NCBI RefSeq assembly: GCF_002744755.1
Contig: NZ_KZ319287.1
Coordinates: forward strand, 372,001-436,000
DNA length: 64,000 nucleotides
Direction: 5' to 3'
DNA from: Leeuwenhoekiella nanhaiensis
GTDB lineage: Bacteria; Bacteroidota; Bacteroidia; Flavobacteriales; Flavobacteriaceae
Both the position numbers and the translations under genes were made by a program. Below, piece by piece: positions 1-64,000 of this stretch. Each line of letters opens with the position of its first letter. Position 1 is the first letter of the stretch. The notes under the pieces are model-generated. The model had not been told where the DNA came from, did no database searches, and saw only the letters and a list, made by a program, of their open reading frames with translations.

Positions 1-226
1 CTGAAAAAATGCCAATTCCTATTGAAATTAATATTGCTGAGAAAATAATTTGTAGATAACCATTTAAATCATTTGTCGCACCAAATGCAACTAAAACTGA
101 TAATAAAGCAATAAGAATGGTTACAATATGTTTTACCCAATCAATTAATTTTGTTGAATGTTCACTTTCTTGATCAGAAATTTCATTAATTAGATTTGAA
201 TAATATTCATATTCATTTTGATCCAT
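1..226 (-). CDS. Partial small membrane protein, C-terminus off the window
   Basis: This reading frame starts at an ATG at 226 and stays open to the window edge, so only the first 75 residues are visible. The first 30 residues are polar and rich in Glu, Asn and Ser. Two hydrophobic stretches follow, at about residues 33-52 and 57-75, separated by a short polar turn (GATNDLNG). This looks like a small inner-membrane protein with two or more helices. It lies upstream of the window edge in the same direction as the next small gene, 26 bp away, so the two may be co-transcribed. I do not recognise the family. Confidence 0.55.
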   Translation of the reverse strand, partial: MDQNEYEYYSNLINEISDQESEHSTKLIDWVKHIVTILIALLSVLVAFGATNDLNGYLQIIFSAILISIGIGIFS

Positions 227-252
227 ATTTCTACCCAAATTTATTTTTCAAA

Positions 253-808
253 TTAAGATTTTTTCTTGATAACGAATTCTTTTGGAAGTTCTTGACATAG
301 TTTATTTACTTCTTCAATGCAAGTTTGAATTTCTTCTTTATTTGATAAAACAACCTTTGGATATGAGTTTTCTCTAAGGATTAGGAATTCCTGAATTAAA
401 TTTAAATATTCTTTTTTCTCATTTTCAGACAATCCTTCTTTTTGAAAGTGATCTTTGGTTCTTATTTCTAGCTGTAATTTTTCAACCTCACTTTTTCTAT
501 TTTCAACAAATTCATTGCGAATAAATCTTTGGTCAAAATCAGCTTTGTAAAGTTGAATTAATCTATTCAAGTCAGTCACAAATTCTCTAGATAAATATTG
601 GATTCTCGGATTATTTGAGAATTTAAAAATGGAAAAAATATTCTCTTCGTGATTATATTCTAACTTTAGTATTTGTTTTTAATCGTTTATTGAAATCTTG
701 TAAATTTTTACTTGCAATTTCAATATATTTTCTATGTGGTTTTTTTAAAACTACACCATCTTTTGTTGTTGTAGAAATAATTAATCTGCTAAACTCTATA
801 TTTTCCAT
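253..808 (-). pseudogene. Small coiled-coil protein gene split by a frameshift
   Basis: Two overlapping frames read as one gene. An ATG at 808 opens a 51-codon frame (begins MENIEFSRLI) that stops at 653. A second frame, open from about 681 and ending at 253, continues with equally coding-like sequence; its only usable late start is a GTG at 579, giving 108 residues. Dropping one base from the five-A run (T run at 676-680 on the + strand) joins them smoothly into about 185 residues. The downstream half is charged and Lys/Glu-rich, probably coiled coil (residues with the pattern SEVEKLQLEI). No family is recognised. The alternatives are a real decayed gene, a one-base sequencing error, or two separate small genes. 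Function unknown. Confidence 0.45.
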
Positions 809-1198
809 AAATAAAAATGTTTTCTAACATGCTTTAAAAACACTAAACATATACATTTCACCATTAAATTTAAGGAATATGAAAACTTTAGAGTTATGTT
901 TATAAAAATAAACATTTGTCTTAAAATATTTTACAGAATCCCGTAATCTCCAAAAATGTATAGTTATTTCAGGATTAAGAAGCCGGGATGTATAGCAATA
1001 CTCGGATTAAGACTTTAATTATAGAGAAAAAAGAGGCAAAATCAAGCCTCAGGCAGGGCAACTCCCACTCAAAGGCATAGCAAAGCCTAGGATAGAGTAT
1101 GAAAACGAGTTTGAAAAAGGCTAAATTTAAGATTTTGTTAACAATGTGGCGAATGCTCTATTTTAATAGTAAGCAGTTTTAAAAGGTAATTTAAGAGG
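809..1198. other. Gene-free stretch with one terminator
   Basis: No open frame with coding character was found on either strand. The only clear structure is the minus-strand terminator at 1027-1050. The rest is AT-rich spacer between the frameshifted gene and the XRE regulator. Confidence 0.5.
1027..1050 (-). terminator. Rho-independent terminator downstream of the XRE gene
   Basis: Read on the minus strand, a GAGGC/GCCTC stem with an 8-nt loop (1033-1037 with 1046-1050) is followed directly by a run of six T (1027-1032). It lies about 150 bp past the stop of the XRE regulator, in the right orientation to end that transcript. Confidence 0.6.
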
Positions 1199-1612
1199 CT
1201 ATTTCTTCTTAAGTAACTCTTCCAAATAAGCCACTTTATCTTTCTCCGCCTGAAGTAATCTCTCATAAAGTTTTTCCTTTTCTTCGTAGGCTATAATTAA
1301 CTTATCTAAAGGATTAAAGGTGCAATGAAAATTTGTTAAAGGTCCATTATTTACACTGTTATCATTAAAATTATTGATATTGTGGAAGATAGACTCTTCC
1401 GAGAAATTCTGAATTCCTTCTTTAGTAACCCCGAGCACTTTAGCCACTTCTTCCAACTTTATATCATCCAAAGTTTCGCTTTGTTCAATATGCGAGACAC
1501 TTTGCTGGCTGATTCCCAGTTCGTGTGCCAGAGCTTCCTGTTTCATCCCACGCAATTCGCGAATGCGGGCGATCTTTCTTCCGATGTGGTTGGGCTTGGT
1601 TGTAGTGGTCAT
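1199..1612 (-). CDS. XRE-family helix-turn-helix regulator
   Basis: The 137-residue protein starts at the ATG at 1612 (MTTTTKPNHIG). A longer frame from 1657 is open, but its extra 15 residues do not resemble the family. Residues about 8-66 form an HTH_3/Cro-C1 type domain (GRKIARIRELRGMKQEALA, then ELGISQQSVSHIEQ as the recognition helix region). The C-terminal 35 residues are a Glu/Lys-rich helix (EEKEKLYERLLQAEKDK), likely a dimerisation coiled coil. The gene is divergent from a HEPN-domain gene, 226 bp apart, with a 14-bp palindrome between them that could be its operator. It probably regulates itself and possibly the HEPN gene. No ligand domain is visible. Confidence 0.8.
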   Translation of the reverse strand: MTTTTKPNHIGRKIARIRELRGMKQEALAHELGISQQSVSHIEQSETLDDIKLEEVAKVLGVTKEGIQNFSEESIFHNINNFNDNSVNNGPLTNFHCTFNPLDKLIIAYEEKEKLYERLLQAEKDKVAYLEELLKKK

Positions 1613-1710
1613 AATCCTGGAATTTATGAAGTGTGCATGTTGATAAATCGTAGACAAGGTAAAACTTTATCTCCAGTTTTATAAATCCTTATGGTATTTT
1701 TCAGTGCTAT

Positions 1711-1724
1711 ACCTTTAAAAAGGT
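1711..1724. promoter_or_regulatory. Palindrome in the XRE/HEPN divergent region
   Basis: ACCTTT-AA-AAAGGT is a perfect 6-bp inverted repeat with a 2-bp centre, midway between the divergent XRE and HEPN starts. Position and symmetry suit a dimeric HTH operator. This is inference only. Confidence 0.3.
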
Positions 1725-1838
1725 TTATCCCTCATAGTCTCCTGGTAACTTACCAATCTCGATGGGTCAATTACTATTAGGTTTGGTTCGGCACCGTTGG
1801 TACTGTCAGTAACATCCTGTACGTTAAAAACATCGGTT

Positions 1839-3059
1839 ATGACCACTTATTTGAATATTCCGCAGGATTTTCAGCACAAAGAACGCTTAGCGCAGTTGCT
1901 GCATCGTATTTTAAATGCAATTGTATTGGATTCATTTTATCTGTCCAGATTACAGCAAGAGGATGATTTGAGTTATTATTTTCTTACCGGTTTTATCGAC
2001 GTGAATATAGACCCGATTCCCAATGAAGTATTGACTCTGGTTTCAAAAATGCAGCAGGACTATCTGGAATTCAAAATTCGGTTGTACACCGAAGAGCAGG
2101 CTCAAACCGAATTAGAGCGTGGAAGTTTGTATTTTATTGAACACTGCAGCCTTGGGGATTGTGTGTATGCCAACCCTGAAGGGGAGAACTTACTGATGTA
2201 TTCAGAATTACCATTGGATAATTTAGTAAGATACGCTCAGAGACATTTTAAACGGGAGCAGTTAAAAGTACGGGCCTTTGAGAGTGCTGCAGATGCTTTT
2301 GTAAAAGAAGAGCATTTTGGTCTGGCGGCTTTTAATTTTCATCAGGCTTTTGAATTGCTATTCCGCTCTATAGAACGCCTATGTATTGGCAAGAGTAAAA
2401 TAACCCACAGCATTTGCAGTCACATCAACTACTGTAGAGCCTTTTTTCCTCAGGTAATCCCTTTCTCCAATACTCCCGAGGACAAAGAAGTGCTGATTCT
2501 TTTAGAGCACGCCTATAGTGCCGGGAGATATGAAGATGAATATCTTATTGATCAGGGACAACTCGAAAAGATAAAAAACGAACTTACCTCTTTTCACACT
2601 AAAGTAGAAGGTCTGTATACCCAACACCTGCAGTATTGCCTAAAGCGTATTCATGGAGATCCCTTGGAAGTAGCGGAAGAATCACAATCGACTACTTCTG
2701 AATCAGACATGGCAGATAAACCAAATTTGGAAAGCAACGAAAAATTAAAAAAGCTTATTGAAGAAAAAATAATCAAACGAAAAGAAGCAACACAAACAGG
2801 TTACCGTTTAAACTTGGAATTACAGGGCATAACCGATGTTCTTTTCACCATTAGCGGAATACTTAAAGTTTGTATTCTCGCCTGCAATTATGCAGAAGGT
2901 CGTTATTCCCGGATCATACCACAACCCAATATAAACATACAAACCGCTCTGGAGCATATTTACGAACTGCTCCCTTTTGAAGAAATGGAATGTTTGGAAG
3001 AAATTGTAAAAAATCATCCTGATTTCATTAAAAATACTACTCACAATCAAATGTCTTAA
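1839..3059 (+). CDS. HEPN-domain protein
   Basis: I take the ATG at 1839 (MTTYLNIPQDFQHK), giving 406 residues; the frame is open 14 codons further upstream without family-like sequence. Residues about 142-265 look like a HEPN helical bundle: an AFNFHQAFELLFRSIERL helix, then a long C-terminal helix with AYSAGRYEDEY, the RY element typical of HEPN partners of minimal nucleotidyltransferases (R230, Y231). The last 120 residues are polar, with a Lys-rich linker and a hydrophobic segment near residues 330-350. Known HEPN families include RNases and toxin or defence components, but no nucleotidyltransferase gene is adjacent. Its neighbours (an XRE regulator, an AbiC-like gene, an IS) suggest a defence or accessory setting. 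The specific role is unknown. Confidence 0.65.
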   Translation: MTTYLNIPQDFQHKERLAQLLHRILNAIVLDSFYLSRLQQEDDLSYYFLTGFIDVNIDPIPNEVLTLVSKMQQDYLEFKIRLYTEEQAQTELERGSLYFIEHCSLGDCVYANPEGENLLMYSELPLDNLVRYAQRHFKREQLKVRAFESAADAFVKEEHFGLAAFNFHQAFELLFRSIERLCIGKSKITHSICSHINYCRAFFPQVIPFSNTPEDKEVLILLEHAYSAGRYEDEYLIDQGQLEKIKNELTSFHTKVEGLYTQHLQYCLKRIHGDPLEVAEESQSTTSESDMADKPNLESNEKLKKLIEEKIIKRKEATQTGYRLNLELQGITDVLFTISGILKVCILACNYAEGRYSRIIPQPNINIQTALEHIYELLPFEEMECLEEIVKNHPDFIKNTTHNQMS

Positions 3060-3176
3060 ACTAAAACATTTACTTATTTCATCTTGAGCAAGTCCTTTTT
3101 TGCTCCGAAGAAATAGTATTGTAGATCAAAATGCATATGGGTTTTGGTTGTTTCATTTACTTCCTCCAGAGCCATC

Positions 3177-3310
3177 GCATTACCTTTTTGATAGGCTATC
3201 TTTTCGGGATTTTAAATTAGAAGAGGGCTATAAATAGGAAGGCGCAGCCGACCGGTTTATGCGCCCGACTAATTTAGAATCCTGTATTTTTTCTATCAAA
3301 AAAGGTATGC
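3177..3310. repeat. 134-bp imperfect palindrome
   Basis: Three paired blocks nest inward. GCATTACCTTTTTGATAG (3177-3194) pairs with 3293-3310, allowing one bulge. GGATTTTAAATTAG (3207-3220) pairs with 3269-3282 at 13 of 14 positions. GGGC...ATAAA (3225-3234) pairs with the segment 3252-3266. The whole element could fold into one long hairpin, as in MITE-like or REP-like repeats. Confidence 0.5.
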
Positions 3311-3384
3311 TGTCTGGAGTGGATCAAAAAGAAAATAAATCACGAAAGTAAAAGATAGGGCCATTTCAAGTTAGAATGCCCGGC

Positions 3385-3450
3385 GAACTCAGGTCAAAAA
3401 AATTCCTCCCCATTTAATAAGATACTAATTGAATTTTTTGGCCTGTGTTC
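3385..3450. repeat. Inverted repeat with about 20-bp arms
   Basis: GAACTCAGGTCAAAAAAATT (3385-3404) and the segment 3431-3450 are reverse complements except for two mismatches and one extra A, with a 25-nt loop. It is the second of three palindromes in this spacer. There is no T run after it, so it is not a simple terminator. Confidence 0.5.
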
Positions 3451-3662
3451 AAGACTTTCTGGACGAACCTCTTTCCCCGAAACCTAGTGTAGGGGAATGT
3501 GGTGAGGACTACCTAGATTACCTTTCATTACCCCTATCATATTGGAATTTGTCGCAAAAATTGGCCTGTTTACAGGGCTTAAAAGCGCATTTGTCGCAAA
3601 TTTAAACCTACAAGCCACCAAGAGAGATAAATTAGATACTGAATGTCAGTAATTTAAAATTG

Positions 3663-3714
3663 AAAATGTGTACTGTAACATCGCGCAGCGTGTTACCCTC
3701 TTGCTACACATTTT
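3663..3714. repeat. Nested perfect inverted repeat
   Basis: AAAATGTGTA (3663-3672) pairs perfectly with TACACATTTT (3705-3714). Inside it GTAACA (3675-3680) pairs with TGTTAC (3691-3696) around a GC-rich 10-nt loop. The right arm ends in TTTTT followed by CTC, so a + strand terminator function is possible, but no + strand gene lies just upstream. Confidence 0.5.
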
Positions 3715-3780
3715 TCTCCGCTTTGCTCTTAAAAAATGCTATTCATTTGCTCTTATACTTCTAGGACACAAATTTTGTAA

Positions 3781-4530
3781 TCATAAAACAAAAAATTTCG
3801 ATTTATAAGTTTTATACCAATCATTTTCCCACCCAATCCCCTGATTTAGGGTTTTCAAACTGGAGTATACATATTTCCCGCGATCGTTTAAATTGTCCGT
3901 ATCCCCTTCATAATCTGCGTAAAGATACTTAAGTAAAATGTGTTCAGACCTTGTAAAGGTACTTCCTAATATTCTGTAGTATTTTTTCAATGACTCATTC
4001 TTTAAATTACTTGGGAATTGAGTATTAATATAATTTACAATTGTAAATAAACTATTTAAATATGAATTTACAGCTTTTAAAAAATCAGTACTGTCTTTAA
4101 GAAAAATTGAGGATTGGCCTTTCAAAGAGATATCTTCTGTTTCATTTTTTTTATATTCTTGATAGATCTCCTCCATTTTCATTTCAACAAAGAGATCTAT
4201 GACTTCTATGCCAGTTGCGCCATTTAATCTCAATCTGTCAAAAGTTCGTTCGTGTATCTCAATCAATTGAAAAAAATTAGCATCAAACAGCTGTTGATTT
4301 TGAAAAGCTGAACTATTATTTATTTCATTAAATTGAGTCCAAATAGTTAAGATTAAAATAATAATACCAGCTGCTCCAAATATTGCATTAGCGAGACCGT
4401 ACGAATCTCCAAAACTTCCCCGATCTTCTCCGGGTAAATAAAAAGTTATCAAGGTATTAAACAATAAAATTACTATGGTAGCTACAATAAGGCTTACTAA
4501 TATTATTTTTTGCTTTTTTGACAGATTCAT
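3781..4530 (-). CDS. AbiC-like putative phage abortive-infection protein
   Basis: This 249-residue protein has two N-terminal membrane segments (about 8-30 and 44-66). Between and after them is the pattern GSFGDSYGLANAIFGAAG...WTQFNEI, which resembles the putative AbiC family (PF16872): a GxFGDxxG-N start, then a hydrophobic helix ending in Q. The rest is a soluble helical cytoplasmic region with FFQLIEIHER near residue 86 and KYYRILGSTF near 184. In that family the membrane anchor and the FFxLI motif are typical, and the proteins are proposed to act in phage exclusion. The mechanism is not known. The gene stands alone on the minus strand, next to the IS3 element. Confidence 0.65.
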   Translation of the reverse strand: MNLSKKQKIILVSLIVATIVILLFNTLITFYLPGEDRGSFGDSYGLANAIFGAAGIIILILTIWTQFNEINNSSAFQNQQLFDANFFQLIEIHERTFDRLRLNGATGIEVIDLFVEMKMEEIYQEYKKNETEDISLKGQSSIFLKDSTDFLKAVNSYLNSLFTIVNYINTQFPSNLKNESLKKYYRILGSTFTRSEHILLKYLYADYEGDTDNLNDRGKYVYSSLKTLNQGIGWENDWYKTYKSKFFVL

Positions 4531-4666
4531 TAGAACGATATAATTAAATATGAATAAATTCTATAAAAACTAAAAATAAGGCAGAAGTTGTTAAAATCTA
4601 GGTTTCGGATCTGGAATATAAAATTTGTCCCGTCCTGGAATAAGTTGACACAAATTCGACTTATTT

Positions 4667-5062
4667 ATGAAACATTCAGAAAAAGCAAGTACTAAGCGTA
4701 CTCAGCGAGATTACAATTTAGGCTTTAAATTAGCGGTTGTATCTCAAGTAGAAAAAGGCGAGATGACTTATAAGCAAGCCCAAAAAGCTTATGGTATTCA
4801 GGGAAGAAGCACTGTTTTGGTTTGGTTACGAAAACACGGTACCTTAGATTGGAATAAACCTAAGTCAAGGCTTACTTACATCAAAATGAAAGAAACACCT
4901 GCTCAAAAGATCAAGAGGTTAGAAAGAGAATTATCGGATGAAAAGCTCAAGAATAAGATTCTCAATACGATGATCGACATCTCAGATCAGCAATATGGCA
5001 CTTCCATCAGAAAAAAGCATTTACCCAATCAATCCAGCGAATCCGGCAAGAACACTGGCTAA
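4667..5062 (+). CDS. IS3-family transposase OrfA
   Basis: This 131-residue protein has an N-terminal helix-turn-helix of the IS3 OrfA type (YNLGFKLAVVSQVEKGEMTY, then KAYGIQGRSTVLVWLRKHG). A leucine-zipper-like helix follows (PAQKIKRLERELSDEKLKNKIL, about 85-105) that in the family mediates multimerisation. It binds the terminal repeats and, by frameshifting, supplies the N-terminus of the OrfAB transposase. The slippery heptamer A AAA AAG at 5011-5017 lies in its last third. Confidence 0.85.
   Translation: MKHSEKASTKRTQRDYNLGFKLAVVSQVEKGEMTYKQAQKAYGIQGRSTVLVWLRKHGTLDWNKPKSRLTYIKMKETPAQKIKRLERELSDEKLKNKILNTMIDISDQQYGTSIRKKHLPNQSSESGKNTG
5011..5017 (+). promoter_or_regulatory. Programmed -1 frameshift site of the IS3 element
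   Basis: A AAA AAG in the orfA zero frame allows slippage to the orfB frame, giving ...IRKK followed by AFTQSIQRIRQEHW. This reads as a typical IS3 junction and runs without a stop into orfB. Confidence 0.75.
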
Positions 5063-5082
5063 GCCTGTCGCGTTGTTGCAGA

Positions 5083-5913
5083 TTGTTTGGGATAAGCAGA
5101 CAGGCTATCTATCAAGCAGAAAAACGAGCAAAGACAAGGATTGATGAGCTTACCCTGATTAAGCCGCTGATTTTAAAAGTGCGTCAACAAATGCCAAAGC
5201 TGGGTACACGTAAATTATATTATCTGCTCAAAGTTGAATTTCAAAGGATCGGGATCAAAATAGGCAGAGATGCCCTGTTTGATTACCTGAGGTCCGAGTC
5301 AATTCTTATCAAGCCAAGAAAGAATTATACGAAAACAACGGATTCCAGACATTGGTTAAGAAAGCACCCCAACCTGATGAAAGATGTTATACCGGTAAGA
5401 CCAGAGCAGTACTTTGTAAGTGATATTACTTATATCAAAAGTAGAGAAAGAACTCATTACCTCTCTCTGGTCACAGACGCTTTTAGCAGAAAGATAATGG
5501 GATATCACCTAAGCGATGATATGAGTGCTGAAAACGTGGTTCAAGCAATGAAGATGGCCAATAACAACAGAATCACATCTGAAGAGCTAATACATCATTC
5601 TGACAGAGGCCTGCAGTATTGCTCCTCGTTATATCAAACCGAATTGAAGCGTTCTAATGTGACCCCCTCAATGACAGATGGGTATGATTGTTATCAAAAT
5701 GCTTTAGCAGAACGAATAAACGGAATATTAAAGGGAGAGTTCTTGATTAATAAATGTAATACAGGTCAGGAACTCAAAATATTAATTCAGCAGTCAATAA
5801 AAACCTATAACAATGAAAGACCACATTTAAGCCTTAAGTACAAAACATCTAATTTTATACACAACAAAAATCCCTCGAAGATAGCTTCGAGGGATCTATT
5901 AAATGTTTATTAA
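5083..5913 (+). CDS. IS3-family transposase OrfB (DDE integrase domain)
   Basis: The listed start at 5083 is a TTG, giving 276 residues. The frame is open upstream through 4981 (IQRIRQEHWLSLSRCCRLFG), so the real product is OrfAB made by -1 frameshifting at 5011-5017. The catalytic triad is visible: D114 (SDITY), D174 (HSDRG) and E210 (ALAERINGILKGE), with 35 residues between the second Asp and the Glu (DDE35). An HTH_21 region (RTRIDEL to YLRSE) precedes the rve core. The length is normal for the family and no internal stop is present, so the element may still be active. Confidence 0.88.
   Translation: MFGISRQAIYQAEKRAKTRIDELTLIKPLILKVRQQMPKLGTRKLYYLLKVEFQRIGIKIGRDALFDYLRSESILIKPRKNYTKTTDSRHWLRKHPNLMKDVIPVRPEQYFVSDITYIKSRERTHYLSLVTDAFSRKIMGYHLSDDMSAENVVQAMKMANNNRITSEELIHHSDRGLQYCSSLYQTELKRSNVTPSMTDGYDCYQNALAERINGILKGEFLINKCNTGQELKILIQQSIKTYNNERPHLSLKYKTSNFIHNKNPSKIASRDLLNVY
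5871..5894. terminator. Hairpin at the 3' end of orfB
   Basis: TCCCTCGAAG-atag-CTTCGAGGGA is a perfect 10-bp stem with a 4-nt loop inside the last codons of orfB. There is no T run right after it, so it may block inward or outward transcription or translation at the IS end rather than act as a classic terminator. Confidence 0.4.
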
Positions 5914-5978
5914 AACTGTCAATCTATTTTAGGACGACTCAGATTATATTGTCTAGAATCTTAATTATTAAGTATAGC

Positions 5979-7655
5979 ATGACTACATATAACACTGCAT
6001 TTTTATACAGCATACTCTTTTTGTTGATTTCAAATGTTTTGTTGGGACAGAAGAATGAAGCCTTAGAGGAGTTGCTTAATACTATTGAGAATTCTGAAGA
6101 ATACGATCGCACTAAGATCGCACACATTAATAAATTATCTCGGCAACTTAGCGCACTTGATAGTTCGTCTATACAGCGAAGGTTTGACGTTAACAGATCC
6201 CTTTTTTATGAATATCGAATTTTCAAACAAGATTCGGCCTTTAAATATGGGGTGCGTTCTAAGCAACTTGCCGAGCAATTAGGCGATGCGCGTTTGATTG
6301 CAGAAACCACACTTGATATGGCAAACGTCTGTGTTTCTGCAGGAATGTTTAGTGAGGCTCTGGCGTATTTAAATGGGATAGATCTCAATGAAATACCAGA
6401 AGATATACGATTTTCCTTATACGGTTTGCTGGGACGCTGTTATAGCGATATGGCAGATTACAGTACCATAACCTATTTTTCAAAACTATACCGAAAGAAA
6501 GCCAAAGAATACCATCAACAATCTCTCGAACTGGCCACACCGGGCACCTGGGATTATATTATGTTGAGAGGTTATCTCAATAACAAATACGGTAATCCCG
6601 AAGAAGCTTTAGAAGAACTCATTCCTTCTTTAGATATGCGGAAGGATTTGCGGTCGCAGGCCGTTGTAAATTCAGTTTTGGGAGATATCTACGTGCAGCT
6701 GGGCGATAGAGATCAAGCGATCTCACACCTTGCTCAGTCCTCAATCGCAGATATTAAATCTTCAGCAAAAGAAAATTTGTCTATGATACAGCTGGCGGAA
6801 TTTTTATTTCAGCAAGGCGATATCAAATTGGCTTCAGAATTCATTAAAAAGGCAAATGAAGATGCAGAAGCCTACGGAGCGCAGCAACGTAAAATACGCG
6901 TAGGCGCGATCTTACCGCTTATAGAAGAGCAAATTATCACACAGGTTGAAACGCAACGAGAGCGCTTATCCCAACAAAATATACTTCTTATGGTCTTGCT
7001 GGCAGTCTTGCTGATGCTTGCTGTTGTGACCTATATACAGTTGCGCAGATTAAAACGCGCCAGAAAGGCCCTTTTAGTCGCACACAAAGATCTTCAGGTT
7101 AAAAATGAGCGAATCGTTGAGGTGAACGAGACTATCTATTTAAAAAACGAAGAGCTCAATAGGGTTAATAATCTATTGCTCGAAGCAAACAAGATCAAAG
7201 AAGATTATATAGGTTTTTTCTTTACTCAGGATGCTGATATTTTTGAGAAGTTCAAAGAATTTAAAACCCGAATTGATGCAAATGTTAAGAAGAGTAATTT
7301 AGACGGCATCAAATACCTGTCGCAGAGCTACGACCTTAAAAAGGAGAAAAAGAAACTTCTCGAAAGTTTTGATAATGCATTTATCAAGCTCTTCCCCAAT
7401 TTTACAGCAGAATTCAATTCACTTTTAAAGGAAGGTGAGCAAATTAAACTCAAAGAAGGTCAGTTGCTCAACAAAGAGCTTCGCATTTTTGCGTTAATAC
7501 GTCTCGGAATTAAACATAATGAAATAATAGCTCAGGTTTTAGGCTATTCTGTCAATTCTATCTACGCATATAAGACTAAAATCAGGAATAAATCATTCTT
7601 AGATAAGAAGGATTTTGATGAAATGCTACTCGAAAAGACCCGTCTTAAGCTCTAG
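5979..7655 (+). CDS. SusR-like membrane regulator of the alpha-glucan PUL (DUF6377 type)
   Basis: I choose the ATG at 5979 (MTTYNTAFLYSILF), which gives a clean signal peptide ending near LLGQ; the upstream in-frame codons run toward the IS end. The 558-residue protein has a periplasmic TPR-like helical region (about 25-320), one membrane helix (about 333-353), a coiled coil (about 357-410) and a C-terminal LuxR-like HTH (about 495-540: ELRIFALIRLGIKHNEIIA, then VLGYSVNSIYAYKTKIR). This architecture matches the SusR class, which senses maltodextrins in the periplasm and activates sus genes. It sits 309 bp upstream of susC in the same direction. An IS3 copy ends 37 bp before its start, so its native promoter is probably displaced. 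Confidence 0.8.
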   Translation: MTTYNTAFLYSILFLLISNVLLGQKNEALEELLNTIENSEEYDRTKIAHINKLSRQLSALDSSSIQRRFDVNRSLFYEYRIFKQDSAFKYGVRSKQLAEQLGDARLIAETTLDMANVCVSAGMFSEALAYLNGIDLNEIPEDIRFSLYGLLGRCYSDMADYSTITYFSKLYRKKAKEYHQQSLELATPGTWDYIMLRGYLNNKYGNPEEALEELIPSLDMRKDLRSQAVVNSVLGDIYVQLGDRDQAISHLAQSSIADIKSSAKENLSMIQLAEFLFQQGDIKLASEFIKKANEDAEAYGAQQRKIRVGAILPLIEEQIITQVETQRERLSQQNILLMVLLAVLLMLAVVTYIQLRRLKRARKALLVAHKDLQVKNERIVEVNETIYLKNEELNRVNNLLLEANKIKEDYIGFFFTQDADIFEKFKEFKTRIDANVKKSNLDGIKYLSQSYDLKKEKKKLLESFDNAFIKLFPNFTAEFNSLLKEGEQIKLKEGQLLNKELRIFALIRLGIKHNEIIAQVLGYSVNSIYAYKTKIRNKSFLDKKDFDEMLLEKTRLKL

Positions 7656-7964
7656 AATTGGACAGTTTGTGGTCTTATTTTCTATATAAAAAAAGCATTT
7701 ATTTTTAAATAAAACGCTACAAAACAACTAGTTGTGTGGTTTTGTGACGCTATATTTTCTATATGAATTTCTAGAGGTGTTGTGAGCGCACGTAATTTCT
7801 TGATTTTTGTGGTGTATGTGGATTCTTAACCTAATCCAATACAGATTTAGCATTTGATCCAAATGTAAAACAGCTCGTCGATATCGAAATAGTAGTACAA
7901 TTCGATATACATACGAAAACGTTTGCAGGAGGGTTTCGGCTAAAAGCCACTTAAAATTCATTTA
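7656..7964. other. Control region between the SusR-like gene and susC
   Basis: This 309-bp non-coding region holds an AT stem (TTTATTT-tt-AAATAAA, 7698-7713), a perfect 12-bp palindrome ACAACTAGTTGT (7724-7735), the palindrome CGATATCGA (7879-7887) and AAAACGTTTGC (7916-7926). The first may end the regulator transcript; the others are candidate protein-binding sites for the susC promoter. A strict flavobacterial -7 box (TAnnTTTG) was not found. TATATTTT just after 7750 is the closest match. Confidence 0.45.
7879..7926. promoter_or_regulatory. Candidate operator pair upstream of susC
   Basis: CGATATCGA (7879-7887) and AAAACGTTTGC with its AAACGTTT core (7916-7926) both recur upstream of the galactan PUL susC, in the opposite order and orientation. 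The AAACGTTT core resembles LacI-type operators. No LacI gene is in the window, so the factor would be encoded elsewhere. Confidence 0.4.
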
Positions 7965-10907
7965 ATGAACGAGAAATTTATGAGAGAATTATTCAAAAGC
8001 TTGAGGCTGCTATTTTTTATACTGCCTATGAGCTTTTTTGCTCAAAATGCGGTAACCGGTGTAGTTACTGAAGCTGCTACGGGTATGCCCATTCCCGGAG
8101 CTAACATTATTGTAAAGGGAACAAGCAATGGTTCTACAACAGATTTTGATGGTAATTATACTATCAATAATGTTAAAGAAGGAGATGTGTTATTATTTTC
8201 TTTTCTAGGTTTTCAAGAACAGCAAATTGCTTTTACCGGTCAGAATCAAATTAATGTAGCTCTAGAGGAAAGTCAGACGAGTCTTGATGCTGTAGTTGTA
8301 ATCGGTTACGGTACGGTAACAAAAAAGGATGCTACCGGTGCTGTTAATCAAGTATCTACCGAAGACTTTAACAAAGGTCAGGTCAATACTGCGGGTCAGC
8401 TGATCACCGGTAAAATTGCAGGTGTGACCGTAACTTCTGGCGGGGGAGCTCCCGGAGAAGGTCAAAACATAAACATACGCGGTATTGGTTCTATTTCGTT
8501 GAACAGCTCGCCGTTATATGTAGTTGATGGGATTCCGTTAGATAACAGCAATGTAGGTGGTTCACGCAACCCACTAGATTTTATCAACCCTGCAGATATC
8601 GAGACCATGACGGTGCTTAAAGATGCCTCATCTACAGCTATTTACGGTTCACGTGCAGCAAACGGGGTAATATTAATTACGACCAAAAAGGGTAAAGGAA
8701 ATGAATTTAAATTCAATTACTCAGGGTCTTCAACAGTCTATCGCCCTACCAATTATGTAGATGTGATGAATGGTGATGAGTTTAGAACACTTGTGAACAA
8801 TGTAGGCAATGCTGCCGCAATTTCCCGCTTGGGTAATGCCTCTACAGATTGGCAACGTCTAATTTACAATGAGGCGATGGGATCTGAGCATAACATAAGC
8901 AGTACAGGTAACATAGGCGGTTTTATGCCGGTGCGTGCCTCTGTAGGATATACTGATCAAGATGGTGTTTTAAGAGGGGATAACTTCTCTCGTACCACCG
9001 GTTCAGTAAGTTTAAGACCGAGTTTTATGGATGGCCACTTAAAGATGGAAATCAATGGTCGTGGTATGTATACCGAAAATACATTTGCCAACCGTGATGC
9101 TATTGGTGCTTCAGTAGATTATGACCCTACAAAAAGCGTTTACAGTGCAGATTCTCCATTTGCCAACTACAACGGATGGTACACTTATAATGCAGAAGCA
9201 GATCGTTTTATACAAAACAGCCTTTCCCCCACAAACCCAATTGCCCTGATCAATGAGAAAGATGATTCTGCTGAAGTAAGAAGATTTATTGGTAATGCAA
9301 AAGTTGACTATAAGCTGCACTTCTTTCCAGATCTTACTGCGACGGTAAATATAGGTTTAGATAAAACCAACAGTCACGGTCGTACCATTATTTCAGACCA
9401 GATGCCATCTTCTCAATTAGACTGGAATGGTGCCTACTCTAACTATATCAACAGCGCGACTAACAAGCTTTTTGATGCGTATTTGACGTATGATAAAGAC
9501 TTTGGGAAAAGCTCTATAAATGCGGTTGCAGGATATTCTTACCAAAGTTTTGAATATGATAATTACAGCTTTGACAGCGAGGCGCAAGAAGAGGGTAATG
9601 ATGCAGAATTTATAGATAAATGGCGCAGTACGTTACTTTCCTACTTTGGTCGTGCAAACTACAATTACGATGATCGTTATTTGTTAACAGCAACAATGCG
9701 TGCTGATGCTTCTTCAAAGTTGAACCCGGATGATCGTTGGGGCTATTTCCCATCTTTTGCTGTAGCGTGGAATATTAATAACGAAGACTTTTTCAATTCT
9801 GAAACTATTAACCAGCTGAAGTTACGCGTGGGTTATGGGGAGATCGCAAACGTAAACGGTCTGGGAGACTACTTGTTTTTAACTAAATATACCGGTAGCC
9901 GTTCTAATGCTAACTACCAGTTTGGCAATACCTATTATCAAACCTATCGTCCAGATGCGTACAATGAAGATTTGCGCTGGGAAGTAGGAAAGACATTAAA
10001 TGCCGGTATTGATTATGCGTTGTTTAATAACAGAGTAACCGGTTCTTTAAACGCTTATTTAAAGAAAACCGAAGACTTAATTAGTTTTGTAACGGTTGAC
10101 CCTTTTACCAATTTCTCTAATAAAATTGACAAGAATATTGGTGATATGGAAAATAAAGGGATCGAATTTGAATTGAATGTTACTCCGGTGCAATCCGAAA
10201 ATTTCACCTGGAGAATAGGGTACAACATTGCGTATAATGATAATGAGATCACAAACCTTCCTGATCAAGTGGAACAAGGAGGAATATCTGGAGGTACCGG
10301 TAACACCGTTCAATTGCATAAAGAAGGCTATAGCCCTTTTTCATACTATGTATACAAGCAGGTTTACGACGCAAACGGCAGACCAATAGAAGGTGCTTTT
10401 GTAGATCGCAATGGTGACAACCAGATCAATGATGATGACCGTTACTTATATAAAGATCCGTTTGCAGATGTTACAATGGGGTTAAATACCAACCTAAACT
10501 ATAAACAATGGGATCTTGCTATTGTTTCTCGCGCGAGTTTAGGCAACTATGCATACAACAATATGGCTTCAAGCAGATCTTATGAAGTGCGTGCAACCGA
10601 AAACAGCATTCTTACCAATTTGCACAGGTCGTATTACGATACCGGTTTTCAATCTATAACCGAAGCTAGCCTTCAAAGTGATTATTATGTGCAGGATGCG
10701 TCTTTCTTCAAGTTAGATAATATCACACTAGGCTACACATTTGGTGAGATCTTTGAAGATTCAGATTTAAGAGTTTATGGTTCTGCTCAAAATGTTTTGA
10801 CCATTACAGACTACGACGGTCTTGACCCGGAGATTAGCGGGGGTATTGATAATAACTTTTATCCCAGACCTAGAATTTACACGTTTGGCGTTAATCTAAA
10901 CTTCTAA
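7965..10907 (+). CDS. susC: SusC-like TonB-dependent outer-membrane transporter (alpha-glucan)
   Basis: This 980-residue protein has a signal peptide ending near FFAQ. A carboxypeptidase-regulatory-like domain follows (about 26-105: VTGVVTEAATGMPIPGANI to DFDGNYTI), then a plug starting near VVVIGYGT with the Ser/Gly-rich SIYGSRAANGVI-type motif (here STAIYGSRAANGVILITTKKG, about residues 222-242), then a long beta-barrel ending in aromatic FGVNLNF. The length is normal for SusC. It imports oligosaccharides across the outer membrane with its SusD lid and TonB energy. Four bases separate its stop from the SusD start. Substrate assignment to maltodextrins comes from the GH13/GH31 genes downstream and the SusR-like gene upstream. 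Confidence 0.92.
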   Translation: MNEKFMRELFKSLRLLFFILPMSFFAQNAVTGVVTEAATGMPIPGANIIVKGTSNGSTTDFDGNYTINNVKEGDVLLFSFLGFQEQQIAFTGQNQINVALEESQTSLDAVVVIGYGTVTKKDATGAVNQVSTEDFNKGQVNTAGQLITGKIAGVTVTSGGGAPGEGQNINIRGIGSISLNSSPLYVVDGIPLDNSNVGGSRNPLDFINPADIETMTVLKDASSTAIYGSRAANGVILITTKKGKGNEFKFNYSGSSTVYRPTNYVDVMNGDEFRTLVNNVGNAAAISRLGNASTDWQRLIYNEAMGSEHNISSTGNIGGFMPVRASVGYTDQDGVLRGDNFSRTTGSVSLRPSFMDGHLKMEINGRGMYTENTFANRDAIGASVDYDPTKSVYSADSPFANYNGWYTYNAEADRFIQNSLSPTNPIALINEKDDSAEVRRFIGNAKVDYKLHFFPDLTATVNIGLDKTNSHGRTIISDQMPSSQLDWNGAYSNYINSATNKLFDAYLTYDKDFGKSSINAVAGYSYQSFEYDNYSFDSEAQEEGNDAEFIDKWRSTLLSYFGRANYNYDDRYLLTATMRADASSKLNPDDRWGYFPSFAVAWNINNEDFFNSETINQLKLRVGYGEIANVNGLGDYLFLTKYTGSRSNANYQFGNTYYQTYRPDAYNEDLRWEVGKTLNAGIDYALFNNRVTGSLNAYLKKTEDLISFVTVDPFTNFSNKIDKNIGDMENKGIEFELNVTPVQSENFTWRIGYNIAYNDNEITNLPDQVEQGGISGGTGNTVQLHKEGYSPFSYYVYKQVYDANGRPIEGAFVDRNGDNQINDDDRYLYKDPFADVTMGLNTNLNYKQWDLAIVSRASLGNYAYNNMASSRSYEVRATENSILTNLHRSYYDTGFQSITEASLQSDYYVQDASFFKLDNITLGYTFGEIFEDSDLRVYGSAQNVLTITDYDGLDPEISGGIDNNFYPRPRIYTFGVNLNF

Positions 10908-10911
10908 AAAA

Positions 10912-12540
10912 ATGATGAAAATGAATTATATAAAAAAATTAATCCTGATCGTCCCTACGTTACTCATTGTATCGTGTACAGATGATTTAGATCAGACGCC
11001 TATTGATCCGGACAGTTTTACAGAAACTAATGTTTTTGCTACTGCAGATGAGGCCAAAGGCGCACTTGCAAAACTTTATGCGAGTTTAGCGTTAACCGGT
11101 CAGCAAGGTCCTGCAGGTCAGGCTGATATTACGGGTATTGATGAAGGTACTTCTCAATATTCACGCTTGTTATTCAGTTTAAATGAATTGACTACAGACA
11201 ACGCTGTGGTAGGTTGGGGAGACCCGGGTTTGCCTAATTTGCACGCGATGAACTGGGGCGCAGGTAATGATTTTACTACCGGTATGTATTACCGTCTTGC
11301 GCAAGAAGTTTCGTTTGCAAACTCTTTTATTGAGAATGCAGCAGCTTTAAATGACAATGCAGAGGTTGAAGCTTTTATTGCTGAAGCGCGTTTTCTTAGA
11401 GCTTTTGCTTACTTCAATTTGTTAGACCTTTACGGTAATGTTCCCTTAGTGACGGTGATTTCTACAGAGTTGCCGGAGCAAAGTTCAAGAGCAGACATCT
11501 TTAATTTTGTGGAGTCTGAATTGTTAGAAATTTCAGATGTGCTTAAAGAAAGCGGTGCTAATGAATATGGTCGTGTAGATCGCGTTGCAGCCTGGGCACT
11601 ACTTTCTAAGTTGTATTTAAATGCAGAAGTGTGGGCAGGAGAAGACCACTATACTGATGCGATCACCTATGCAAAACTAGCGATCAATTCTAGCTACAGC
11701 ATCAATACGAATGATACCAACGGAAACGGTTCTGCTTATGACGAACTTTTCTTAGCTGATAACAACTCTAACGGAGCTCAAAATGAATTTATTTTCGCTC
11801 TTAATTTTGATGGAAATAATTCTAGAACCTACGGAGGAACAACATTCTTAGTACACGCTGCGATAGGTGGTTCTATGGATGCTTTTAACTTTGGGGTAAA
11901 TGGTGGATGGAGTGGTTTACGTACCACCAAAGCACTAGTAAATAAGTTTGATTATTCAGTTACTACTACAGATGCAGATGGTAATCCTACCGAATGGGCA
12001 GACGCACGTGCGATGTTTTACACAGACGAGCAAAACTTAGAGATCAATACCATCTCAAACACTTTTACCGATGGATATGCGATCACTAAATTTAAAAATA
12101 TAGATTCTCAGGGTGCTGCGGGTAGCGATGCCGGTGGAGACTTTGTAGATACAGATTTACCTTTAATTCGTGTTGCAGAGATCTATCTTACCTATGCAGA
12201 AGCAGTACTACGAGGCGGTTCTGGAGGTGATCTCAGCACTGCTACCGGTTATGTAAATGAATTAAGAGCACGAGCTTTTGGTTCTACTGCAGGAAATATA
12301 GCTTCCGGAGATCTTTCGCTAGACTTCATTCTAGACGAGCGTGCCCGCGAACTTTATTGGGAAGGGCAACGCAGAACAGATCTTGTTCGTTATAACGACT
12401 TCACCACAGGAAATTACCTATGGCCTTTTAAAGGAGGTTCAAAATCAGGAACTGCGGTTGATGATTTTAGAAAATTATTTCCATTACCTAGTAACATCAT
12501 TTTGATTAATCCTAACCTGACCCAGAATACAGGCTATTAA
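10912..12540 (+). CDS. susD: SusD-like starch-binding lipoprotein
   Basis: This 542-residue lipoprotein has the lipobox LLIVSC with lipidated C22, followed by TDDLDQ, an acidic export signal. The SusD TPR-like fold is recognisable: AEARFLRAFAYFNLLDLYGNVPL (about 155-178) in the first half, and VAEIYLTYAEAVLRGG, GYVNELRARAFG and ERARELYWEGQRRTDLVRY in the C-terminal half, all SusD/RagB hallmarks. It forms the hinged lid over SusC and binds alpha-glucan at the cell surface. It is the second gene of the operon, with 16 bp to the SusE gene. The start could also be the ATG three codons later (MNYIKK), with no effect on the mature protein. Confidence 0.92.
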   Translation: MMKMNYIKKLILIVPTLLIVSCTDDLDQTPIDPDSFTETNVFATADEAKGALAKLYASLALTGQQGPAGQADITGIDEGTSQYSRLLFSLNELTTDNAVVGWGDPGLPNLHAMNWGAGNDFTTGMYYRLAQEVSFANSFIENAAALNDNAEVEAFIAEARFLRAFAYFNLLDLYGNVPLVTVISTELPEQSSRADIFNFVESELLEISDVLKESGANEYGRVDRVAAWALLSKLYLNAEVWAGEDHYTDAITYAKLAINSSYSINTNDTNGNGSAYDELFLADNNSNGAQNEFIFALNFDGNNSRTYGGTTFLVHAAIGGSMDAFNFGVNGGWSGLRTTKALVNKFDYSVTTTDADGNPTEWADARAMFYTDEQNLEINTISNTFTDGYAITKFKNIDSQGAAGSDAGGDFVDTDLPLIRVAEIYLTYAEAVLRGGSGGDLSTATGYVNELRARAFGSTAGNIASGDLSLDFILDERARELYWEGQRRTDLVRYNDFTTGNYLWPFKGGSKSGTAVDDFRKLFPLPSNIILINPNLTQNTGY

Positions 12541-12556
12541 TAAAACATCTAACACA

Positions 12557-13702
12557 ATGAAAAAAATAACTTTTATATTCATCGCGTTTATCGCACTAGT
12601 AAACTTCACAGCCTGTTCAGACGATGATGGCTTTACATTTACTGCAATACCTGATCCTGATGGAGTGTTTTTTACAAACGCTACGTTAGAGACTTACAAT
12701 TTGACAGCTTCAAATTCTGATAACCTTGCAGAACGTTTCGTATGGAATGAAGTTGACTTTGATGTACAAACACCTGTAAATTATGAGGTTCAGGGTTCGG
12801 CTTCAGAATCTTTTGAGACGTATTCTGTTCTAGGAGATGTTACTACAACCAATCTTGCAGTAACTGTAGGAAATATGTTATCTCTTGCCAAAGAAGCAGG
12901 TTTAGATAATGATCCAACTACAGCAGAGCCAAACACAGGTATGATCTACTTTAAAATACGTGCTTACGTAGGTGCAGGAGCTGCTAACGTAGTAGAGCAA
13001 TATTCAGATGCTTTGGCAATTTCTGTTACGCTACCTGAGGCAGCAGAAGAAGAAGAAGAGCTTGATTTACCTAAGCTTTTTGTGGTTGGTAACTTCCTAA
13101 ATTCGGGCGGGTATGGTTCAGACTGGACTCCTGCTGATGCAGTACCACTAGCGGCTTCTGCAGATGGTAATACAGATTATGAAGGGTTTGTAAATATCAA
13201 CTCGGCCGCTCCAGAATATAAATTCTTACCTACTAACGAAAGTTTTGATGGTGATTATGGAGACACTGGCGATAATAATGGTGATTTCTCAGGGACTATT
13301 GAGCAAGAAGGTGAGGTAAATGCAGGTACTCCTGACGGAACCGGCGGTTATTTCTTAGTAAGCGTAGATACAGAAGCCTTGACGTATAACCTTACTAAAA
13401 CGAGCTGGGGAGTAATAGGTAATGCAACTCCTACAGGATGGGATAGTGATACCGATATGGTTTATGATGCTGCTGCAAAAACTTGGAGTGTGACGCTTGA
13501 TCTTACTGAGCAAGAAGCTCCAAACAATGGTATCAAATTCAGAGCAAATGATGCTTGGGATTTAAACATTGGTGATACTGGTGCAGACGGCAGTGCTGAG
13601 TTTAATGGGGAGAACATAGGTATTCCTGAAGATGGGAATTATACCATCACCTTAGATCTTAGCAACCCAAGACAATACAAGTACTCTATATCTAAAAATT
13701 AA
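12557..13702 (+). CDS. susE: SusE-like surface glycan-binding lipoprotein
   Basis: This 381-residue lipoprotein has the lipobox NFTAC with C20 followed by SDDDG. Residues about 22-155 match the SusE N-terminal domain (FVWNEVDFDVQTPVNYEVQ and VTVGNMLSLAKEAGLDND). Two beta-sandwich modules follow: LFVVGNFLNSGGYGSDWTP (about 175-270) and GVIGNATPTGWDSDTDMVY (about 280-381). Both have the exposed-tryptophan GW/DW pattern of starch-binding SusE/SusF domains. It probably retains starch or maltodextrin at the surface. No separate SusF gene is present. A perfect stem-loop terminator follows 2 bp after the stop, which may reduce expression of the hydrolase genes below. Confidence 0.85.
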   Translation: MKKITFIFIAFIALVNFTACSDDDGFTFTAIPDPDGVFFTNATLETYNLTASNSDNLAERFVWNEVDFDVQTPVNYEVQGSASESFETYSVLGDVTTTNLAVTVGNMLSLAKEAGLDNDPTTAEPNTGMIYFKIRAYVGAGAANVVEQYSDALAISVTLPEAAEEEEELDLPKLFVVGNFLNSGGYGSDWTPADAVPLAASADGNTDYEGFVNINSAAPEYKFLPTNESFDGDYGDTGDNNGDFSGTIEQEGEVNAGTPDGTGGYFLVSVDTEALTYNLTKTSWGVIGNATPTGWDSDTDMVYDAAAKTWSVTLDLTEQEAPNNGIKFRANDAWDLNIGDTGADGSAEFNGENIGIPEDGNYTITLDLSNPRQYKYSISKN

Positions 13703-13704
13703 TA

Positions 13705-13732
13705 AAAAGGCTGCCCTGCGCAGCCTTTTCTA
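13705..13732 (+). terminator. Intra-operon terminator or attenuator after susE
   Basis: AAAAGGCTGC (13705-13714) and GCAGCCTTTT (13720-13729) form a perfect 10-bp stem with a 5-nt loop. It ends in a T4 run and lies between susE and the first GH13 gene, which starts only 15 bp later. It could step down the enzyme genes relative to susCDE. Confidence 0.75.
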
Positions 13733-13744
13733 AACTTATATTAT

Positions 13745-15187
13745 ATGATACAGAAATTTATTAGAAATCCTTTTTTCTATCTTTTTGTACTCTTATTCAT
13801 TGCGAGCTGCTCGTCTGATGATACGACTACAGAAACCGGTGGAGAAGAAGGCGAGGGCACAGATCCTATCGCATATTCGGCATTAGATTTACGCAATTAC
13901 GACAATGGAGACAGGGTAATGATGCAGGCTTTTTATTGGGATGTAGAACCGCGTTTTGAGTGGTGGAATACATTATCCGGTAAAGTTGCCGGTTGGAGTG
14001 AAGCGGGTATCAACCGCATCTGGCTGCCGCCGGCAAGTAAGGGCCAATCTGGCGGATACTCTATGGGGTATGATGTTTCAGATTATTTTGACTTCGGAAA
14101 CTTTGAGCAACACGGTACGGTGGCGACACGCTTTGGTACGCGTGCAGATCTTGAAAATCTTATTGCAACGGCTCACGATAATGATCTGGAAGTGATCGCA
14201 GATATTGTGTTAAATCACAACTCAGGTGGTGGCTTAGAGTACAACCCCTATCGCGGTTATGATACCTATAGCCTTTTTGATGAAACCCACGGGAATGCTT
14301 CAGGAATGTTCAATAGAAACTATGAAGATTTTTACCCTAACAGTGTGAGTAATTACGATCCGGGTAGTTTGTTTTACGCAGAGACCAATCTGGATCACCA
14401 CAGAGAGCGTGTTCAAAACTGGTTGTGGAAAGATGAGAATTCCGTAGCAAAATATTACAAGAATGTGATGGGTTTTGATGGTTGGAGATTCGATTACGTT
14501 TTAGGGTTTGAGTCTTTTGTGATTAAAGATTTTCTGGCAGAAGTAGGTGGTTTTTCAGTTAGTGAATTATGGGATGGCGATCCAGATCTAATTCGCGCTC
14601 ATATTGAAGCTACCGGTAGTGGAGCATTTGATTTTGCTGCTTTTTACAGAATGGAGCAAGCATTTGATCGCTATAGTGACTTGACTTATTTGACCAGAGA
14701 TCAGGTTTGGCAATCTCACCCGGATAAAGCAGTGACGTTTACTGCAAACCACGATACAGAGAAAGATGGTAACATAGATAATTATATCGAGTATGCTAAC
14801 AAGCTTAAAGCGTATGCTTTTATAATGACGCACCCTGGTTATCCTACCGTTTTTTACAAAGATTATGAGAATGAAGAGTTTCAGGCGCAGCTTAACAAGT
14901 TGATCTTGATTCACAATTCATTAGCTACCGGTGATCTTGAGGTGTTGTATGCAGATGAAGATGAGTATATCGCAAAGCGAAAAGGTGCCGGTAACAATCC
15001 TGGTCTTATCATTTACATCACCACAAACAGCAGTATTAAAAGACGCAGTATAGCTACGGGGTGGAATGATAGTATGTTGATGGATTATTCTGAAAATTCT
15101 ACCTATACTACAATGACAGATGCAGAAGGAAGCGCGCAGCTAGAAGCACCTGCAAACGGTTATGCAGTATGGTCTGTAATGCAATAA
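13745..15187 (+). CDS. GH13 alpha-amylase lipoprotein
   Basis: This 480-residue lipoprotein has the lipobox LFIASC with C22, followed by SSDDTTTETGGEEGEG, a flexible acidic linker suited to a surface enzyme. The GH13 (beta/alpha)8 barrel runs from about 55 to 400. Conserved regions are visible: ADIVLNHN (region I, about 152-159), GWRFD with nucleophile D250, SELWD with acid/base E274, and TANHDTE with D337 as the third carboxylate. A short C-terminal beta domain ends the protein. It hydrolyses internal alpha-1,4 bonds of starch at the cell surface, the job of SusG in Bacteroides. The subfamily was not assigned. It is followed by another hairpin terminator at 15220-15258. Confidence 0.88.
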   Translation: MIQKFIRNPFFYLFVLLFIASCSSDDTTTETGGEEGEGTDPIAYSALDLRNYDNGDRVMMQAFYWDVEPRFEWWNTLSGKVAGWSEAGINRIWLPPASKGQSGGYSMGYDVSDYFDFGNFEQHGTVATRFGTRADLENLIATAHDNDLEVIADIVLNHNSGGGLEYNPYRGYDTYSLFDETHGNASGMFNRNYEDFYPNSVSNYDPGSLFYAETNLDHHRERVQNWLWKDENSVAKYYKNVMGFDGWRFDYVLGFESFVIKDFLAEVGGFSVSELWDGDPDLIRAHIEATGSGAFDFAAFYRMEQAFDRYSDLTYLTRDQVWQSHPDKAVTFTANHDTEKDGNIDNYIEYANKLKAYAFIMTHPGYPTVFYKDYENEEFQAQLNKLILIHNSLATGDLEVLYADEDEYIAKRKGAGNNPGLIIYITTNSSIKRRSIATGWNDSMLMDYSENSTYTTMTDAEGSAQLEAPANGYAVWSVMQ

Positions 15188-15219
15188 ACGAGCATTTATT
15201 TTTTTTGAACTAGACTAAT

Positions 15220-15258
15220 AAACAGCCGAAGCATTCTCATTGAATTTTCGGCTGTTTT
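15220..15258 (+). terminator. Terminator hairpin between the two GH13 genes
   Basis: AAACAGCCGAA (15220-15230) and TTCGGCTGTTT (15247-15257) form a perfect 11-bp stem with a 16-nt loop and a short T run. It lies 14 bp before the next gene, the second hairpin of this kind inside the operon. Confidence 0.65.
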
Positions 15259-15271
15259 AATATCCCTTACT

Positions 15272-17122
15272 ATGATCAAAACGATTAAGAATTTGTTCCT
15301 TTTAGCTTGTTTCTGTCTTTTAGGTTTCAGCGGAAATGCACAGCTCAAAAAAGTAGAGCCGCCGTATTGGTGGGCAGGTATGGAAAAATCTGAGATACAA
15401 ATCCTTTTCTACGGAAAAGATATTGCAGATTACAAAGTGTCTTTGCAAGAAGATGTGCCTATAACAGGCATTCGCAAGACTGAGAATCCCAACTATCTTT
15501 TTGTAAGTATTGAAACAGCACAAGCTTCAGCAGGAATTTTACATTTTGATTTCAGTAAAAAAGGAAAGGTCAAGTTTACCAGAGATTATGAGCTAAAGGA
15601 GCGAACTGCAGATTCAAAGAATCGTGAAGGATATGATAGTAGCGACGTGATGTATTTGTTGATGCCCGATCGTTTTGCCAACGGAAACCCCGATAATGAT
15701 TCAGTTGATGGCTTAACTGATACCTACAATCGAGAAAAAAACGGTGGCAGACACGGCGGGGATATTAAAGGGATTGTAGATCATCTGGATTACCTCGAGG
15801 AGTTAGGAGTAACTACACTTTGGAGTACACCGCTTTTAGAGGACAATGACCCCGGATATTCATATCATACCTATGCGCAAAGTGATGTGTATAAGATTGA
15901 CCCGCGCTATGGTTCTAATGAAGATTATAAAAATCTAGCTTCAGAATTGCACAAACGTGATATGAAATTGGTGATGGATTATGTGACCAATCATTGGGGT
16001 GCAGAGCATTGGATGGTAAAAGACCTGCCTACGTATGACTTTATCAACCAATTTCCCGGTTATGCTCAGTCTAATTATAGAATGGAAACGCAGTTTGATC
16101 CGCACGCGGCACACCGCGATCATCACTATTGTGCAGACGGTTGGTTTGTAAAAACAATGCCAGATCTCAATCAGAAAAACCCATTGGTGCTCAATTATCT
16201 GATTCAGAATGCTATCTGGTGGATCGAGTATGCAGATCTTGATGGGTTGCGCGTAGATACCTACAGTTATAATGATAAAGAAGGCATCTCAAAATGGACA
16301 AAAGCCATTATGGATGAGTACCCCAATTTTAATATTGTAGGTGAAGTTTGGTTGCACGATCAAGCACAGATCGCTTATTGGCAAAAAGATAGTAAGATAG
16401 GAGCGATTCAAAATTATAATACTTATTTACCGTCGGTGATGGATTTTACCTTGCACGACGGCCTGACTTCTATGTTTTCTGAGAAAGGAGGCTGGGACAC
16501 CGGGATGAAGAAAGCGTACAACAATTTTGTAAATGATTTTTTATATCCGGATACCAATAATCTTCTCGTCTTTTTAGAGAATCACGATACCGGCAGGTTT
16601 AACGAGATCTACGATCAGGATATCAATGCCTATAAATTAGGACTTACCCTTATTGCTACAACGCGTGGTATTCCGCAACTTTATTATGGTTCAGAAATTG
16701 GGATGCGCGGCGATAAGGCAAAAGGTGATGGCGATATACGCAGAGACTTTCCCGGAGGTTGGGAAGGTGACGCGCTAAATGCCTTTAAAGCTTCGGTAAG
16801 AACGGAGCAACAAAATCAATTTTACGACTTCACTCAAAAGTTACTCAACTGGAGAAAATCAGCAAAGGCGATCCACTCCGGAATCCTAACGCAGTACATT
16901 CCAGAAAATAATGTTTACGTTTTCTTCAGAAGCCTAAACGATGCTCAAGTTATGGTGGTGCTCAATAATAATGATGAAGTGCAAACGCTTGATCTTTCTC
17001 GTTTTTCAGAAAGTATAAAATCAAGTACTGCAGGTGTAGAAGTGCTGAGCGGGAAACAAATTGCATTAAAACAAACGCTTACAGTACCTGCTAAAACCCC
17101 AATGATAATAGAATTAAATTAG
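15272..17122 (+). CDS. GH13 neopullulanase/cyclomaltodextrinase-type enzyme (SusA-like)
   Basis: This 616-residue protein has a signal peptide ending near GNAQ, so it is probably periplasmic. An N-terminal beta-sandwich (about 25-110, VEPPYWWAGMEKSEIQILFYG) matches the cyclomaltodextrinase N-domain. The GH13 core shows MPDRFANGNP (about 131-140), DYVTNHWG (region I), GLRVD with nucleophile D329, GEVW with E358, and ENHDTGR with D439. It cleaves maltodextrins or pullulan fragments after import, as SusA does. The start, 150 bp from the window's GH13 amylase stop region, has a hairpin just upstream. It is followed by the GH31 gene after 10 bp. The exact specificity cannot be read from the sequence. 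Confidence 0.87.
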   Translation: MIKTIKNLFLLACFCLLGFSGNAQLKKVEPPYWWAGMEKSEIQILFYGKDIADYKVSLQEDVPITGIRKTENPNYLFVSIETAQASAGILHFDFSKKGKVKFTRDYELKERTADSKNREGYDSSDVMYLLMPDRFANGNPDNDSVDGLTDTYNREKNGGRHGGDIKGIVDHLDYLEELGVTTLWSTPLLEDNDPGYSYHTYAQSDVYKIDPRYGSNEDYKNLASELHKRDMKLVMDYVTNHWGAEHWMVKDLPTYDFINQFPGYAQSNYRMETQFDPHAAHRDHHYCADGWFVKTMPDLNQKNPLVLNYLIQNAIWWIEYADLDGLRVDTYSYNDKEGISKWTKAIMDEYPNFNIVGEVWLHDQAQIAYWQKDSKIGAIQNYNTYLPSVMDFTLHDGLTSMFSEKGGWDTGMKKAYNNFVNDFLYPDTNNLLVFLENHDTGRFNEIYDQDINAYKLGLTLIATTRGIPQLYYGSEIGMRGDKAKGDGDIRRDFPGGWEGDALNAFKASVRTEQQNQFYDFTQKLLNWRKSAKAIHSGILTQYIPENNVYVFFRSLNDAQVMVVLNNNDEVQTLDLSRFSESIKSSTAGVEVLSGKQIALKQTLTVPAKTPMIIELN

Positions 17123-17132
17123 AATAATAACA

Positions 17133-19250
17133 ATGAAAAAATTCACCCTACTTTATATTTTAGCATTAACCGCGTGTTTACCGGCGGTTTTTGCACAATC
17201 TTCAAGTCTTGCAGAATCTGGCGTGGCGGTTTTTTACCCTGCAGATTTTGACTCGATTAACACCTTGCCTTCCTTGGCGATAATTAAAGATTTGCCAAAG
17301 CGCGATTCGCTACCGGGAGATTGGGCAATCAAACCTGAGTTTGTTACTCAAGACGGAAAAACTTCGGTACATTTTGATTTAAATGCCAACATAGATCTTT
17401 ATGGAACCGGTGAAGTCATCGGCGATCTGCGTCGTAACGGTGCCGATGTTACTTTATGGAATACCGACAACTACGAGTACGGAAAATTTGATGGAAAGCA
17501 GCTTTATCAAGCGCATCCTTGGGTTTTAGGAGTACGTCCAGACGGAAGCGCTTTTGGTATTCTTGCAGACAATTCCTGGAGACAAGAAATTCGCTTAGAT
17601 GTGGGAGTCGATATTATAAGTGAAGGTCCTGCCTTTCGTGTTATTGTGATCGAGAAGAATAGTCCGCAAGAGGTTATGAAAAGTCTGGCCGATCTTACCG
17701 GTAAGATGGAAATGCCTCCGCTATGGGCATTGGGCTATCAGCAATCTCGGTATTCCTATTTTCCGGACACGAATGTAAAAGAGCTGGCAGACGGTTTTAG
17801 AAGCCGAAATATTCCTGCAGATGTGATCTGGATGGATATTGATTATATGGACGGCTTTAGAGTGTTTACCTTCGATCCTGAAGGATTTCCTGATCCTAAA
17901 AGTTTGAATGATTATTTGCACGCTCAAGATTTTAAATCGGTTTATATGATAGACCCGGGTGTGAAGCAAGATTCGCTGTATAGCGTCTATCAAGAAGGAA
18001 GCGCCGGCAATCACTGGGTTTTAGATTCGTTAGGTAAAGAGTATAACGGTGAAGTTTGGCCCGGGCAGGTTGCGTTTCCAGATTATACAAGACCTGAAAC
18101 GCAAAAATGGTGGGCTTCTTTGTACACCGATTTTATGAATCTGGGCATTGACGGTGTTTGGAATGATATGAACGAACCGGCGGTTTTTGATGGTCCGGGA
18201 GGTTCTATGCCAGACCATAACATACACCGTGGAGGTGGCGATTTGCCAAAGGATATTCATTTAAGATATCATAACGTTTACGGGTTGTTGATGGTGCGCT
18301 CCAGCCGTGAGGGAATTATAGATGTTAATCCAGACAAGAGACCTTTTGTACTCTCTAGAGCCAATTATATTGGTGGACAGCGATATGCTGCCACATGGAC
18401 GGGCGACAACTCGGCTACTTGGGATAATTTAAAAATGTCGATCCCAATGTCGATCAATCTTAGTCTTTCTGGGCAGCCTTTTAACGGGCCGGATATCGGC
18501 GGATTTACCAAGAGCCCGTCTGCAGATCTATTCGGAAACTGGATCGCTTTAGGAGCGTATTATCCGTTCAGTAGAAATCACACCTCTAATGAAACTGAGC
18601 CTCAGGAACCTTGGGCTTTTGGCGAAGAGATCGAGAATGTAGCGCGCACAGCGATCAACCGTCGCTACCGTTTACTGCCGTATCTATACACCTTGTTTCA
18701 CGAAGCGGCAACCACAGGAATGCCAATTATGCGCCCTACGTTTTTTGCAGATATTGAGGATGAAAACTTACGCGAAGAGCAGCAAAGTTTCTTATTAGGT
18801 GAAAATCTATTGATTATTCCGCGTTGGGCTGAAGATGTACAAATGCCTGAAGGAGACTGGCAACAAATCCCATTTGAAGAGACGGATGATACGTATCAGG
18901 CGATCGTAAAATTAAGAGATGGAGCGATCGTGCCTATGGGACCTGTAATTCAAAGCACAGAAGATTATAGCACCGCTAAGATGACATTATTGATAAATAC
19001 AGATGAAAATGGTCACGCTACCGGAAGTTTATATGACGATGCGGGCGAAGGTTTTGAATACCAAAACGGAGAATTTGCAGAGCTAAAATTCACAGCAAAG
19101 CAAAAAGGAAACAAAAAAGTAAACGTAAAAATCGAGCAGGTTGCGGGAGCGCAAAAGGCTGCACGTGAATTTAGAATAGCATTAGTAAAAGACAATCAGA
19201 TCATCTATTCTGATTGGTCATCAGATGATGAATTGACCCTGAAGTTTTAA
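17133..19250 (+). CDS. GH31 alpha-glucosidase (SusB-role enzyme)
   Basis: This 705-residue protein has a signal peptide ending near VFAQ. The GH31 N-terminal beta domain (about 70-185, LYGTGEVIGDLRRNG) precedes the barrel. Catalytic motifs are WMDIDYMDGFRVFTFD (about 233-248), WNDMNEP with nucleophile D345 and TGDN with acid/base D425. PFNGPDIGGF and ALGAYYPFSRNH follow as expected for active GH31. It releases glucose from maltodextrin ends in the periplasm. In Bacteroides this step is done by a GH97 SusB; here a GH31 takes its place. It is the last gene of the alpha-glucan operon, closed by a 12-bp stem terminator at 19275. Confidence 0.9.
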   Translation: MKKFTLLYILALTACLPAVFAQSSSLAESGVAVFYPADFDSINTLPSLAIIKDLPKRDSLPGDWAIKPEFVTQDGKTSVHFDLNANIDLYGTGEVIGDLRRNGADVTLWNTDNYEYGKFDGKQLYQAHPWVLGVRPDGSAFGILADNSWRQEIRLDVGVDIISEGPAFRVIVIEKNSPQEVMKSLADLTGKMEMPPLWALGYQQSRYSYFPDTNVKELADGFRSRNIPADVIWMDIDYMDGFRVFTFDPEGFPDPKSLNDYLHAQDFKSVYMIDPGVKQDSLYSVYQEGSAGNHWVLDSLGKEYNGEVWPGQVAFPDYTRPETQKWWASLYTDFMNLGIDGVWNDMNEPAVFDGPGGSMPDHNIHRGGGDLPKDIHLRYHNVYGLLMVRSSREGIIDVNPDKRPFVLSRANYIGGQRYAATWTGDNSATWDNLKMSIPMSINLSLSGQPFNGPDIGGFTKSPSADLFGNWIALGAYYPFSRNHTSNETEPQEPWAFGEEIENVARTAINRRYRLLPYLYTLFHEAATTGMPIMRPTFFADIEDENLREEQQSFLLGENLLIIPRWAEDVQMPEGDWQQIPFEETDDTYQAIVKLRDGAIVPMGPVIQSTEDYSTAKMTLLINTDENGHATGSLYDDAGEGFEYQNGEFAELKFTAKQKGNKKVNVKIEQVAGAQKAAREFRIALVKDNQIIYSDWSSDDELTLKF

Positions 19251-19274
19251 GTAGTTTAGTTGAATTTTGGTTTG

Positions 19275-19304
19275 AAAAAGGCTTCCGTATTGGAAGCCTT
19301 TTTT
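19275..19304 (+). terminator. Terminator of the alpha-glucan PUL
   Basis: AAAAAGGCTTCC (19275-19286) and GGAAGCC plus a run of six T (19292-19304) form a perfect 12-bp stem with a 5-nt loop, 24 bp after the GH31 stop. Confidence 0.85.
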
Positions 19305-19381
19305 AGTACTGTTAATGTAATGCTTAAGCTGAGTAAAAAATACGCGACTTTGATATTTTTTTATCCTTTGAGTCTTTCTTA

Positions 19382-20014
19382 TTAGCCAATCGGGGTAATT
19401 TTATATGCACAGCGTTTTGCACCGGTTAAAATATGACTGGTACGTTCAATAGCTACTTGATCTCCTAATACGTTTTTAAAGGTGCGCAATTCCGACTTAC
19501 AGAAACCTTGACAGGATTTAGCAGCATCACAAATAGGGCAGTGGTTTTCTACTAAAAGATACCCATCTTCTTCCTTAGAAATATGTGCCATATAGCCTTC
19601 TTCGGTACGTATAGAAGCAAGCTCATTCAGTTTTTCTTCTAGTGATGCATCGCGATTTATAGCAGCATTGTATTTAAGGATATTGTCGTCACCGGTAGCA
19701 AAAATGATGGCATCGAGAGCTTTTTCGCCCAGTGTTTCTTTTATCTTTTCGATCAATTTAATGGTGATGCCGGCGTGCGCATTAGGAAACTGAGCGTGAC
19801 CTTTTTCAGTAAGTGACCAAATTTGCTGAGGTCGACCTCGCCCTTGAGATTTACTCTCAGATTTGACTAAACCTTCTCCCGACAATTTTTGAAGCTGAAA
19901 ACGAGCGCCTTCAGTAGTAATTGCTAAGGCCGAAGCCAACTGTTTAAGCGTTTGTGTGCCTTCTTTTTTAAGGATTTCAAGCGTTGTATTATAATCCTGA
20001 CTTAAATTATTCAT
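19382..20014 (-). CDS. SufR-like Fe-S type HTH transcriptional regulator
   Basis: This 210-residue protein has an N-terminal winged helix (about 8-75, [23 protein letters not shown], then a basic GRGRPQQIW wing). The C-terminal half carries Cys residues C159, C162, C168, C172 and C202 in [14 protein letters not shown] and AKRCAY, the arrangement of SufR-type regulators that bind an Fe-S cluster. It is divergent from a superoxide dismutase gene with 85 bp between the starts. An inverted repeat overlaps the sod promoter and could be its operator. It probably couples sod expression to redox or iron state. The partner and direction of control are inferred. Confidence 0.75.
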
Positions 20015-20054
20015 AATAAACCAAGTGTTTATTTTTTTTATTAATCAAACTTAC

Positions 20055-20069
20055 TACCTTTGTAAGGTA
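20055..20069. promoter_or_regulatory. sod promoter -7 box overlapped by an inverted repeat
   Basis: TACCTTTG (20055-20062) fits the flavobacterial -7 consensus TAnnTTTG, 37 bp before the sod ATG. The same bases form TACCTT-TGT-AAGGTA (20055-20069), a perfect 6-bp inverted repeat. This is the classic position for a repressor site, most simply for the divergent SufR-like protein. Confidence 0.5.
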
Positions 20070-20099
20070 AATAAAAGATTAATATTAAAATATAACGTT

Positions 20100-20708
20100 A
20101 TGAGTTATCAATTGCCAGAATTACCATATGCTTATGATGCTTTAGAGCCTCATTTTGATGCAAAAACTATGGAAATTCACCATACAAAACACCACCAAGG
20201 GTATACTACAAAATTAAATGCTGCTTTAGAAAGTGCAGGAATTACTGAAGATCTAGAAAGCTTATTTTCTAAAATCTCGACATTATCGCCTGCGATCAGA
20301 AATAACGGTGGCGGATTTTACAACCACAAATTATTCTGGTCGGTTTTAACGCCAGACGCTAAAGAGGCTCCGGAAGGCGCATTGGCTGAAGCGATTACTA
20401 ATACTTTTGGTTCGCTTGACGCGTTGAAAGACGAATTCAACCAAGCGGCTGCAACACAGTTCGGTTCAGGTTGGGCTTGGCTTGTGGTTGACGCTGAAGG
20501 AAACTTAAAAGTGACTTCAACGCCTAATCAGGACAACCCATTAATGGATGTTGCTGAGGTAAAAGGAACTCCTATTTTAGGACTTGACGTTTGGGAGCAT
20601 GCTTATTATTTGATCTATCAAAACAAGCGCCCAGATTATATCAGTGCATTTTGGAATGTTGTGAACTGGGACGAAGTTTCAGCACGCTACAGCGCCGCAA
20701 CCAAATAA
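20100..20708 (+). CDS. sodA: Superoxide dismutase, Mn type
   Basis: I take the ATG at 20100 ([20 protein letters not shown]), which matches the family start; the frame is open 25 codons upstream but reads through the promoter. The protein is 202 residues, normal for the family, and has no signal peptide. Metal ligands are H27 (MEIHH), H76 (FYNH), D163 and H167 (DVWEHAYY). The Gly before FYNHKLFW and the Gln in TPNQDNPL (Q144) follow the Mn-type rather than Fe-type signature. It converts superoxide to hydrogen peroxide and oxygen in the cytoplasm. It is divergent from a SufR-like regulator, and a 15-bp-stem terminator follows. Confidence 0.92.
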
Positions 20709-20740
20709 AAAATTAAGGCGAAATCAACCTTTTGTAAATA

Positions 20741-20775
20741 AAAACCACCGAAAGCATTGCGCTTTCGGTGGTTTT
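20741..20775. terminator. Bidirectional terminator after sod
   Basis: AAAACCACCGAAAGC (20741-20755) and GCTTTCGGTGGTTTT (20761-20775) form a perfect 15-bp stem with a 5-nt loop, bounded by A4 and T4. It serves sod and, from the other side, the decayed barrel gene whose stop is 6 bp away. Confidence 0.85.
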
Positions 20776-20780
20776 ATAGT

Positions 20781-21506
20781 TTATAAACTATAATTTAAAT
20801 GAATGCCCAAACGGTATTTGGCTTCTACCTTTCCTGCATTGAGCTCTTGATTCACCGGAAGCATTACATTAACTCCGGTTCCTTATTTTCCGAAAGAGAT
20901 TTCTGAACCCAATCTTGCAAACAAGACATTGCCTTGCGTGTCTGCCACCGGCAAACCATAATTTTTATTTTCAGCATAAACTTCTCCTGCTAAACCTGCA
21001 TACGGAATGATCTTGTCAATCTTTATCGTGTTATACACTTTTGAAAGATTAACGCCATAGGTAAATTGATCACCAAAATGATACTGCGCATTATTTTCGG
21101 TTTTGATGGTGTAATTGGCCAAGACACCTAATCCCCAATTCTCATAGCCTATAGAATAATTTGCGGCCAAAACATAATCCCAACTTCCTGTTCCTACTTG
21201 AAAACTTGGGTTCACACTGCCTTCATTATTGGCGCGATCGTAAGCACCTGTAGGTATTTTTACACCACCACCAATCTCAAGCATATGTTTGAACTTGGTT
21301 TGTTGATTGGCATAAAGTCCATCCATTTTTGGAGTGATTAAGGAGTAGAATGCGAGAATGCTCAGGTCTCCCAAACCGTCGATATTTTGGGAAGAACCAT
21401 CAATAAAATTACGGTTATGAAAATGATAGGGTAAAATTGCAGTGATGCTCAATTTTTCGGTCACCGGAATTTTCCCCCAAAGTTGTAAGGTGTTGAAATT
21501 TTCTTC
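20781..21506 (-). pseudogene. Decayed outer-membrane beta-barrel (transporter-type) gene
   Basis: The frame reads leftward from a break at about 21506 (EENFNTLQLWGKIPVTEKLSIT) through 193 codons to a TAA at 20883-20885. It then continues in the same frame for 34 more coding-like codons (GTGVNVMLPVNQELNAGKV to HLNYSL) to the true end at 20781. The alternating pattern, with GLGDLSILAFYSL and GGGVKIPTGAYD, resembles the Phenol_MetA_deg-like outer-membrane family of uncharacterised transporters. The 5' end, including the signal peptide, is missing; at 21507 the sequence changes abruptly to an unrelated SDR fragment. One nonsense codon and one truncation make it a pseudogene. Confidence 0.65.
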
Positions 21507-21508
21507 AA

Positions 21509-21718
21509 CTTAACGGAGTCGCACCGGGGCCTATCTGGACTCCGCTGATTCCGGCTACCTTTGATGATGTGAGTGATTTTGGACAGGATGTGCCTTTAGG
21601 AAGAGCCGGGCAGCCCAGTGAAGTGGCTCCTGCCTACGTATTTCTGGCTTCAGCAGATAGCAGTTATATTACCGGGCAGGTGATTCACGTAAATGGGGGT
21701 GAAGTGGTAGGTGCCTAG
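21509..21718 (+). pseudogene. 3' fragment of a short-chain dehydrogenase (SDR) gene
   Basis: Only the last 69 codons remain: LNGVAPGPIWTPLIPATF, then PLGRAGQPSEVAPAYVFLAS and YITGQVIHVNGGEVVG. These are the typical C-terminal motifs of an SDR family NAD(P)-dependent oxidoreductase. The Rossmann GxxxGxG and the catalytic YxxxK lie in the missing part, so the product cannot be active. The fragment starts right where the decayed barrel gene breaks off. In related genomes this kind of SDR often sits near a large-subunit catalase; here a catalase 3' part follows, convergent, after a shared terminator. Confidence 0.8.
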
Positions 21719-21743
21719 ACTTAGGGATACGAAACAGGTATAA

Positions 21744-21772
21744 AAAAAAGGCTGTCAATGACAGCCTTTTTT
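21744..21772. terminator. Bidirectional terminator between SDR fragment and catalase end
   Basis: AAAAAAGGCTGTC-aat-GACAGCCTTTTTT (21744-21772) is a perfect 13-bp stem with A and T runs on both sides, between the two convergent 3' ends. Confidence 0.85.
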
Positions 21773-21794
21773 CGTTACGGAATGTTCCTCTTCC

Positions 21795-24700
21795 CTAAAC
21801 AGCAATCGCATCGGTATGTTTCATACGATCCCAGTTTCTGTGCTGAGCAATACCTTCTATGAATTTATTCGATTCAGCATTTATAAATACCGCTTTATCC
21901 TTTTTGTAATTGGGAAGGCCTGCGTTTTTAAGTACTTCTTCGCCCGCTCCCAGTGCCGCTATGGCTTTACAGTGTTTAAAGGCTTCTCTTATAAATTTGG
22001 TAAACTTACCGGTCTTAAGCAGGGTTTTAACCGATGCATCTCCACCCGGGATCAGCAGGGCATCAAACAAAACACTTTCGGTTGTCATGACCGAGGCAGT
22101 AACCATATGTTTCATATCCTGATCACATTTAATGCTGCCGCCGTGAGGTGCCACAATTTTAACTACGGCTCCTGCTTTTTCAAGAGCATCCTTGTAGGGC
22201 TTAAAGGATTTCATATCAAAACCATCTGCTGCGAGCACTGCAATCTGCCGCGTGGCAATACTCTCGAATTTGGTTTTGGCCTGACTCAGTGCCGGGTCTT
22301 TCTTAAGGTATTCTTTTTTAGGCCGGGGTTGGAAATCCTCAATATTGGCATCAGCACCTATGGCCTGATTGACAGGCTGCTCGATGGATTTCGGAATTTT
22401 AAGGCCTAAACCACCTGCGACCTGCTCCGCTAATTGCTGATCGATCTGGCTGATAACCCAAAGCATGCGCTCCTGAATTTCCTGATGGTTGCATTTACCC
22501 AACTCAAAGGTGTAGGCATCTGCCACATGTTGCTGCTCCCATTTGGCCAAGCTGCGGTAAAACAAGGCCGGTTGTGAGTAGTGATCACTAAAACTTGTAC
22601 TGCGGGAGCGTATTTTATGAGCGTCTATGCGTTCCTGATGGTGGGTAAAACCGCCTTCGGCCATCTTAGCCAGATGCGGACATCCCATGCTCAGCGAATT
22701 TGGAAAATAGGCTGTTTGCCCTTTTGGGATTTCGGTCTGCATGTGCCCATCACGCTGGTTGTTGTGACTGGGTACCACGGGTCTGTTGATGGGGATCTGG
22801 TGAAAATTAGGACTGCCCAGGCGCGATAACTGCGTATCACGATAAGAGAATAAACGCCCCTGCAGCAGCGGATCGTTTGTAAAATCGATGCCCGGTACGA
22901 TATGTCCGGGTAAGAAAGCTACCTGTTCGGTTTCTGCAAAGAAATTTTCCGGATTCTTGTTGAGGGTCATCTTCCCGATGATTTCTACAGGAACCAGTTC
23001 TTCCGGGATGAGTTTAGTAGGATCAAGGAGGTCAAAATCGTATTTATGCTCGTCTTCTTCCGGGACCACCTGAATACCAAATTCCCATTCCGGAAATTGA
23101 CCGTCATCGATGGCATCCCATAAATCCCGACGGTGAAAGTCGGAGTCGGCCCCATTGATTTTTACGGCTTCATCCCAGGTAACGGAGTGTACTCCCAATA
23201 CCGGTTTCCAATGAAATTTTACGAAATGGGATTTACCTTCCTTATTGATGAATCGAAAGGTATGAATGCCAAAACCTTCCATCATCCGGTAACTGCGGGG
23301 AATCCCCCGGTCGCTCATCACCCAGATGTGGTTGTGCAAGGTTTCAGTAGCACGAGAAACAAAATCGTAAAAGGTGTCGTGTGCCGAAGCTGCCTGGGGA
23401 ATTTCTTTATTAGGCTCGGGCTTAACGGAATGAATGAGGTCTGGAAACTTCATGGCGTCCTGAATGAAAAAGACCGGCATGTTATTACCTACCAGATCCC
23501 AGGTTCCTTCTTCGGTATAAAACTTTACCGCGAAGCCCCTTACGTCCCGCGCAAGGTCTGGCGAACCTTTAGATCCGGCAACGGTTGAAAAGCGTACAAA
23601 AACAGGAGTTTTACGCTGGGTATCGGTAAAGAGGCCGGCTTTGGTATACTTTTCCATGTTTTTATACAAATTATAATAGGACCCTTTTTGCTTAATGAGT
23701 TCGTGGTGATTTCCTATCTCAATGATTTTCCCCTGATCAAGCACGACGATTTGGTCTGCATGACGAACGGTGCTTAATCGATGTGCAACGACAACTACCG
23801 TTCGATCTTCAAAAAAGGAATTGAGCTTTTCGATTATTGTTTTTTCATTATTAGCATCTAATGCAGAAGTAGCCTCATCAAAAAATAAATATTTTGGATC
23901 CTTGTAAACAGCCCGCGCGATTAAGAGGCGTTGTTTCTGACCTGTACTTAAACCCACGCCTTCTATTCCGATCTTCGTGTTGTAAGATAAAGGTAAAGAC
24001 TCTATAAAGTCTTTAATGTTGGCGATATCGACAGCTTTTCCTAGTTTATTTTTATCAATATAGTCTTCACCAATAGCTATATTGTGAGCTATGGTATCGT
24101 TAAAAATATAGCCTTCCTGCATTACTACTCCACAAGCAGATCTCCAGGTTTTTTGAGAAACATTTTCCAATTTATGGGTTCCAAGAAGCACATCTCCTTC
24201 AATGGGGGAGTAGTATTTCATCAGTAGTTTGATGAGCGTAGATTTACCACTACCGCTCACCCCAACGATAGCGGTTACTTTCTTTGCAGGAATCAAAAGA
24301 TCTAAATCTTCAAGAACCAATTTATCAGAACCCGTATATTTGAAAGAGACACGCTGTAATTTTAAGTCGGACTTGTAGTTGATATCACTAATCTTTTGAG
24401 CAGTATCCTCTTCGTTTTCTTTATTATGGATTTCACCTAGTCGGTCGAGCGATATCTTAGCATCGTGATACTCGCGAACAAAATTAATAAGCTGAGAGAT
24501 TGGAGAATTTAATTGTCCTACTATGTATGAGATGGCCAGCATCATACCCAAAGTGATATCGCCCTTAATCACCAGAGTTGCAGATAATACTGTTATAAGA
24601 ATGTTTTTGAGCTCGTTAATAAAATTTGACCCCACCTGTTGGTACTGTTCCAATGCCAGACCTTCCACCGAAATTTTAAACAATCGGGCCTGTAAAAACT

Positions 24701-25820
24701 CCCACCCCCAGCGTTTTTGTTTTTCAGCGTTATGCAGTTTGATTTCCTGCATCCCATTGATGAGCTCAATGGTTTTACTTTGCTCCTGACTAACCTGAGA
24801 GAACCGTTTATAATCCAGGTCAGCACGTTTTTTAAGGAAGAGTTTTATCCATAGGAAGTAGAGAATACTACCACCAAGAAATACGACAAAGATCCAAAGA
24901 TTATAATAGGCTAAAACAATACCGAATATGATCAGGTTTACAAAAGAGAATAGTACATTTAAGGAGGAAGAAGTGAGTATGCGCTCTATCCGTCTATGGT
25001 CATTAATGCGTTGCAATATATCCCCGGTCATTTTGGTGTCGAAGAATGCAATGGGTAGGTTCATTAATTTGATGAAAAAATCAGAAATAAACGATATATT
25101 AAGTCGTGTACTCAAATGTAAAAGAATCCATCCCCGTATTACTTCGATGGCTGTTCTACCTAAGAAAAGGAATATCTGAGCAATAAGTATTAGGTAGATG
25201 AATTGTATGTCCTGATTTCGTATCCCTACATCAACAATACTTTGCGTTAGAAATGGGAAAATTATTTGAAGTAAACTTCCAGCAATTAAGCCGATAATGA
25301 GCTGAACAAGGAATCTCTTGTATTGAAAAAGATATTTTGAAATAAACTCAAATCCAAACTTATGATCCTCTTCAAAGCCTGAGTCATAGAGTTTTGGAGT
25401 TGGTTCTAAAAGTAGAGCGATTCCTTCTTCGGTATGGTCATTTGCATTATTCCCTATCCAAGACTTTATAAAATCTGATTTTGAATATTTTAAGAGTCCG
25501 TGAGCGGGATCAGATATATAAAAAGTATCATTCTTTATTTTGTAAAGAACGACATAATGATTTTTATTCCAATGTAAAATGCAGGGTAATGGAGCTTCTT
25601 TAAGCTTTTCCAAATTGATACAGACACCAATAGACCGAAAACCAATTTGCTCAGCAGCTTCACTGAGCGATAGAAGATTACTACCAGACCGTGTGGTCTC
25701 ACTAATACTTCTTAACGACTGGATTGAAAAACTTTTCCCATAATGCTTGGCAATAATTTTAAGGCAGGTAGGGCCACAGTCTTTGGAATCAGGTTGCCGG
25801 TATGTTGGAAAACGTTTCAA
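21795..25820 (-). CDS. In-frame chimera: C39-peptidase ABC exporter fused to an N-terminally truncated catalase
   Basis: This single 1341-codon frame has two unrelated halves. Residues 1-721 are a bacteriocin-type exporter: C39 peptidase with C15 (DCGPTC), H88 (NHYVVL) and D104; membrane domain about 165-445; ABC domain with Walker [10 protein letters not shown] (520-528), signature LSTGQ (624-628), Walker B with E649 and H680. It lacks only the usual last few residues. From M722 the protein is a large-subunit catalase (KatE type): [16 protein letters not shown] (about 776-780), proximal heme ligand Y993 ([10 protein letters not shown]) and a C-terminal DJ-1/flavodoxin-like domain (about 1170-1341). 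The N-terminal 90-130 catalase residues with the catalytic His are missing, so catalase activity is not expected. The catalase half is visibly more GC-rich. Either a real recombination product or an assembly join near 23657. Confidence 0.85.
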
Positions 25821-26205
25821 ACCTTAATTATTACTATTAAATATAGGGTTTAAAACCCTGATTATCAGTAAGAATTAATTTCTAATCTAATAAGTTTTTT
25901 TTAGTTTTGGAATTTGTGACACAGATCGAATGCAATTTCAATTCCAGATTTAAATACTATTTTAAGCTTTAAATGAATTATTATATTGTTTCAATCTCTT
26001 TGGGACCATTTGATCTACTTTAATCTTAGAGTTTAGTGAACCTGATTAATAGCAGGAATTACCTTTTTAATTTTTTAGTACAGTAAGATTAAATTTATTT
26101 TGAAATTTCACTTTATGTTTTTAATGCAATCTCACACAGAAATCTTGACTTCATATAAGGCATTAATCTTTTTTAAATTAAGCAGCAATAAATCTAGATC
26201 ATCTA
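25821..26205. other. Gene-free stretch upstream of the exporter chimera
   Basis: This AT-rich spacer has no credible gene. No short ORF with a double-Gly leader peptide, the usual partner of a C39 exporter, was found on either strand. The only clear structure is the palindrome at 25845-25859. Confidence 0.45.
25845..25859. promoter_or_regulatory. Palindrome upstream of the exporter start
   Basis: AGGGTTT-A-AAACCCT is a perfect 7-bp inverted repeat with a 1-bp centre, 24 bp before the exporter ATG. It could be an operator in the promoter region; no regulator is assigned. Confidence 0.3.
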
Positions 26206-28815
26206 TTATTCTAGCCATAAACTAATTATTGATAGGCCATATTCCTCTTTTAATTCTTTTTCGTTCAATCCAGGTCCTACCGAAAATTGAATGCTTTCAA
26301 TTCTGTTGATATCAAAGTTTTCAGGATTATTATGTTCAAAATAGTAAGGCAAAAAGCTGGGATAAGGCCTGGGCAAGGTCACCGTTTTTACTGGTTTAAG
26401 ACTAGATAGTTCAAGTGCGTAGGTCTCGGTTTTAGGGGTAAGGGTCACTATGCCACCGTACGCTGAGCCATCATCAAGTACTAATGCAATCTGTAAAGGT
26501 GTGTTCCTGTCTCTTAAAGCCCTACCCTTGAAAACGATAGATTTTTTCGCATCTAAATCTGATTTTCTACCTTCTATGTCGTCCAAAATATAGTGTTTGA
26601 AGGTGTAGTCGTATATGGGCTCGGCGTTTAGATTTTCGTTATCAGGAACAAAAAGGGGACCTATATCCATCAGGTATTCTGCTTCATTGGCATGTTCTGT
26701 AGGCTTTAGACTAAAACCTCTACGCCATTGGCGTACCAGTAAGTCTACATCTTCATCCGCGTTAAAAAGATAAATAGGGTTTTCTTTAGGGACCACTCTG
26801 ATTTCGTAACTGTCACGATCATAAAAATCCCATTCAAACGGCCTTCCTTCGCGGTTGGCAGGATAGGTCCTATAGGTTTCATCGGCTAGCTGGGCGATGA
26901 GGTTGTAGTTAAGGTAACCTGCATTCATTTTGTTGGCGGGAATGGTGGCTACATAATCAAAAGTGCCCTGAATTCTTTCCATCTCGACCACCTCCCGATC
27001 AAAGCCGTTTGCGGCCACAAGTTGGAGGCTTAGAGGGGCTTTTGGAGCGATGAACTGCGCGCTTATGACTAGTGGCTCCTCCGCAGAAGCCTCTTCCACG
27101 GGCTTATGCTTGAGCCAAGGCTTTTCCACATTTCCCTCGGGGGCGTAATAATCGCTCAGCTTTCCATTTTCAAAAGTATCATCAGCGGAATGATCTCCAT
27201 AATTACCTGTGTTACTGAGCAGATAGGTTCCTGGCACGATGCTAAAGCTGTTTTTATTGATTTTGGGCACAAATTTGTTGCCGTTATTGATGGCTTTCAG
27301 AGATAGGTTTTTTATCCCTTCCCACGTTAATTGCATGGTGTGTTCATTCCATTGTACTACACCTACGGTTTTTTTTGGACTATTTGTCCCAAAGGGATTA
27401 GATACCCATACTGCATCTGGTTGCATTTCAAGCCTCCACGTATTCTCATCTAACTTATCCAGAAAATAAGCGCCTGTTCCGCTATATTTCACTAGTGGGG
27501 AATTACCAACCCCGGCAATTTTAATAAGTTTTTTAAGGTTTTTTGGAGTTTTGTTAGTGCTATTGGTATAAATGAAAGTGTTTTCGCTATTATAAACGGC
27601 CAGGTCCTCTTCATAGCTAATGGTCACATTATCGAAAGTATTGTTTTCGGGGTATGTGCCATAATCGGTGTACATGGGTGATTCATGAAATACCTTGCCT
27701 GCAATCATTAGGGCGAGTGCCTTTGAAGGAGTAAAGTTAAGGTTCATATAATGTGTGTTGTACTCGGTATTGTAGGGAGCGAGGTAGGTAGGATCGTAGG
27801 CAAAATGGGTTCCTATCTGTATACCGGCTTCCCTAAAACTTCTTGCTATGGCTGGGTAGATGTAAGAGCGTCCCACATTTGCTGCATCAAATTCGTAGAC
27901 TAATTTTGCTCCCTCATTCGCCTTAAATTCATCATCGAAGGGAATGTTATAGTCATTTACATTAGGCAGCAGGTTGCCCGGTATTTCCTTGCCATAACCT
28001 AATCCTGTAGGATACCACTGAAAGGTACCTCCCTGAATGCCACCGTCAAAGTAGGCTTGAGCAAAATGAACGCCGTGACTGGTGTTATAAAAGATGGGTT
28101 TTTCGGTGCCGGTTGTTCGCATAGCATCTACCATTTTCTTTACATATGCCGTGACTTTGTCAGCTTCACCACTATGGTGAGGTTCATTACTAATTTCAAA
28201 GGCTATAATATTAGGTTCATTTTTATAGGCAACTCCGGTGTAAGGGTTTATGTGGTTTAAAAACTGTTCTAAATAGTTTTCTGCAGCCTTTATGGCTCCA
28301 ACATTATCGAGGCTATTGCCCTTTCCGTATTTGGAAGAAAATCCAGGAGAATCGGTATCTGGTTCAGGCCAGCCGTTGCCCCAAAAAGCGATGGGTGTGA
28401 TCACATAATTGATGTTATTTTCTTTTAGTTTTTTTAATAAATAGTCAAAAGCATCAAGGTGTTCATTTTCGATAAGGTTACCCAGTGTGTCACTAATTTC
28501 AGTATCCCAAACATGAAGGCGGTATAAATCAAATCCTAATCTTGAAAAGTGGTACACATCATTATCAATGGCTCTTTTTGGGTCAATTCCCATTCGCTCA
28601 GCCGAGCGGTAGGCATGGGCAAAGGGAACTGAGTAGTTTACCCCAAATCCTTTTACTTCCTCCTTGGTTTTGCCCCATCTCATTACACCTTCATTGTCAA
28701 CATATACATTTCCCCTATTTTGAGCTACACTATTGAGGTGTAAAAGCATCAAAAAGATTAGTGCAATAAAATAATTAATGTTTTGATTGTTTTTTTGATT
28801 TTTAGATGAGTTCAT
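26206..28815 (-). CDS. Clan GH-A glycoside hydrolase, probably GH147-like beta-galactosidase
   Basis: This 869-residue protein has a signal peptide (residues about 15-31, ending SVAQ). The barrel (about 50-420) shows LGFDLYRLHVWD, then FEISNEPHHSG with acid/base E211 and LVYEFDAANVG with nucleophile E308, the clan GH-A layout. A large all-beta C-terminal region (about 560-869) follows, which is unusual for GH5 and fits GH147 in length. Known GH147 members are exo-beta-galactosidases acting on pectic galactan, matching the adjacent GH53/GH2 genes. The family number is inferred from length and context; another GH-A family is possible. It is divergent from the HTCS gene, 133 bp apart, with an inverted repeat between them. 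Confidence 0.6.
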   Translation of the reverse strand: MNSSKNQKNNQNINYFIALIFLMLLHLNSVAQNRGNVYVDNEGVMRWGKTKEEVKGFGVNYSVPFAHAYRSAERMGIDPKRAIDNDVYHFSRLGFDLYRLHVWDTEISDTLGNLIENEHLDAFDYLLKKLKENNINYVITPIAFWGNGWPEPDTDSPGFSSKYGKGNSLDNVGAIKAAENYLEQFLNHINPYTGVAYKNEPNIIAFEISNEPHHSGEADKVTAYVKKMVDAMRTTGTEKPIFYNTSHGVHFAQAYFDGGIQGGTFQWYPTGLGYGKEIPGNLLPNVNDYNIPFDDEFKANEGAKLVYEFDAANVGRSYIYPAIARSFREAGIQIGTHFAYDPTYLAPYNTEYNTHYMNLNFTPSKALALMIAGKVFHESPMYTDYGTYPENNTFDNVTISYEEDLAVYNSENTFIYTNSTNKTPKNLKKLIKIAGVGNSPLVKYSGTGAYFLDKLDENTWRLEMQPDAVWVSNPFGTNSPKKTVGVVQWNEHTMQLTWEGIKNLSLKAINNGNKFVPKINKNSFSIVPGTYLLSNTGNYGDHSADDTFENGKLSDYYAPEGNVEKPWLKHKPVEEASAEEPLVISAQFIAPKAPLSLQLVAANGFDREVVEMERIQGTFDYVATIPANKMNAGYLNYNLIAQLADETYRTYPANREGRPFEWDFYDRDSYEIRVVPKENPIYLFNADEDVDLLVRQWRRGFSLKPTEHANEAEYLMDIGPLFVPDNENLNAEPIYDYTFKHYILDDIEGRKSDLDAKKSIVFKGRALRDRNTPLQIALVLDDGSAYGGIVTLTPKTETYALELSSLKPVKTVTLPRPYPSFLPYYFEHNNPENFDINRIESIQFSVGPGLNEKELKEEYGLSIISLWLE

Positions 28816-28883
28816 TCGGTTGAATTTGTATTAAAATCTTTATTAGAACAATAGTACTGAGTAGTGGTTTTTATAGTAAGGTT

Positions 28884-28908
28884 AATAAACGTATTTGTTA
28901 CGCTTATT
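28884..28908. promoter_or_regulatory. Inverted repeat between the GH-A enzyme and HTCS genes
   Basis: AATAAACGTA (28884-28893) and TACGCTTATT (28899-28908) pair at 9 of 10 positions with a 5-bp spacer. It lies in the 133-bp divergent control region and is a candidate operator for both genes. Confidence 0.4.
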
Positions 28909-28948
28909 ATTTTACTATATTTATCCCAACAATTTTAAGAATTTGCTA

Positions 28949-31900
28949 ATGAAAATAAGGGGTACATATTCATCAATTGCAGTACACATAATCTGTTTAT
29001 CTGTCGCCCTGTCTTGCTTTTCACAATCCCGTCCTATTTTTGAAAATATCGACCAGAGCAGTGGTCTTTCAAACACCCGGGTGACAAGTATCGTTCATGA
29101 AAACGGTGGGTTTGTGTGGATGGGAACCAAAAATGGCCTCAATCGCTATGATGGTAAGGATATTAAAATATATAATAAGCAGAATAGCGCCCTTAGTGCC
29201 AATGACATTGCAGATCTATATCTGGATCAGGATGGAAACCTATGGATTGCAACGCTGGGTGGTGGCCTCAACCGCTATGATGCGCTTCAAAATTCTTTTG
29301 AGGTCTTTCGGCATAATCCTAACGTTGAAAACAGTATTCCTTCCAATCAGGTCAATGCCATACTGGAAGATAAAAAGGGCAATCTTTGGCTGGCTACTGA
29401 AAACGGTTTGGCTCTTTTCGATAAAGAAAATAAAGCTTTTCAACGCTTTAATTTAGGACCAGGGAAAAAAGGTCCGGGTAGCCTTAGCAGTTTGTTTTTG
29501 GCTAACGATAATATCTTGTGGATAGGAAGTTTTGGCAACGGCTTGTTTCGTATGGACATCGCTACAGGTAAGGTAGAACGGTTTGTTTCAAAGCAGCCCT
29601 ACTTTTCAAATTTCATACACGACCTGTTGCAACTTCCCGATGGTAATCTGCTTATAGGCACCAGCGGGGGAGGCCTTTTGCACTTTGATCCCCAAACAGG
29701 GCTGTATTCCAACTTCTTGGCCTATCTGGGCTATGATCAGGAAATAGCAATTGTCCGCAAGCTGATTTTAGATGCTACGGGAAGCCTCTGGGTAGGTACA
29801 GATGGCAATGGTGTGCTCCGTGTGATGCACTTGGATCAACCCAATCAACACGTCTTTCAATATACCTACAATGCCAATCAGGAATCTTCTCTTGCCGGTA
29901 ATGCCATCTATGAAATCTATCAGGATCATGATCATATTGTATGGGTAGGCACGGCGTGGAATGGAGTAAGTGTTCTGATACCAGACCGTGACTTCACCTA
30001 CCTATATGGTGATATTTTGGGCAATAATCCATCTCCAGTGCTTTCCGTTTTCAAGGACGGTGAAACACTTTTTCTGGGACTTGACGGGCAGGGCCTCACT
30101 GTTTATGATCAGAATATCGATGAGGTTACTTATTATAAAAAAGAGACGGGGACCTCTCTGGGGGGTAATTATATTCAATACCTGATGAAGGCCCAGAACG
30201 GGATTTATTGGATGGGTACTTTTGCCAATGGTCTTTTAAAGTTTGACCCCAGGACCGGAAATAGCAAACAATATAAGCACCGGCCGGGTGATTCGCTTTC
30301 GCTGAGTTATAACGATGTGCGTTATATCATTGAGGATGAATCTGGTAATCTTTGGATTGCTACCTGGGGCGGTGGGCTCAATTATTTTGACCCACAGAAG
30401 GAAACATTCTTGAGTTATAGAGCAGATCCTTCTGCTCTTGGTGATACTTTGTTTAAAGGAATAAGCAGCGATAATGTCATCGCCATGGTGAAAGATGGCC
30501 CTGTATTATGGCTAACTACATTTGGCGGGGGGTTAAACCGTTTTGATATCCAAAAAGGAACTTTTGAACATTTTGTTTACGGGGAAATACCAAAATCAAT
30601 TGCGAGTAACAACCTCTACACCATTTTTAAGGATTCAAGAAATAATTTGTGGATAGGTACTTCCGGGGAGGGTGTGAACCGCATGAATCTTGAAACGCAA
30701 ATAATAGAACGCTTTGAAGATAAAAATTACTTAAGGTATGCTACTGTTACCGGTATAGTGGAAGATGAGGAAGGGGCCATCTGGATCAGTACCAAGCAAG
30801 GCCTTTTTAAATACGAGTATGATTCTAATGTTTTCTTTTCATTTCCAGATCAATATGGAGAATTTCATATCAATGCAGTATTTAAGAGTGATAGCGGGCG
30901 GCTATATTTTGGTGGTATAAATGGCCTGCTCACATTTGAACCTTCTCAAATGAAGTTAGATACAACCCAGCCGCGCGTGACATTTACAAATTTTAAATTG
31001 TTCAATAAGGAAATTTCGGTTAGTGATCGGGATATTTTAGATAAAAGCATCAACCATGTTCGAGAGGTAAGGCTGGAGCACGATATGGATGTCATCACAT
31101 TTGAATTTGCTGCATTGAACTTTCCTTTTAGCGATAATACCGAGTACGCGATAAAGATGGAGGGATTTGATGAGCAATGGCGAGAAATAGGCAAGGATCG
31201 CACGGCTACTTATACCAATTTATCCCCTGGATCTTATGAATTTAGGGTTAAGGCCAGGGAAGAAGGTAGTTCCTGGGGTGAGGCATTTACTTCGGTAAAG
31301 GTGACCATATTAAAACCGTTCTGGTTGACCTGGTGGGCCTTTGTGATTTATAGCCTGCTGGTCTTGGGGCTCTTTTACATTTTTAGAAAATACATCGTTG
31401 CCTGGGAGCAGATGAAATCAAACCTGAGGCTGGAGCGACTTACTCACGAGAAGGATACGGAACTTTACAACCTTAAGCAGCGGTTTTTTACTAATATATC
31501 ACACGAGATTCGCACCCCGGTTACCTTAATCCTAAGTGCTATAAATAGATTGGGGGAGCGCAAGGAACTTATGGATGAAGCGATCAGCCCCGCTGTTGCT
31601 TCTGCAAAAAAACACGGAAATCACTTGTTGCATCTGGTCAATGAACTTCTTGATTTTAGAAACTTGGAAGATCAGTCCAAAAAGTTGAAATTAGCTCATA
31701 CCGATTTCATAGATTTTGGCAAAGAAATCTGTCTTTCCTTTACCGAAAGTGCCTTGAAAAATGATATAACATTTCATTTTGAAGCAAAACCCAGCCAGCT
31801 TATGCTCTGGTTTGACAAGAACCAGATGGAAAAGGTATTTTACAATCTCTTAAGTAATGCTTTTAAGTTCACACCCGGTGGTGGCCATATTAAGCTAAGT

Positions 31901-33025
31901 GTGGAAGACGCTCATAATGAGGTGTTTCTCAAGGTACAGGATAGCGGTATAGGTATTTCCAAAGGGCAAATAGGTAAAATATTCAACAGGTTTTACCAGT
32001 CGCCCAATTCTGCAGAAATACAAGAAAACGGTTTTGGTTTGGGACTTTCCATCACACAGGAAATCGTTGAGCTGCACGGAGGCAAGATCACCGTAGAAAG
32101 CATCAAGGGCGGTGGTACCACTTTTATCGTAAGCCTTCTTAAGGGTAGAGATCATTTTGACACAAATGCCATCGAAGACGATCTTGCTGACTCTGAAAAT
32201 GTGGAACATTACCTATATGAAGGTATGCAACTTGAAGATACCGTTAGCGTACAGCCAGAGTGGGACGAGCTCAGGGACCTTACCCTCCTCGTGGTAGAAG
32301 ATAACCTTGAGATACGCGCTTACCTTAAAGCTTTACTTAGCGCACAGTGCGACTTGCTTGAGGCAGAAAATGGGGAAGAGGCCTTTGAGTTAGCCATTAG
32401 CAAACAACCAGATCTCATCATCAGCGATATTATGATGCCGGTGATGGATGGGATTACGCTTACCCGGAAGCTAAAAGAAAATGTTGACACCAGCCACATC
32501 CCTGTTATCCTGCTCACTGCACGGGCCTCGTTCATTCATAAAATGCAAGGCTACGGCACGGGTGCCGATGATTATGTGACCAAGCCCTTTAACGAGGCAT
32601 TATTGCGTGCCAGAATAAAAAGTCTTATTCTTAACCGTCAGCGGCTTCAGGAACACTTTGGCGGGGAAGCCCTGCTCACTCTTAATGAACTTCCCGTAAA
32701 CACAGTGGACCAAAAATTTTTGGAAGAACTCATCAAGATAATTCAGGGAAATATTGACAGCGAAAACCTTAGTGCAGATTACCTTAGCCGGGAAATGGGA
32801 ATGAGTCATAGCGTAATCTATAAAAAGGTAAAAGCACTCACGGGAATGACTCTGGTAGAATTTGTTAGGGATTATAAACTTAAAATAGCAAAAGTACTGA
32901 TATTTGAACAAGGCTTTTCAGTAAGTGAAGCCTGCTACAAGGTGGGCTATTCTGATCGCAAATACTTTAGTAAGCTTTTCAAGAAAAAATTTGGGAAAAA
33001 CCCTTCTGAATTTAGTAGAAAATAA
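28949..33025 (+). CDS. Hybrid two-component system sensor-regulator (HTCS)
   Basis: I choose the ATG at 28949 (MKIRGTYSSIAVHIICLSVA), which gives a signal peptide; total 1358 residues. The order is: periplasmic two-propeller sensor of repeated Reg_prop units (about 28-700, many WIGT/GLNRYD/GGGLNRFD repeats), Y_Y_Y domain (about 725-785), membrane helix (about 790-812), HisKA with H852 (NISHEIRTPV), HATPase with GFGLGLSI (about 1028-1035), receiver with phospho-acceptor D1160 (ISDIMMPVMDG) and a C-terminal AraC HTH (about 1258-1358). HTCS proteins bind oligosaccharide in the periplasm and activate the PUL. Here the neighbours point to beta-1,4-galacto-oligosaccharides. Nothing is missing. Confidence 0.93.
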   Translation: MKIRGTYSSIAVHIICLSVALSCFSQSRPIFENIDQSSGLSNTRVTSIVHENGGFVWMGTKNGLNRYDGKDIKIYNKQNSALSANDIADLYLDQDGNLWIATLGGGLNRYDALQNSFEVFRHNPNVENSIPSNQVNAILEDKKGNLWLATENGLALFDKENKAFQRFNLGPGKKGPGSLSSLFLANDNILWIGSFGNGLFRMDIATGKVERFVSKQPYFSNFIHDLLQLPDGNLLIGTSGGGLLHFDPQTGLYSNFLAYLGYDQEIAIVRKLILDATGSLWVGTDGNGVLRVMHLDQPNQHVFQYTYNANQESSLAGNAIYEIYQDHDHIVWVGTAWNGVSVLIPDRDFTYLYGDILGNNPSPVLSVFKDGETLFLGLDGQGLTVYDQNIDEVTYYKKETGTSLGGNYIQYLMKAQNGIYWMGTFANGLLKFDPRTGNSKQYKHRPGDSLSLSYNDVRYIIEDESGNLWIATWGGGLNYFDPQKETFLSYRADPSALGDTLFKGISSDNVIAMVKDGPVLWLTTFGGGLNRFDIQKGTFEHFVYGEIPKSIASNNLYTIFKDSRNNLWIGTSGEGVNRMNLETQIIERFEDKNYLRYATVTGIVEDEEGAIWISTKQGLFKYEYDSNVFFSFPDQYGEFHINAVFKSDSGRLYFGGINGLLTFEPSQMKLDTTQPRVTFTNFKLFNKEISVSDRDILDKSINHVREVRLEHDMDVITFEFAALNFPFSDNTEYAIKMEGFDEQWREIGKDRTATYTNLSPGSYEFRVKAREEGSSWGEAFTSVKVTILKPFWLTWWAFVIYSLLVLGLFYIFRKYIVAWEQMKSNLRLERLTHEKDTELYNLKQRFFTNISHEIRTPVTLILSAINRLGERKELMDEAISPAVASAKKHGNHLLHLVNELLDFRNLEDQSKKLKLAHTDFIDFGKEICLSFTESALKNDITFHFEAKPSQLMLWFDKNQMEKVFYNLLSNAFKFTPGGGHIKLSVEDAHNEVFLKVQDSGIGISKGQIGKIFNRFYQSPNSAEIQENGFGLGLSITQEIVELHGGKITVESIKGGGTTFIVSLLKGRDHFDTNAIEDDLADSENVEHYLYEGMQLEDTVSVQPEWDELRDLTLLVVEDNLEIRAYLKALLSAQCDLLEAENGEEAFELAISKQPDLIISDIMMPVMDGITLTRKLKENVDTSHIPVILLTARASFIHKMQGYGTGADDYVTKPFNEALLRARIKSLILNRQRLQEHFGGEALLTLNELPVNTVDQKFLEELIKIIQGNIDSENLSADYLSREMGMSHSVIYKKVKALTGMTLVEFVRDYKLKIAKVLIFEQGFSVSEACYKVGYSDRKYFSKLFKKKFGKNPSEFSRK

Positions 33026-33166
33026 TAGTTTATAAACAACCTTTTTAAGGTTAATAACCGTTTACTTGACTCTTTCTCCCTTCAATTAATTACTCTTGAT
33101 AAATTTTTCTTGAAAAAACGAAATCTTCACCCTATTAAAATCAATTTTCACCCCCTTTAGGTTTAC

Positions 33167-33221
33167 GCAAACGTTTTAATTGCACTTAGTTTTGTGAATA
33201 TAATAGATACAACGATATCGA
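33167..33221. promoter_or_regulatory. Candidate promoter and operator pair upstream of galactan susC
   Basis: GCAAACGTTTT (33167-33177) and CGATATCGA (33213-33221) repeat the two motifs seen before the alpha-glucan susC. TAGTTTTG (33187-33194) fits the -7 box TAnnTTTG and lies between them. The AAACGTTT core would sit between -33 and -7, a good place for repression. Confidence 0.45.
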
Positions 33222-33277
33222 TTTAGCTATTTAATAATGTTCGCAGCAGATGATTGCCAATTTAATAATTAAAATAA

Positions 33278-36250
33278 ATGTCAAAACCTATGCTAAATAA
33301 GTTTTTTAAACCCAATTTTTATTGGACACTCCTTTTATTTATATCACCTTTGGGAATATTTGGACAGAGCGTTACCGTCTCAGGTACAATTACTGATGCT
33401 GGTTCTGGAACATTGCTTCCGGGGGTTAATATAGTAGTGAAAAATACCTCAAATGGAGTTACTTCAGATTTTGATGGTAAGTATCAAATAGATGTAGAGC
33501 AGGGTGATATTTTAGTGTTTTCTTACGTAGGTTTTACTACTCAGGAAGTTCCGGTGACTGGAACAACTTTAGATGTCGCTCTTAAAACCGATGCTGCAGA
33601 GTTAGATCAGGTAGTGGTCATTGGCTATGGTACCACTACGATCAAAGATGCTACTGGTTCATTAACCTCAGTAACTTCTGAAGACTTTAACAAAGGAAAC
33701 ATCGTCACCCCAGAAAACCTCCTGAGCGGAAGGGTAGCCGGACTAACCATTAATACAGGTGGTGAACCAGGAGCTGGTTCTACCATAAGAATTAGGGGCG
33801 GTGCTTCATTGGGTGCATCAAATGACCCGCTTATTGTTATTAATGGTTTGCCCGTAGATGACAATGCAGTAGGTGGTTCACGTTCTGTATTGAGTACAAT
33901 AAACCCAAACGATATTGAGTCGTTCACCGTATTGAAAGATGCATCGGCAACTGCCATCTATGGTTCAAGGGCATCAAACGGTGTAATTATCATAACAACA
34001 AAAAAAGGCTCGCGCAATCTTAGGGTGAACCTTGACACTCAAATGGGTACTAATACGCTACCCAATAAAATTAATGTTTTTTCTGGAAATGAACTTCGCG
34101 AAATCGTTGCTTCTGAAAGACCGGGACTCTTGAATAGATTGGGTAATGCAAATACAGATTGGCAGGACGAAATTTATAGAAATGGAATGACTTCCAGCCA
34201 AAACCTATCCGTTTCAGGAGCGATTGCAGATGTTCCCGTGCGGGTTAGTATAGGTCGTACCTACCAAGAAGGGCTTAGGTTGACGTCAAAATTTGAACGA
34301 AACAACTTTAGTGCAAACCTTAACCCTAGCTTTTTTGAAGATCACCTCAAAATCAATGTCAACGCAAATGCCTCTTTTGAAAAGAACAGGTTTGCCGGGG
34401 GAGAAGAGGGCAACGCGATTACATTTGATCCCACACAGCCGGTTTATGATCCTAATTCTCCGTTTGGTGGCTTTTTTCAATATACCAACATTGTGGATGA
34501 TGGCGTGCTAAATGCTGATGATCTACTTTCAAATTCACCGTTCAACCCTGTTGCAAATTTGCTTCAAAATGAAAGCATTAGCAACGTACGGCGCATCTAT
34601 GGAAATGCCAAATTTGATTACAAACTGCATTTTTTTCCAGACATCACGGCAACAGTTAATCTTGGTTTTGATGAGCAGACCGCAGACGGTTATGTTAAAG
34701 TCTCACCGTTCAATCCCTTAAGTCAGGCTGATGGTCGAATCATAGGGTCGTTTTCGCAATATGATAATTATCAAAAAAATACCCTTTTTGACGGTTATCT
34801 TGCCTACAACAAGGATTTAGGTGATTTTGGAATAGAAGCTACCGCGGGTTATTCTTACCAGAAATTTACCAGTGAGCAGTACAATACAGGTGAACTCCTG
34901 GATGATGGTCCCGATACCGAACCTACCCTAAATGTAGATACAGACCTTGTACTTATAGGATTTTTTGGCCGTTCAAATTTTAGCTTTAAAGATAGATACA
35001 TACTCACACTTAGTTACCGTCGCGATGGTACTTCCCGTTTTAGCCCAGATAACCGCTGGGGGAATTTCCCTGCGGCTGCATTTGCATGGCAGATCAATGA
35101 AGATTTCTTTCCAGAATCCCAGGCATTTTCTACCCTTAAACTGCGTTTGGGTTATGGAATCACAGGACAGCAAAACATAGGTCGCGGCAACAGAGACCTG
35201 TTTTTAGCCCGTTACGTGCGTGGACTGCCTGCCTCACAATACGAATTTGGTGGTGAGGTACTTACCGTAGGTATCCCTCAATTTAGAAATGAAAACATAA
35301 AATGGGAAGAGACCACTACCTACAATGTGGGCTTTGATTATGGTTTTATGAATGATCGGTTTACAGGCTCAATAGAAGGGTTTTATAAAGAGTCAAGTGA
35401 TCTGCTTGCCAATGCCGCCATTTCTGACGGCTCAAACTTTAGTAATGCCGGGTTTCAAAACGTAGGTAATTTTACTACACAAGGACTTGAGTTTGCTATA
35501 AATGCTGACATTATACAACCCCTAAACCCAAACGATTTTAGATGGAGTCTTAATTATAATGCCACCTATATCGAACGCGAAATTAAAGAACTTGCTCTTA
35601 ACCAAGATCAAGAAGTAGGCGGTATCGCTGGTGGAACTGGGAATACAGCTCAAATCAATCGTGTGGGTTATGCACCATTTACCTATTATGTTTACAAACA
35701 GATATATAATGCTGATGGGTTACCCATAGAAGGGGGTTACGCTGATCTTAATGGTGATAACATTATAAATGGAAATGACCGGTACCTCTATAAAAATGGG
35801 AATGCAGATGTTACAATGGGCTTGCTTTCCAATATGAGTTATAAGAATTTCGACTTTTCATTCAATCTGAGGGCAAGCTTGGGCAATTATGTATATAACA
35901 ACGTAAATTCTGCCAGAGCACAGTTTAACCTGCTCGAGAACAATGCCGTGGCTTCAAATCTTCCCAGAGCCGTACTGCAAACAGGTTTCAATGTGACTGA
36001 AGATGTTATTCTATCTGATTTTTACATCGAAAATGCTTCCTTCTTAAAGATGGATAATATCACCCTGGGCTACACCATAAATAGTTTGTTTGATGGAAGC
36101 GCTTCCCTTAGGTTGAGTGCCGGGGTGCAAAATGTCTTTATAATCACAGACTATTCTGGGTTGGATCCTGAAGTATTTAACAACGGAATAGATAACACGA
36201 TATACCCCAGGCCAAGAACGTTCTTGGTTGGGGCTAATTTTAGCTTATAA
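33278..36250 (+). CDS. SusC-like TonB-dependent transporter (galactan PUL)
   Basis: This 990-residue protein has a signal peptide ending near GIFGQ. A carboxypeptidase-like domain (about 30-110, VSGTITDAGSGTLLPGVNI) is followed by a plug with VVVIGYGTTT and SATAIYGSRASNGVIIITTKKG (about 225-246) and a barrel ending LVGANFSL. It resembles the alpha-glucan SusC closely in layout and in several barrel segments (for example GNTAQINRVGYAPFTYYVYKQ), so the two may share an ancestor by PUL duplication. It imports galacto-oligosaccharides by inference from the GH53/GH2 genes. Five bases separate it from the susD-like gene. Confidence 0.9.
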   Translation: MSKPMLNKFFKPNFYWTLLLFISPLGIFGQSVTVSGTITDAGSGTLLPGVNIVVKNTSNGVTSDFDGKYQIDVEQGDILVFSYVGFTTQEVPVTGTTLDVALKTDAAELDQVVVIGYGTTTIKDATGSLTSVTSEDFNKGNIVTPENLLSGRVAGLTINTGGEPGAGSTIRIRGGASLGASNDPLIVINGLPVDDNAVGGSRSVLSTINPNDIESFTVLKDASATAIYGSRASNGVIIITTKKGSRNLRVNLDTQMGTNTLPNKINVFSGNELREIVASERPGLLNRLGNANTDWQDEIYRNGMTSSQNLSVSGAIADVPVRVSIGRTYQEGLRLTSKFERNNFSANLNPSFFEDHLKINVNANASFEKNRFAGGEEGNAITFDPTQPVYDPNSPFGGFFQYTNIVDDGVLNADDLLSNSPFNPVANLLQNESISNVRRIYGNAKFDYKLHFFPDITATVNLGFDEQTADGYVKVSPFNPLSQADGRIIGSFSQYDNYQKNTLFDGYLAYNKDLGDFGIEATAGYSYQKFTSEQYNTGELLDDGPDTEPTLNVDTDLVLIGFFGRSNFSFKDRYILTLSYRRDGTSRFSPDNRWGNFPAAAFAWQINEDFFPESQAFSTLKLRLGYGITGQQNIGRGNRDLFLARYVRGLPASQYEFGGEVLTVGIPQFRNENIKWEETTTYNVGFDYGFMNDRFTGSIEGFYKESSDLLANAAISDGSNFSNAGFQNVGNFTTQGLEFAINADIIQPLNPNDFRWSLNYNATYIEREIKELALNQDQEVGGIAGGTGNTAQINRVGYAPFTYYVYKQIYNADGLPIEGGYADLNGDNIINGNDRYLYKNGNADVTMGLLSNMSYKNFDFSFNLRASLGNYVYNNVNSARAQFNLLENNAVASNLPRAVLQTGFNVTEDVILSDFYIENASFLKMDNITLGYTINSLFDGSASLRLSAGVQNVFIITDYSGLDPEVFNNGIDNTIYPRPRTFLVGANFSL

Positions 36251-36255
36251 AAATT

Positions 36256-37863
36256 ATGAAAATGAACACGTTATTAATTAAAAGGATTTGGGTACTGGCC
36301 GGAGTATTATTGTTTCTCGTAGGCTGTACAAACGATCTTGATGTAGAACCGGGAGATCCAGAAGCATTTTTGGACACTGACTTTTATGCAGACCCTGCCT
36401 CTTACCGAAGCGGTCTCGCCGGTGTTTATGGAAACCTAAGTCTTACGGGTACCGATGGTGCCGGAAGCTCCAACATTCAGGGACTTGATGCCGGGACCAG
36501 TCAATATGGTCGCGGCTGGTGGAACCTTCAAGAGCTTACCAGTGATGAGGCCATCTGGTCTTGGGAAAATGACCCGGGCCTAAGGGAATTGAACCGTAAT
36601 ACCTGGAACGCCGATAATGTAGTCCTTCGGGGAATGTTTGGCAGGGTTATGACATCGGTCTCTTTTGCCAACGAGTACCTGAGACAAACTTCTGATGCTG
36701 CCCTTGATGGCAGGGGAGTAGATGCAAGCCTGCGTGCCGATATTGCAGAGTACAGAGCTGAGGCACGCTTTTTAAGGGCATTGGCCTATTATCATATGGT
36801 AGACCTCTTTGGCAAAGCACCTTTTGTAACCGAAAATGACCCTGTGGGAGCTTTTCAGGCTCCCGAGTATAACCGGGAGCGGTTGTTTGAATTTATTGAA
36901 AGCGAGCTTCTCGAGATCATTCCACAAATGGTTGATCCGCTTCAGAACGAATATGCCCGTGCAGATAAGGCCGCTGCTTGGATGCTTTTAGCAAAACTAT
37001 ACCTTAATGCTGAAGTATATGTGAATCAAGACCGCTATGCAGATTGTTTGCAATACTGTCAGCAAATTATTAATTCGGGTTATGAGCTTACGCCAAATTA
37101 CCTAAACAACTTTAAAGCCGATAACAATGATCAACCTGCAAGAAACGAAATTATATTCCCAATCATTTCTGACGGGGTTACCACTCAAAATTTTGGTCCC
37201 ACAACAGTGATGGTCAACGGTCAGGTAGGATCTCAAGAGGCCAATGGCGGTAATTTTGGGGTAAATGCCGGTGGCTGGAGCGGAGCACTGCGAGTGCCTG
37301 CAGAGTTTTCTGAGACCTTCCAGAATGGCAACTACAATATTGACGTGCGAAACACATTGATCACTGAGGATAGAATTATCAATATTCCTGATGTCTCTCA
37401 GAGGGATACAGGCTTTATCATCGCAAAATGGTCTAACCTTACTTCAGACGGGCAACCCGGTTCTGCCATTGAGATAGTAGATACTGATTTCCCTATGTTT
37501 CGCCTGGCAGATGCTTATCTTATGTACGCTGAAGCACATTTACGGGGTGGTGGTGGTGATCTTGGCACTGCGGTAGGCTATGTAAATGATCTAAGGGCAC
37601 GTGCAGGCAACCCCAATGCAGTTGCAGCCAACAGGCTGACCTTAGATCTCATTCTCAATGAGCGGTTAGTAGAACTTTACTGGGAAGCCCACAGGAGACA
37701 GGATCTTATCCGTTTTGGCCGATACACCGGTGGTACCTATAATTGGTCTTGGAAGGGTGGATCGGCAAACGGCATCGCCATAGATGCCACCAGAGATGTT
37801 TTTCCAATTCCCGCTGCAAGCCTCGCGGCCAATCCAAATTTAACTCAGAATCCAGGTTACTAA
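36256..37863 (+). CDS. SusD-like glycan-binding lipoprotein (galactan PUL)
   Basis: This 535-residue lipoprotein has the lipobox LFLVGC with C24 followed by TNDLDVEPGD. SusD motifs are present: YRAEARFLRALAYYHMVDLFG (first TPR-like pair), LADAYLMYAEAHLRGGG, VNDLRARAGN and ERLVELYWEAHRRQDLIRFG near the C-terminus. It forms the lid of the adjacent SusC. It aligns by eye with the alpha-glucan SusD along most of its length, including the N-terminal LDQTP/LDVEP region and the TQNPGY/TQNTGY end, again suggesting a common origin of the two loci. Confidence 0.9.
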   Translation: MKMNTLLIKRIWVLAGVLLFLVGCTNDLDVEPGDPEAFLDTDFYADPASYRSGLAGVYGNLSLTGTDGAGSSNIQGLDAGTSQYGRGWWNLQELTSDEAIWSWENDPGLRELNRNTWNADNVVLRGMFGRVMTSVSFANEYLRQTSDAALDGRGVDASLRADIAEYRAEARFLRALAYYHMVDLFGKAPFVTENDPVGAFQAPEYNRERLFEFIESELLEIIPQMVDPLQNEYARADKAAAWMLLAKLYLNAEVYVNQDRYADCLQYCQQIINSGYELTPNYLNNFKADNNDQPARNEIIFPIISDGVTTQNFGPTTVMVNGQVGSQEANGGNFGVNAGGWSGALRVPAEFSETFQNGNYNIDVRNTLITEDRIINIPDVSQRDTGFIIAKWSNLTSDGQPGSAIEIVDTDFPMFRLADAYLMYAEAHLRGGGGDLGTAVGYVNDLRARAGNPNAVAANRLTLDLILNERLVELYWEAHRRQDLIRFGRYTGGTYNWSWKGGSANGIAIDATRDVFPIPAASLAANPNLTQNPGY

Positions 37864-37879
37864 TTCAAAAAAAGTTAAT

Positions 37880-39037
37880 ATGAAAAAAACAATTTTAATT
37901 TACGGTGCTTTCCTAGCCTTATTTGGCTTGATCTCGTGTGACGAAGAAGATTACTTAGTATTCACAGCGCAGCCAGATCCAGAAGGGGTAAACTTTGAAA
38001 ACTCCTTTTCTTCCCAGTACTTGCTCAGCGAGGATACCGGTACCAACATCGCCGAGCGCTTTTTTTGGAACCCGGTAGATTTTGATGCCCCTGTAAATAT
38101 CACGTATGACCTAGAAGCTTCACTTGATTCTGAATTTACCACACCCGTAATCTTAGGTTCTACCTCAGCTACCAATCAAGCGGTTACAGTTGATCAAATG
38201 CTTGAATTTGCTGAAGACCTGGGCTTGGATGACGATCCTGCAACTACGGGAGAAGATGGTCTGCCCAATAATACAGGTCAGGTTTATTTCAGAATCCATG
38301 CTTATTCAGGTACTGGAGCTGCAAATTCCGTCGAGGTATATTCAGATGCTGCACCTTTGACCCTGCGCATAATCGAGCAGGCGCCTAGTACAGGGGGCGG
38401 TTGCGCCTCGATTTACGTGGTAGGTGCAGCAGCGGTAGATGCTGGCTGGGAGTGGAGTTCGCCCATAGAATTTTTCTGTGATGGGGATGTTTATACCGCC
38501 AGGATTGAGCTTACCAATGATACATTCCGGTTTTTTGAGATTGAAGGGGACTGGGCATCTGGCCTTAACTATACTTATTTTGAAGAGGAAGGCTTTACCA
38601 TTGATGAAAACTTCGTAAATGCTGCCGATGGCGACAGTAATTTCAGTTTTGTGGGAACTCCAGGTATTTATGAGGTCGTGGTAGACAGCAATGAAAAAAC
38701 GATAACCCTCACGCCTTCCACACCTTATTACCTTGTAGGAGACGGTGTGCCTACTGGCTGGAACTGGGATGAACCCGTGGTAAACGTTGTTGAGACCAGT
38801 GCCTACATCAGGACGGCAACCCTAGAGTTTAGCGGTACCGGAGCCTTTAGGGTATTTACTTCCTTCAACGACTGGAACAGCGGGATTAATTATCCCTCAT
38901 TTGAAGAAATGGGTTATACCATAGATGGGAATTTTGAAAATGCCGGAGACGGTGATAGTAATTTTACGTTTGTGGGTACCCCTGGAACGTATACGATGAC
39001 TATCAACACGCTTGAGAGAACCATCAGTGTAGAATAG
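37880..39037 (+). CDS. SusE/SusF-like binding lipoprotein with duplicated C-terminal module
   Basis: This 385-residue lipoprotein has the lipobox GLISC with C20 followed by DEED. The N-terminal SusE domain (about 22-165) is close to the alpha-glucan SusE (FTAQPDPEGVNFENS, IAERFFWNPVDFDAPVN). After a short linker come two beta-sandwich copies, about 178-280 and 282-385. Each carries a block of the form GLNY/GINY-x-x-FEExGx-TID-x-NF-x-NAxDGDSNF-x-FVGTPG. The copies match at most positions, a clear internal duplication. It probably binds the PUL's glycan at the surface. No related CBM family is recognised; binding to galactan is inferred from position only. Confidence 0.8.
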   Translation: MKKTILIYGAFLALFGLISCDEEDYLVFTAQPDPEGVNFENSFSSQYLLSEDTGTNIAERFFWNPVDFDAPVNITYDLEASLDSEFTTPVILGSTSATNQAVTVDQMLEFAEDLGLDDDPATTGEDGLPNNTGQVYFRIHAYSGTGAANSVEVYSDAAPLTLRIIEQAPSTGGGCASIYVVGAAAVDAGWEWSSPIEFFCDGDVYTARIELTNDTFRFFEIEGDWASGLNYTYFEEEGFTIDENFVNAADGDSNFSFVGTPGIYEVVVDSNEKTITLTPSTPYYLVGDGVPTGWNWDEPVVNVVETSAYIRTATLEFSGTGAFRVFTSFNDWNSGINYPSFEEMGYTIDGNFENAGDGDSNFTFVGTPGTYTMTINTLERTISVE

Positions 39038-39055
39038 TTATCCAGTTTAGAAAAG

Positions 39056-39093
39056 ACAAGGAACGTACTGCTTCTTGGTTTAGCGTTCCTTGT
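39056..39093 (+). terminator. Hairpin after the SusE/F-like gene
   Basis: ACAAGGAACG (39056-39065) and CGTTCCTTGT (39084-39093) form a perfect 10-bp stem with an 18-nt loop. There is no strong T run, so attenuation is more likely than full termination. The GH53 gene starts 25 bp later. Confidence 0.45.
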
Positions 39094-39117
39094 TGCATTA
39101 ACCAAAAATAAAATGAT

Positions 39118-40311
39118 ATGCTACGAATATTCTTAATCTTTTTTTCACTTTTTGTGGCGACTTCCTGTTCTCCCGGCGATGGGAATGAAAACCCACCGGA
39201 AGACCCCACTGCTGGTGAAAACCCCGATGAAGGCGAAGAGCCAGGAGTTGACAGCAATGACCCACCGGAGGAGCCTGATTTTTACTACGGCGCAGATCTA
39301 TCTTATGTCAATGAGATGGAAGACTGTGGTGCTGTTTACAAAAATCTAGATGGAAATAATGCTGATCCTTATAAAATCTTCGCAGAAGCCGGTTCAAACC
39401 TGGTACGGGTAAGGCTCTGGCATGATGCCGCCTGGACCGATTATTCTGATCTGACAGACGTGAAAAAGACTATAAGCCGCGCAAAGGCCGAAGGTATGAG
39501 GGTAATGCTAGACTTTCATTATTCTGATGACTGGGCTGATCCTGCCAGGCAAGAAATACCTGCGGCCTGGGAAGCGCAGATTGATAATACCGAAGCCTTG
39601 GGGCAATTGTTATACGACTACACTTATGACACCCTTGAGGAGCTGGAAGCCGAAAACCTTACGCCAGACATTGTGCAGGTGGGGAATGAGATCAATCCCA
39701 TGATCCTTCAAAAAGGGGAACTGCAATGGCCCATTAACTGGACCCGAAATTCCTCGTTGATCAATCAGGGTATTAAAGCTGTACGTGACCTTTCGGCAGA
39801 AAAAAATGCGGGAATCGAGGTCATGCTCCACATTGCACAGCCAGAAAACGGATTGTGGTGGTTTGAACAGGCCACAAACGCAGGGGTAACTGATTATGAC
39901 TGGATAGGATTATCGTACTATCCCATCTGGTCTGATTACGATCTTGACGAGGTTTCCACTCCGCTTTCGACCTTGATAAACACGTATAACAAAAAACTCA
40001 TGATCGTGGAAACCGCCTATCCGTTTACCATGCAAAATGCAGATAGTGCAAACAATATCTTGGGTAATGATGCTTTGGTTCCCGGTTTTGAGGCAAGTCC
40101 AGAAGGGCAGTTGGGCTATCTCAATGCCTTGAGGGACGTATTGGTAGAGGTAGGGGCCGGCGGCCTAATTTATTGGGAGCCCGCTTGGGTCTCCACCAGC
40201 TGTAGCACACAATGGGCGCAGGGATCCCATTGGGATAACGCAACCTTATTTGATCACGATTATAAAGCTACCTTGGGCCTTACCTTTTACAATGGGGCAC
40301 TAAACGATTAG
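39118..40311 (+). CDS. GH53 endo-beta-1,4-galactanase lipoprotein
   Basis: This 397-residue lipoprotein has the lipobox FVATSC with C17, then a Pro/Glu/Asp-rich linker (about 18-54) that would hold the enzyme off the cell surface. The GH53 barrel (about 55-395) is clear: FYYGADLSYVNEMEDCG, VRVRLWHD, MLDFHYSDDWADP, then VQVGNEINPM with acid/base E191, LSYYPIW and MIVETAYPF with nucleophile E298. It cuts internal beta-1,4 bonds of galactan side chains (pectin or type I arabinogalactan). This is the strongest evidence for the PUL's substrate. It is co-directional with the GH2 gene, 9 bp downstream. Confidence 0.93.
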   Translation: MLRIFLIFFSLFVATSCSPGDGNENPPEDPTAGENPDEGEEPGVDSNDPPEEPDFYYGADLSYVNEMEDCGAVYKNLDGNNADPYKIFAEAGSNLVRVRLWHDAAWTDYSDLTDVKKTISRAKAEGMRVMLDFHYSDDWADPARQEIPAAWEAQIDNTEALGQLLYDYTYDTLEELEAENLTPDIVQVGNEINPMILQKGELQWPINWTRNSSLINQGIKAVRDLSAEKNAGIEVMLHIAQPENGLWWFEQATNAGVTDYDWIGLSYYPIWSDYDLDEVSTPLSTLINTYNKKLMIVETAYPFTMQNADSANNILGNDALVPGFEASPEGQLGYLNALRDVLVEVGAGGLIYWEPAWVSTSCSTQWAQGSHWDNATLFDHDYKATLGLTFYNGALND

Positions 40312-40320
40312 CTTTAAAAG

Positions 40321-42777
40321 ATGAATGGAGATATGAAAACTTTATGCAGAAGAAAGTCGGCAGGGCTGGCTTTCTTTTTTTTTATGCTTGTCAGCATGAC
40401 TACAATGGCCCAGAGGGAATACAAAGCCCTTCAACAGGGCTGGAAATTCACCAAGGGTAATCCAGAAAATGCAGAGCGCCCCAGTTTTGACGATGCCTCT
40501 TGGGAAAGCGTAAGCGTACCCCACGATTGGGCCATCAGCGGGCCCTTTGACCCCAAAGGCGATGGCAATACAGGTAAGTTACCCTGGAAAGGTGAGGGCT
40601 GGTACCGCACTGGAATGGATTTGGCGCAAGCCGATGCAAACAAAAGGATATACCTCATTTTTGATGGGGTCATGGCATTTCCCAAGGTTTATGTAAACGG
40701 TAAACGTGCAGGAAGCTGGGATTATGGCTACAACTCCTTCTATCTGGATGTGACCGATCATGTTATTTTTGGCCAAAAAAACACGTTGGCCGTTTATACA
40801 AATACCACGGAGCACGACAGCCGCTGGTATCCTGGCGCAGGCATCTATAGAAAGGTGCAACTGCTTAAGGTAGACCCGGTTCACTTGGGCATTTGGGGAA
40901 ACCACATTACCACGCCTATAGTGAAGCCCCACTACGCAGACGTACGCATCAGCAGCACGGTGTTAAACATGAGTAGCCGGGCAGATTCGGTAAAGGTGTT
41001 GCAGACCATCTTGGATCCCAAGGGCAATGAATTGCAGAGCAAAGAAATAATCAAATACCTCAATCCAAAGGAGGAGAAAAACCTCGAAGTCACCCTTAAG
41101 GTACTCGATCCCCAGCGATGGGACGTAGAAAATCCCAACCTATACGCTACAAAAACACAGGTGTTTTTTGGGGATAAACTTGTTGACGAGACGGTTTCCA
41201 CTTTTGGTATTCGTACCACCCGGTTTACGGCCAATGACGGATTTTATTTAAATGACAAAAGGGTACAGCTCAAAGGGGTAAACCTTCATCACGGGCACGG
41301 CCCGCTGGGTGCAGCTTTTCACCCTCGGGCGATGGAGCGCCAACTGGAAATTATGAAGTCTATGGGCGTTAACGCCATACGTAATAGCCATAATGTTGCC
41401 GCACCAGAACTTCTGGAACTCTGCGATCGTATGGGATTGCTGTTTTTCAATGAGATTTTTGATAAGTACGATGCAAAAGCTGATATAACAGATACGACCA
41501 ATTTTGAAGAATTCGCCCATAGGAACATAAAGAATTTCGTGCTTAGGGATCGCAATCACCCGTCTGTGTTTCTGTGGAGTGTAGGGAACGAGATAGGCGA
41601 TGTACAGTGGAATATTGATAATGGCTTTCAGAAACTGCACACTATGGTGAACTATGTGAAAAAGTATGACCACACCCGCCCGGTGACTCTGGTTAATGAC
41701 AATATGCAGAGCGCATCGATGAGGCATTTTGATTATTATGACATCCATGCTTGGAATTATGGCCGAAGGTACCGCCTGGCCCGGCAAATGGAGCCTGACA
41801 AGGCCGTCGTGATCAGCGAGTCAGCCTCTACTTTAAGCACTCGTGGTTTCTATGAATTTCCTCTGCCGGAAGATAAGACTGAGGTCACGGGATCACTTCA
41901 GGTAAGCTCTTATGACTTTAACGCCCCTTCCTGGGCTGAGATCGCTGATGATGATTTTATGTGGCAGCAGGACGAACCCTATATCGCAGGTGAATTTGTC
42001 TGGACAGGTTTTGATTATCTAGGTGAACCCACACCTTACACAGGTATGACGGCTAAAGAGATGAATTTAGGTGAGGAAGCTGCAGCACGCAGCTCGTATT
42101 TTGGCATTGTTGATTTGGTAGGTATTCCCAAGGACCGATACTATCTGTACAAAAGTTACTGGAAACCCGAAGAAAAAACCATCCACATCCTCCCGCATTG
42201 GAATTGGGAAGGAAGGGAAGGCGAGGTCACCCCGGTATTTGTTTATACCAATGGCGACTGTGCAGAATTGTTTATTAACGGAAAATCCCAGGGAAAACAA
42301 TGTAAAAATCCGGTCTCTATGAATTCGACCGAGCGTTTTAGGTTGATGTGGAAGGACGTCACCTACGAACCCGGTGAAGTAAAAGCTGTGGTCTATAAAG
42401 ATGGTGCTGTAATTGGCGAAAAAACAATAAAAACGGCGGGGGAAGTAAGTATGATTAAACTAAGCCCTGACAGGACAACTATAATGGCTAACGGGATCGA
42501 TCTAAGCTACATACTTGTAGAAGCCTTTGACAAAGATGGCAATCCTGCGCCACTTGCAGATAATGCCTTGCAAATTGAAGTAAATGGTACCGGTTATTTA
42601 GCTGGTGTAGGTAATGGTAACCCACAGAGTCTAACCCCTTTTAAAGGCAATATGGTCAATTTGTTTTATGGAAAGGCTATGATCATTATAGGTAGTGGGT
42701 TTAAAAAAGGACTTACTAATGTAAGCGTAAGGGGAGAGGGTTTAAACGAGGTAAGAACCCAGTTAGAAATTCAATAA
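40321..42777 (+). CDS. GH2 beta-galactosidase
   Basis: This 818-residue protein starts at 40321; an ATG at 40333 (MKTLCRRKSAGLAFFF) is equally possible. The signal peptide ends near TMAQ. Domains: sugar-binding jelly roll (about 33-185, with WRW-like DWAISGPFD and GEGWYRTG), immunoglobulin-like domain (about 190-300), GH2 barrel (about 302-620) with SVGNEIGD (acid/base E424) and VVISESAS (nucleophile E500), then extra C-terminal beta domains (DUF4982-like and Ig-like). It releases galactose from galacto-oligosaccharides in the periplasm. Specificity for galactose rather than another sugar is inferred from the GH53 neighbour. It closes the galactan PUL. Confidence 0.85.
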   Translation: MNGDMKTLCRRKSAGLAFFFFMLVSMTTMAQREYKALQQGWKFTKGNPENAERPSFDDASWESVSVPHDWAISGPFDPKGDGNTGKLPWKGEGWYRTGMDLAQADANKRIYLIFDGVMAFPKVYVNGKRAGSWDYGYNSFYLDVTDHVIFGQKNTLAVYTNTTEHDSRWYPGAGIYRKVQLLKVDPVHLGIWGNHITTPIVKPHYADVRISSTVLNMSSRADSVKVLQTILDPKGNELQSKEIIKYLNPKEEKNLEVTLKVLDPQRWDVENPNLYATKTQVFFGDKLVDETVSTFGIRTTRFTANDGFYLNDKRVQLKGVNLHHGHGPLGAAFHPRAMERQLEIMKSMGVNAIRNSHNVAAPELLELCDRMGLLFFNEIFDKYDAKADITDTTNFEEFAHRNIKNFVLRDRNHPSVFLWSVGNEIGDVQWNIDNGFQKLHTMVNYVKKYDHTRPVTLVNDNMQSASMRHFDYYDIHAWNYGRRYRLARQMEPDKAVVISESASTLSTRGFYEFPLPEDKTEVTGSLQVSSYDFNAPSWAEIADDDFMWQQDEPYIAGEFVWTGFDYLGEPTPYTGMTAKEMNLGEEAAARSSYFGIVDLVGIPKDRYYLYKSYWKPEEKTIHILPHWNWEGREGEVTPVFVYTNGDCAELFINGKSQGKQCKNPVSMNSTERFRLMWKDVTYEPGEVKAVVYKDGAVIGEKTIKTAGEVSMIKLSPDRTTIMANGIDLSYILVEAFDKDGNPAPLADNALQIEVNGTGYLAGVGNGNPQSLTPFKGNMVNLFYGKAMIIIGSGFKKGLTNVSVRGEGLNEVRTQLEIQ

Positions 42778-42956
42778 AATTATCCTATTAAACACCGCCT
42801 TTCCTACTATGCATCATTAAAAGAAAATAACTAAAAATCAAGATTAACCTAAAGCACTTAAGTAAGTCGCTACTTAAAATATTCTATAAGTTTTTGAGAA
42901 AATAGTTTCGTTTTACTTTATGATAGATGATTAATTTTCAGCATAAAATTTTAATC

Positions 42957-44027
42957 ATGGATTTGTGTAAACGTTTTGGTTTTTTATTCATTTTAATTTT
43001 AACAGTTGGTTGTAAACAAGTAGAGCGCAACTTTAGAGCATCAAGCCAATTAATTCAGTATGAAGGGCGCTACGAAAATCTCAATGACACATCGGTTGCC
43101 CTTATTGGTTCAGGTTCAGTTGTTGAAATGAACATTGTGGGAGATACCTGTACGCTATTTTTATCTAATGGTGTACAAGATCATTCCTACGTAGCTCTTG
43201 AGGTAAATCAAGAATATAAAGGCAGATTTCTTGTGGACGGAAGTCCCATTGGGATAAAATTACCCTCTTCAGACACCTCAAATGTAAAGATTTATAAAGC
43301 TACGGAAGCCAGTACAGGAGATGTTATTTTTAATAAAGTAAGTGCGAAGAAATTAATTGAAGTAACCCATGTATATAAGCCCATAATCGAATTTATTGGT
43401 AATAGTATCACTTGTGGAATGGGTGCACAAACGGAAGAAATACCCTGCGATACTGGTGAATGGTATGATCAGCACAATTCATATTTGGCTTATGGTCCAA
43501 GAACTGCCAGGGCTTTAAATTGTGATTATAGGTTGAGTTGTGTATCAGGGATGGGTATGTACCGCAATTGGAATGATGAAGAGCAGCCTGTAATGCCTGA
43601 TGTGTATAAAAATTTAAGACTGAATAGCAATACATCTAAGAAAATCACGTTTGAAAGCAAACCCGATTTAGTCTCAATCGCTTTAGGTACTAATGACCTT
43701 TCTTTAGGCGATGGAAAAAAAGATAGAAGTGGATTTGACCAAAATAGATTTATAAGCAATTATACTGATTTTGTGAAAATGATATTTGATATGTATCCTG
43801 AGACTAAGGTCGTTATGCTGACCAGCCCAATGATAGGTGAACGGGAACAACGTATTTTACTGGAGTCTTTAAAAATAATTCAGCAAAATATGACAGGAAA
43901 ACCTGTATATATTTTTGAGTTTGCTCAGATGGAACCAAATGGTTGTGGTGGCCACCCAAATCTTAGAGATCATCGCAAAATGGCAGAACAGTTAATTCCT
44001 TTTCTAGGAAAACTATTTGACAATTAG
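42957..44027 (+). CDS. CE2-like SGNH acetylesterase lipoprotein
   Basis: I choose the ATG at 42957 (MDLCKRFGFLFILILTVGC), which gives a lipobox with C19; the frame opens 10 codons earlier without a signal. The 356-residue protein has an N-terminal jelly roll (about 35-130) and an SGNH hydrolase domain: GNSITCGMG with nucleophile S150, VSGMGMY with oxyanion G198, GTND with N246 and GGHPN with catalytic H333. CE2 esterases of this two-domain form deacetylate mannan and xylan. It would strip O-acetyl groups from glucomannan before the mannanases act. It is followed by a second esterase after 13 bp. Confidence 0.82.
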   Translation: MDLCKRFGFLFILILTVGCKQVERNFRASSQLIQYEGRYENLNDTSVALIGSGSVVEMNIVGDTCTLFLSNGVQDHSYVALEVNQEYKGRFLVDGSPIGIKLPSSDTSNVKIYKATEASTGDVIFNKVSAKKLIEVTHVYKPIIEFIGNSITCGMGAQTEEIPCDTGEWYDQHNSYLAYGPRTARALNCDYRLSCVSGMGMYRNWNDEEQPVMPDVYKNLRLNSNTSKKITFESKPDLVSIALGTNDLSLGDGKKDRSGFDQNRFISNYTDFVKMIFDMYPETKVVMLTSPMIGEREQRILLESLKIIQQNMTGKPVYIFEFAQMEPNGCGGHPNLRDHRKMAEQLIPFLGKLFDN

Positions 44028-44040
44028 AAAAGTACGCCAA

Positions 44041-45420
44041 ATGAAAATCAACTTAATAATTGTTGTTGCCACGGTAATGCAAATAAGCCAAATGTATTCT
44101 AATGTAGTATTGCCGGCAATTTTTGCCGATAATATGGTATTGCAACGAAATGCTGATGTCGCAATATGGGGTTGGGCTAAACCAGGAGAAACAGTCAAGA
44201 TCTCATCAAGCTGGGATGTTGCGGAATACTCTGTAATCCCAAATAATAGGGGTTTTTGGAAGATTACAATTTCAACAAATGAAAAAAAAGGCAGCCAAGA
44301 ATTAGTAATTGAGGGATATAATAAAATTACTCTTAAGAATATTTTGTTGGGTGAAGTTTGGTTGATTTCAGGGCAATCAAATATGGAATGGAGTGCAGCG
44401 GCAGGAATTGAAAATGGTGAGCAAGCTATCCAAAATTCAAAAAACGACTCGATAAGATTTTTTACGGTAAATCACAAAACTGCTCGATTTCCTCAAGATG
44501 ATCTAAATGGGAGCTGGGTAGGGTGTAAGCCTGAAACCATGAAAAACTTTAGTGCAGTAGCCTATTTTTTTGCTCAAAAATTGAATAAGGAACTTCAAGT
44601 TCCCGTAGGTTTAATTGGATCAACCTGGGGTGGTACTCCAGCCGAAACATGGGCTCCTAAACAGGCTATTGAGCGTGACAGTATATTGGTTAAAGCGGCA
44701 GGATTACTGCCTGAAACAGAATGGGGACCAAAAGAACCTGGGTCTATTTACAACGCAATGATACATCCATTAATGAACTTCAAAATTGCCGGAGTACTGT
44801 GGTATCAAGGGGAGTCAAATACAGTAAACTCTCAATATTATGAAAAAATGTTCACTACCCTAATTGAAAGTTGGAGGGTTCAGTTTAACGAAATTATCCC
44901 TTTTTACTTTGCCCAAATAGCACCGTATAAGTACGAGACTGAATTTTCTGGTGTTCAAATTAGGGATGCTCAAAGACGTGCTTTGAGACTTGCAAAAACG
45001 GGAATGGTTGTAACAAGTGATATAGGAAACATCAATGACATTCACCCTAAAAATAAAAAGGAAGTAGGTATACGATTTGCAAATCTTGTGATGGCTGATA
45101 AATTCAAAAAAGAAATAAAGGCATACCCGCCGCTTATTCAAAAAGCTACAAGCGACAAAAATAAAATTATTCTAAACTTTAGTAATGCAGAACTTTTACA
45201 CATTGACAAGAATAATAAAGCTAGTCAGTTTGAAATTGCAGGAGCAGATAAAAACTTTCAACCTGTAGATTTCAAAATAAAAGACAACCAGATTTTTCTT
45301 AAAAAAGGAAAACTGGAACATCCGCTTTTTGTCCGTTATTCTTGGGCAAATTCAAGTGTACCAAATATCTTTAACGCAAGAGGCTTACCTACTTCTAGTT
45401 TCACTATAAAAATAGAGTAG
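44041..45420 (+). CDS. SASA-type (sialate O-acetylesterase family) acetylesterase
   Basis: I take the ATG at 44041 (MKINLIIVVATVMQ) with its signal peptide; the open frame starts 8 codons earlier, overlapping the previous gene. The 459-residue protein has the SASA/GDS-like fold: LPAIFADNMVLQRNADVAIWGWA (N-terminal beta domain), then EVWLISGQSNMEW with catalytic S113, GSTWGGTPAETW, LWYQGESN and DIHPKNK with the catalytic His. Such esterases in PULs act on acetylated plant glycans, not on sialic acid. Two esterases of different families in tandem suggest acetyl groups in different positions. It is convergent with the GH3 gene with no spacer at all. Confidence 0.82.
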   Translation: MKINLIIVVATVMQISQMYSNVVLPAIFADNMVLQRNADVAIWGWAKPGETVKISSSWDVAEYSVIPNNRGFWKITISTNEKKGSQELVIEGYNKITLKNILLGEVWLISGQSNMEWSAAAGIENGEQAIQNSKNDSIRFFTVNHKTARFPQDDLNGSWVGCKPETMKNFSAVAYFFAQKLNKELQVPVGLIGSTWGGTPAETWAPKQAIERDSILVKAAGLLPETEWGPKEPGSIYNAMIHPLMNFKIAGVLWYQGESNTVNSQYYEKMFTTLIESWRVQFNEIIPFYFAQIAPYKYETEFSGVQIRDAQRRALRLAKTGMVVTSDIGNINDIHPKNKKEVGIRFANLVMADKFKKEIKAYPPLIQKATSDKNKIILNFSNAELLHIDKNNKASQFEIAGADKNFQPVDFKIKDNQIFLKKGKLEHPLFVRYSWANSSVPNIFNARGLPTSSFTIKIE

Positions 45421-47754
45421 TTATTCTTTTAGTAAAAAATGGGTTTTAAGACTAGCGTTTGAATCAGTACCTACAAAGATTTCAAATTCTCCTGACTCTA
45501 CTGTAAAGTTTCCGTCTTGATCATAAAAACCCAACTCTTCGCTGGTTAGACTAAACTTTATGATTTTAGATTCGCCTTTTTTCAGCTCTACTAATTGGAA
45601 ACCTTTGAGTTCTCTTACCGGCCTTACTATTTTTGCAAAAAGATCACGAATGTATAATTGTACAACCTCTTTACCATCATAATCGCCGGTATTACTAAGT
45701 TCTACACTAATTTGCACTTCTTCATTTACAGCGTAGCTTTCTTTTTCTACGTTGAGATTGGAGTAGTTAAAAGAGGTGTAGCTTAACCCATAGCCAAAAG
45801 GGAATAGTGGAGCGTTTTCTATGTCGCTGTAGTGTGACCAGAAAACCATATTTGCACCCGGTTGAGGATCTACAGGTCTTCCTGTATTTTTATGGTTATA
45901 ATAGATAGGAATTTGACCCACATTTCTGGGGAAGGTCATTGGCAATTTACCACTAGGGTTGTAGTCACCATAAAGAACCTGTGCTACTGCGTTTCCTGTT
46001 TCGGTACCTAAATGCCAGGCTTCTACAATTGAGGGGATGTGTTCAGCAGCCCATTCAATAGCCAGGGGTCTCCCGTTATTAAGCACTAGAACACAATTTT
46101 TATTAACCTTAAACACTTCTTCCATTAATTCTTGCTGAACTCCTGGAAGGTCTAATTGTGTTCTACTACGTCCCTCGCCACTCTGGAATCCGTGCTCTCC
46201 CAAAACCATTATAACAACGTCAGCAGCTTTTGCAGCTGAAAGGGCTTCTTCAAAACCTCTTTTATCTGTAGTGTTAAATTCAAGTTCGTTGATAAATGTA
46301 GGCTTATTTGTAATTAGATCGGCCCCTTTTTTAAAGATCAATTCATTTCCCGTATACTGCTTTAAACCTTCTACTATTGAAACACCGCTACTGTCTTCAG
46401 AAGCAATGCGCCAACTTCCCAAAACACTGTTGCTATCATCAGCAAGCGGACCTATTACTGCTATTTTTTGACCATTTTTTTTAAGGGGTAGTAAATTGTT
46501 TTCATTTTTTAAAAGCACTATAGATTTTTTGGCCATATCCAGAACGGCTTTGCGGTTTTCTTCACTACCAATAGTTTGTAATTCACGTTCTGCATCACAA
46601 TATTTATAGGGATCATCAAAGAGGCCCAACAGAAACTTTACTTTTAAAATCCTGCGAACGGCATCGTCTATTAATTCTTCCCGTACTGCCCCAGTTTGAA
46701 TCAGCCCAATCAATTCATCAACAAAGGAAGAGGACTCCATATCCATATCTACACCTGCTTTTACCGCCTTGTTTGCGGCATCAGCCTTATCCCTTGCATA
46801 GCCGTGAGTTACCATTTCTTCTATAGAAGCCCAATCTGAAATAACAAAGCCTTGAAAACCCCATTTATTTTTTAATAAGTCCCGTAAAAGGTACTCGCTT
46901 CCTGTAACAGGAATACCGTTGAGTTCATTAAAACCTGTCATAAAGGTACTTACACCGGCCTGGTTTGCAGCCTTAAACGGTGGGAGTACCATATTATGTA
47001 AAGTGACAGTGCCTATATCTACTTTATTGTATTCTTTACCTGCTTCAGCAAAACCATAAGCTGCAAAATGTTTTGCAGTAGCCGCAATTGTGTTAACGGC
47101 ATCTAGATTTTTTCCTTGAAAACCTTCAACGCGTGCTCTTGCAATTTTGCTACCCAGATAAGGATCTTCACCGGCGCCCTCCATTACTCGTCCCCAACGC
47201 GGGTCCCTAGAAATGTCGACCATTGGAGCAAATGTCCAGTTGATACCCGATGCAGCAGCTTCTGAAGCAGCAACCGCAGCAGATTTTTTGATTGCCTCAA
47301 TATCCCAGCTGGCTGCTTCTGCAAGTGGAATTGGACTTAAGGTTTTATAGCCGTGAATAACGTCAAAACCAATAAGTAAAGGGATGCCTAAACGACTTTC
47401 TTCTACAACTAGCTTCTGGACTTCCCTCACCTGATCTACCCCGCGAACGGTCAACATAGAGCCAACCCTACCGCTCTTGATATCCTCATATTTTTTTGCT
47501 GCATTTCCATCTTTGGGTGAGGGGCCTGTTACATCCCAGAAACCATTATATTGATTCATTTGACCCACTTTTTCTTCAAGGGTCATAATTTTTAAAATGG
47601 AATCTACTTTAACATCGATGGAGTCTGTTTGCGATCGTTGCATTTCTGATAAATTTGAAGTGTTTGCAAAACGAAAACTGTTCAAAAAAATAAAAGCACT
47701 TAGCCCTAAAGAAATTGATAAGCCCCATTTTATCCAATTAATCTTGTAGGCCAT
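45421..47754 (-). CDS. bglX: GH3 beta-glucosidase (BglX type)
   Basis: This 777-residue protein has an N-terminal hydrophobic signal (about 8-27). The GH3 N-domain shows RLGIPLLIGFDVIHGYKT, MVDISRDPRWGRVMEGAGEDPYLG, AKHFAAYG and GFVISDWAS with nucleophile D307. The GH3 C-domain (about 410-640) includes KNENNLLPL and GEHGFQSGEGRSRTQLDLPG. A fibronectin-III-like domain (about 685-770) ends it. It removes beta-glucosyl (possibly beta-mannosyl) units from the non-reducing ends of gluco-manno-oligosaccharides in the periplasm. Its start overlaps the GH5_7 stop by 17 bp, indicating translational coupling in the minus-strand mannan operon. Confidence 0.85.
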   Translation of the reverse strand: MAYKINWIKWGLSISLGLSAFIFLNSFRFANTSNLSEMQRSQTDSIDVKVDSILKIMTLEEKVGQMNQYNGFWDVTGPSPKDGNAAKKYEDIKSGRVGSMLTVRGVDQVREVQKLVVEESRLGIPLLIGFDVIHGYKTLSPIPLAEAASWDIEAIKKSAAVAASEAAASGINWTFAPMVDISRDPRWGRVMEGAGEDPYLGSKIARARVEGFQGKNLDAVNTIAATAKHFAAYGFAEAGKEYNKVDIGTVTLHNMVLPPFKAANQAGVSTFMTGFNELNGIPVTGSEYLLRDLLKNKWGFQGFVISDWASIEEMVTHGYARDKADAANKAVKAGVDMDMESSSFVDELIGLIQTGAVREELIDDAVRRILKVKFLLGLFDDPYKYCDAERELQTIGSEENRKAVLDMAKKSIVLLKNENNLLPLKKNGQKIAVIGPLADDSNSVLGSWRIASEDSSGVSIVEGLKQYTGNELIFKKGADLITNKPTFINELEFNTTDKRGFEEALSAAKAADVVIMVLGEHGFQSGEGRSRTQLDLPGVQQELMEEVFKVNKNCVLVLNNGRPLAIEWAAEHIPSIVEAWHLGTETGNAVAQVLYGDYNPSGKLPMTFPRNVGQIPIYYNHKNTGRPVDPQPGANMVFWSHYSDIENAPLFPFGYGLSYTSFNYSNLNVEKESYAVNEEVQISVELSNTGDYDGKEVVQLYIRDLFAKIVRPVRELKGFQLVELKKGESKIIKFSLTSEELGFYDQDGNFTVESGEFEIFVGTDSNASLKTHFLLKE

Positions 47755-49048
47755 CGTTGTATTTTTTAATAAGGTTTAATGTAGAGGTGTCTGAAGCAAA
47801 AACAGAATTTAAGCCTTGCGGTTCCTGAGGGGGATCTGCACTAAAATCATCTCCTACTTCCCATTTTCCATTCTTTTCATTTGTTTTGGCGAAGCCCGCA
47901 AATCCCCAAAAATTTAGACCTGATAATACCGATTTTTCTTTAGAGCTTATTTCAATAAGTTGGAATAATTCTCTATAGAATGTATTTCTATTACCAATAG
48001 AGGCTTTCTTAGAAAGGCTTTCCTTCGCACGTGGAAAACCGAACTCTGATATAACTATTGGTTTATTCAGTTCCCGGGCAACCTGTAGATGTTCTTGTAT
48101 GTAATCATTTGCTTTTACAATAGAAGATTTTAAGGACTCCTCTTCGTTATTCGGGTCGTACCACTGCCAGTTCTTTGGCCACATATGCATCGTGAGATAG
48201 TCAATATTGGGATTTTTATGAAGCATCTTATAGGTATCTATTTCCTGAAGATAACTGGCCTTACCTTCAGCTCCGGTAGATATTAGTGTGTCTGGATCTA
48301 AATTTTCTAAAAGGGTAACGACTTCATCTAGCCATTCTTTAAAAGGTGCTCGATCCTCTTCTGTAAAAATCCGGGGTTCATTGGCAACTTGCCAGGACAT
48401 AATGGTATTGTCTTCGGTATATTTTTTTCCATTTATAGAATTGGTTCTCCCCAGAATGAATCGGATATGGTTTAAAAACGCTTGGCGACAGGGTGTACAG
48501 GTGTGAAATTGTTGCGTATACTTAAAATAATCGGGCCAGGTGTATTTTTCCAGAAAGGGATTTGCAACTTCCCCATATCCATTCCAATTTAGGTATGCAG
48601 ACATTCCTCCAGACCAAATCCAATTATTATTTAAGTATAACACCGCATACATATTGCGTTTTCTCATCTCTGCCAGCAAAAAGTCCAGACCTTCAAGTAA
48701 GTCTTGATTATACTCGCCCTGCGTGGGTTGCAATGCGGGTTTAACCTGGAAGTCTTCGTTTCCGCCTTCAGCCCCTACCAATATTCGTAGATTATTAATT
48801 CCTAAACTATCCATTAAATCAAGTTCACGAACTAAACGTTTTCGATCACCTATATTTGGTGCAGCTATGAGAGGGCCATACCAATAGTTAGCACCTATAA
48901 AATAGTATGGCTGGTCACCCTTGTAAAAACGCCCGTCATCAACCCTTATTTTTTCAATACTTCCGCAGGAAGTGAACATAATAAGCAACAATGCCCAAGT
49001 ATAGAACCTCCAACTTATATTTTTAAATGTCGTCTTCAGGTAAATCAT
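47738..49048 (-). CDS. GH5_7-type endo-beta-mannanase lipoprotein
   Basis: This 436-residue lipoprotein has the lipobox IMFTSC with C28. The barrel reads FIGANYWYGPLIA, GINNLRILVGAEG, NNNWIWSGGMSAYLNW, SWQVANEPR with acid/base E224, LTMHMWPKNW and VISEFGFPR with nucleophile E335. The GxNYWY start and NNNWxWSGG loop are those of GH5 subfamily 7 mannanases. It cuts beta-1,4-mannan backbones, probably at the outer surface. It overlaps the GH26 gene upstream by 26 bp and the GH3 gene downstream by 17 bp, so the three are tightly coupled. Confidence 0.87.
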   Translation of the reverse strand: MIYLKTTFKNISWRFYTWALLLIMFTSCGSIEKIRVDDGRFYKGDQPYYFIGANYWYGPLIAAPNIGDRKRLVRELDLMDSLGINNLRILVGAEGGNEDFQVKPALQPTQGEYNQDLLEGLDFLLAEMRKRNMYAVLYLNNNWIWSGGMSAYLNWNGYGEVANPFLEKYTWPDYFKYTQQFHTCTPCRQAFLNHIRFILGRTNSINGKKYTEDNTIMSWQVANEPRIFTEEDRAPFKEWLDEVVTLLENLDPDTLISTGAEGKASYLQEIDTYKMLHKNPNIDYLTMHMWPKNWQWYDPNNEEESLKSSIVKANDYIQEHLQVARELNKPIVISEFGFPRAKESLSKKASIGNRNTFYRELFQLIEISSKEKSVLSGLNFWGFAGFAKTNEKNGKWEVGDDFSADPPQEPQGLNSVFASDTSTLNLIKKYNDGLQD

Positions 49049-50264
49049 AAATATCTGGCATATCTGTTAATAGCATAGTTTTTTCCTTTTCCCTAAACTT
49101 CAAAAAGTCATCTGCTCCCCGGGCTCCTGGTACAGGTACCGTATAAGAGTCTTGATAATTTTGCCAAAACATCATAAAACCTAAATTTATGTCCTGTTTG
49201 GTAAGTACTTCATAAACGTTTCTGGAGTAAAAATCTGAGGCTAATTGATCTGAAGGAGACACAAAATACCCGGTTTCTGTAAATGCAGCAATTTTGTTGC
49301 GTTTTTCTGCAAGGTCTGACACCACTTTTAATTTTTGATTGGCAAGACTTATCAATGACCCATTTTGTGCGGCTAAATCCCCATAATTATCCATCCCTAC
49401 CACGTCTACGTATTCATCTCCAGGATAGCGCGTTAAATAGCTGTTTTCGGTAGTATAGCTGTTATCGGGTGAAAAGGCGTACAACATATTACTTACGTCT
49501 AAATCATCACGCAAATAAGAAACCGTAAACCGCCACAGATCAATGAATTCCTGAGGGGAACTATAAGCGGCGCCCCACCAGAAAAAGTCTTTGTCAAACT
49601 CGTGGAATGGTCTAAATATTATAGGAATGAGTGTGCCGTTTGTACTTTTAAGATTTTTTGTAAAAGTGGCTACCTTTTGTAATTTCTTCTTATAATACTC
49701 GTGATTCTCACCACCCGGCAGAATACTTTTGAAGGCATTTTGTTTCTGATCTGTTGTCATTTCAGAAGTATAGAAGTGGTCTCCTTCATAGGGTTCTCTA
49801 AGGTGCCAGCAAAAGATGTTTACCATTCCTTTATCAAAAGCTTCAATGGCTTTTGAACGGATGTGTTGCTCTTGTTGATAGAACCAGTTGTTGGGCTGCT
49901 CGTCATTTGCATCATCTGTGATAAACATAAAGTCTGATCCTAACATTCCAGGATCACTACCGGTTAGTTTTTTCATGTCAGACATTCCACCGTTATTCTG
50001 ATAAAATGCACTGAAAGCGTCCTGCTGACCTACAATATAACTTGAGTATGACAAAGATTTAAGGTTATAAAACAAAGCAATAGTCTCTGGTGTGGCGCCA
50101 GCATCTACCATAAATGAATACGCAAGGGAAGGAGGGAAACCTATTTCTGGTTGTTCTTCAGAAACCGGAGGTGTAGCGTCTATTTCTTCCATAAACTCTT
50201 CGTCTTTTGAACAGCTTACCAAGAAAAAATTCACAATAAAAAGTGATGTTAATATTCTTTTCAT
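49023..50264 (-). CDS. GH26 endo-beta-mannanase lipoprotein
   Basis: This 413-residue lipoprotein has the lipobox FLVSC with C18 followed by SKDEEFMEE, an acidic surface signal and short linker. The GH26 core has YIVGQQDAF, VNIFCWHLREPY, IIFRPFHEFDKDFFWWG with acid/base E222, and AFTETGYF with nucleophile E330. It cleaves internal mannan or glucomannan bonds. The two GH26 genes of this locus differ in length and leader, so they likely act on different chain lengths or compartments. It is followed by GH5_7 with a 26-bp overlap and preceded by the epimerase gene 4 bp upstream. Confidence 0.9.
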   Translation of the reverse strand: MKRILTSLFIVNFFLVSCSKDEEFMEEIDATPPVSEEQPEIGFPPSLAYSFMVDAGATPETIALFYNLKSLSYSSYIVGQQDAFSAFYQNNGGMSDMKKLTGSDPGMLGSDFMFITDDANDEQPNNWFYQQEQHIRSKAIEAFDKGMVNIFCWHLREPYEGDHFYTSEMTTDQKQNAFKSILPGGENHEYYKKKLQKVATFTKNLKSTNGTLIPIIFRPFHEFDKDFFWWGAAYSSPQEFIDLWRFTVSYLRDDLDVSNMLYAFSPDNSYTTENSYLTRYPGDEYVDVVGMDNYGDLAAQNGSLISLANQKLKVVSDLAEKRNKIAAFTETGYFVSPSDQLASDFYSRNVYEVLTKQDINLGFMMFWQNYQDSYTVPVPGARGADDFLKFREKEKTMLLTDMPDIYDLPEDDI

Positions 50265-50268
50265 AATT

Positions 50269-51486
50269 CTAAATTAATTTGATTAATACCATACAAGCCC
50301 TGGAGTTATGATAGGGAGCTTTCCACATACTTACTTTATCCTCAGTGGTATAGGGCTCTTGATTTTCATTTAGGCGAAAATGCCATTCGCCGTATTTACT
50401 ATCTATAAAGTGTTTTTTTGTGTAATTCCAAATGTCAAGTTGCGCGTTTCTAAATTGAATATCTCCAGAAAATTCATAAGCATATTGCAGGCCTACCAAA
50501 GATTCCATTTGGGCCCACCAATGTCTATCAGTATCAACGTTACCTGTATCAAGATCAACTTCATTTATAATTCCTGATTTGGGTATATAGGCTTGTTTTA
50601 AAAAGGTTTTAGCAACCGCAACACTGATTGATTTGGTTTCTAGTAGTAATTTGGGGTTGGCAACTGCTTTACAAGCCTCTGTTAGAAGCCAGATTGCTTC
50701 GATATCATGTCCGTAAGAAACAATTGCTTTTGTACGATGCCAATTTTCATCAAAAAATAAGTGAAAATGTTGACTAGTTTCGTCATAAAACCGATTTAGA
50801 AAAAGCACTATTAAATTTTCCAAAGCTTCAAGTACTTTGGTGTTTTTAGATATTTGAGCAAGAGTGGTATATGCTTCCAGGATGTGTAAATGGGTATTCA
50901 TGGTCTTAGCCGAGTTATCCTCTTTTTCGCTCAACCGCACATCAGTTATTGGGCTCCAATCATTTTGAAAGGCTTCCAGATATCCATTGTTTTTTTGATC
51001 TCTAGCCCGAGTTTCTACCAGGTCAAATAAGGATAGTGCCCAATCTTTAGCTTCTTCTGTACCGCTTAATCGGTAATATTCAGATAAAGCATATATTCCA
51101 AAGGCCTGAGCATAGATTTGTTTTCGGGTATTTTTAGGTTTGCCCGTGTAATCTAGTTCCCAATAGAGGCCATTATGGCTGGGATCCTGAAAATGATCTT
51201 TTAAATATTCATAAGCTCTGTCCGCATAAACTTTAAGGGATTCATCTTTATTAAATTTACCTGCTGCAGAAAATGCCCAAAGCAAACGCGTATTTAAAAT
51301 AATGCCTTTATCAGCCTTTGGTATTAATTTGTTTTTAAAATCCCTTCTTCCGTAAAAACCGCCATTTGATTCATCTAAAGTATTAGATTTCCAATACCTT
51401 AGAATTTCCCTAAGCTCGTTTTCAAGCTCGCTTTTAAATTTTTGATTTGCATCATTCGGCATCCTTAAAGATTTTGTTGCGTTCAA
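50269..51486 (-). CDS. AGE-family cellobiose/mannobiose 2-epimerase
   Basis: This 405-residue protein has no signal peptide, so it is cytoplasmic. The start at 51486 overlaps the GH130 gene by 35 bp; the ATG at 51462 (MPNDANQ) would shorten the overlap to 11 bp and is also plausible. The (alpha/alpha)6 barrel signatures are present: DESNGGFYGRRDF, KGIILNTRLLWAFSAA, NTHLHILEAYT, SYGHDIEAIWLL, DRHWWAQMESLVG and KAPYHNSRACM. The His in each of the last motifs is catalytic or substrate-binding in the family. It converts beta-1,4-mannobiose to mannosyl-glucose, the substrate of the adjacent GH130 enzyme. Confidence 0.9.
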   Translation of the reverse strand: MNATKSLRMPNDANQKFKSELENELREILRYWKSNTLDESNGGFYGRRDFKNKLIPKADKGIILNTRLLWAFSAAGKFNKDESLKVYADRAYEYLKDHFQDPSHNGLYWELDYTGKPKNTRKQIYAQAFGIYALSEYYRLSGTEEAKDWALSLFDLVETRARDQKNNGYLEAFQNDWSPITDVRLSEKEDNSAKTMNTHLHILEAYTTLAQISKNTKVLEALENLIVLFLNRFYDETSQHFHLFFDENWHRTKAIVSYGHDIEAIWLLTEACKAVANPKLLLETKSISVAVAKTFLKQAYIPKSGIINEVDLDTGNVDTDRHWWAQMESLVGLQYAYEFSGDIQFRNAQLDIWNYTKKHFIDSKYGEWHFRLNENQEPYTTEDKVSMWKAPYHNSRACMVLIKLI

Positions 51487-52657
51487 TTTGTGCCAGGATA
51501 TTTTGAACTGAGCCTGAAGATGTAAAGGTGTCCTGAGGGGTGTTTTTTACATAGTCAATGAGTCTGTCTATAGAAGAAACAGCAACGTGAGAGCGTGTGT
51601 CTGATGAGGCATAATAGATGAGTATTCTACCATCATCATCAAGAATCCAACCATTACCGAACAATACATTTGGTACATCGCCCACGGTTTCTTTATAGTC
51701 AGGAGCCATAAAATATCCTGCTGGTTGATAGATAACTTGTTCAATACTATCTAATGCAGTCATAAATAAATAAAGTGTATAGCGTAGACCTCCTGCAGTA
51801 TTTCTTACGCCATGAGCCAGGTGGAGCCAGCCTTCTTTTGTTTTTATTGGAGCGGGACCCAGACCATTTTTTAATTCATAAATTGTATGATAGGCTTTGC
51901 GATTGATTATTTTCTCACCCTCAAGTACTGGATTTTTCATGTCTTTTATGTACCCTAGACCAATACCACCACCTTTGCCGACTTCAATAAAACCGTCTTG
52001 TGGACGGGTGTATAGCGCATAGTTACCGTTTATGAATTCTGGATGCATGACTACATTGCGTTGTTGTCCGGAATTTGAGATTAGATCAGGTAAGCGTTCC
52101 CAATTTTTTAAATCCTTTGTGCGCACGATTCCTGCATTTGCAACAGCAGCAGTGGTGTCGAGAGGTTTTGACTTGTCTTTACGTTCGGTACAAAAAATAC
52201 CATAGATCCAACCATCCTCGTGTTTGGTAAGACGCATATCATAGACATTGGTGTCAGGCTCATTGGTTTGCGGTAATGCAATGGGCTTGTCCCAAAATTT
52301 AAAGTTGTCAACTCCATTATTGCTTTCTGCTAACGCAAAAAAGGATTTTCTATCATTCCCTTCAACACGAACAGCTAAAATATACTGACCATTCCATTTA
52401 ATCGCACCCGGATTAAATGTGGCGTTTATACCAATGCGCTCCATCCCAAATGGATTTGTCTCGGGGTTAAAATCGTAGCGCCATTCTAAAGGAGCGTGTT
52501 TATGGGTGAGAACCGGGTTTACGTACCTTTTGTAAATACCATTTGATTGGTCTTCCGGGTAATTTTTTTGTGCCAGGAAGGTTTGAAAGTCACTAACCAA
52601 ATGATCATAATTTGGTATTTTTTTTGTTTTTGGTTTTTTATTTTCTGTAATGGACAT
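51452..52657 (-). CDS. GH130 4-O-beta-mannosyl-glucose phosphorylase
   Basis: This 401-residue protein has no signal peptide, so it is cytoplasmic. The GH130 five-bladed propeller is recognisable: NPVLTHKHAPLEWRYDFN near 47-64, GINATFNPGA, ILAVRVEGNDRKSFFALAES, NVYDMRLT with the catalytic Asp D140, and HPEFINGNYALYTRPQDGF, with HTIYELKNGLGPAPIKT further on. The sequence style is that of the mannosylglucose phosphorylase group (EC 2.4.1.281). It uses phosphate to split mannosyl-beta-1,4-glucose into mannose-1-phosphate and glucose. Its pairing with the epimerase is a known mannan catabolic module in Bacteroides. Confidence 0.92.
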   Translation of the reverse strand: MSITENKKPKTKKIPNYDHLVSDFQTFLAQKNYPEDQSNGIYKRYVNPVLTHKHAPLEWRYDFNPETNPFGMERIGINATFNPGAIKWNGQYILAVRVEGNDRKSFFALAESNNGVDNFKFWDKPIALPQTNEPDTNVYDMRLTKHEDGWIYGIFCTERKDKSKPLDTTAAVANAGIVRTKDLKNWERLPDLISNSGQQRNVVMHPEFINGNYALYTRPQDGFIEVGKGGGIGLGYIKDMKNPVLEGEKIINRKAYHTIYELKNGLGPAPIKTKEGWLHLAHGVRNTAGGLRYTLYLFMTALDSIEQVIYQPAGYFMAPDYKETVGDVPNVLFGNGWILDDDGRILIYYASSDTRSHVAVSSIDRLIDYVKNTPQDTFTSSGSVQNILAQIERNKIFKDAE

Positions 52658-52660
52658 AAC

Positions 52661-54499
52661 TTATTTACTACTTATATTATTTTCAATTTTAATGGTGTCC
52701 CACCAGGTTCTTTTCAATACTATAATGCACACAACTAGTATTGCACAAGAAATGAGGAAATGCATATTTTCGTGAAGTATCAGGTAGATAGGGATAACAA
52801 CTAGTAATGTTTGAGCTACCGTGCCCAGCACTACATTAAACATATCTCTTGTAAAACCTTTGTTTCTTGAAAACCCGGGATCTTCTTTTTTTAGTTGTTT
52901 GTACACAGGTTTCCAGTATCCCCAGGGTCTTGTTTTTTTATAAAAATCCATAAGTACCCTTTGATCGGTTGGAGGGGCAGAATAAGTTCCAAGAATACTA
53001 CCAGCAATCGAAATAAGAAGGATTATTGGGAAGTAATAAAGATCTAAAGTATCTGTAAATAATGGAAAGATCATAGCAGGGATCATTCCTGATAGCATTC
53101 CCCAGAAGTAGCCTTCACCATTAAACCTCCACCAGTGCCACTTTAAGACATTAGACACCACGTAGCTGCCATAGAGTGCCGAAACTATCCATTGCAAAAT
53201 AGAATTGACATCCTGTATAAAAAAGCCGAGAATAATACTTACAATTACAACAGCGAGGCCACTGCTATAGTTCATTTTCTTAATTTTCGAATGACTAGCT
53301 TGAGGATTGTAGTGCTTTAGATAAATGTCGTTAACAAGATATGCCTGAGCTGCATTTAAGGTTCCGGCAAAAGTTGACATGAATGCGGCAAGTAAGCCGG
53401 CAAGTAATAAACCTAATAAACCAACAGGTACAAATTGCTCTATTGCCGCAGGCAGTATTTTTTCAAAATCAAGTATACCGGCAGTATAAAGATCTAAATC
53501 ATCATAAAATAAAATTGCCAGAACCGAGAAGCCACCTACCATTAGATATCGGGTAGGAATTAATGCAGCAAGTGAAAAAGCACTCATTTTTGCAGCCTCG
53601 AATGGCGATTTAGTAGATAAAATTTTCTGCATGTCGTAATTTGGAGCAGGCCCTGCGATGCTGGCGAGAATTCCTTTAAAAAGCATCAGCATGAAGAATA
53701 TGGTGAAAAGGGAGTATCCGTCAGATTTTATTTTGGCATTAACCTCATCGATAATTCCTGTCCAATCCATATTTAATTTCCAGTCAAAAAATGGATTCAT
53801 CCAGCCATTAGGCACATTAAGCTGATTGGAGCCCATAGCCTGCCAGGCAATAATTGCAATGGCTATTGATGACACCGTCATTATCGTGTATTGTAAAACG
53901 TCTGTCCAAACAATACCTGACATCCCTCCTAAAACAGAGTAGAATACTGCAAATAATGTAAAAATAATACCATAGAAATGAGGAATATAGTTAGGTGGGA
54001 TATTGAAGGGTATGTATTGGGACACTATTTCCCAGGGAATAAATATTTCAACAAATTTACCCAGTCCTATAAAGCCATAAGCCAAAAAACCCAAACAACT
54101 GAGTATTGCAAAAATGACAATTATTGTATGAGATCTTTTACCTCCTTTACCATTGTCAAATCTAAATAAAATCCATTCTGCACCAGTAGTAACATTAGAT
54201 CTTCTAAGCCAGACAGATAAGTAAACCATTAAAAATACTTGGTTAAAAACAGGCCATAACCAGGGTATCCAAATACTTTTGAGACCGTAAACGAAGGTTA
54301 AGGTCACGAGCCACATGGTTCCAGATATGTCAAACATGCCAGATGCGTTTGAAAGGCCTAACATATACCAGGGCAATGACTTGCCTCCCATTAAATAGTC
54401 ATCTTTGCTTTTCTGAGCTTTTTTTCTTAAAGCCAGACCTATCAGAATGGTTCCGATCAGATAGAGTAATATGATAGCTATATCCCAACCTTGTAGCAT
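52661..54499 (-). CDS. Sodium:solute symporter (SSS family) for mannan disaccharides
   Basis: This 612-residue protein has about 14 hydrophobic helices in the SSS/LeuT-like pattern: an N-terminal helix after MLQGW, DDYLMGGKSLPWYMLGLSNASGMFD, GIVWTDVLQYTIM (SSS motif) and LLGLLLAGLLAAFMSTFAGTLNAAQAYLVNDIY (about 355-387). It is an inner-membrane Na+-coupled importer. Its start directly abuts the stop of the upstream GH26 gene (TAA then ATG), and GH130 follows after 3 bp. Its place between depolymerase and cytoplasmic epimerase/phosphorylase suggests that it imports mannobiose or small manno-oligosaccharides. Confidence 0.88.
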   Translation of the reverse strand: MLQGWDIAIILLYLIGTILIGLALRKKAQKSKDDYLMGGKSLPWYMLGLSNASGMFDISGTMWLVTLTFVYGLKSIWIPWLWPVFNQVFLMVYLSVWLRRSNVTTGAEWILFRFDNGKGGKRSHTIIVIFAILSCLGFLAYGFIGLGKFVEIFIPWEIVSQYIPFNIPPNYIPHFYGIIFTLFAVFYSVLGGMSGIVWTDVLQYTIMTVSSIAIAIIAWQAMGSNQLNVPNGWMNPFFDWKLNMDWTGIIDEVNAKIKSDGYSLFTIFFMLMLFKGILASIAGPAPNYDMQKILSTKSPFEAAKMSAFSLAALIPTRYLMVGGFSVLAILFYDDLDLYTAGILDFEKILPAAIEQFVPVGLLGLLLAGLLAAFMSTFAGTLNAAQAYLVNDIYLKHYNPQASHSKIKKMNYSSGLAVVIVSIILGFFIQDVNSILQWIVSALYGSYVVSNVLKWHWWRFNGEGYFWGMLSGMIPAMIFPLFTDTLDLYYFPIILLISIAGSILGTYSAPPTDQRVLMDFYKKTRPWGYWKPVYKQLKKEDPGFSRNKGFTRDMFNVVLGTVAQTLLVVIPIYLILHENMHFLISCAILVVCIIVLKRTWWDTIKIENNISSK

Positions 54500-55639
54500 T
54501 TAATATGTTTTTTTAGAATTAATATTCTTAACCTTATTTAGAAATAGCGTTTCTTTATAACCAGCAAACTCTTTAAAATCTTCCGCTGAAATATCATCTC
54601 GGTACACCGAAAAATAATGATCTAGTCGCGCATTTCTCCAAAGCAGGACCCAAGAAATTCCACTATTTTTTATACCTGGATACAAGGTTTTTGTCCACCA
54701 GTTTTTATCATTTCCAGGCCTCGTATTTCCTGTTTCAGTAAGTGCAAAGGGTTTATTTTGACGGGCGGCCTTTTCCTTAAGTATCAAAAGGTTATTTTGA
54801 ATAGTCGCTATAAAGGTATCCTTATCACCATAATTATAAATATCAACCCCAAGGATATCTACATATTGATCGCCCGGATAATAGGTGTCAAATTCTTCTG
54901 GCGAACTCAATGTATTCGGGGCATAGGCAAAGAGCAAATTATTTACCTCGTTTTCTTGTAATAGTTGAAAGGTCTCTTGCCATAAGCTTTTGTAATCCTC
55001 AGGACTGCAATTTCCTTTGCCCCACCAAAACCAACTTCCATTCATTTCATGGAACGGTCTAAAAATTACAGGAATGAAATTGCCTTTTTTTGATTTTAAG
55101 GATTTAAAAAAGTTTGAGAGGTTAGTTACCCAGCCTTCGTAACGTTTTCTATATTCCCCACCTTTTAAAATTTCTTTTACAGTGGCCGTGGTATCCCAAG
55201 AGCTCCCTAATGATTTGGGATTGTCTAAATGCCAACTAAATGTAATTATCGCACCATCGTTGTGTAGTTTTTGTATATGCTTTCGCATTACATTAAATGC
55301 TACCGTGTCTAAATTGTACTCTAGACCAAGTTCAATGTGGCCTAAATCATAACCATGTACCGCTGGCATTTTACCGCTAACCATTGCGATGTCACTTTGT
55401 AAAGTATTAGGAGTGTCGCTCTGATCCCAGTTAATTCCGTACATAGTTGCATCTTGATGGCCGAAAGCGATGCCTTTGTATGGGATCTCTTTTAAGCGTT
55501 GCAGCAGAATTTTTGAAGTTAAATCAGCATTAGGATTTGCTGTTTTTATGGTATCAAAATTTGCATTTTTTAATCCTGAACACGACGTTAGTATTAAAAA
55601 GCTGCAAAATAATATTATAAATTTGAATAAAATATTCAT
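54500..55639 (-). CDS. GH26 mannanase or mannobiohydrolase lipoprotein
   Basis: This 379-residue lipoprotein has the lipobox LILTSC with C20 followed by SGLKN; the lack of acidic residues after Cys suggests it may stay on the periplasmic side. GH26 motifs: GIAFGHQDATMYG, PAVHGYDLGHIE, AIITFSWHLDNP, VIFRPFHEMNGSWFWWG with acid/base E198, and ALTETGN with nucleophile E302. In Bacteroides the equivalent periplasmic GH26 releases mannobiose for the epimerase/GH130 module, and it leads that operon here too. It is the first gene of the minus-strand operon; the 17-bp repeat at 55664-55680 lies just upstream. Confidence 0.88.
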   Translation of the reverse strand: MNILFKFIILFCSFLILTSCSGLKNANFDTIKTANPNADLTSKILLQRLKEIPYKGIAFGHQDATMYGINWDQSDTPNTLQSDIAMVSGKMPAVHGYDLGHIELGLEYNLDTVAFNVMRKHIQKLHNDGAIITFSWHLDNPKSLGSSWDTTATVKEILKGGEYRKRYEGWVTNLSNFFKSLKSKKGNFIPVIFRPFHEMNGSWFWWGKGNCSPEDYKSLWQETFQLLQENEVNNLLFAYAPNTLSSPEEFDTYYPGDQYVDILGVDIYNYGDKDTFIATIQNNLLILKEKAARQNKPFALTETGNTRPGNDKNWWTKTLYPGIKNSGISWVLLWRNARLDHYFSVYRDDISAEDFKEFAGYKETLFLNKVKNINSKKTY

Positions 55640-55663
55640 TTATTTTTAATAAATTTTAATGTA

Positions 55664-55680
55664 AATGATAAAATAATATA
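55664..55680. promoter_or_regulatory. Repeated 17-bp site, divergent GH26/AraC control region
   Basis: AAATGATAAAATAATAT occurs here and, identically, at 57830-57846 upstream of the mannan susC. A related core, ATAAAATAAT, lies at 55818-55827 near the AraC start. It is a candidate binding site for the AraC regulator, though the low complexity calls for caution. Confidence 0.4.
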
Positions 55681-55844
55681 GATTTTGTTTTGTCATCCAT
55701 AAATTATCTTTAAAATTACCTAGATTGTATTATTGTTAATATTTCTTCAAAATGTTAATGATTTCCAAAATTACCGTCAATCTAATTATTGGATTAATAG
55801 AATTTTGTCATTTCATAATAAAATAATTTCTAAAAAGACTTTTA

Positions 55845-56717
55845 ATGCAAAAAGACATACACAGGGAAATAACTCCACTAGCTCCTGAAGACAGTTTTTT
55901 AGTATTTGATAGAATAAAAGATGATTTTGATTTTCCAATTCATTTTCACCCAGAATTTGAGTTGAATTTTATCTTAAACGGCGAGGGCGTGCGGCGTATT
56001 ATTGGCGATCATTTGAGTGAAATAGATACTATTGAGCTCGTTTTGGTGGGGCCTAATTTGCAACATGGTTGGGAAATATATAAATGTAAGAATCAAAATA
56101 TTCACGAAATCACAATACAGTTTCACAATGATTTATTTGACGACCGACTTCTTAGTAGGAGAATCATGAAACCGATTAAAGATATGTTTGAGCGCTCAGC
56201 GCATGGTATCTTATTTTCAAAAAAAATAGCTGAAGAGATTAAACCAAAGATTTTAAAACTCTCAAAGATTGATAGTATTGATTATTTTCTAGAGCTTATA
56301 TCCATCCTACACGATTTAGCAAATTCAAGAAACCAGCAACTATTATCAACGTATATATCAGAAAATAAGAATTTTGAGAATAGCGATAAAATCAAAAAAA
56401 TTTACGAATACGTTCAAAACAATTATCAAAATAAAATGAGCCTCAATGAAATTTCGGATTTGGTAAATATGAGTCCGGTTTCGTTTAATCGATTTATAAA
56501 AAAGCGTACCGGTAAAACATTCATAGAATATGTTAATGACACACGTATAGGCTATGCTTCAAGATGGTTGATTGAAAAGGAGTTGAGTATAGCTGAGATT
56601 GCATTTAAATGTGGCTTTAATAATATAGCGAATTTTAATAGGGTTTTTAAAAAAACAAAAAACTGCACTCCCAGCCAGTTCAGACAAGAATTTAGTGGGA
56701 TAAAAAGAGTTTTATGA
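55845..56717 (+). CDS. AraC-family transcriptional regulator of the mannan PUL
   Basis: This 290-residue protein has an N-terminal cupin-like sensor (about 15-90, FPIHFHPEFELNFILNGEG with the usual HxHxxxE-like pattern) and a C-terminal AraC domain (about 187-285) with MSLNEISDLVNMSPVSFNRF as the first HTH and LSIAEIAFKCGFNNIANFNR as the second. It is soluble, so it senses a cytoplasmic sugar, plausibly mannobiose, mannosyl-glucose or a phosphorylated product. It lies between the two arms of the mannan PUL and overlaps the GH5_2 start by 4 bp (ATGA). This differs from the membrane regulators of the other two PULs in the window. Confidence 0.88.
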   Translation: MQKDIHREITPLAPEDSFLVFDRIKDDFDFPIHFHPEFELNFILNGEGVRRIIGDHLSEIDTIELVLVGPNLQHGWEIYKCKNQNIHEITIQFHNDLFDDRLLSRRIMKPIKDMFERSAHGILFSKKIAEEIKPKILKLSKIDSIDYFLELISILHDLANSRNQQLLSTYISENKNFENSDKIKKIYEYVQNNYQNKMSLNEISDLVNMSPVSFNRFIKKRTGKTFIEYVNDTRIGYASRWLIEKELSIAEIAFKCGFNNIANFNRVFKKTKNCTPSQFRQEFSGIKRVL

Positions 56718-57697
56718 TTATTAAGATGCGTTTTGGATATTTCTTTATACCGGTTTTTTTAATCTTTTTTTTTAGTTGCCTTTGTAATTTATATGCTCAG
56801 CAGGAACTAAATCCTGTTGAAAAATACGGGAGATTAAGCTTTAAAGATGGACGTCTCAGGGATACGCGTGATAATATAATCGTGCTCAGGGGCATGTCGT
56901 TGTTTTGGAGTCAGTGGCAACCTCAATTTTATAATGAAGATACGGTAAAAAACTTAAGGGATTTTTGGAAAGTAAATGTCGTGCGTGTCGCTATGGGTAT
57001 AGAACACGGTGGTTATCTGGAAAACCCTAGAGAAGAGAAAAAAAAAGTGTTTAGTGTAATTGAAGCAGCGATCAAATACGGTATCTACGTGATTGTAGAC
57101 TGGCACGACCATCACGCTGAAGATCATCTTCAACAGTCAAAAGAATTCTTTAAGGAATTGAGCGCTAAATATGGTCAAGTACCTAATCTAATTTATGAAA
57201 TTTATAATGAACCGCTTAATGTATCCTGGACAGAGGTACTCTTGCCTTATCATCAACAAATAATTACCACAATACGAAAAAATGATAGTGAAAATCTTAT
57301 AATTTGTGGAACTCCTAATTGGTCTCAGGGTGTTTTAGAAGCTTCAAAAAATCCTTTAGAGGGTTTTAATTTGGCATACACTCTTCACTTTTATGCCGGT
57401 ACTCATAGTGCAAAGCTTAGAAATCAAGTAAGTGAAGCTTTAAAAACTGGGATGTCCATATTTGTTACAGAATTTGGTACTACACTCGCTGATGGGGATG
57501 GACAGGTATTTTATAAAGAATCAAACATCTGGTTAGATTTTATGACCAATAATCAGATTTCCTGGTGTAATTGGTCAATATCTAATAAAGCCGAGGCATC
57601 TTCTGCCCTATTACCCCAATCTGCTAGTAGTGATTTAAATAACCCAAGGTATTTTAGCGAATCAGGTTATTTTATTTATAATAGACTTACTCATTAA
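56714..57697 (+). CDS. GH5_2-type endo-beta-1,4-glucanase
   Basis: This 327-residue protein starts at 56714 with an ATGA overlap with the AraC gene; an ATG at 56726 (MRFGYFF) is also possible. The signal peptide ends near NLYAQQ. The GH5 barrel shows VVRVAMGIEHGGYLENP, YVIVDWHDHHAE, LIYEIYNEPLNVSW with acid/base E166, LHFYAGTH and IFVTEFGTT with nucleophile E253, plus SWCNWSISNKAEASSAL, a hallmark of subfamily 2. It cleaves beta-1,4-glucosyl bonds, so it fits glucomannan rather than pure mannan. Its coupling to the regulator gene implies constant low expression of both. Confidence 0.87.
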   Translation: MIIKMRFGYFFIPVFLIFFFSCLCNLYAQQELNPVEKYGRLSFKDGRLRDTRDNIIVLRGMSLFWSQWQPQFYNEDTVKNLRDFWKVNVVRVAMGIEHGGYLENPREEKKKVFSVIEAAIKYGIYVIVDWHDHHAEDHLQQSKEFFKELSAKYGQVPNLIYEIYNEPLNVSWTEVLLPYHQQIITTIRKNDSENLIICGTPNWSQGVLEASKNPLEGFNLAYTLHFYAGTHSAKLRNQVSEALKTGMSIFVTEFGTTLADGDGQVFYKESNIWLDFMTNNQISWCNWSISNKAEASSALLPQSASSDLNNPRYFSESGYFIYNRLTH

Positions 57698-57829
57698 GGT
57701 TTTAGAATTTATTTTATCAAATTTTTAAATACTGCTATTCTCAAAAAATGCAGTGATATCCTACCTTATCTTAATATTCTGGATTACTTATTCTTACGCC
57801 TTTTAGATATTCGAAAAAATATCATTATT

Positions 57830-57846
57830 AAATGATAAAATAATAT
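57830..57846. promoter_or_regulatory. Repeated 17-bp site upstream of mannan susC
   Basis: AAATGATAAAATAATAT is identical to 55664-55680, 134 bp before the susC start. Together the two copies would place both arms of the mannan PUL under one regulator. Confidence 0.4.
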
Positions 57847-57979
57847 TAACAAAAGCTTAACCATCCTCATAATTTTGATAATGAAATATTATGGGTAAAT
57901 ATTTGTCGAAGCCCTAATAAATAAACGGGTATTTTATCAAACTCATAATATTAGTATCAATTCAACAATTTTCTCAATA

Positions 57980-60900
57980 ATGCAAAAAAAAATAATCAAA
58001 CGTCAAGGCGGTATGAAACGTATAAGTAAGATGATCACTTTTGCGCTATTCTGTCTATTAACTCAGTTAAGCTTGGCTCAACAAAATGTAGTAGAAGGAA
58101 CAGTAACAGATCAAAACGGAAATCCACTGCTGGGTGTAAATGTTATACAAAAAAATACTAGTAACGGTACGGCTACAGATTTTGACGGAAACTTTCAACT
58201 CAATGTACCTCAGGATGGCATTCTTGTATTTAGTTTCATTGGATTTGAAACTAAGGAAGTTGCTGTTGATCAGAGACAAAGAGTTGATGTTGCGCTGTCT
58301 GAAGATTCTGAAAGTTTGGATGAAGTTGTCCTAATTGGTTACGGAACGCAACAGCGACAAGATGTTAACGGATCAGTATCTAGTATTGAATCTGACGAAA
58401 TCGAAAATATTCCGCAGGTAAGTATAGACCAATTGATGCAAGGCCGAGCCTCTGGGGTTACCATTAGTCAAAACTCAGGAAAGCCTGGAAGCGCGGTTTC
58501 GGTTAGGATAAGAGGTATAACTTCAATTACTGGGAATAACGAACCATTATATGTAATTGATGGTGTGCCTATATCTGGTGATTCACGTAATACCAGTACA
58601 AGTGGGCGGACAGCAGCAGCAGACTTTGGGGGGAACGGACAGACAGGTACAAGTCCATTGGCCGGATTAAACCCTAATGATATTGAGTCTGTTGATATAC
58701 TTAAGGATGCTTCAGCTACTGCAATTTACGGTTCACGAGGTGCGAATGGTGTTGTAATTATAAAAACTAAGACAGGAAGTCGGAATAAAGCAGGTTCTTT
58801 GAAATACAATACCTATTATGCTCTTCAAGAACCCCAAAAATTGCTGGATGTAATGGATCTTCCTACTTACGCCCGACTACAAAATGCATTGGCTGTAGAG
58901 TATGGGACTGAACCACGAATTGAATTTACAACGATTGAGAATCTGGGAGATGGCACTGATTGGCAGGATGAGGTATTCCAACAAGCTATTTTAAAGAGTC
59001 ATCAAATTTCTTATTCACAAGGATATGAGAAAGTAAACTACCTTATTTCTGGTAGTTACTTAGATCAGGAAGGAACCGTCTTGGGCTCTGGCTTTGATAG
59101 ATTGACTGTACGGGCGAATATTGATGGCAATTTAAAAGATTGGCTGAAGGTAGGTGCTAACCTTACTGCAAGTAGAACAAGTGAAGATATCACATTAAAT
59201 AGTAATCGTAATGGTATTGTCAGTTTGGGGTTACTTCAGGCTCCAGATGTGGCGGTGCGTAATCCAGACGGTTCTTTTGCTGGACCGCCAGATGAACCAG
59301 GGGCAATTGAAGGCAGTATCAATCCCGTAGCTTTAGCACTGGAAAGAAGTAATTTCTTACTCACCTATAATTTACTGGGTAATTTCTATTCTGAGTTTAC
59401 CCTTATAGATGGTCTAACATTTAGGAATGAAATAGGAGGTAATTTAACATTTGGCACAAACACTCAATTCACTCCAACTTACGAATGGGGGAGATTTGTC
59501 AATGAAAATGCAACGTTATTTGAAAAAAGGGAGAAAAGTCATTTTTGGATTATTAAAAATTATTTTAATTATTCAAAAAACTTTGGAGATCATAACCTAA
59601 ATGTTTTGTTAGGTCAAGAAGCACAGGAGTCCTTCTGGGAAGGTATTCAGGCTCAAGGTCAGGGCTTTGTCAATAATGACATTCAGACCCTTAATAATGC
59701 AAATTCAATAGTAAGCTACGATGCCTATCAAGGCAGCACTGCTTTAAATTCATACTTCGGAAGAGCAAACTATTCATTCAAGAATAAATACAGTTTAACA
59801 GCAACCTTGAGGGCAGATGGCTCCTCTAAATTTGATCCTCAAGGAGGTAAGCAATGGGGTTATTTTCCATCATTTGCGACATCTTGGAAATTGTCAAATG
59901 AACCATGGATGGAAAGCTTTAACGAGACGGTTGATAATATTAGATTGAAAGCAGGGTATGGTGTTGTAGGTAATCAGGGGATTGCAAACTATCTTTATGG
60001 CTCTAGCTTAAACAATACTCCTACGGGCATAGGACTTGGATATTTAGTTAATAATATTCCAAATCCCGATTTAAAATGGGAAGAAACCAGACAAACCAAT
60101 TTAGGGATAGAGTTTACACTTTTGGATAACCGATTCAATGCTACAATCGAGGTGTATAATAAGGTTTCAAAAGACTTTTTATACCAGTTACCTCTGCCAG
60201 TCTTCCTAACTGGGCCTGATAATTATTTAGGAGGAATTTCTGCTCCTTTTGTCAATCTGGGTGAAATGAATAATAAGGGTATTGATGTTTCTATGGGTTA
60301 TTCAACTTTACAGACTAAAGATTTCTCATGGTCAACCAATTTCAATATATCTCATTACAGAAATGAAGTAACGGAACTTTATAACGAAAGTCTGGAAGTT
60401 TTACGTTCTGTTACAACTGGGTTTTTATCATCTCCAATTACCAGAACAGTTGAAGGTGAGCCTTTAGGGAAATATTGGGGTTATAAAGTTGCCGGAATAT
60501 TTAGAACCCAGGAAGATATTGATGGAGCGCCTGTTCAATTTGGGATCCCGTTTTCTGATGAACTAGGTGATAACAGCCTCGGTGATATTCAATATGTTGA
60601 TGTAAATGAGGATGGTGTTATTGATGAAAAAGACAGAACCTATATTGGTAACCCTCACCCAGACTTCACATTTGGATTTACCAATAACTTTAAATACAAA
60701 AATTTTGATCTTAGTATATTCCTACAAGGATCTTATGGTAATGATCTATTGAATTTGACACGAAAGGAAACGGTTGGTCTCTCTAGATTATATACAAATC
60801 AACTAAATATAGCGCAGGATTACTATACCCCAGATAATATTGATGCTGCTTTTCCAAGACCAAGAAGGGGAGATGATAATCAAAATTTATTTATTTCAGA

Positions 60901-61162
60901 TCGGTATGTTGAAGATGGGTCATACTTGAGAATACAAAATGTTAGTCTGGGCTATAATCTCCCTCAAACCTTTTGTCAAAAATTTTACCTATCAAATCTT
61001 AAGGTTTATGGTACTATACAAAACCTTTACACTTTTACAAATTATTCTGGATATGACCCGGAGATAGGATCATTTAATGGTGATGCACTGCAAATGGGGG
61101 TTGATCGAGGGAGATACCCAATACCCAGAACATTTACTCTAGGTTTAAATGTTGAATTTTAA
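57980..61162 (+). CDS. SusC-like TonB-dependent transporter (mannan PUL)
   Basis: This 1060-residue protein starts at 57980; the ATG at 58013 (MKRISKMITF) also gives a good signal peptide ending near LSLAQ. A carboxypeptidase-like domain (about 36-115, VEGTVTDQNGNPLLGVNV) leads to a plug with VVLIGYGTQQRQDVNGSVS and a motif SATAIYGSRGANGVVIIKTK, then the barrel ending FTLGLNVEF. It belongs to a different SusC branch from the other two in the window (extra Ser/Thr-rich loop near residue 205-220, DSRNTSTSGRTAAADFGG). It imports manno-oligosaccharides by inference from the surrounding genes. Confidence 0.9.
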   Translation: MQKKIIKRQGGMKRISKMITFALFCLLTQLSLAQQNVVEGTVTDQNGNPLLGVNVIQKNTSNGTATDFDGNFQLNVPQDGILVFSFIGFETKEVAVDQRQRVDVALSEDSESLDEVVLIGYGTQQRQDVNGSVSSIESDEIENIPQVSIDQLMQGRASGVTISQNSGKPGSAVSVRIRGITSITGNNEPLYVIDGVPISGDSRNTSTSGRTAAADFGGNGQTGTSPLAGLNPNDIESVDILKDASATAIYGSRGANGVVIIKTKTGSRNKAGSLKYNTYYALQEPQKLLDVMDLPTYARLQNALAVEYGTEPRIEFTTIENLGDGTDWQDEVFQQAILKSHQISYSQGYEKVNYLISGSYLDQEGTVLGSGFDRLTVRANIDGNLKDWLKVGANLTASRTSEDITLNSNRNGIVSLGLLQAPDVAVRNPDGSFAGPPDEPGAIEGSINPVALALERSNFLLTYNLLGNFYSEFTLIDGLTFRNEIGGNLTFGTNTQFTPTYEWGRFVNENATLFEKREKSHFWIIKNYFNYSKNFGDHNLNVLLGQEAQESFWEGIQAQGQGFVNNDIQTLNNANSIVSYDAYQGSTALNSYFGRANYSFKNKYSLTATLRADGSSKFDPQGGKQWGYFPSFATSWKLSNEPWMESFNETVDNIRLKAGYGVVGNQGIANYLYGSSLNNTPTGIGLGYLVNNIPNPDLKWEETRQTNLGIEFTLLDNRFNATIEVYNKVSKDFLYQLPLPVFLTGPDNYLGGISAPFVNLGEMNNKGIDVSMGYSTLQTKDFSWSTNFNISHYRNEVTELYNESLEVLRSVTTGFLSSPITRTVEGEPLGKYWGYKVAGIFRTQEDIDGAPVQFGIPFSDELGDNSLGDIQYVDVNEDGVIDEKDRTYIGNPHPDFTFGFTNNFKYKNFDLSIFLQGSYGNDLLNLTRKETVGLSRLYTNQLNIAQDYYTPDNIDAAFPRPRRGDDNQNLFISDRYVEDGSYLRIQNVSLGYNLPQTFCQKFYLSNLKVYGTIQNLYTFTNYSGYDPEIGSFNGDALQMGVDRGRYPIPRTFTLGLNVEF

Positions 61163-61175
61163 AAAATAAATTACG

Positions 61176-62726
61176 ATGAAATATATAAAGTATAACAAAC
61201 TGTTTTTACTGTTTTTGGTGTTTTTTTCGCTGGTATCTTGTGACGATGAATTCTTAGAAAGACCACCAGAAGACGGTATTGCTTTAGACAATTTTTATTC
61301 AAGTGAAGAAGAACTAGTAGCTAATACAAATAGCCTTTATGGAGCAGTATGGTTTAATTTCAATACTAAGGCATTTTGGTCAATTACAGAGTTGAGCGGT
61401 GGTAACGCACGTACTTTCTCTGGGGACGTAGTAAACTTTTTCAACTTCTCAATAACAGGCGATAACACTGTTTTAGCCGATGGTTGGGGTTCTCTATGGG
61501 GTGTCATTGCTCAATCAAATGCAATAATAAATTTTACTGAAAGTAGAGTAAGTCCATCGGTTTCTCAGGAAGCAGTAAACAATACAATAGGTGAAGCACA
61601 TTTTATGCGAGCGGTTGCTTATTTTTATTTGGTTAGGATTTGGGGATCAGTGCCCATAATTGAAAATAATCTAGATTATGTCTACGATCCTCAGATCCCT
61701 AAAAACCGAATAGAAGACATTTACGAGTTTATAGAGCGTGATCTTCAGTTTGCAATTGATAATTGCTATCCAAAGGTGCGCGGTGGTAATTATTTAGCAA
61801 ATGCCCACGTCTCAAGCGGTTCTGCTAAAGCATTAAAGGCAAAAGTTCACCTCTATCAAGAGGAATACGATCTAGCACGACAACTAAGCCAAGAAGTAAT
61901 TGCGAGCGAAGAATTTCAATTACTTGATGATTACAATAATCTATTTTTAACAGAGTTCAACAATAATGAAGAATCTATTGCAGCTATGCAGTGGACATCT
62001 CAGGGTTATGGTGTAGGTAATGCAATGCAGGCTTCTTTTGCTATAAGTAGCGCCATAACTGGTACCGGGGATGGTTATGGAGTGATAGGGCCAACAATTG
62101 ATTTGCAGGAAGCTTATGAAGATGGTGATGAACGTAGAAAGGCAACTATAATGCTTGCCGGAGATTTTTATCCCAACATCAGGGCAGCTGATGGGGGCTA
62201 CACAGTACCAGATGATATAAATGCTCAGAACACAAAAGCAGGTATTAAAAAATATGTGGTTGGTACACCAGCTGATAACAATGGTAATTCTGCAACGCAG
62301 GCTGCATCTAACAATACCTACATAATGAGGTATGCCGATGTATTATTAATTAATGCCGAAGCAATTTTGGCAGGTGCTGCTTCAACAAGTGATGTTCAGG
62401 CGCTTGAATCTTTTAATAGTGTACGTTTACGGGCAGGTCTGGGTAGTCTGCCTTCAATTACACTTGATGATATTTTACAAGAACGTAGAATTGAATTTGC
62501 TATAGAGGGGGATTATTGGTTTGATTTAGGACGAATCGACCGTCAAACAGCCATTAATATTATAAGCAACCAGGAAAGAGGAACTTATAGTAATGAAGAA
62601 CCACCTGAAATATTTACAGAGATGTATACTCCGGAAGCAGACGATTTCCTGTTGCCCTATCCTGCAACAGACGTGGCTTTAAATCCAAGACTGCTTGAAG
62701 AACCAGTTCCTTATGAGTTTAATTAA
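61176..62726 (+). CDS. SusD-like glycan-binding lipoprotein (mannan PUL)
   Basis: This 516-residue lipoprotein has the lipobox FSLVSC with C22 followed by DDEFLERPP. SusD features: EAHFMRAVAYFYLVRIWGSVP (about 145-165), AKALKAKVHLYQEEYDLAR, YIMRYADVLLINAEAILAGA, FNSVRLRAGL and ILQERRIEFAIEGDYWFDLGR. This C-terminal form (ERRIEFAxEGxRWFDL) is the common SusD/RagB type, unlike the shorter ELYWEGQRR form of the other two SusDs here. It sits 13 bp after susC and forms its lid. Confidence 0.9.
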   Translation: MKYIKYNKLFLLFLVFFSLVSCDDEFLERPPEDGIALDNFYSSEEELVANTNSLYGAVWFNFNTKAFWSITELSGGNARTFSGDVVNFFNFSITGDNTVLADGWGSLWGVIAQSNAIINFTESRVSPSVSQEAVNNTIGEAHFMRAVAYFYLVRIWGSVPIIENNLDYVYDPQIPKNRIEDIYEFIERDLQFAIDNCYPKVRGGNYLANAHVSSGSAKALKAKVHLYQEEYDLARQLSQEVIASEEFQLLDDYNNLFLTEFNNNEESIAAMQWTSQGYGVGNAMQASFAISSAITGTGDGYGVIGPTIDLQEAYEDGDERRKATIMLAGDFYPNIRAADGGYTVPDDINAQNTKAGIKKYVVGTPADNNGNSATQAASNNTYIMRYADVLLINAEAILAGAASTSDVQALESFNSVRLRAGLGSLPSITLDDILQERRIEFAIEGDYWFDLGRIDRQTAINIISNQERGTYSNEEPPEIFTEMYTPEADDFLLPYPATDVALNPRLLEEPVPYEFN

Positions 62727-62735
62727 AAAACAGTG

Positions 62736-63794
62736 ATGATGAAGAAAATTAAATTTTTTAAACAGCAAATCAGTTGCGGCGGTATTCTAATACTAGCCCT
62801 AATGTTAAGCCTGGGGTTAACCTCTTGTCAGCCCGATGATACAGGTGGTCTAGAAGCAACCGGCCCACCTAGTATAACAAGTGTGGCCCTTACAGCAAGA
62901 GACTCTACCACTACAGTAGGACTTCGTCAAAATTCCTATACCATTTATGGAGAAAACTTAGCCACGACTCAAGAGGTTTATTTTAATGACACGGAAGCCT
63001 ATTTTAACCCAACATTGGTTACAAATAATGTTATTATTACAAGTATCCCTGAAGATGCACCCTACTTTGACGCCAGCGATGAGTTGCGTGTAGTTACATC
63101 AGAAGGTGTTGCGACAACTTTCTTTATGATTGAGCAACCAGCTCCTAGAATTACTTCATTTGCGCCATTGGCAGCAAGTGCCGGGGATATTGTTACCATT
63201 CAAGGTGAGATTTTTGAAGGTCTTGAATCCGTGCGATTTGGAGATGTTGAGGCTGAAATAGTTTCATCTACCACTACGGAAATACAGGTTGCAGTACCTG
63301 AAGGAATCGTACAGGCCTTTTTGTTTGTAGAAACAGCAGGGGGCATATCCCAGAGTACGCAATCCTTCGGATTTAAATTTGTGGTTTATGACGATGCATT
63401 AGCTCAAAGCTGGTGGATTGGGGGTTGGTCTGGTTCAGAAGATTTTGAAAGTACTGAGCGTGTAAAACGAGGTGATTTCTCGATCAAGAGAACCTATGAG
63501 GGAGGTTACTCAGGTTTTCAAATTGGCAATGGTGGTGCCACCATTGATCTTGCTGATAAGCAAGCCGTTAAAGTATCTATATATGGAGGAGAAGGAATCA
63601 ACGATGTAAAACTCGTATTAAACGGAAATTATGACGCAGGTGCAGTAATAACTATCAATCAGGGAGAATGGAACGATTTTACAATACCATTGTCACAATT
63701 GGGCTCTCCAGCTACACTTAACGAGATTGTCATTCAGGAATTTAGTGGTGCTGCCCCATCAGTAATTTATATAGATGACCTGGGATTGATTTAG
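62736..63794 (+). CDS. IPT/TIG-domain surface glycan-binding lipoprotein
   Basis: I take the ATG at 62736 (MMKKIKFFKQ). The 352-residue lipoprotein has the lipobox LGLTSC with C31 followed by QPDD. Two IPT/TIG-type Ig-like domains follow: GPPSITSVALTARDSTTTVGL to about 130, and PAPRITSFAPLAASAGDIVTIQG to about 210. A C-terminal beta-sandwich (about 225-352, SWWIGGWSGSEDFESTERVKRG, then a Trp/Asp pattern and IYIDDLGLI) looks like a galactose-binding-like carbohydrate module. This is the third gene after susCD, the usual place for a surface glycan-binding protein (SGBP) of mannan PULs. A terminator follows at 63822. Confidence 0.82.
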   Translation: MMKKIKFFKQQISCGGILILALMLSLGLTSCQPDDTGGLEATGPPSITSVALTARDSTTTVGLRQNSYTIYGENLATTQEVYFNDTEAYFNPTLVTNNVIITSIPEDAPYFDASDELRVVTSEGVATTFFMIEQPAPRITSFAPLAASAGDIVTIQGEIFEGLESVRFGDVEAEIVSSTTTEIQVAVPEGIVQAFLFVETAGGISQSTQSFGFKFVVYDDALAQSWWIGGWSGSEDFESTERVKRGDFSIKRTYEGGYSGFQIGNGGATIDLADKQAVKVSIYGGEGINDVKLVLNGNYDAGAVITINQGEWNDFTIPLSQLGSPATLNEIVIQEFSGAAPSVIYIDDLGLI

Positions 63795-63821
63795 ACTTTT
63801 ATCCACTAATTATATTCAAAG

Positions 63822-63868
63822 TATTCCCTGTTTAAGCAATTTAAGCAGGGAATATTATTTTAATTTTT
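63822..63868 (+). terminator. Terminator after the SGBP gene
   Basis: TATTCCCTG (63822-63830) and CAGGGAATA (63846-63854) form a perfect 9-bp stem with a 15-nt loop, then TTATTTTAATTTTT. It lies 6 bp before the GH27 start and may reduce expression of the enzyme genes below susCD. Confidence 0.7.
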
Positions 63869-63873
63869 ATACT

Positions 63874-64000
63874 ATGAAAAACCTTTTTTTTATTTTTTTT
63901 ATCACAGTGTTGAATTTTGAAAGCTATGCTCAGAAGTTTGATAATATTGCCGAAACGCCACCTATGGGTTGGAATAGTTGGAATAAATTTGCTTGTAATA
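63874..64000 (+). CDS. GH27 alpha-galactosidase, 5' part only
   Basis: The ATG at 63874 opens a frame that runs off the window after 42 codons. A signal peptide (MKNLFFIFFITVLNFESYAQ) is followed by FDNIAETPPMGWNSWNKFAC, the PPMGWNSWN start that defines GH27 alpha-galactosidases. It would remove alpha-1,6-galactose branches from galactomannan or galactoglucomannan. The catalytic Asp residues lie beyond the edge. It confirms that the mannan PUL continues past the window. Confidence 0.85.
   Translation, partial: MKNLFFIFFITVLNFESYAQKFDNIAETPPMGWNSWNKFACN

Follow-up and report, generated by a model that had tools for sequence, protein, structure and literature searches.

A single open reading frame in the window, the 64,000-nucleotide stretch of Leeuwenhoekiella nanhaiensis DNA analysed here, runs from a C39-peptidase ABC exporter into a catalase. 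Is it a new protein, a recombination scar or an assembly error? A first-pass annotation left these three readings side by side. On the evidence below we consider it highly probable that the frame is a young rearrangement scar, open by accident; the new protein lost ground, being carried by no relative tested and having a second joint 2.16 kb away. Were the tail kept by selection, a new exporter architecture would be at hand. As a scar, it exemplifies how what looks like a remarkable "new fusion protein" can be explained, in a draft genome, through close relatives, by a double breakpoint, lost partners and a lucky frame, and automatic annotation may label such an ORF both bacteriocin exporter and catalase. 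In the following, G000 denotes the window's own genome, and G001 to G012 the other Leeuwenhoekiella genomes.

The frame lies on the minus strand (25820→21795), which the first-pass annotation had not stated, starts with TTG and encodes 1341 amino acids with no internal stop. The exporter part reaches residue 718; after it comes a KatE-type catalase, of which the last 624 residues are present (Table 1). A motif search recovered DCGPTC from residue 14, H88, D104, GVSGSGKST from 520, LSTGQKQR from 624, a 10-residue motif from 645 and VVAHRLST from 677, so that every exporter motif looked for is present and the peptidase and ATPase motifs are intact, as had been claimed. We take C15, H88 and D104 to be the Cys/His/Asp triad of the C39 domain, and the motifs from 520, 624, 645 and 677 to be Walker A, signature, Walker B and H-loop, respectively. 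Thus, the ORF has the C39 domain with its Cys, His and Asp as well as the transmembrane and ATPase domains with their motifs. The catalase part retains N779 and Y993, presumably the heme-site Asn and the heme-ligand Tyr. Of the hallmarks of KatE, the heme-ligand Tyr and the C-terminal DJ-1-like domain are kept, in agreement with the first reading, and the complete catalase core with the catalytic His is not. Because the Pfam Catalase profile is entered at position 56 of 383, the catalase head is missing from the fusion.

Table 1. Features of the fused frame and its surroundings (positions in the window unless given as residues of the fusion).
Feature	Position	Strand	Basis
C39-peptidase ABC exporter, residues 1-718	23667..25820	-	Pfam, motifs, 94% aa identity to G006/G007 exporters
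KatE-type large-subunit catalase tail, 624 aa, range including stop	21795..23669	-	Pfam; 94% aa identity to G010 katE
Peptidase_C39 (PF03412)	residues 4-123		Pfam
ABC_membrane (PF00664)	residues 174-440		Pfam
ABC_tran (PF00005)	residues 503-652		Pfam
Catalase (PF00199), profile positions 56-381 of 383	residues 714-1043		Pfam
Catalase-rel	residues 1075-1138		Pfam
Catalase_C (PF18011)	residues 1189-1333		Pfam
DJ-1_PfpI (PF01965)	residues 1192-1306		Pfam
Joint 1, exporter to katE	23658..23678	-	comparison with G006/G007 exporters and relatives' katE
Perfect 14-nt inverted repeat ending in T run	21744..21772	.	repeat search
Short-chain dehydrogenase (SDR) gene, 3' end	21512..21717	+	DNA homology; Pfam of G010 gene
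Joint 2, transporter-like gene versus SDR 3' end	21509..21512	.	homology breaks
Gene, family unassigned, apparently without 5' part	20883..21509	-	82% identity to G005 at the DNA level, ceasing at 21509

Comparison with relatives places the crossover at about codon 718 (23669-23667); the joint does follow the ABC domain, as first proposed, though not at M722. Past this point the exporters of G006 and G007 continue for nine residues, which the fusion lacks, while in the 711-residue catalase of G010 the equivalent point is preceded by 87 residues, including the His of VHARG. These 87 are absent as well, which bears out the view of a catalase without N-terminus and catalytic His. The exporter side of the joint reads TCC TAT TAT AAT TTG GTT in G006 and G007 and the katE side GGA TAT TTT GAA TTG TAT in G007 and G002, the exporter's TAT TAT AAT TTG resembling the TAT TTT GAA TTG of katE in the same frame. 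The crossover codon is TTG in the fusion and in both exporters; in katE it is TTG in three of the seven relatives shown (G007, G002 and G008), TTA in G010 and CTT/CTC in the other three. Stretch 21512-23666 has 89.3% DNA identity to the SDR-katE region of G010, the match ending there, and 23659-25853 has 90.0% to the G006 exporter. Since the short similar stretch has the same frame in both genes, the open frame needs no selection. By our own reckoning, a same-strand join inside two open genes falls in frame in about one in three cases, and the length of the frame is therefore by itself no evidence of selection. A degenerate pattern for this joint found no match in the named genomes, among which the window's own genome was perhaps not included.

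A second gene-breaking joint, 2.16 kb from the first, is evidence for a scar: the piece between them (21511-23669), composed of a dehydrogenase tail and the headless katE, is cut inside genes at both ends. At the second joint, homology to G005, G004 and G007 ceases at 21509 and homology to the SDR of G010 and G007 begins at 21512, with only a few bases common to both sides. The SDR gene is complete and convergent with katE in G010, and has lost its 5' part in G000. The gene beyond the joint gives the impression of being transporter-like; its ORF has no Pfam match, and a 68% relative lies on contig C3 of G000. Between the katE and SDR tails, the inverted repeat is terminator-like by its sequence; the hairpin, of about 29 bases, has near-identical counterparts at G000:C6:137125 and in other Leeuwenhoekiella genomes.

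The same fusion had been suggested as a thing to look for in related genomes, and none turned up. Among 13 Leeuwenhoekiella genomes including its own (E<=1e-80), it occurs in its own genome only, with no match over both halves in any of the other 12. Searches of the family (397 genomes including its own, E<=1e-180, 127 with a match) and of the phylum (395 including its own, E<=1e-60, 165 with a match), each with two or three candidates scored per genome, gave no other match spanning both halves among the matches listed. The longest other open frames among these had 835 and 944 codons, respectively, the 944-codon frame holding a catalase match (G767:C6:295348-296298). Catalase/ABC fusions were also sought in the literature, and nothing evidently on topic stood in the available portions of the matches listed.

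Where they are present in relatives of the genus, exporter and katE are separate genes. G006 and G007 have exporters of 94% amino acid identity and about 728 codons; G011 has a 61% relative and the other nine have none. Records of L. polynyae LMG 29608 and L. parthenopeia Mr9, to which G007 and G006, respectively, probably correspond, hold this exporter. Ten genomes (G001, G002, G004, G005 and G007-G012) have a long katE, and G003 has only a short catalase (42%).

The pieces cut off at the joints are absent from the assembly. In each of 80 named loci, the best 80 of 575 relatives found, the exporter has an HlyD relative on its downstream side, at a distance of up to 1.5 kb in 77 and with its start at 1.6-4.1 kb in three; the exporter ends at the same position as that of G007 in 79 of the 80, one being apparently shorter. 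In G000, HlyD gave no match at E<=0.001 (20 candidates scored), and the membrane-fusion partner expected of a C39 exporter is thus lacking. This weakens the earlier remark that the exporter may still work, though some other, more distant adaptor may be encoded in G000. The G007 sequence beyond the joint, i.e., the rest of a 15-kb query, likewise found no match in G000, and the katE head had none in G000 or G006. Besides the fragment, 12.5 kb around the G010 katE yielded only matches of 30-57 bases in G000. An intact exporter and an intact katE elsewhere in the strain, which the annotation had named as speaking against its reading, were looked for in G000 and not found: the single PF00199 match is the headless catalase, and the fusion is the sole match that includes the C39 part. 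Two KatG genes score over the cut-off in G000 and can cover peroxide removal. G000 is probably left without a functional KatE, and without an exporter of this type that has its partner.

In the rpoB region, G006 is nearest to G000 (95.9%) and G010 next (93.5%) among the 11 others compared, G012 having no rpoB match. Both neighbors have lost one of the two genes. G006 (probably L. parthenopeia) has no PF00199 catalase. In G010 (L167, about 7900-8590), all that is left of the same exporter is a short 5' piece closed by a stop. Of the G007 locus, G010 keeps blocks 1265-9737 and 15304-19001, and the intervening stretch with HlyD has disappeared together with part of the next gene. Hence, each of the two genes is dispensable to part of the group. 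G006 also has two KatG genes, with which the catalase-positive reaction of L. parthenopeia, as given in PMC9859067, would be in keeping.

Set beside known systems, the first half resembles the Flavobacteriaceae exporter with C39, ABC_membrane and ABC_tran domains on contig 9 of L. polynyae LMG 29608 in domain order, motifs and 94% amino acid identity over query residues 1-725. It differs in that its last nine exporter residues are replaced by catalase and that no HlyD gene follows and none is matched in the genome. The second half resembles the KatE/HPII-type catalase, complete in G010, at 94% amino acid identity, with heme-site Asn, Tyr and DJ-1-like C-terminal domain kept, and matches structures 6lfk and 1gge, HPII-type structures aligning from chain residue about 135. 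Unlike the G010 enzyme, it lacks the 87 N-terminal residues with the catalytic His and, where katE normally begins, has no separate start. Chimeric ORFs arise by illegitimate recombination in bacteria. The fusion is like them in the short similarity at the joint, the lost neighbors, the restriction to one genome and the damage to both partners, and unlike them in the great length of both remnants and in a frame that is nowhere interrupted.

We therefore propose a recent chromosomal rearrangement that would have set a 2.16-kb fragment, holding the 3' end of the dehydrogenase gene and the 3' seven-eighths of katE, beside the exporter gene, with loss of the exporter's downstream HlyD partner and of the katE head. 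The exporter-side join may have fallen in the short stretch where the two genes resemble each other and share a reading frame, so that the frame would stay open by chance. Such a frame would encode an exporter extended by a catalase tail from which the catalytic His and the beginning of the core are missing. We think it most probable that this product serves no selected function, because the exporter is deprived of its customary partner and the tail is unable to work as an ordinary catalase. Separate parents in relatives, a joint in one genome only, lost partner pieces and a further breakpoint nearby are all as a scar would have them; against it stand the lack of decay in either half, the presence of all exporter motifs sought and the sampling of the species by one genome.

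That lack of decay bears on the rival idea of a working exporter whose catalase-fold/DJ-1 tail is tolerated or useful and maintained by selection, which we hold to be very improbable. Between G000 and G010, the katE tail has a dN of 0.0265, a dS of 0.564 and a dN/dS of 0.047, the polarised silent/replacing changes being 43/12 in G000 and 34/9 in G010. For the exporter, dN/dS between G000 and G006 is 0.062, and changes polarised by G007 are 63/20 in G000 and 72/22 in G006. In 398 columns invariant in the other nine, the G000 katE tail has one change of its own. The analysis used three outgroups, of which two (G007 and G002) are nearly identical; the G012 katE was left out of the dN/dS, invariant-column and identity comparisons, G002 out of the identity comparison too, and one of four distant exporters (L060) out of the dN/dS analysis. 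Neither half has an excess of replacing changes in G000 or any sign of decay. Stop-free halves with low dN/dS, the exporter motifs and a joint placed after the ABC domain agree with selection, and yet low dN/dS is equally expected of a young joint, HlyD is unmatched in the genome, the tail lacks the first part of the catalase core together with the His, and no relative tested carries the fusion. The absence of decay fits a young frame or, less likely, a selected one; that of relaxation agrees with a joint that arose late on the G000 branch and is perhaps too recent for any to be seen. The more specific idea of a stable exporter with a heme-binding catalase-barrel/DJ-1 cytoplasmic tail, e.g., a redox-sensing or scaffold domain, selected in this species, seems to us the least probable of all.

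An assembly error, in which the assembling software or chimeric reads had linked two unrelated loci while the organism has normal genes, is unlikely judging from the sequence, though somewhat less so than a selected fusion. The assembly is a draft of 49 contigs, the two abrupt joints lie 2.16 kb apart and each inside a gene, and the fusion is seen in one genome only. However, intact loci would leave the katE head and HlyD elsewhere in an assembly rated 99.91% complete, and neither has a match. Moreover, G000 was searched for another near-identical copy of either joint region (protein search; window 17000-23660; G007 exporter-side homologue) and yielded none, and the joint sits about 395.7 kb inside a contig of 836,881 bases. 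A young rearrangement scar thus remains our preferred reading.

Other origins were considered and found no support. Ancestral neighborhood of katE and exporter, fused by one simple deletion, disagrees with their location on different contigs in G007 and with the second joint of the SDR-katE fragment. A far-away source of the fragment is not supported, its 89.3% DNA identity to G010, versus 93.5% in the rpoB region, being compatible with descent inside the genus. A plasmid origin was tried as well; a 601-base query spanning the joint matched nothing in the plasmid collection (near mode).

Two nearby segments seem to have histories of their own. The superoxide dismutase segment at 20003-20851 is 94.7% identical to G003, versus 88.6% in the rpoB region, and has likely been exchanged between species. 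Block 26098-35248, which includes a GH5-like gene and has its edge a short way upstream of the exporter, shares 97.65% identity with G007, versus 88.4% in the rpoB region; G007 and G010 are themselves 98.97% identical over 8.5 kb of this locus. The block was probably exchanged recently.
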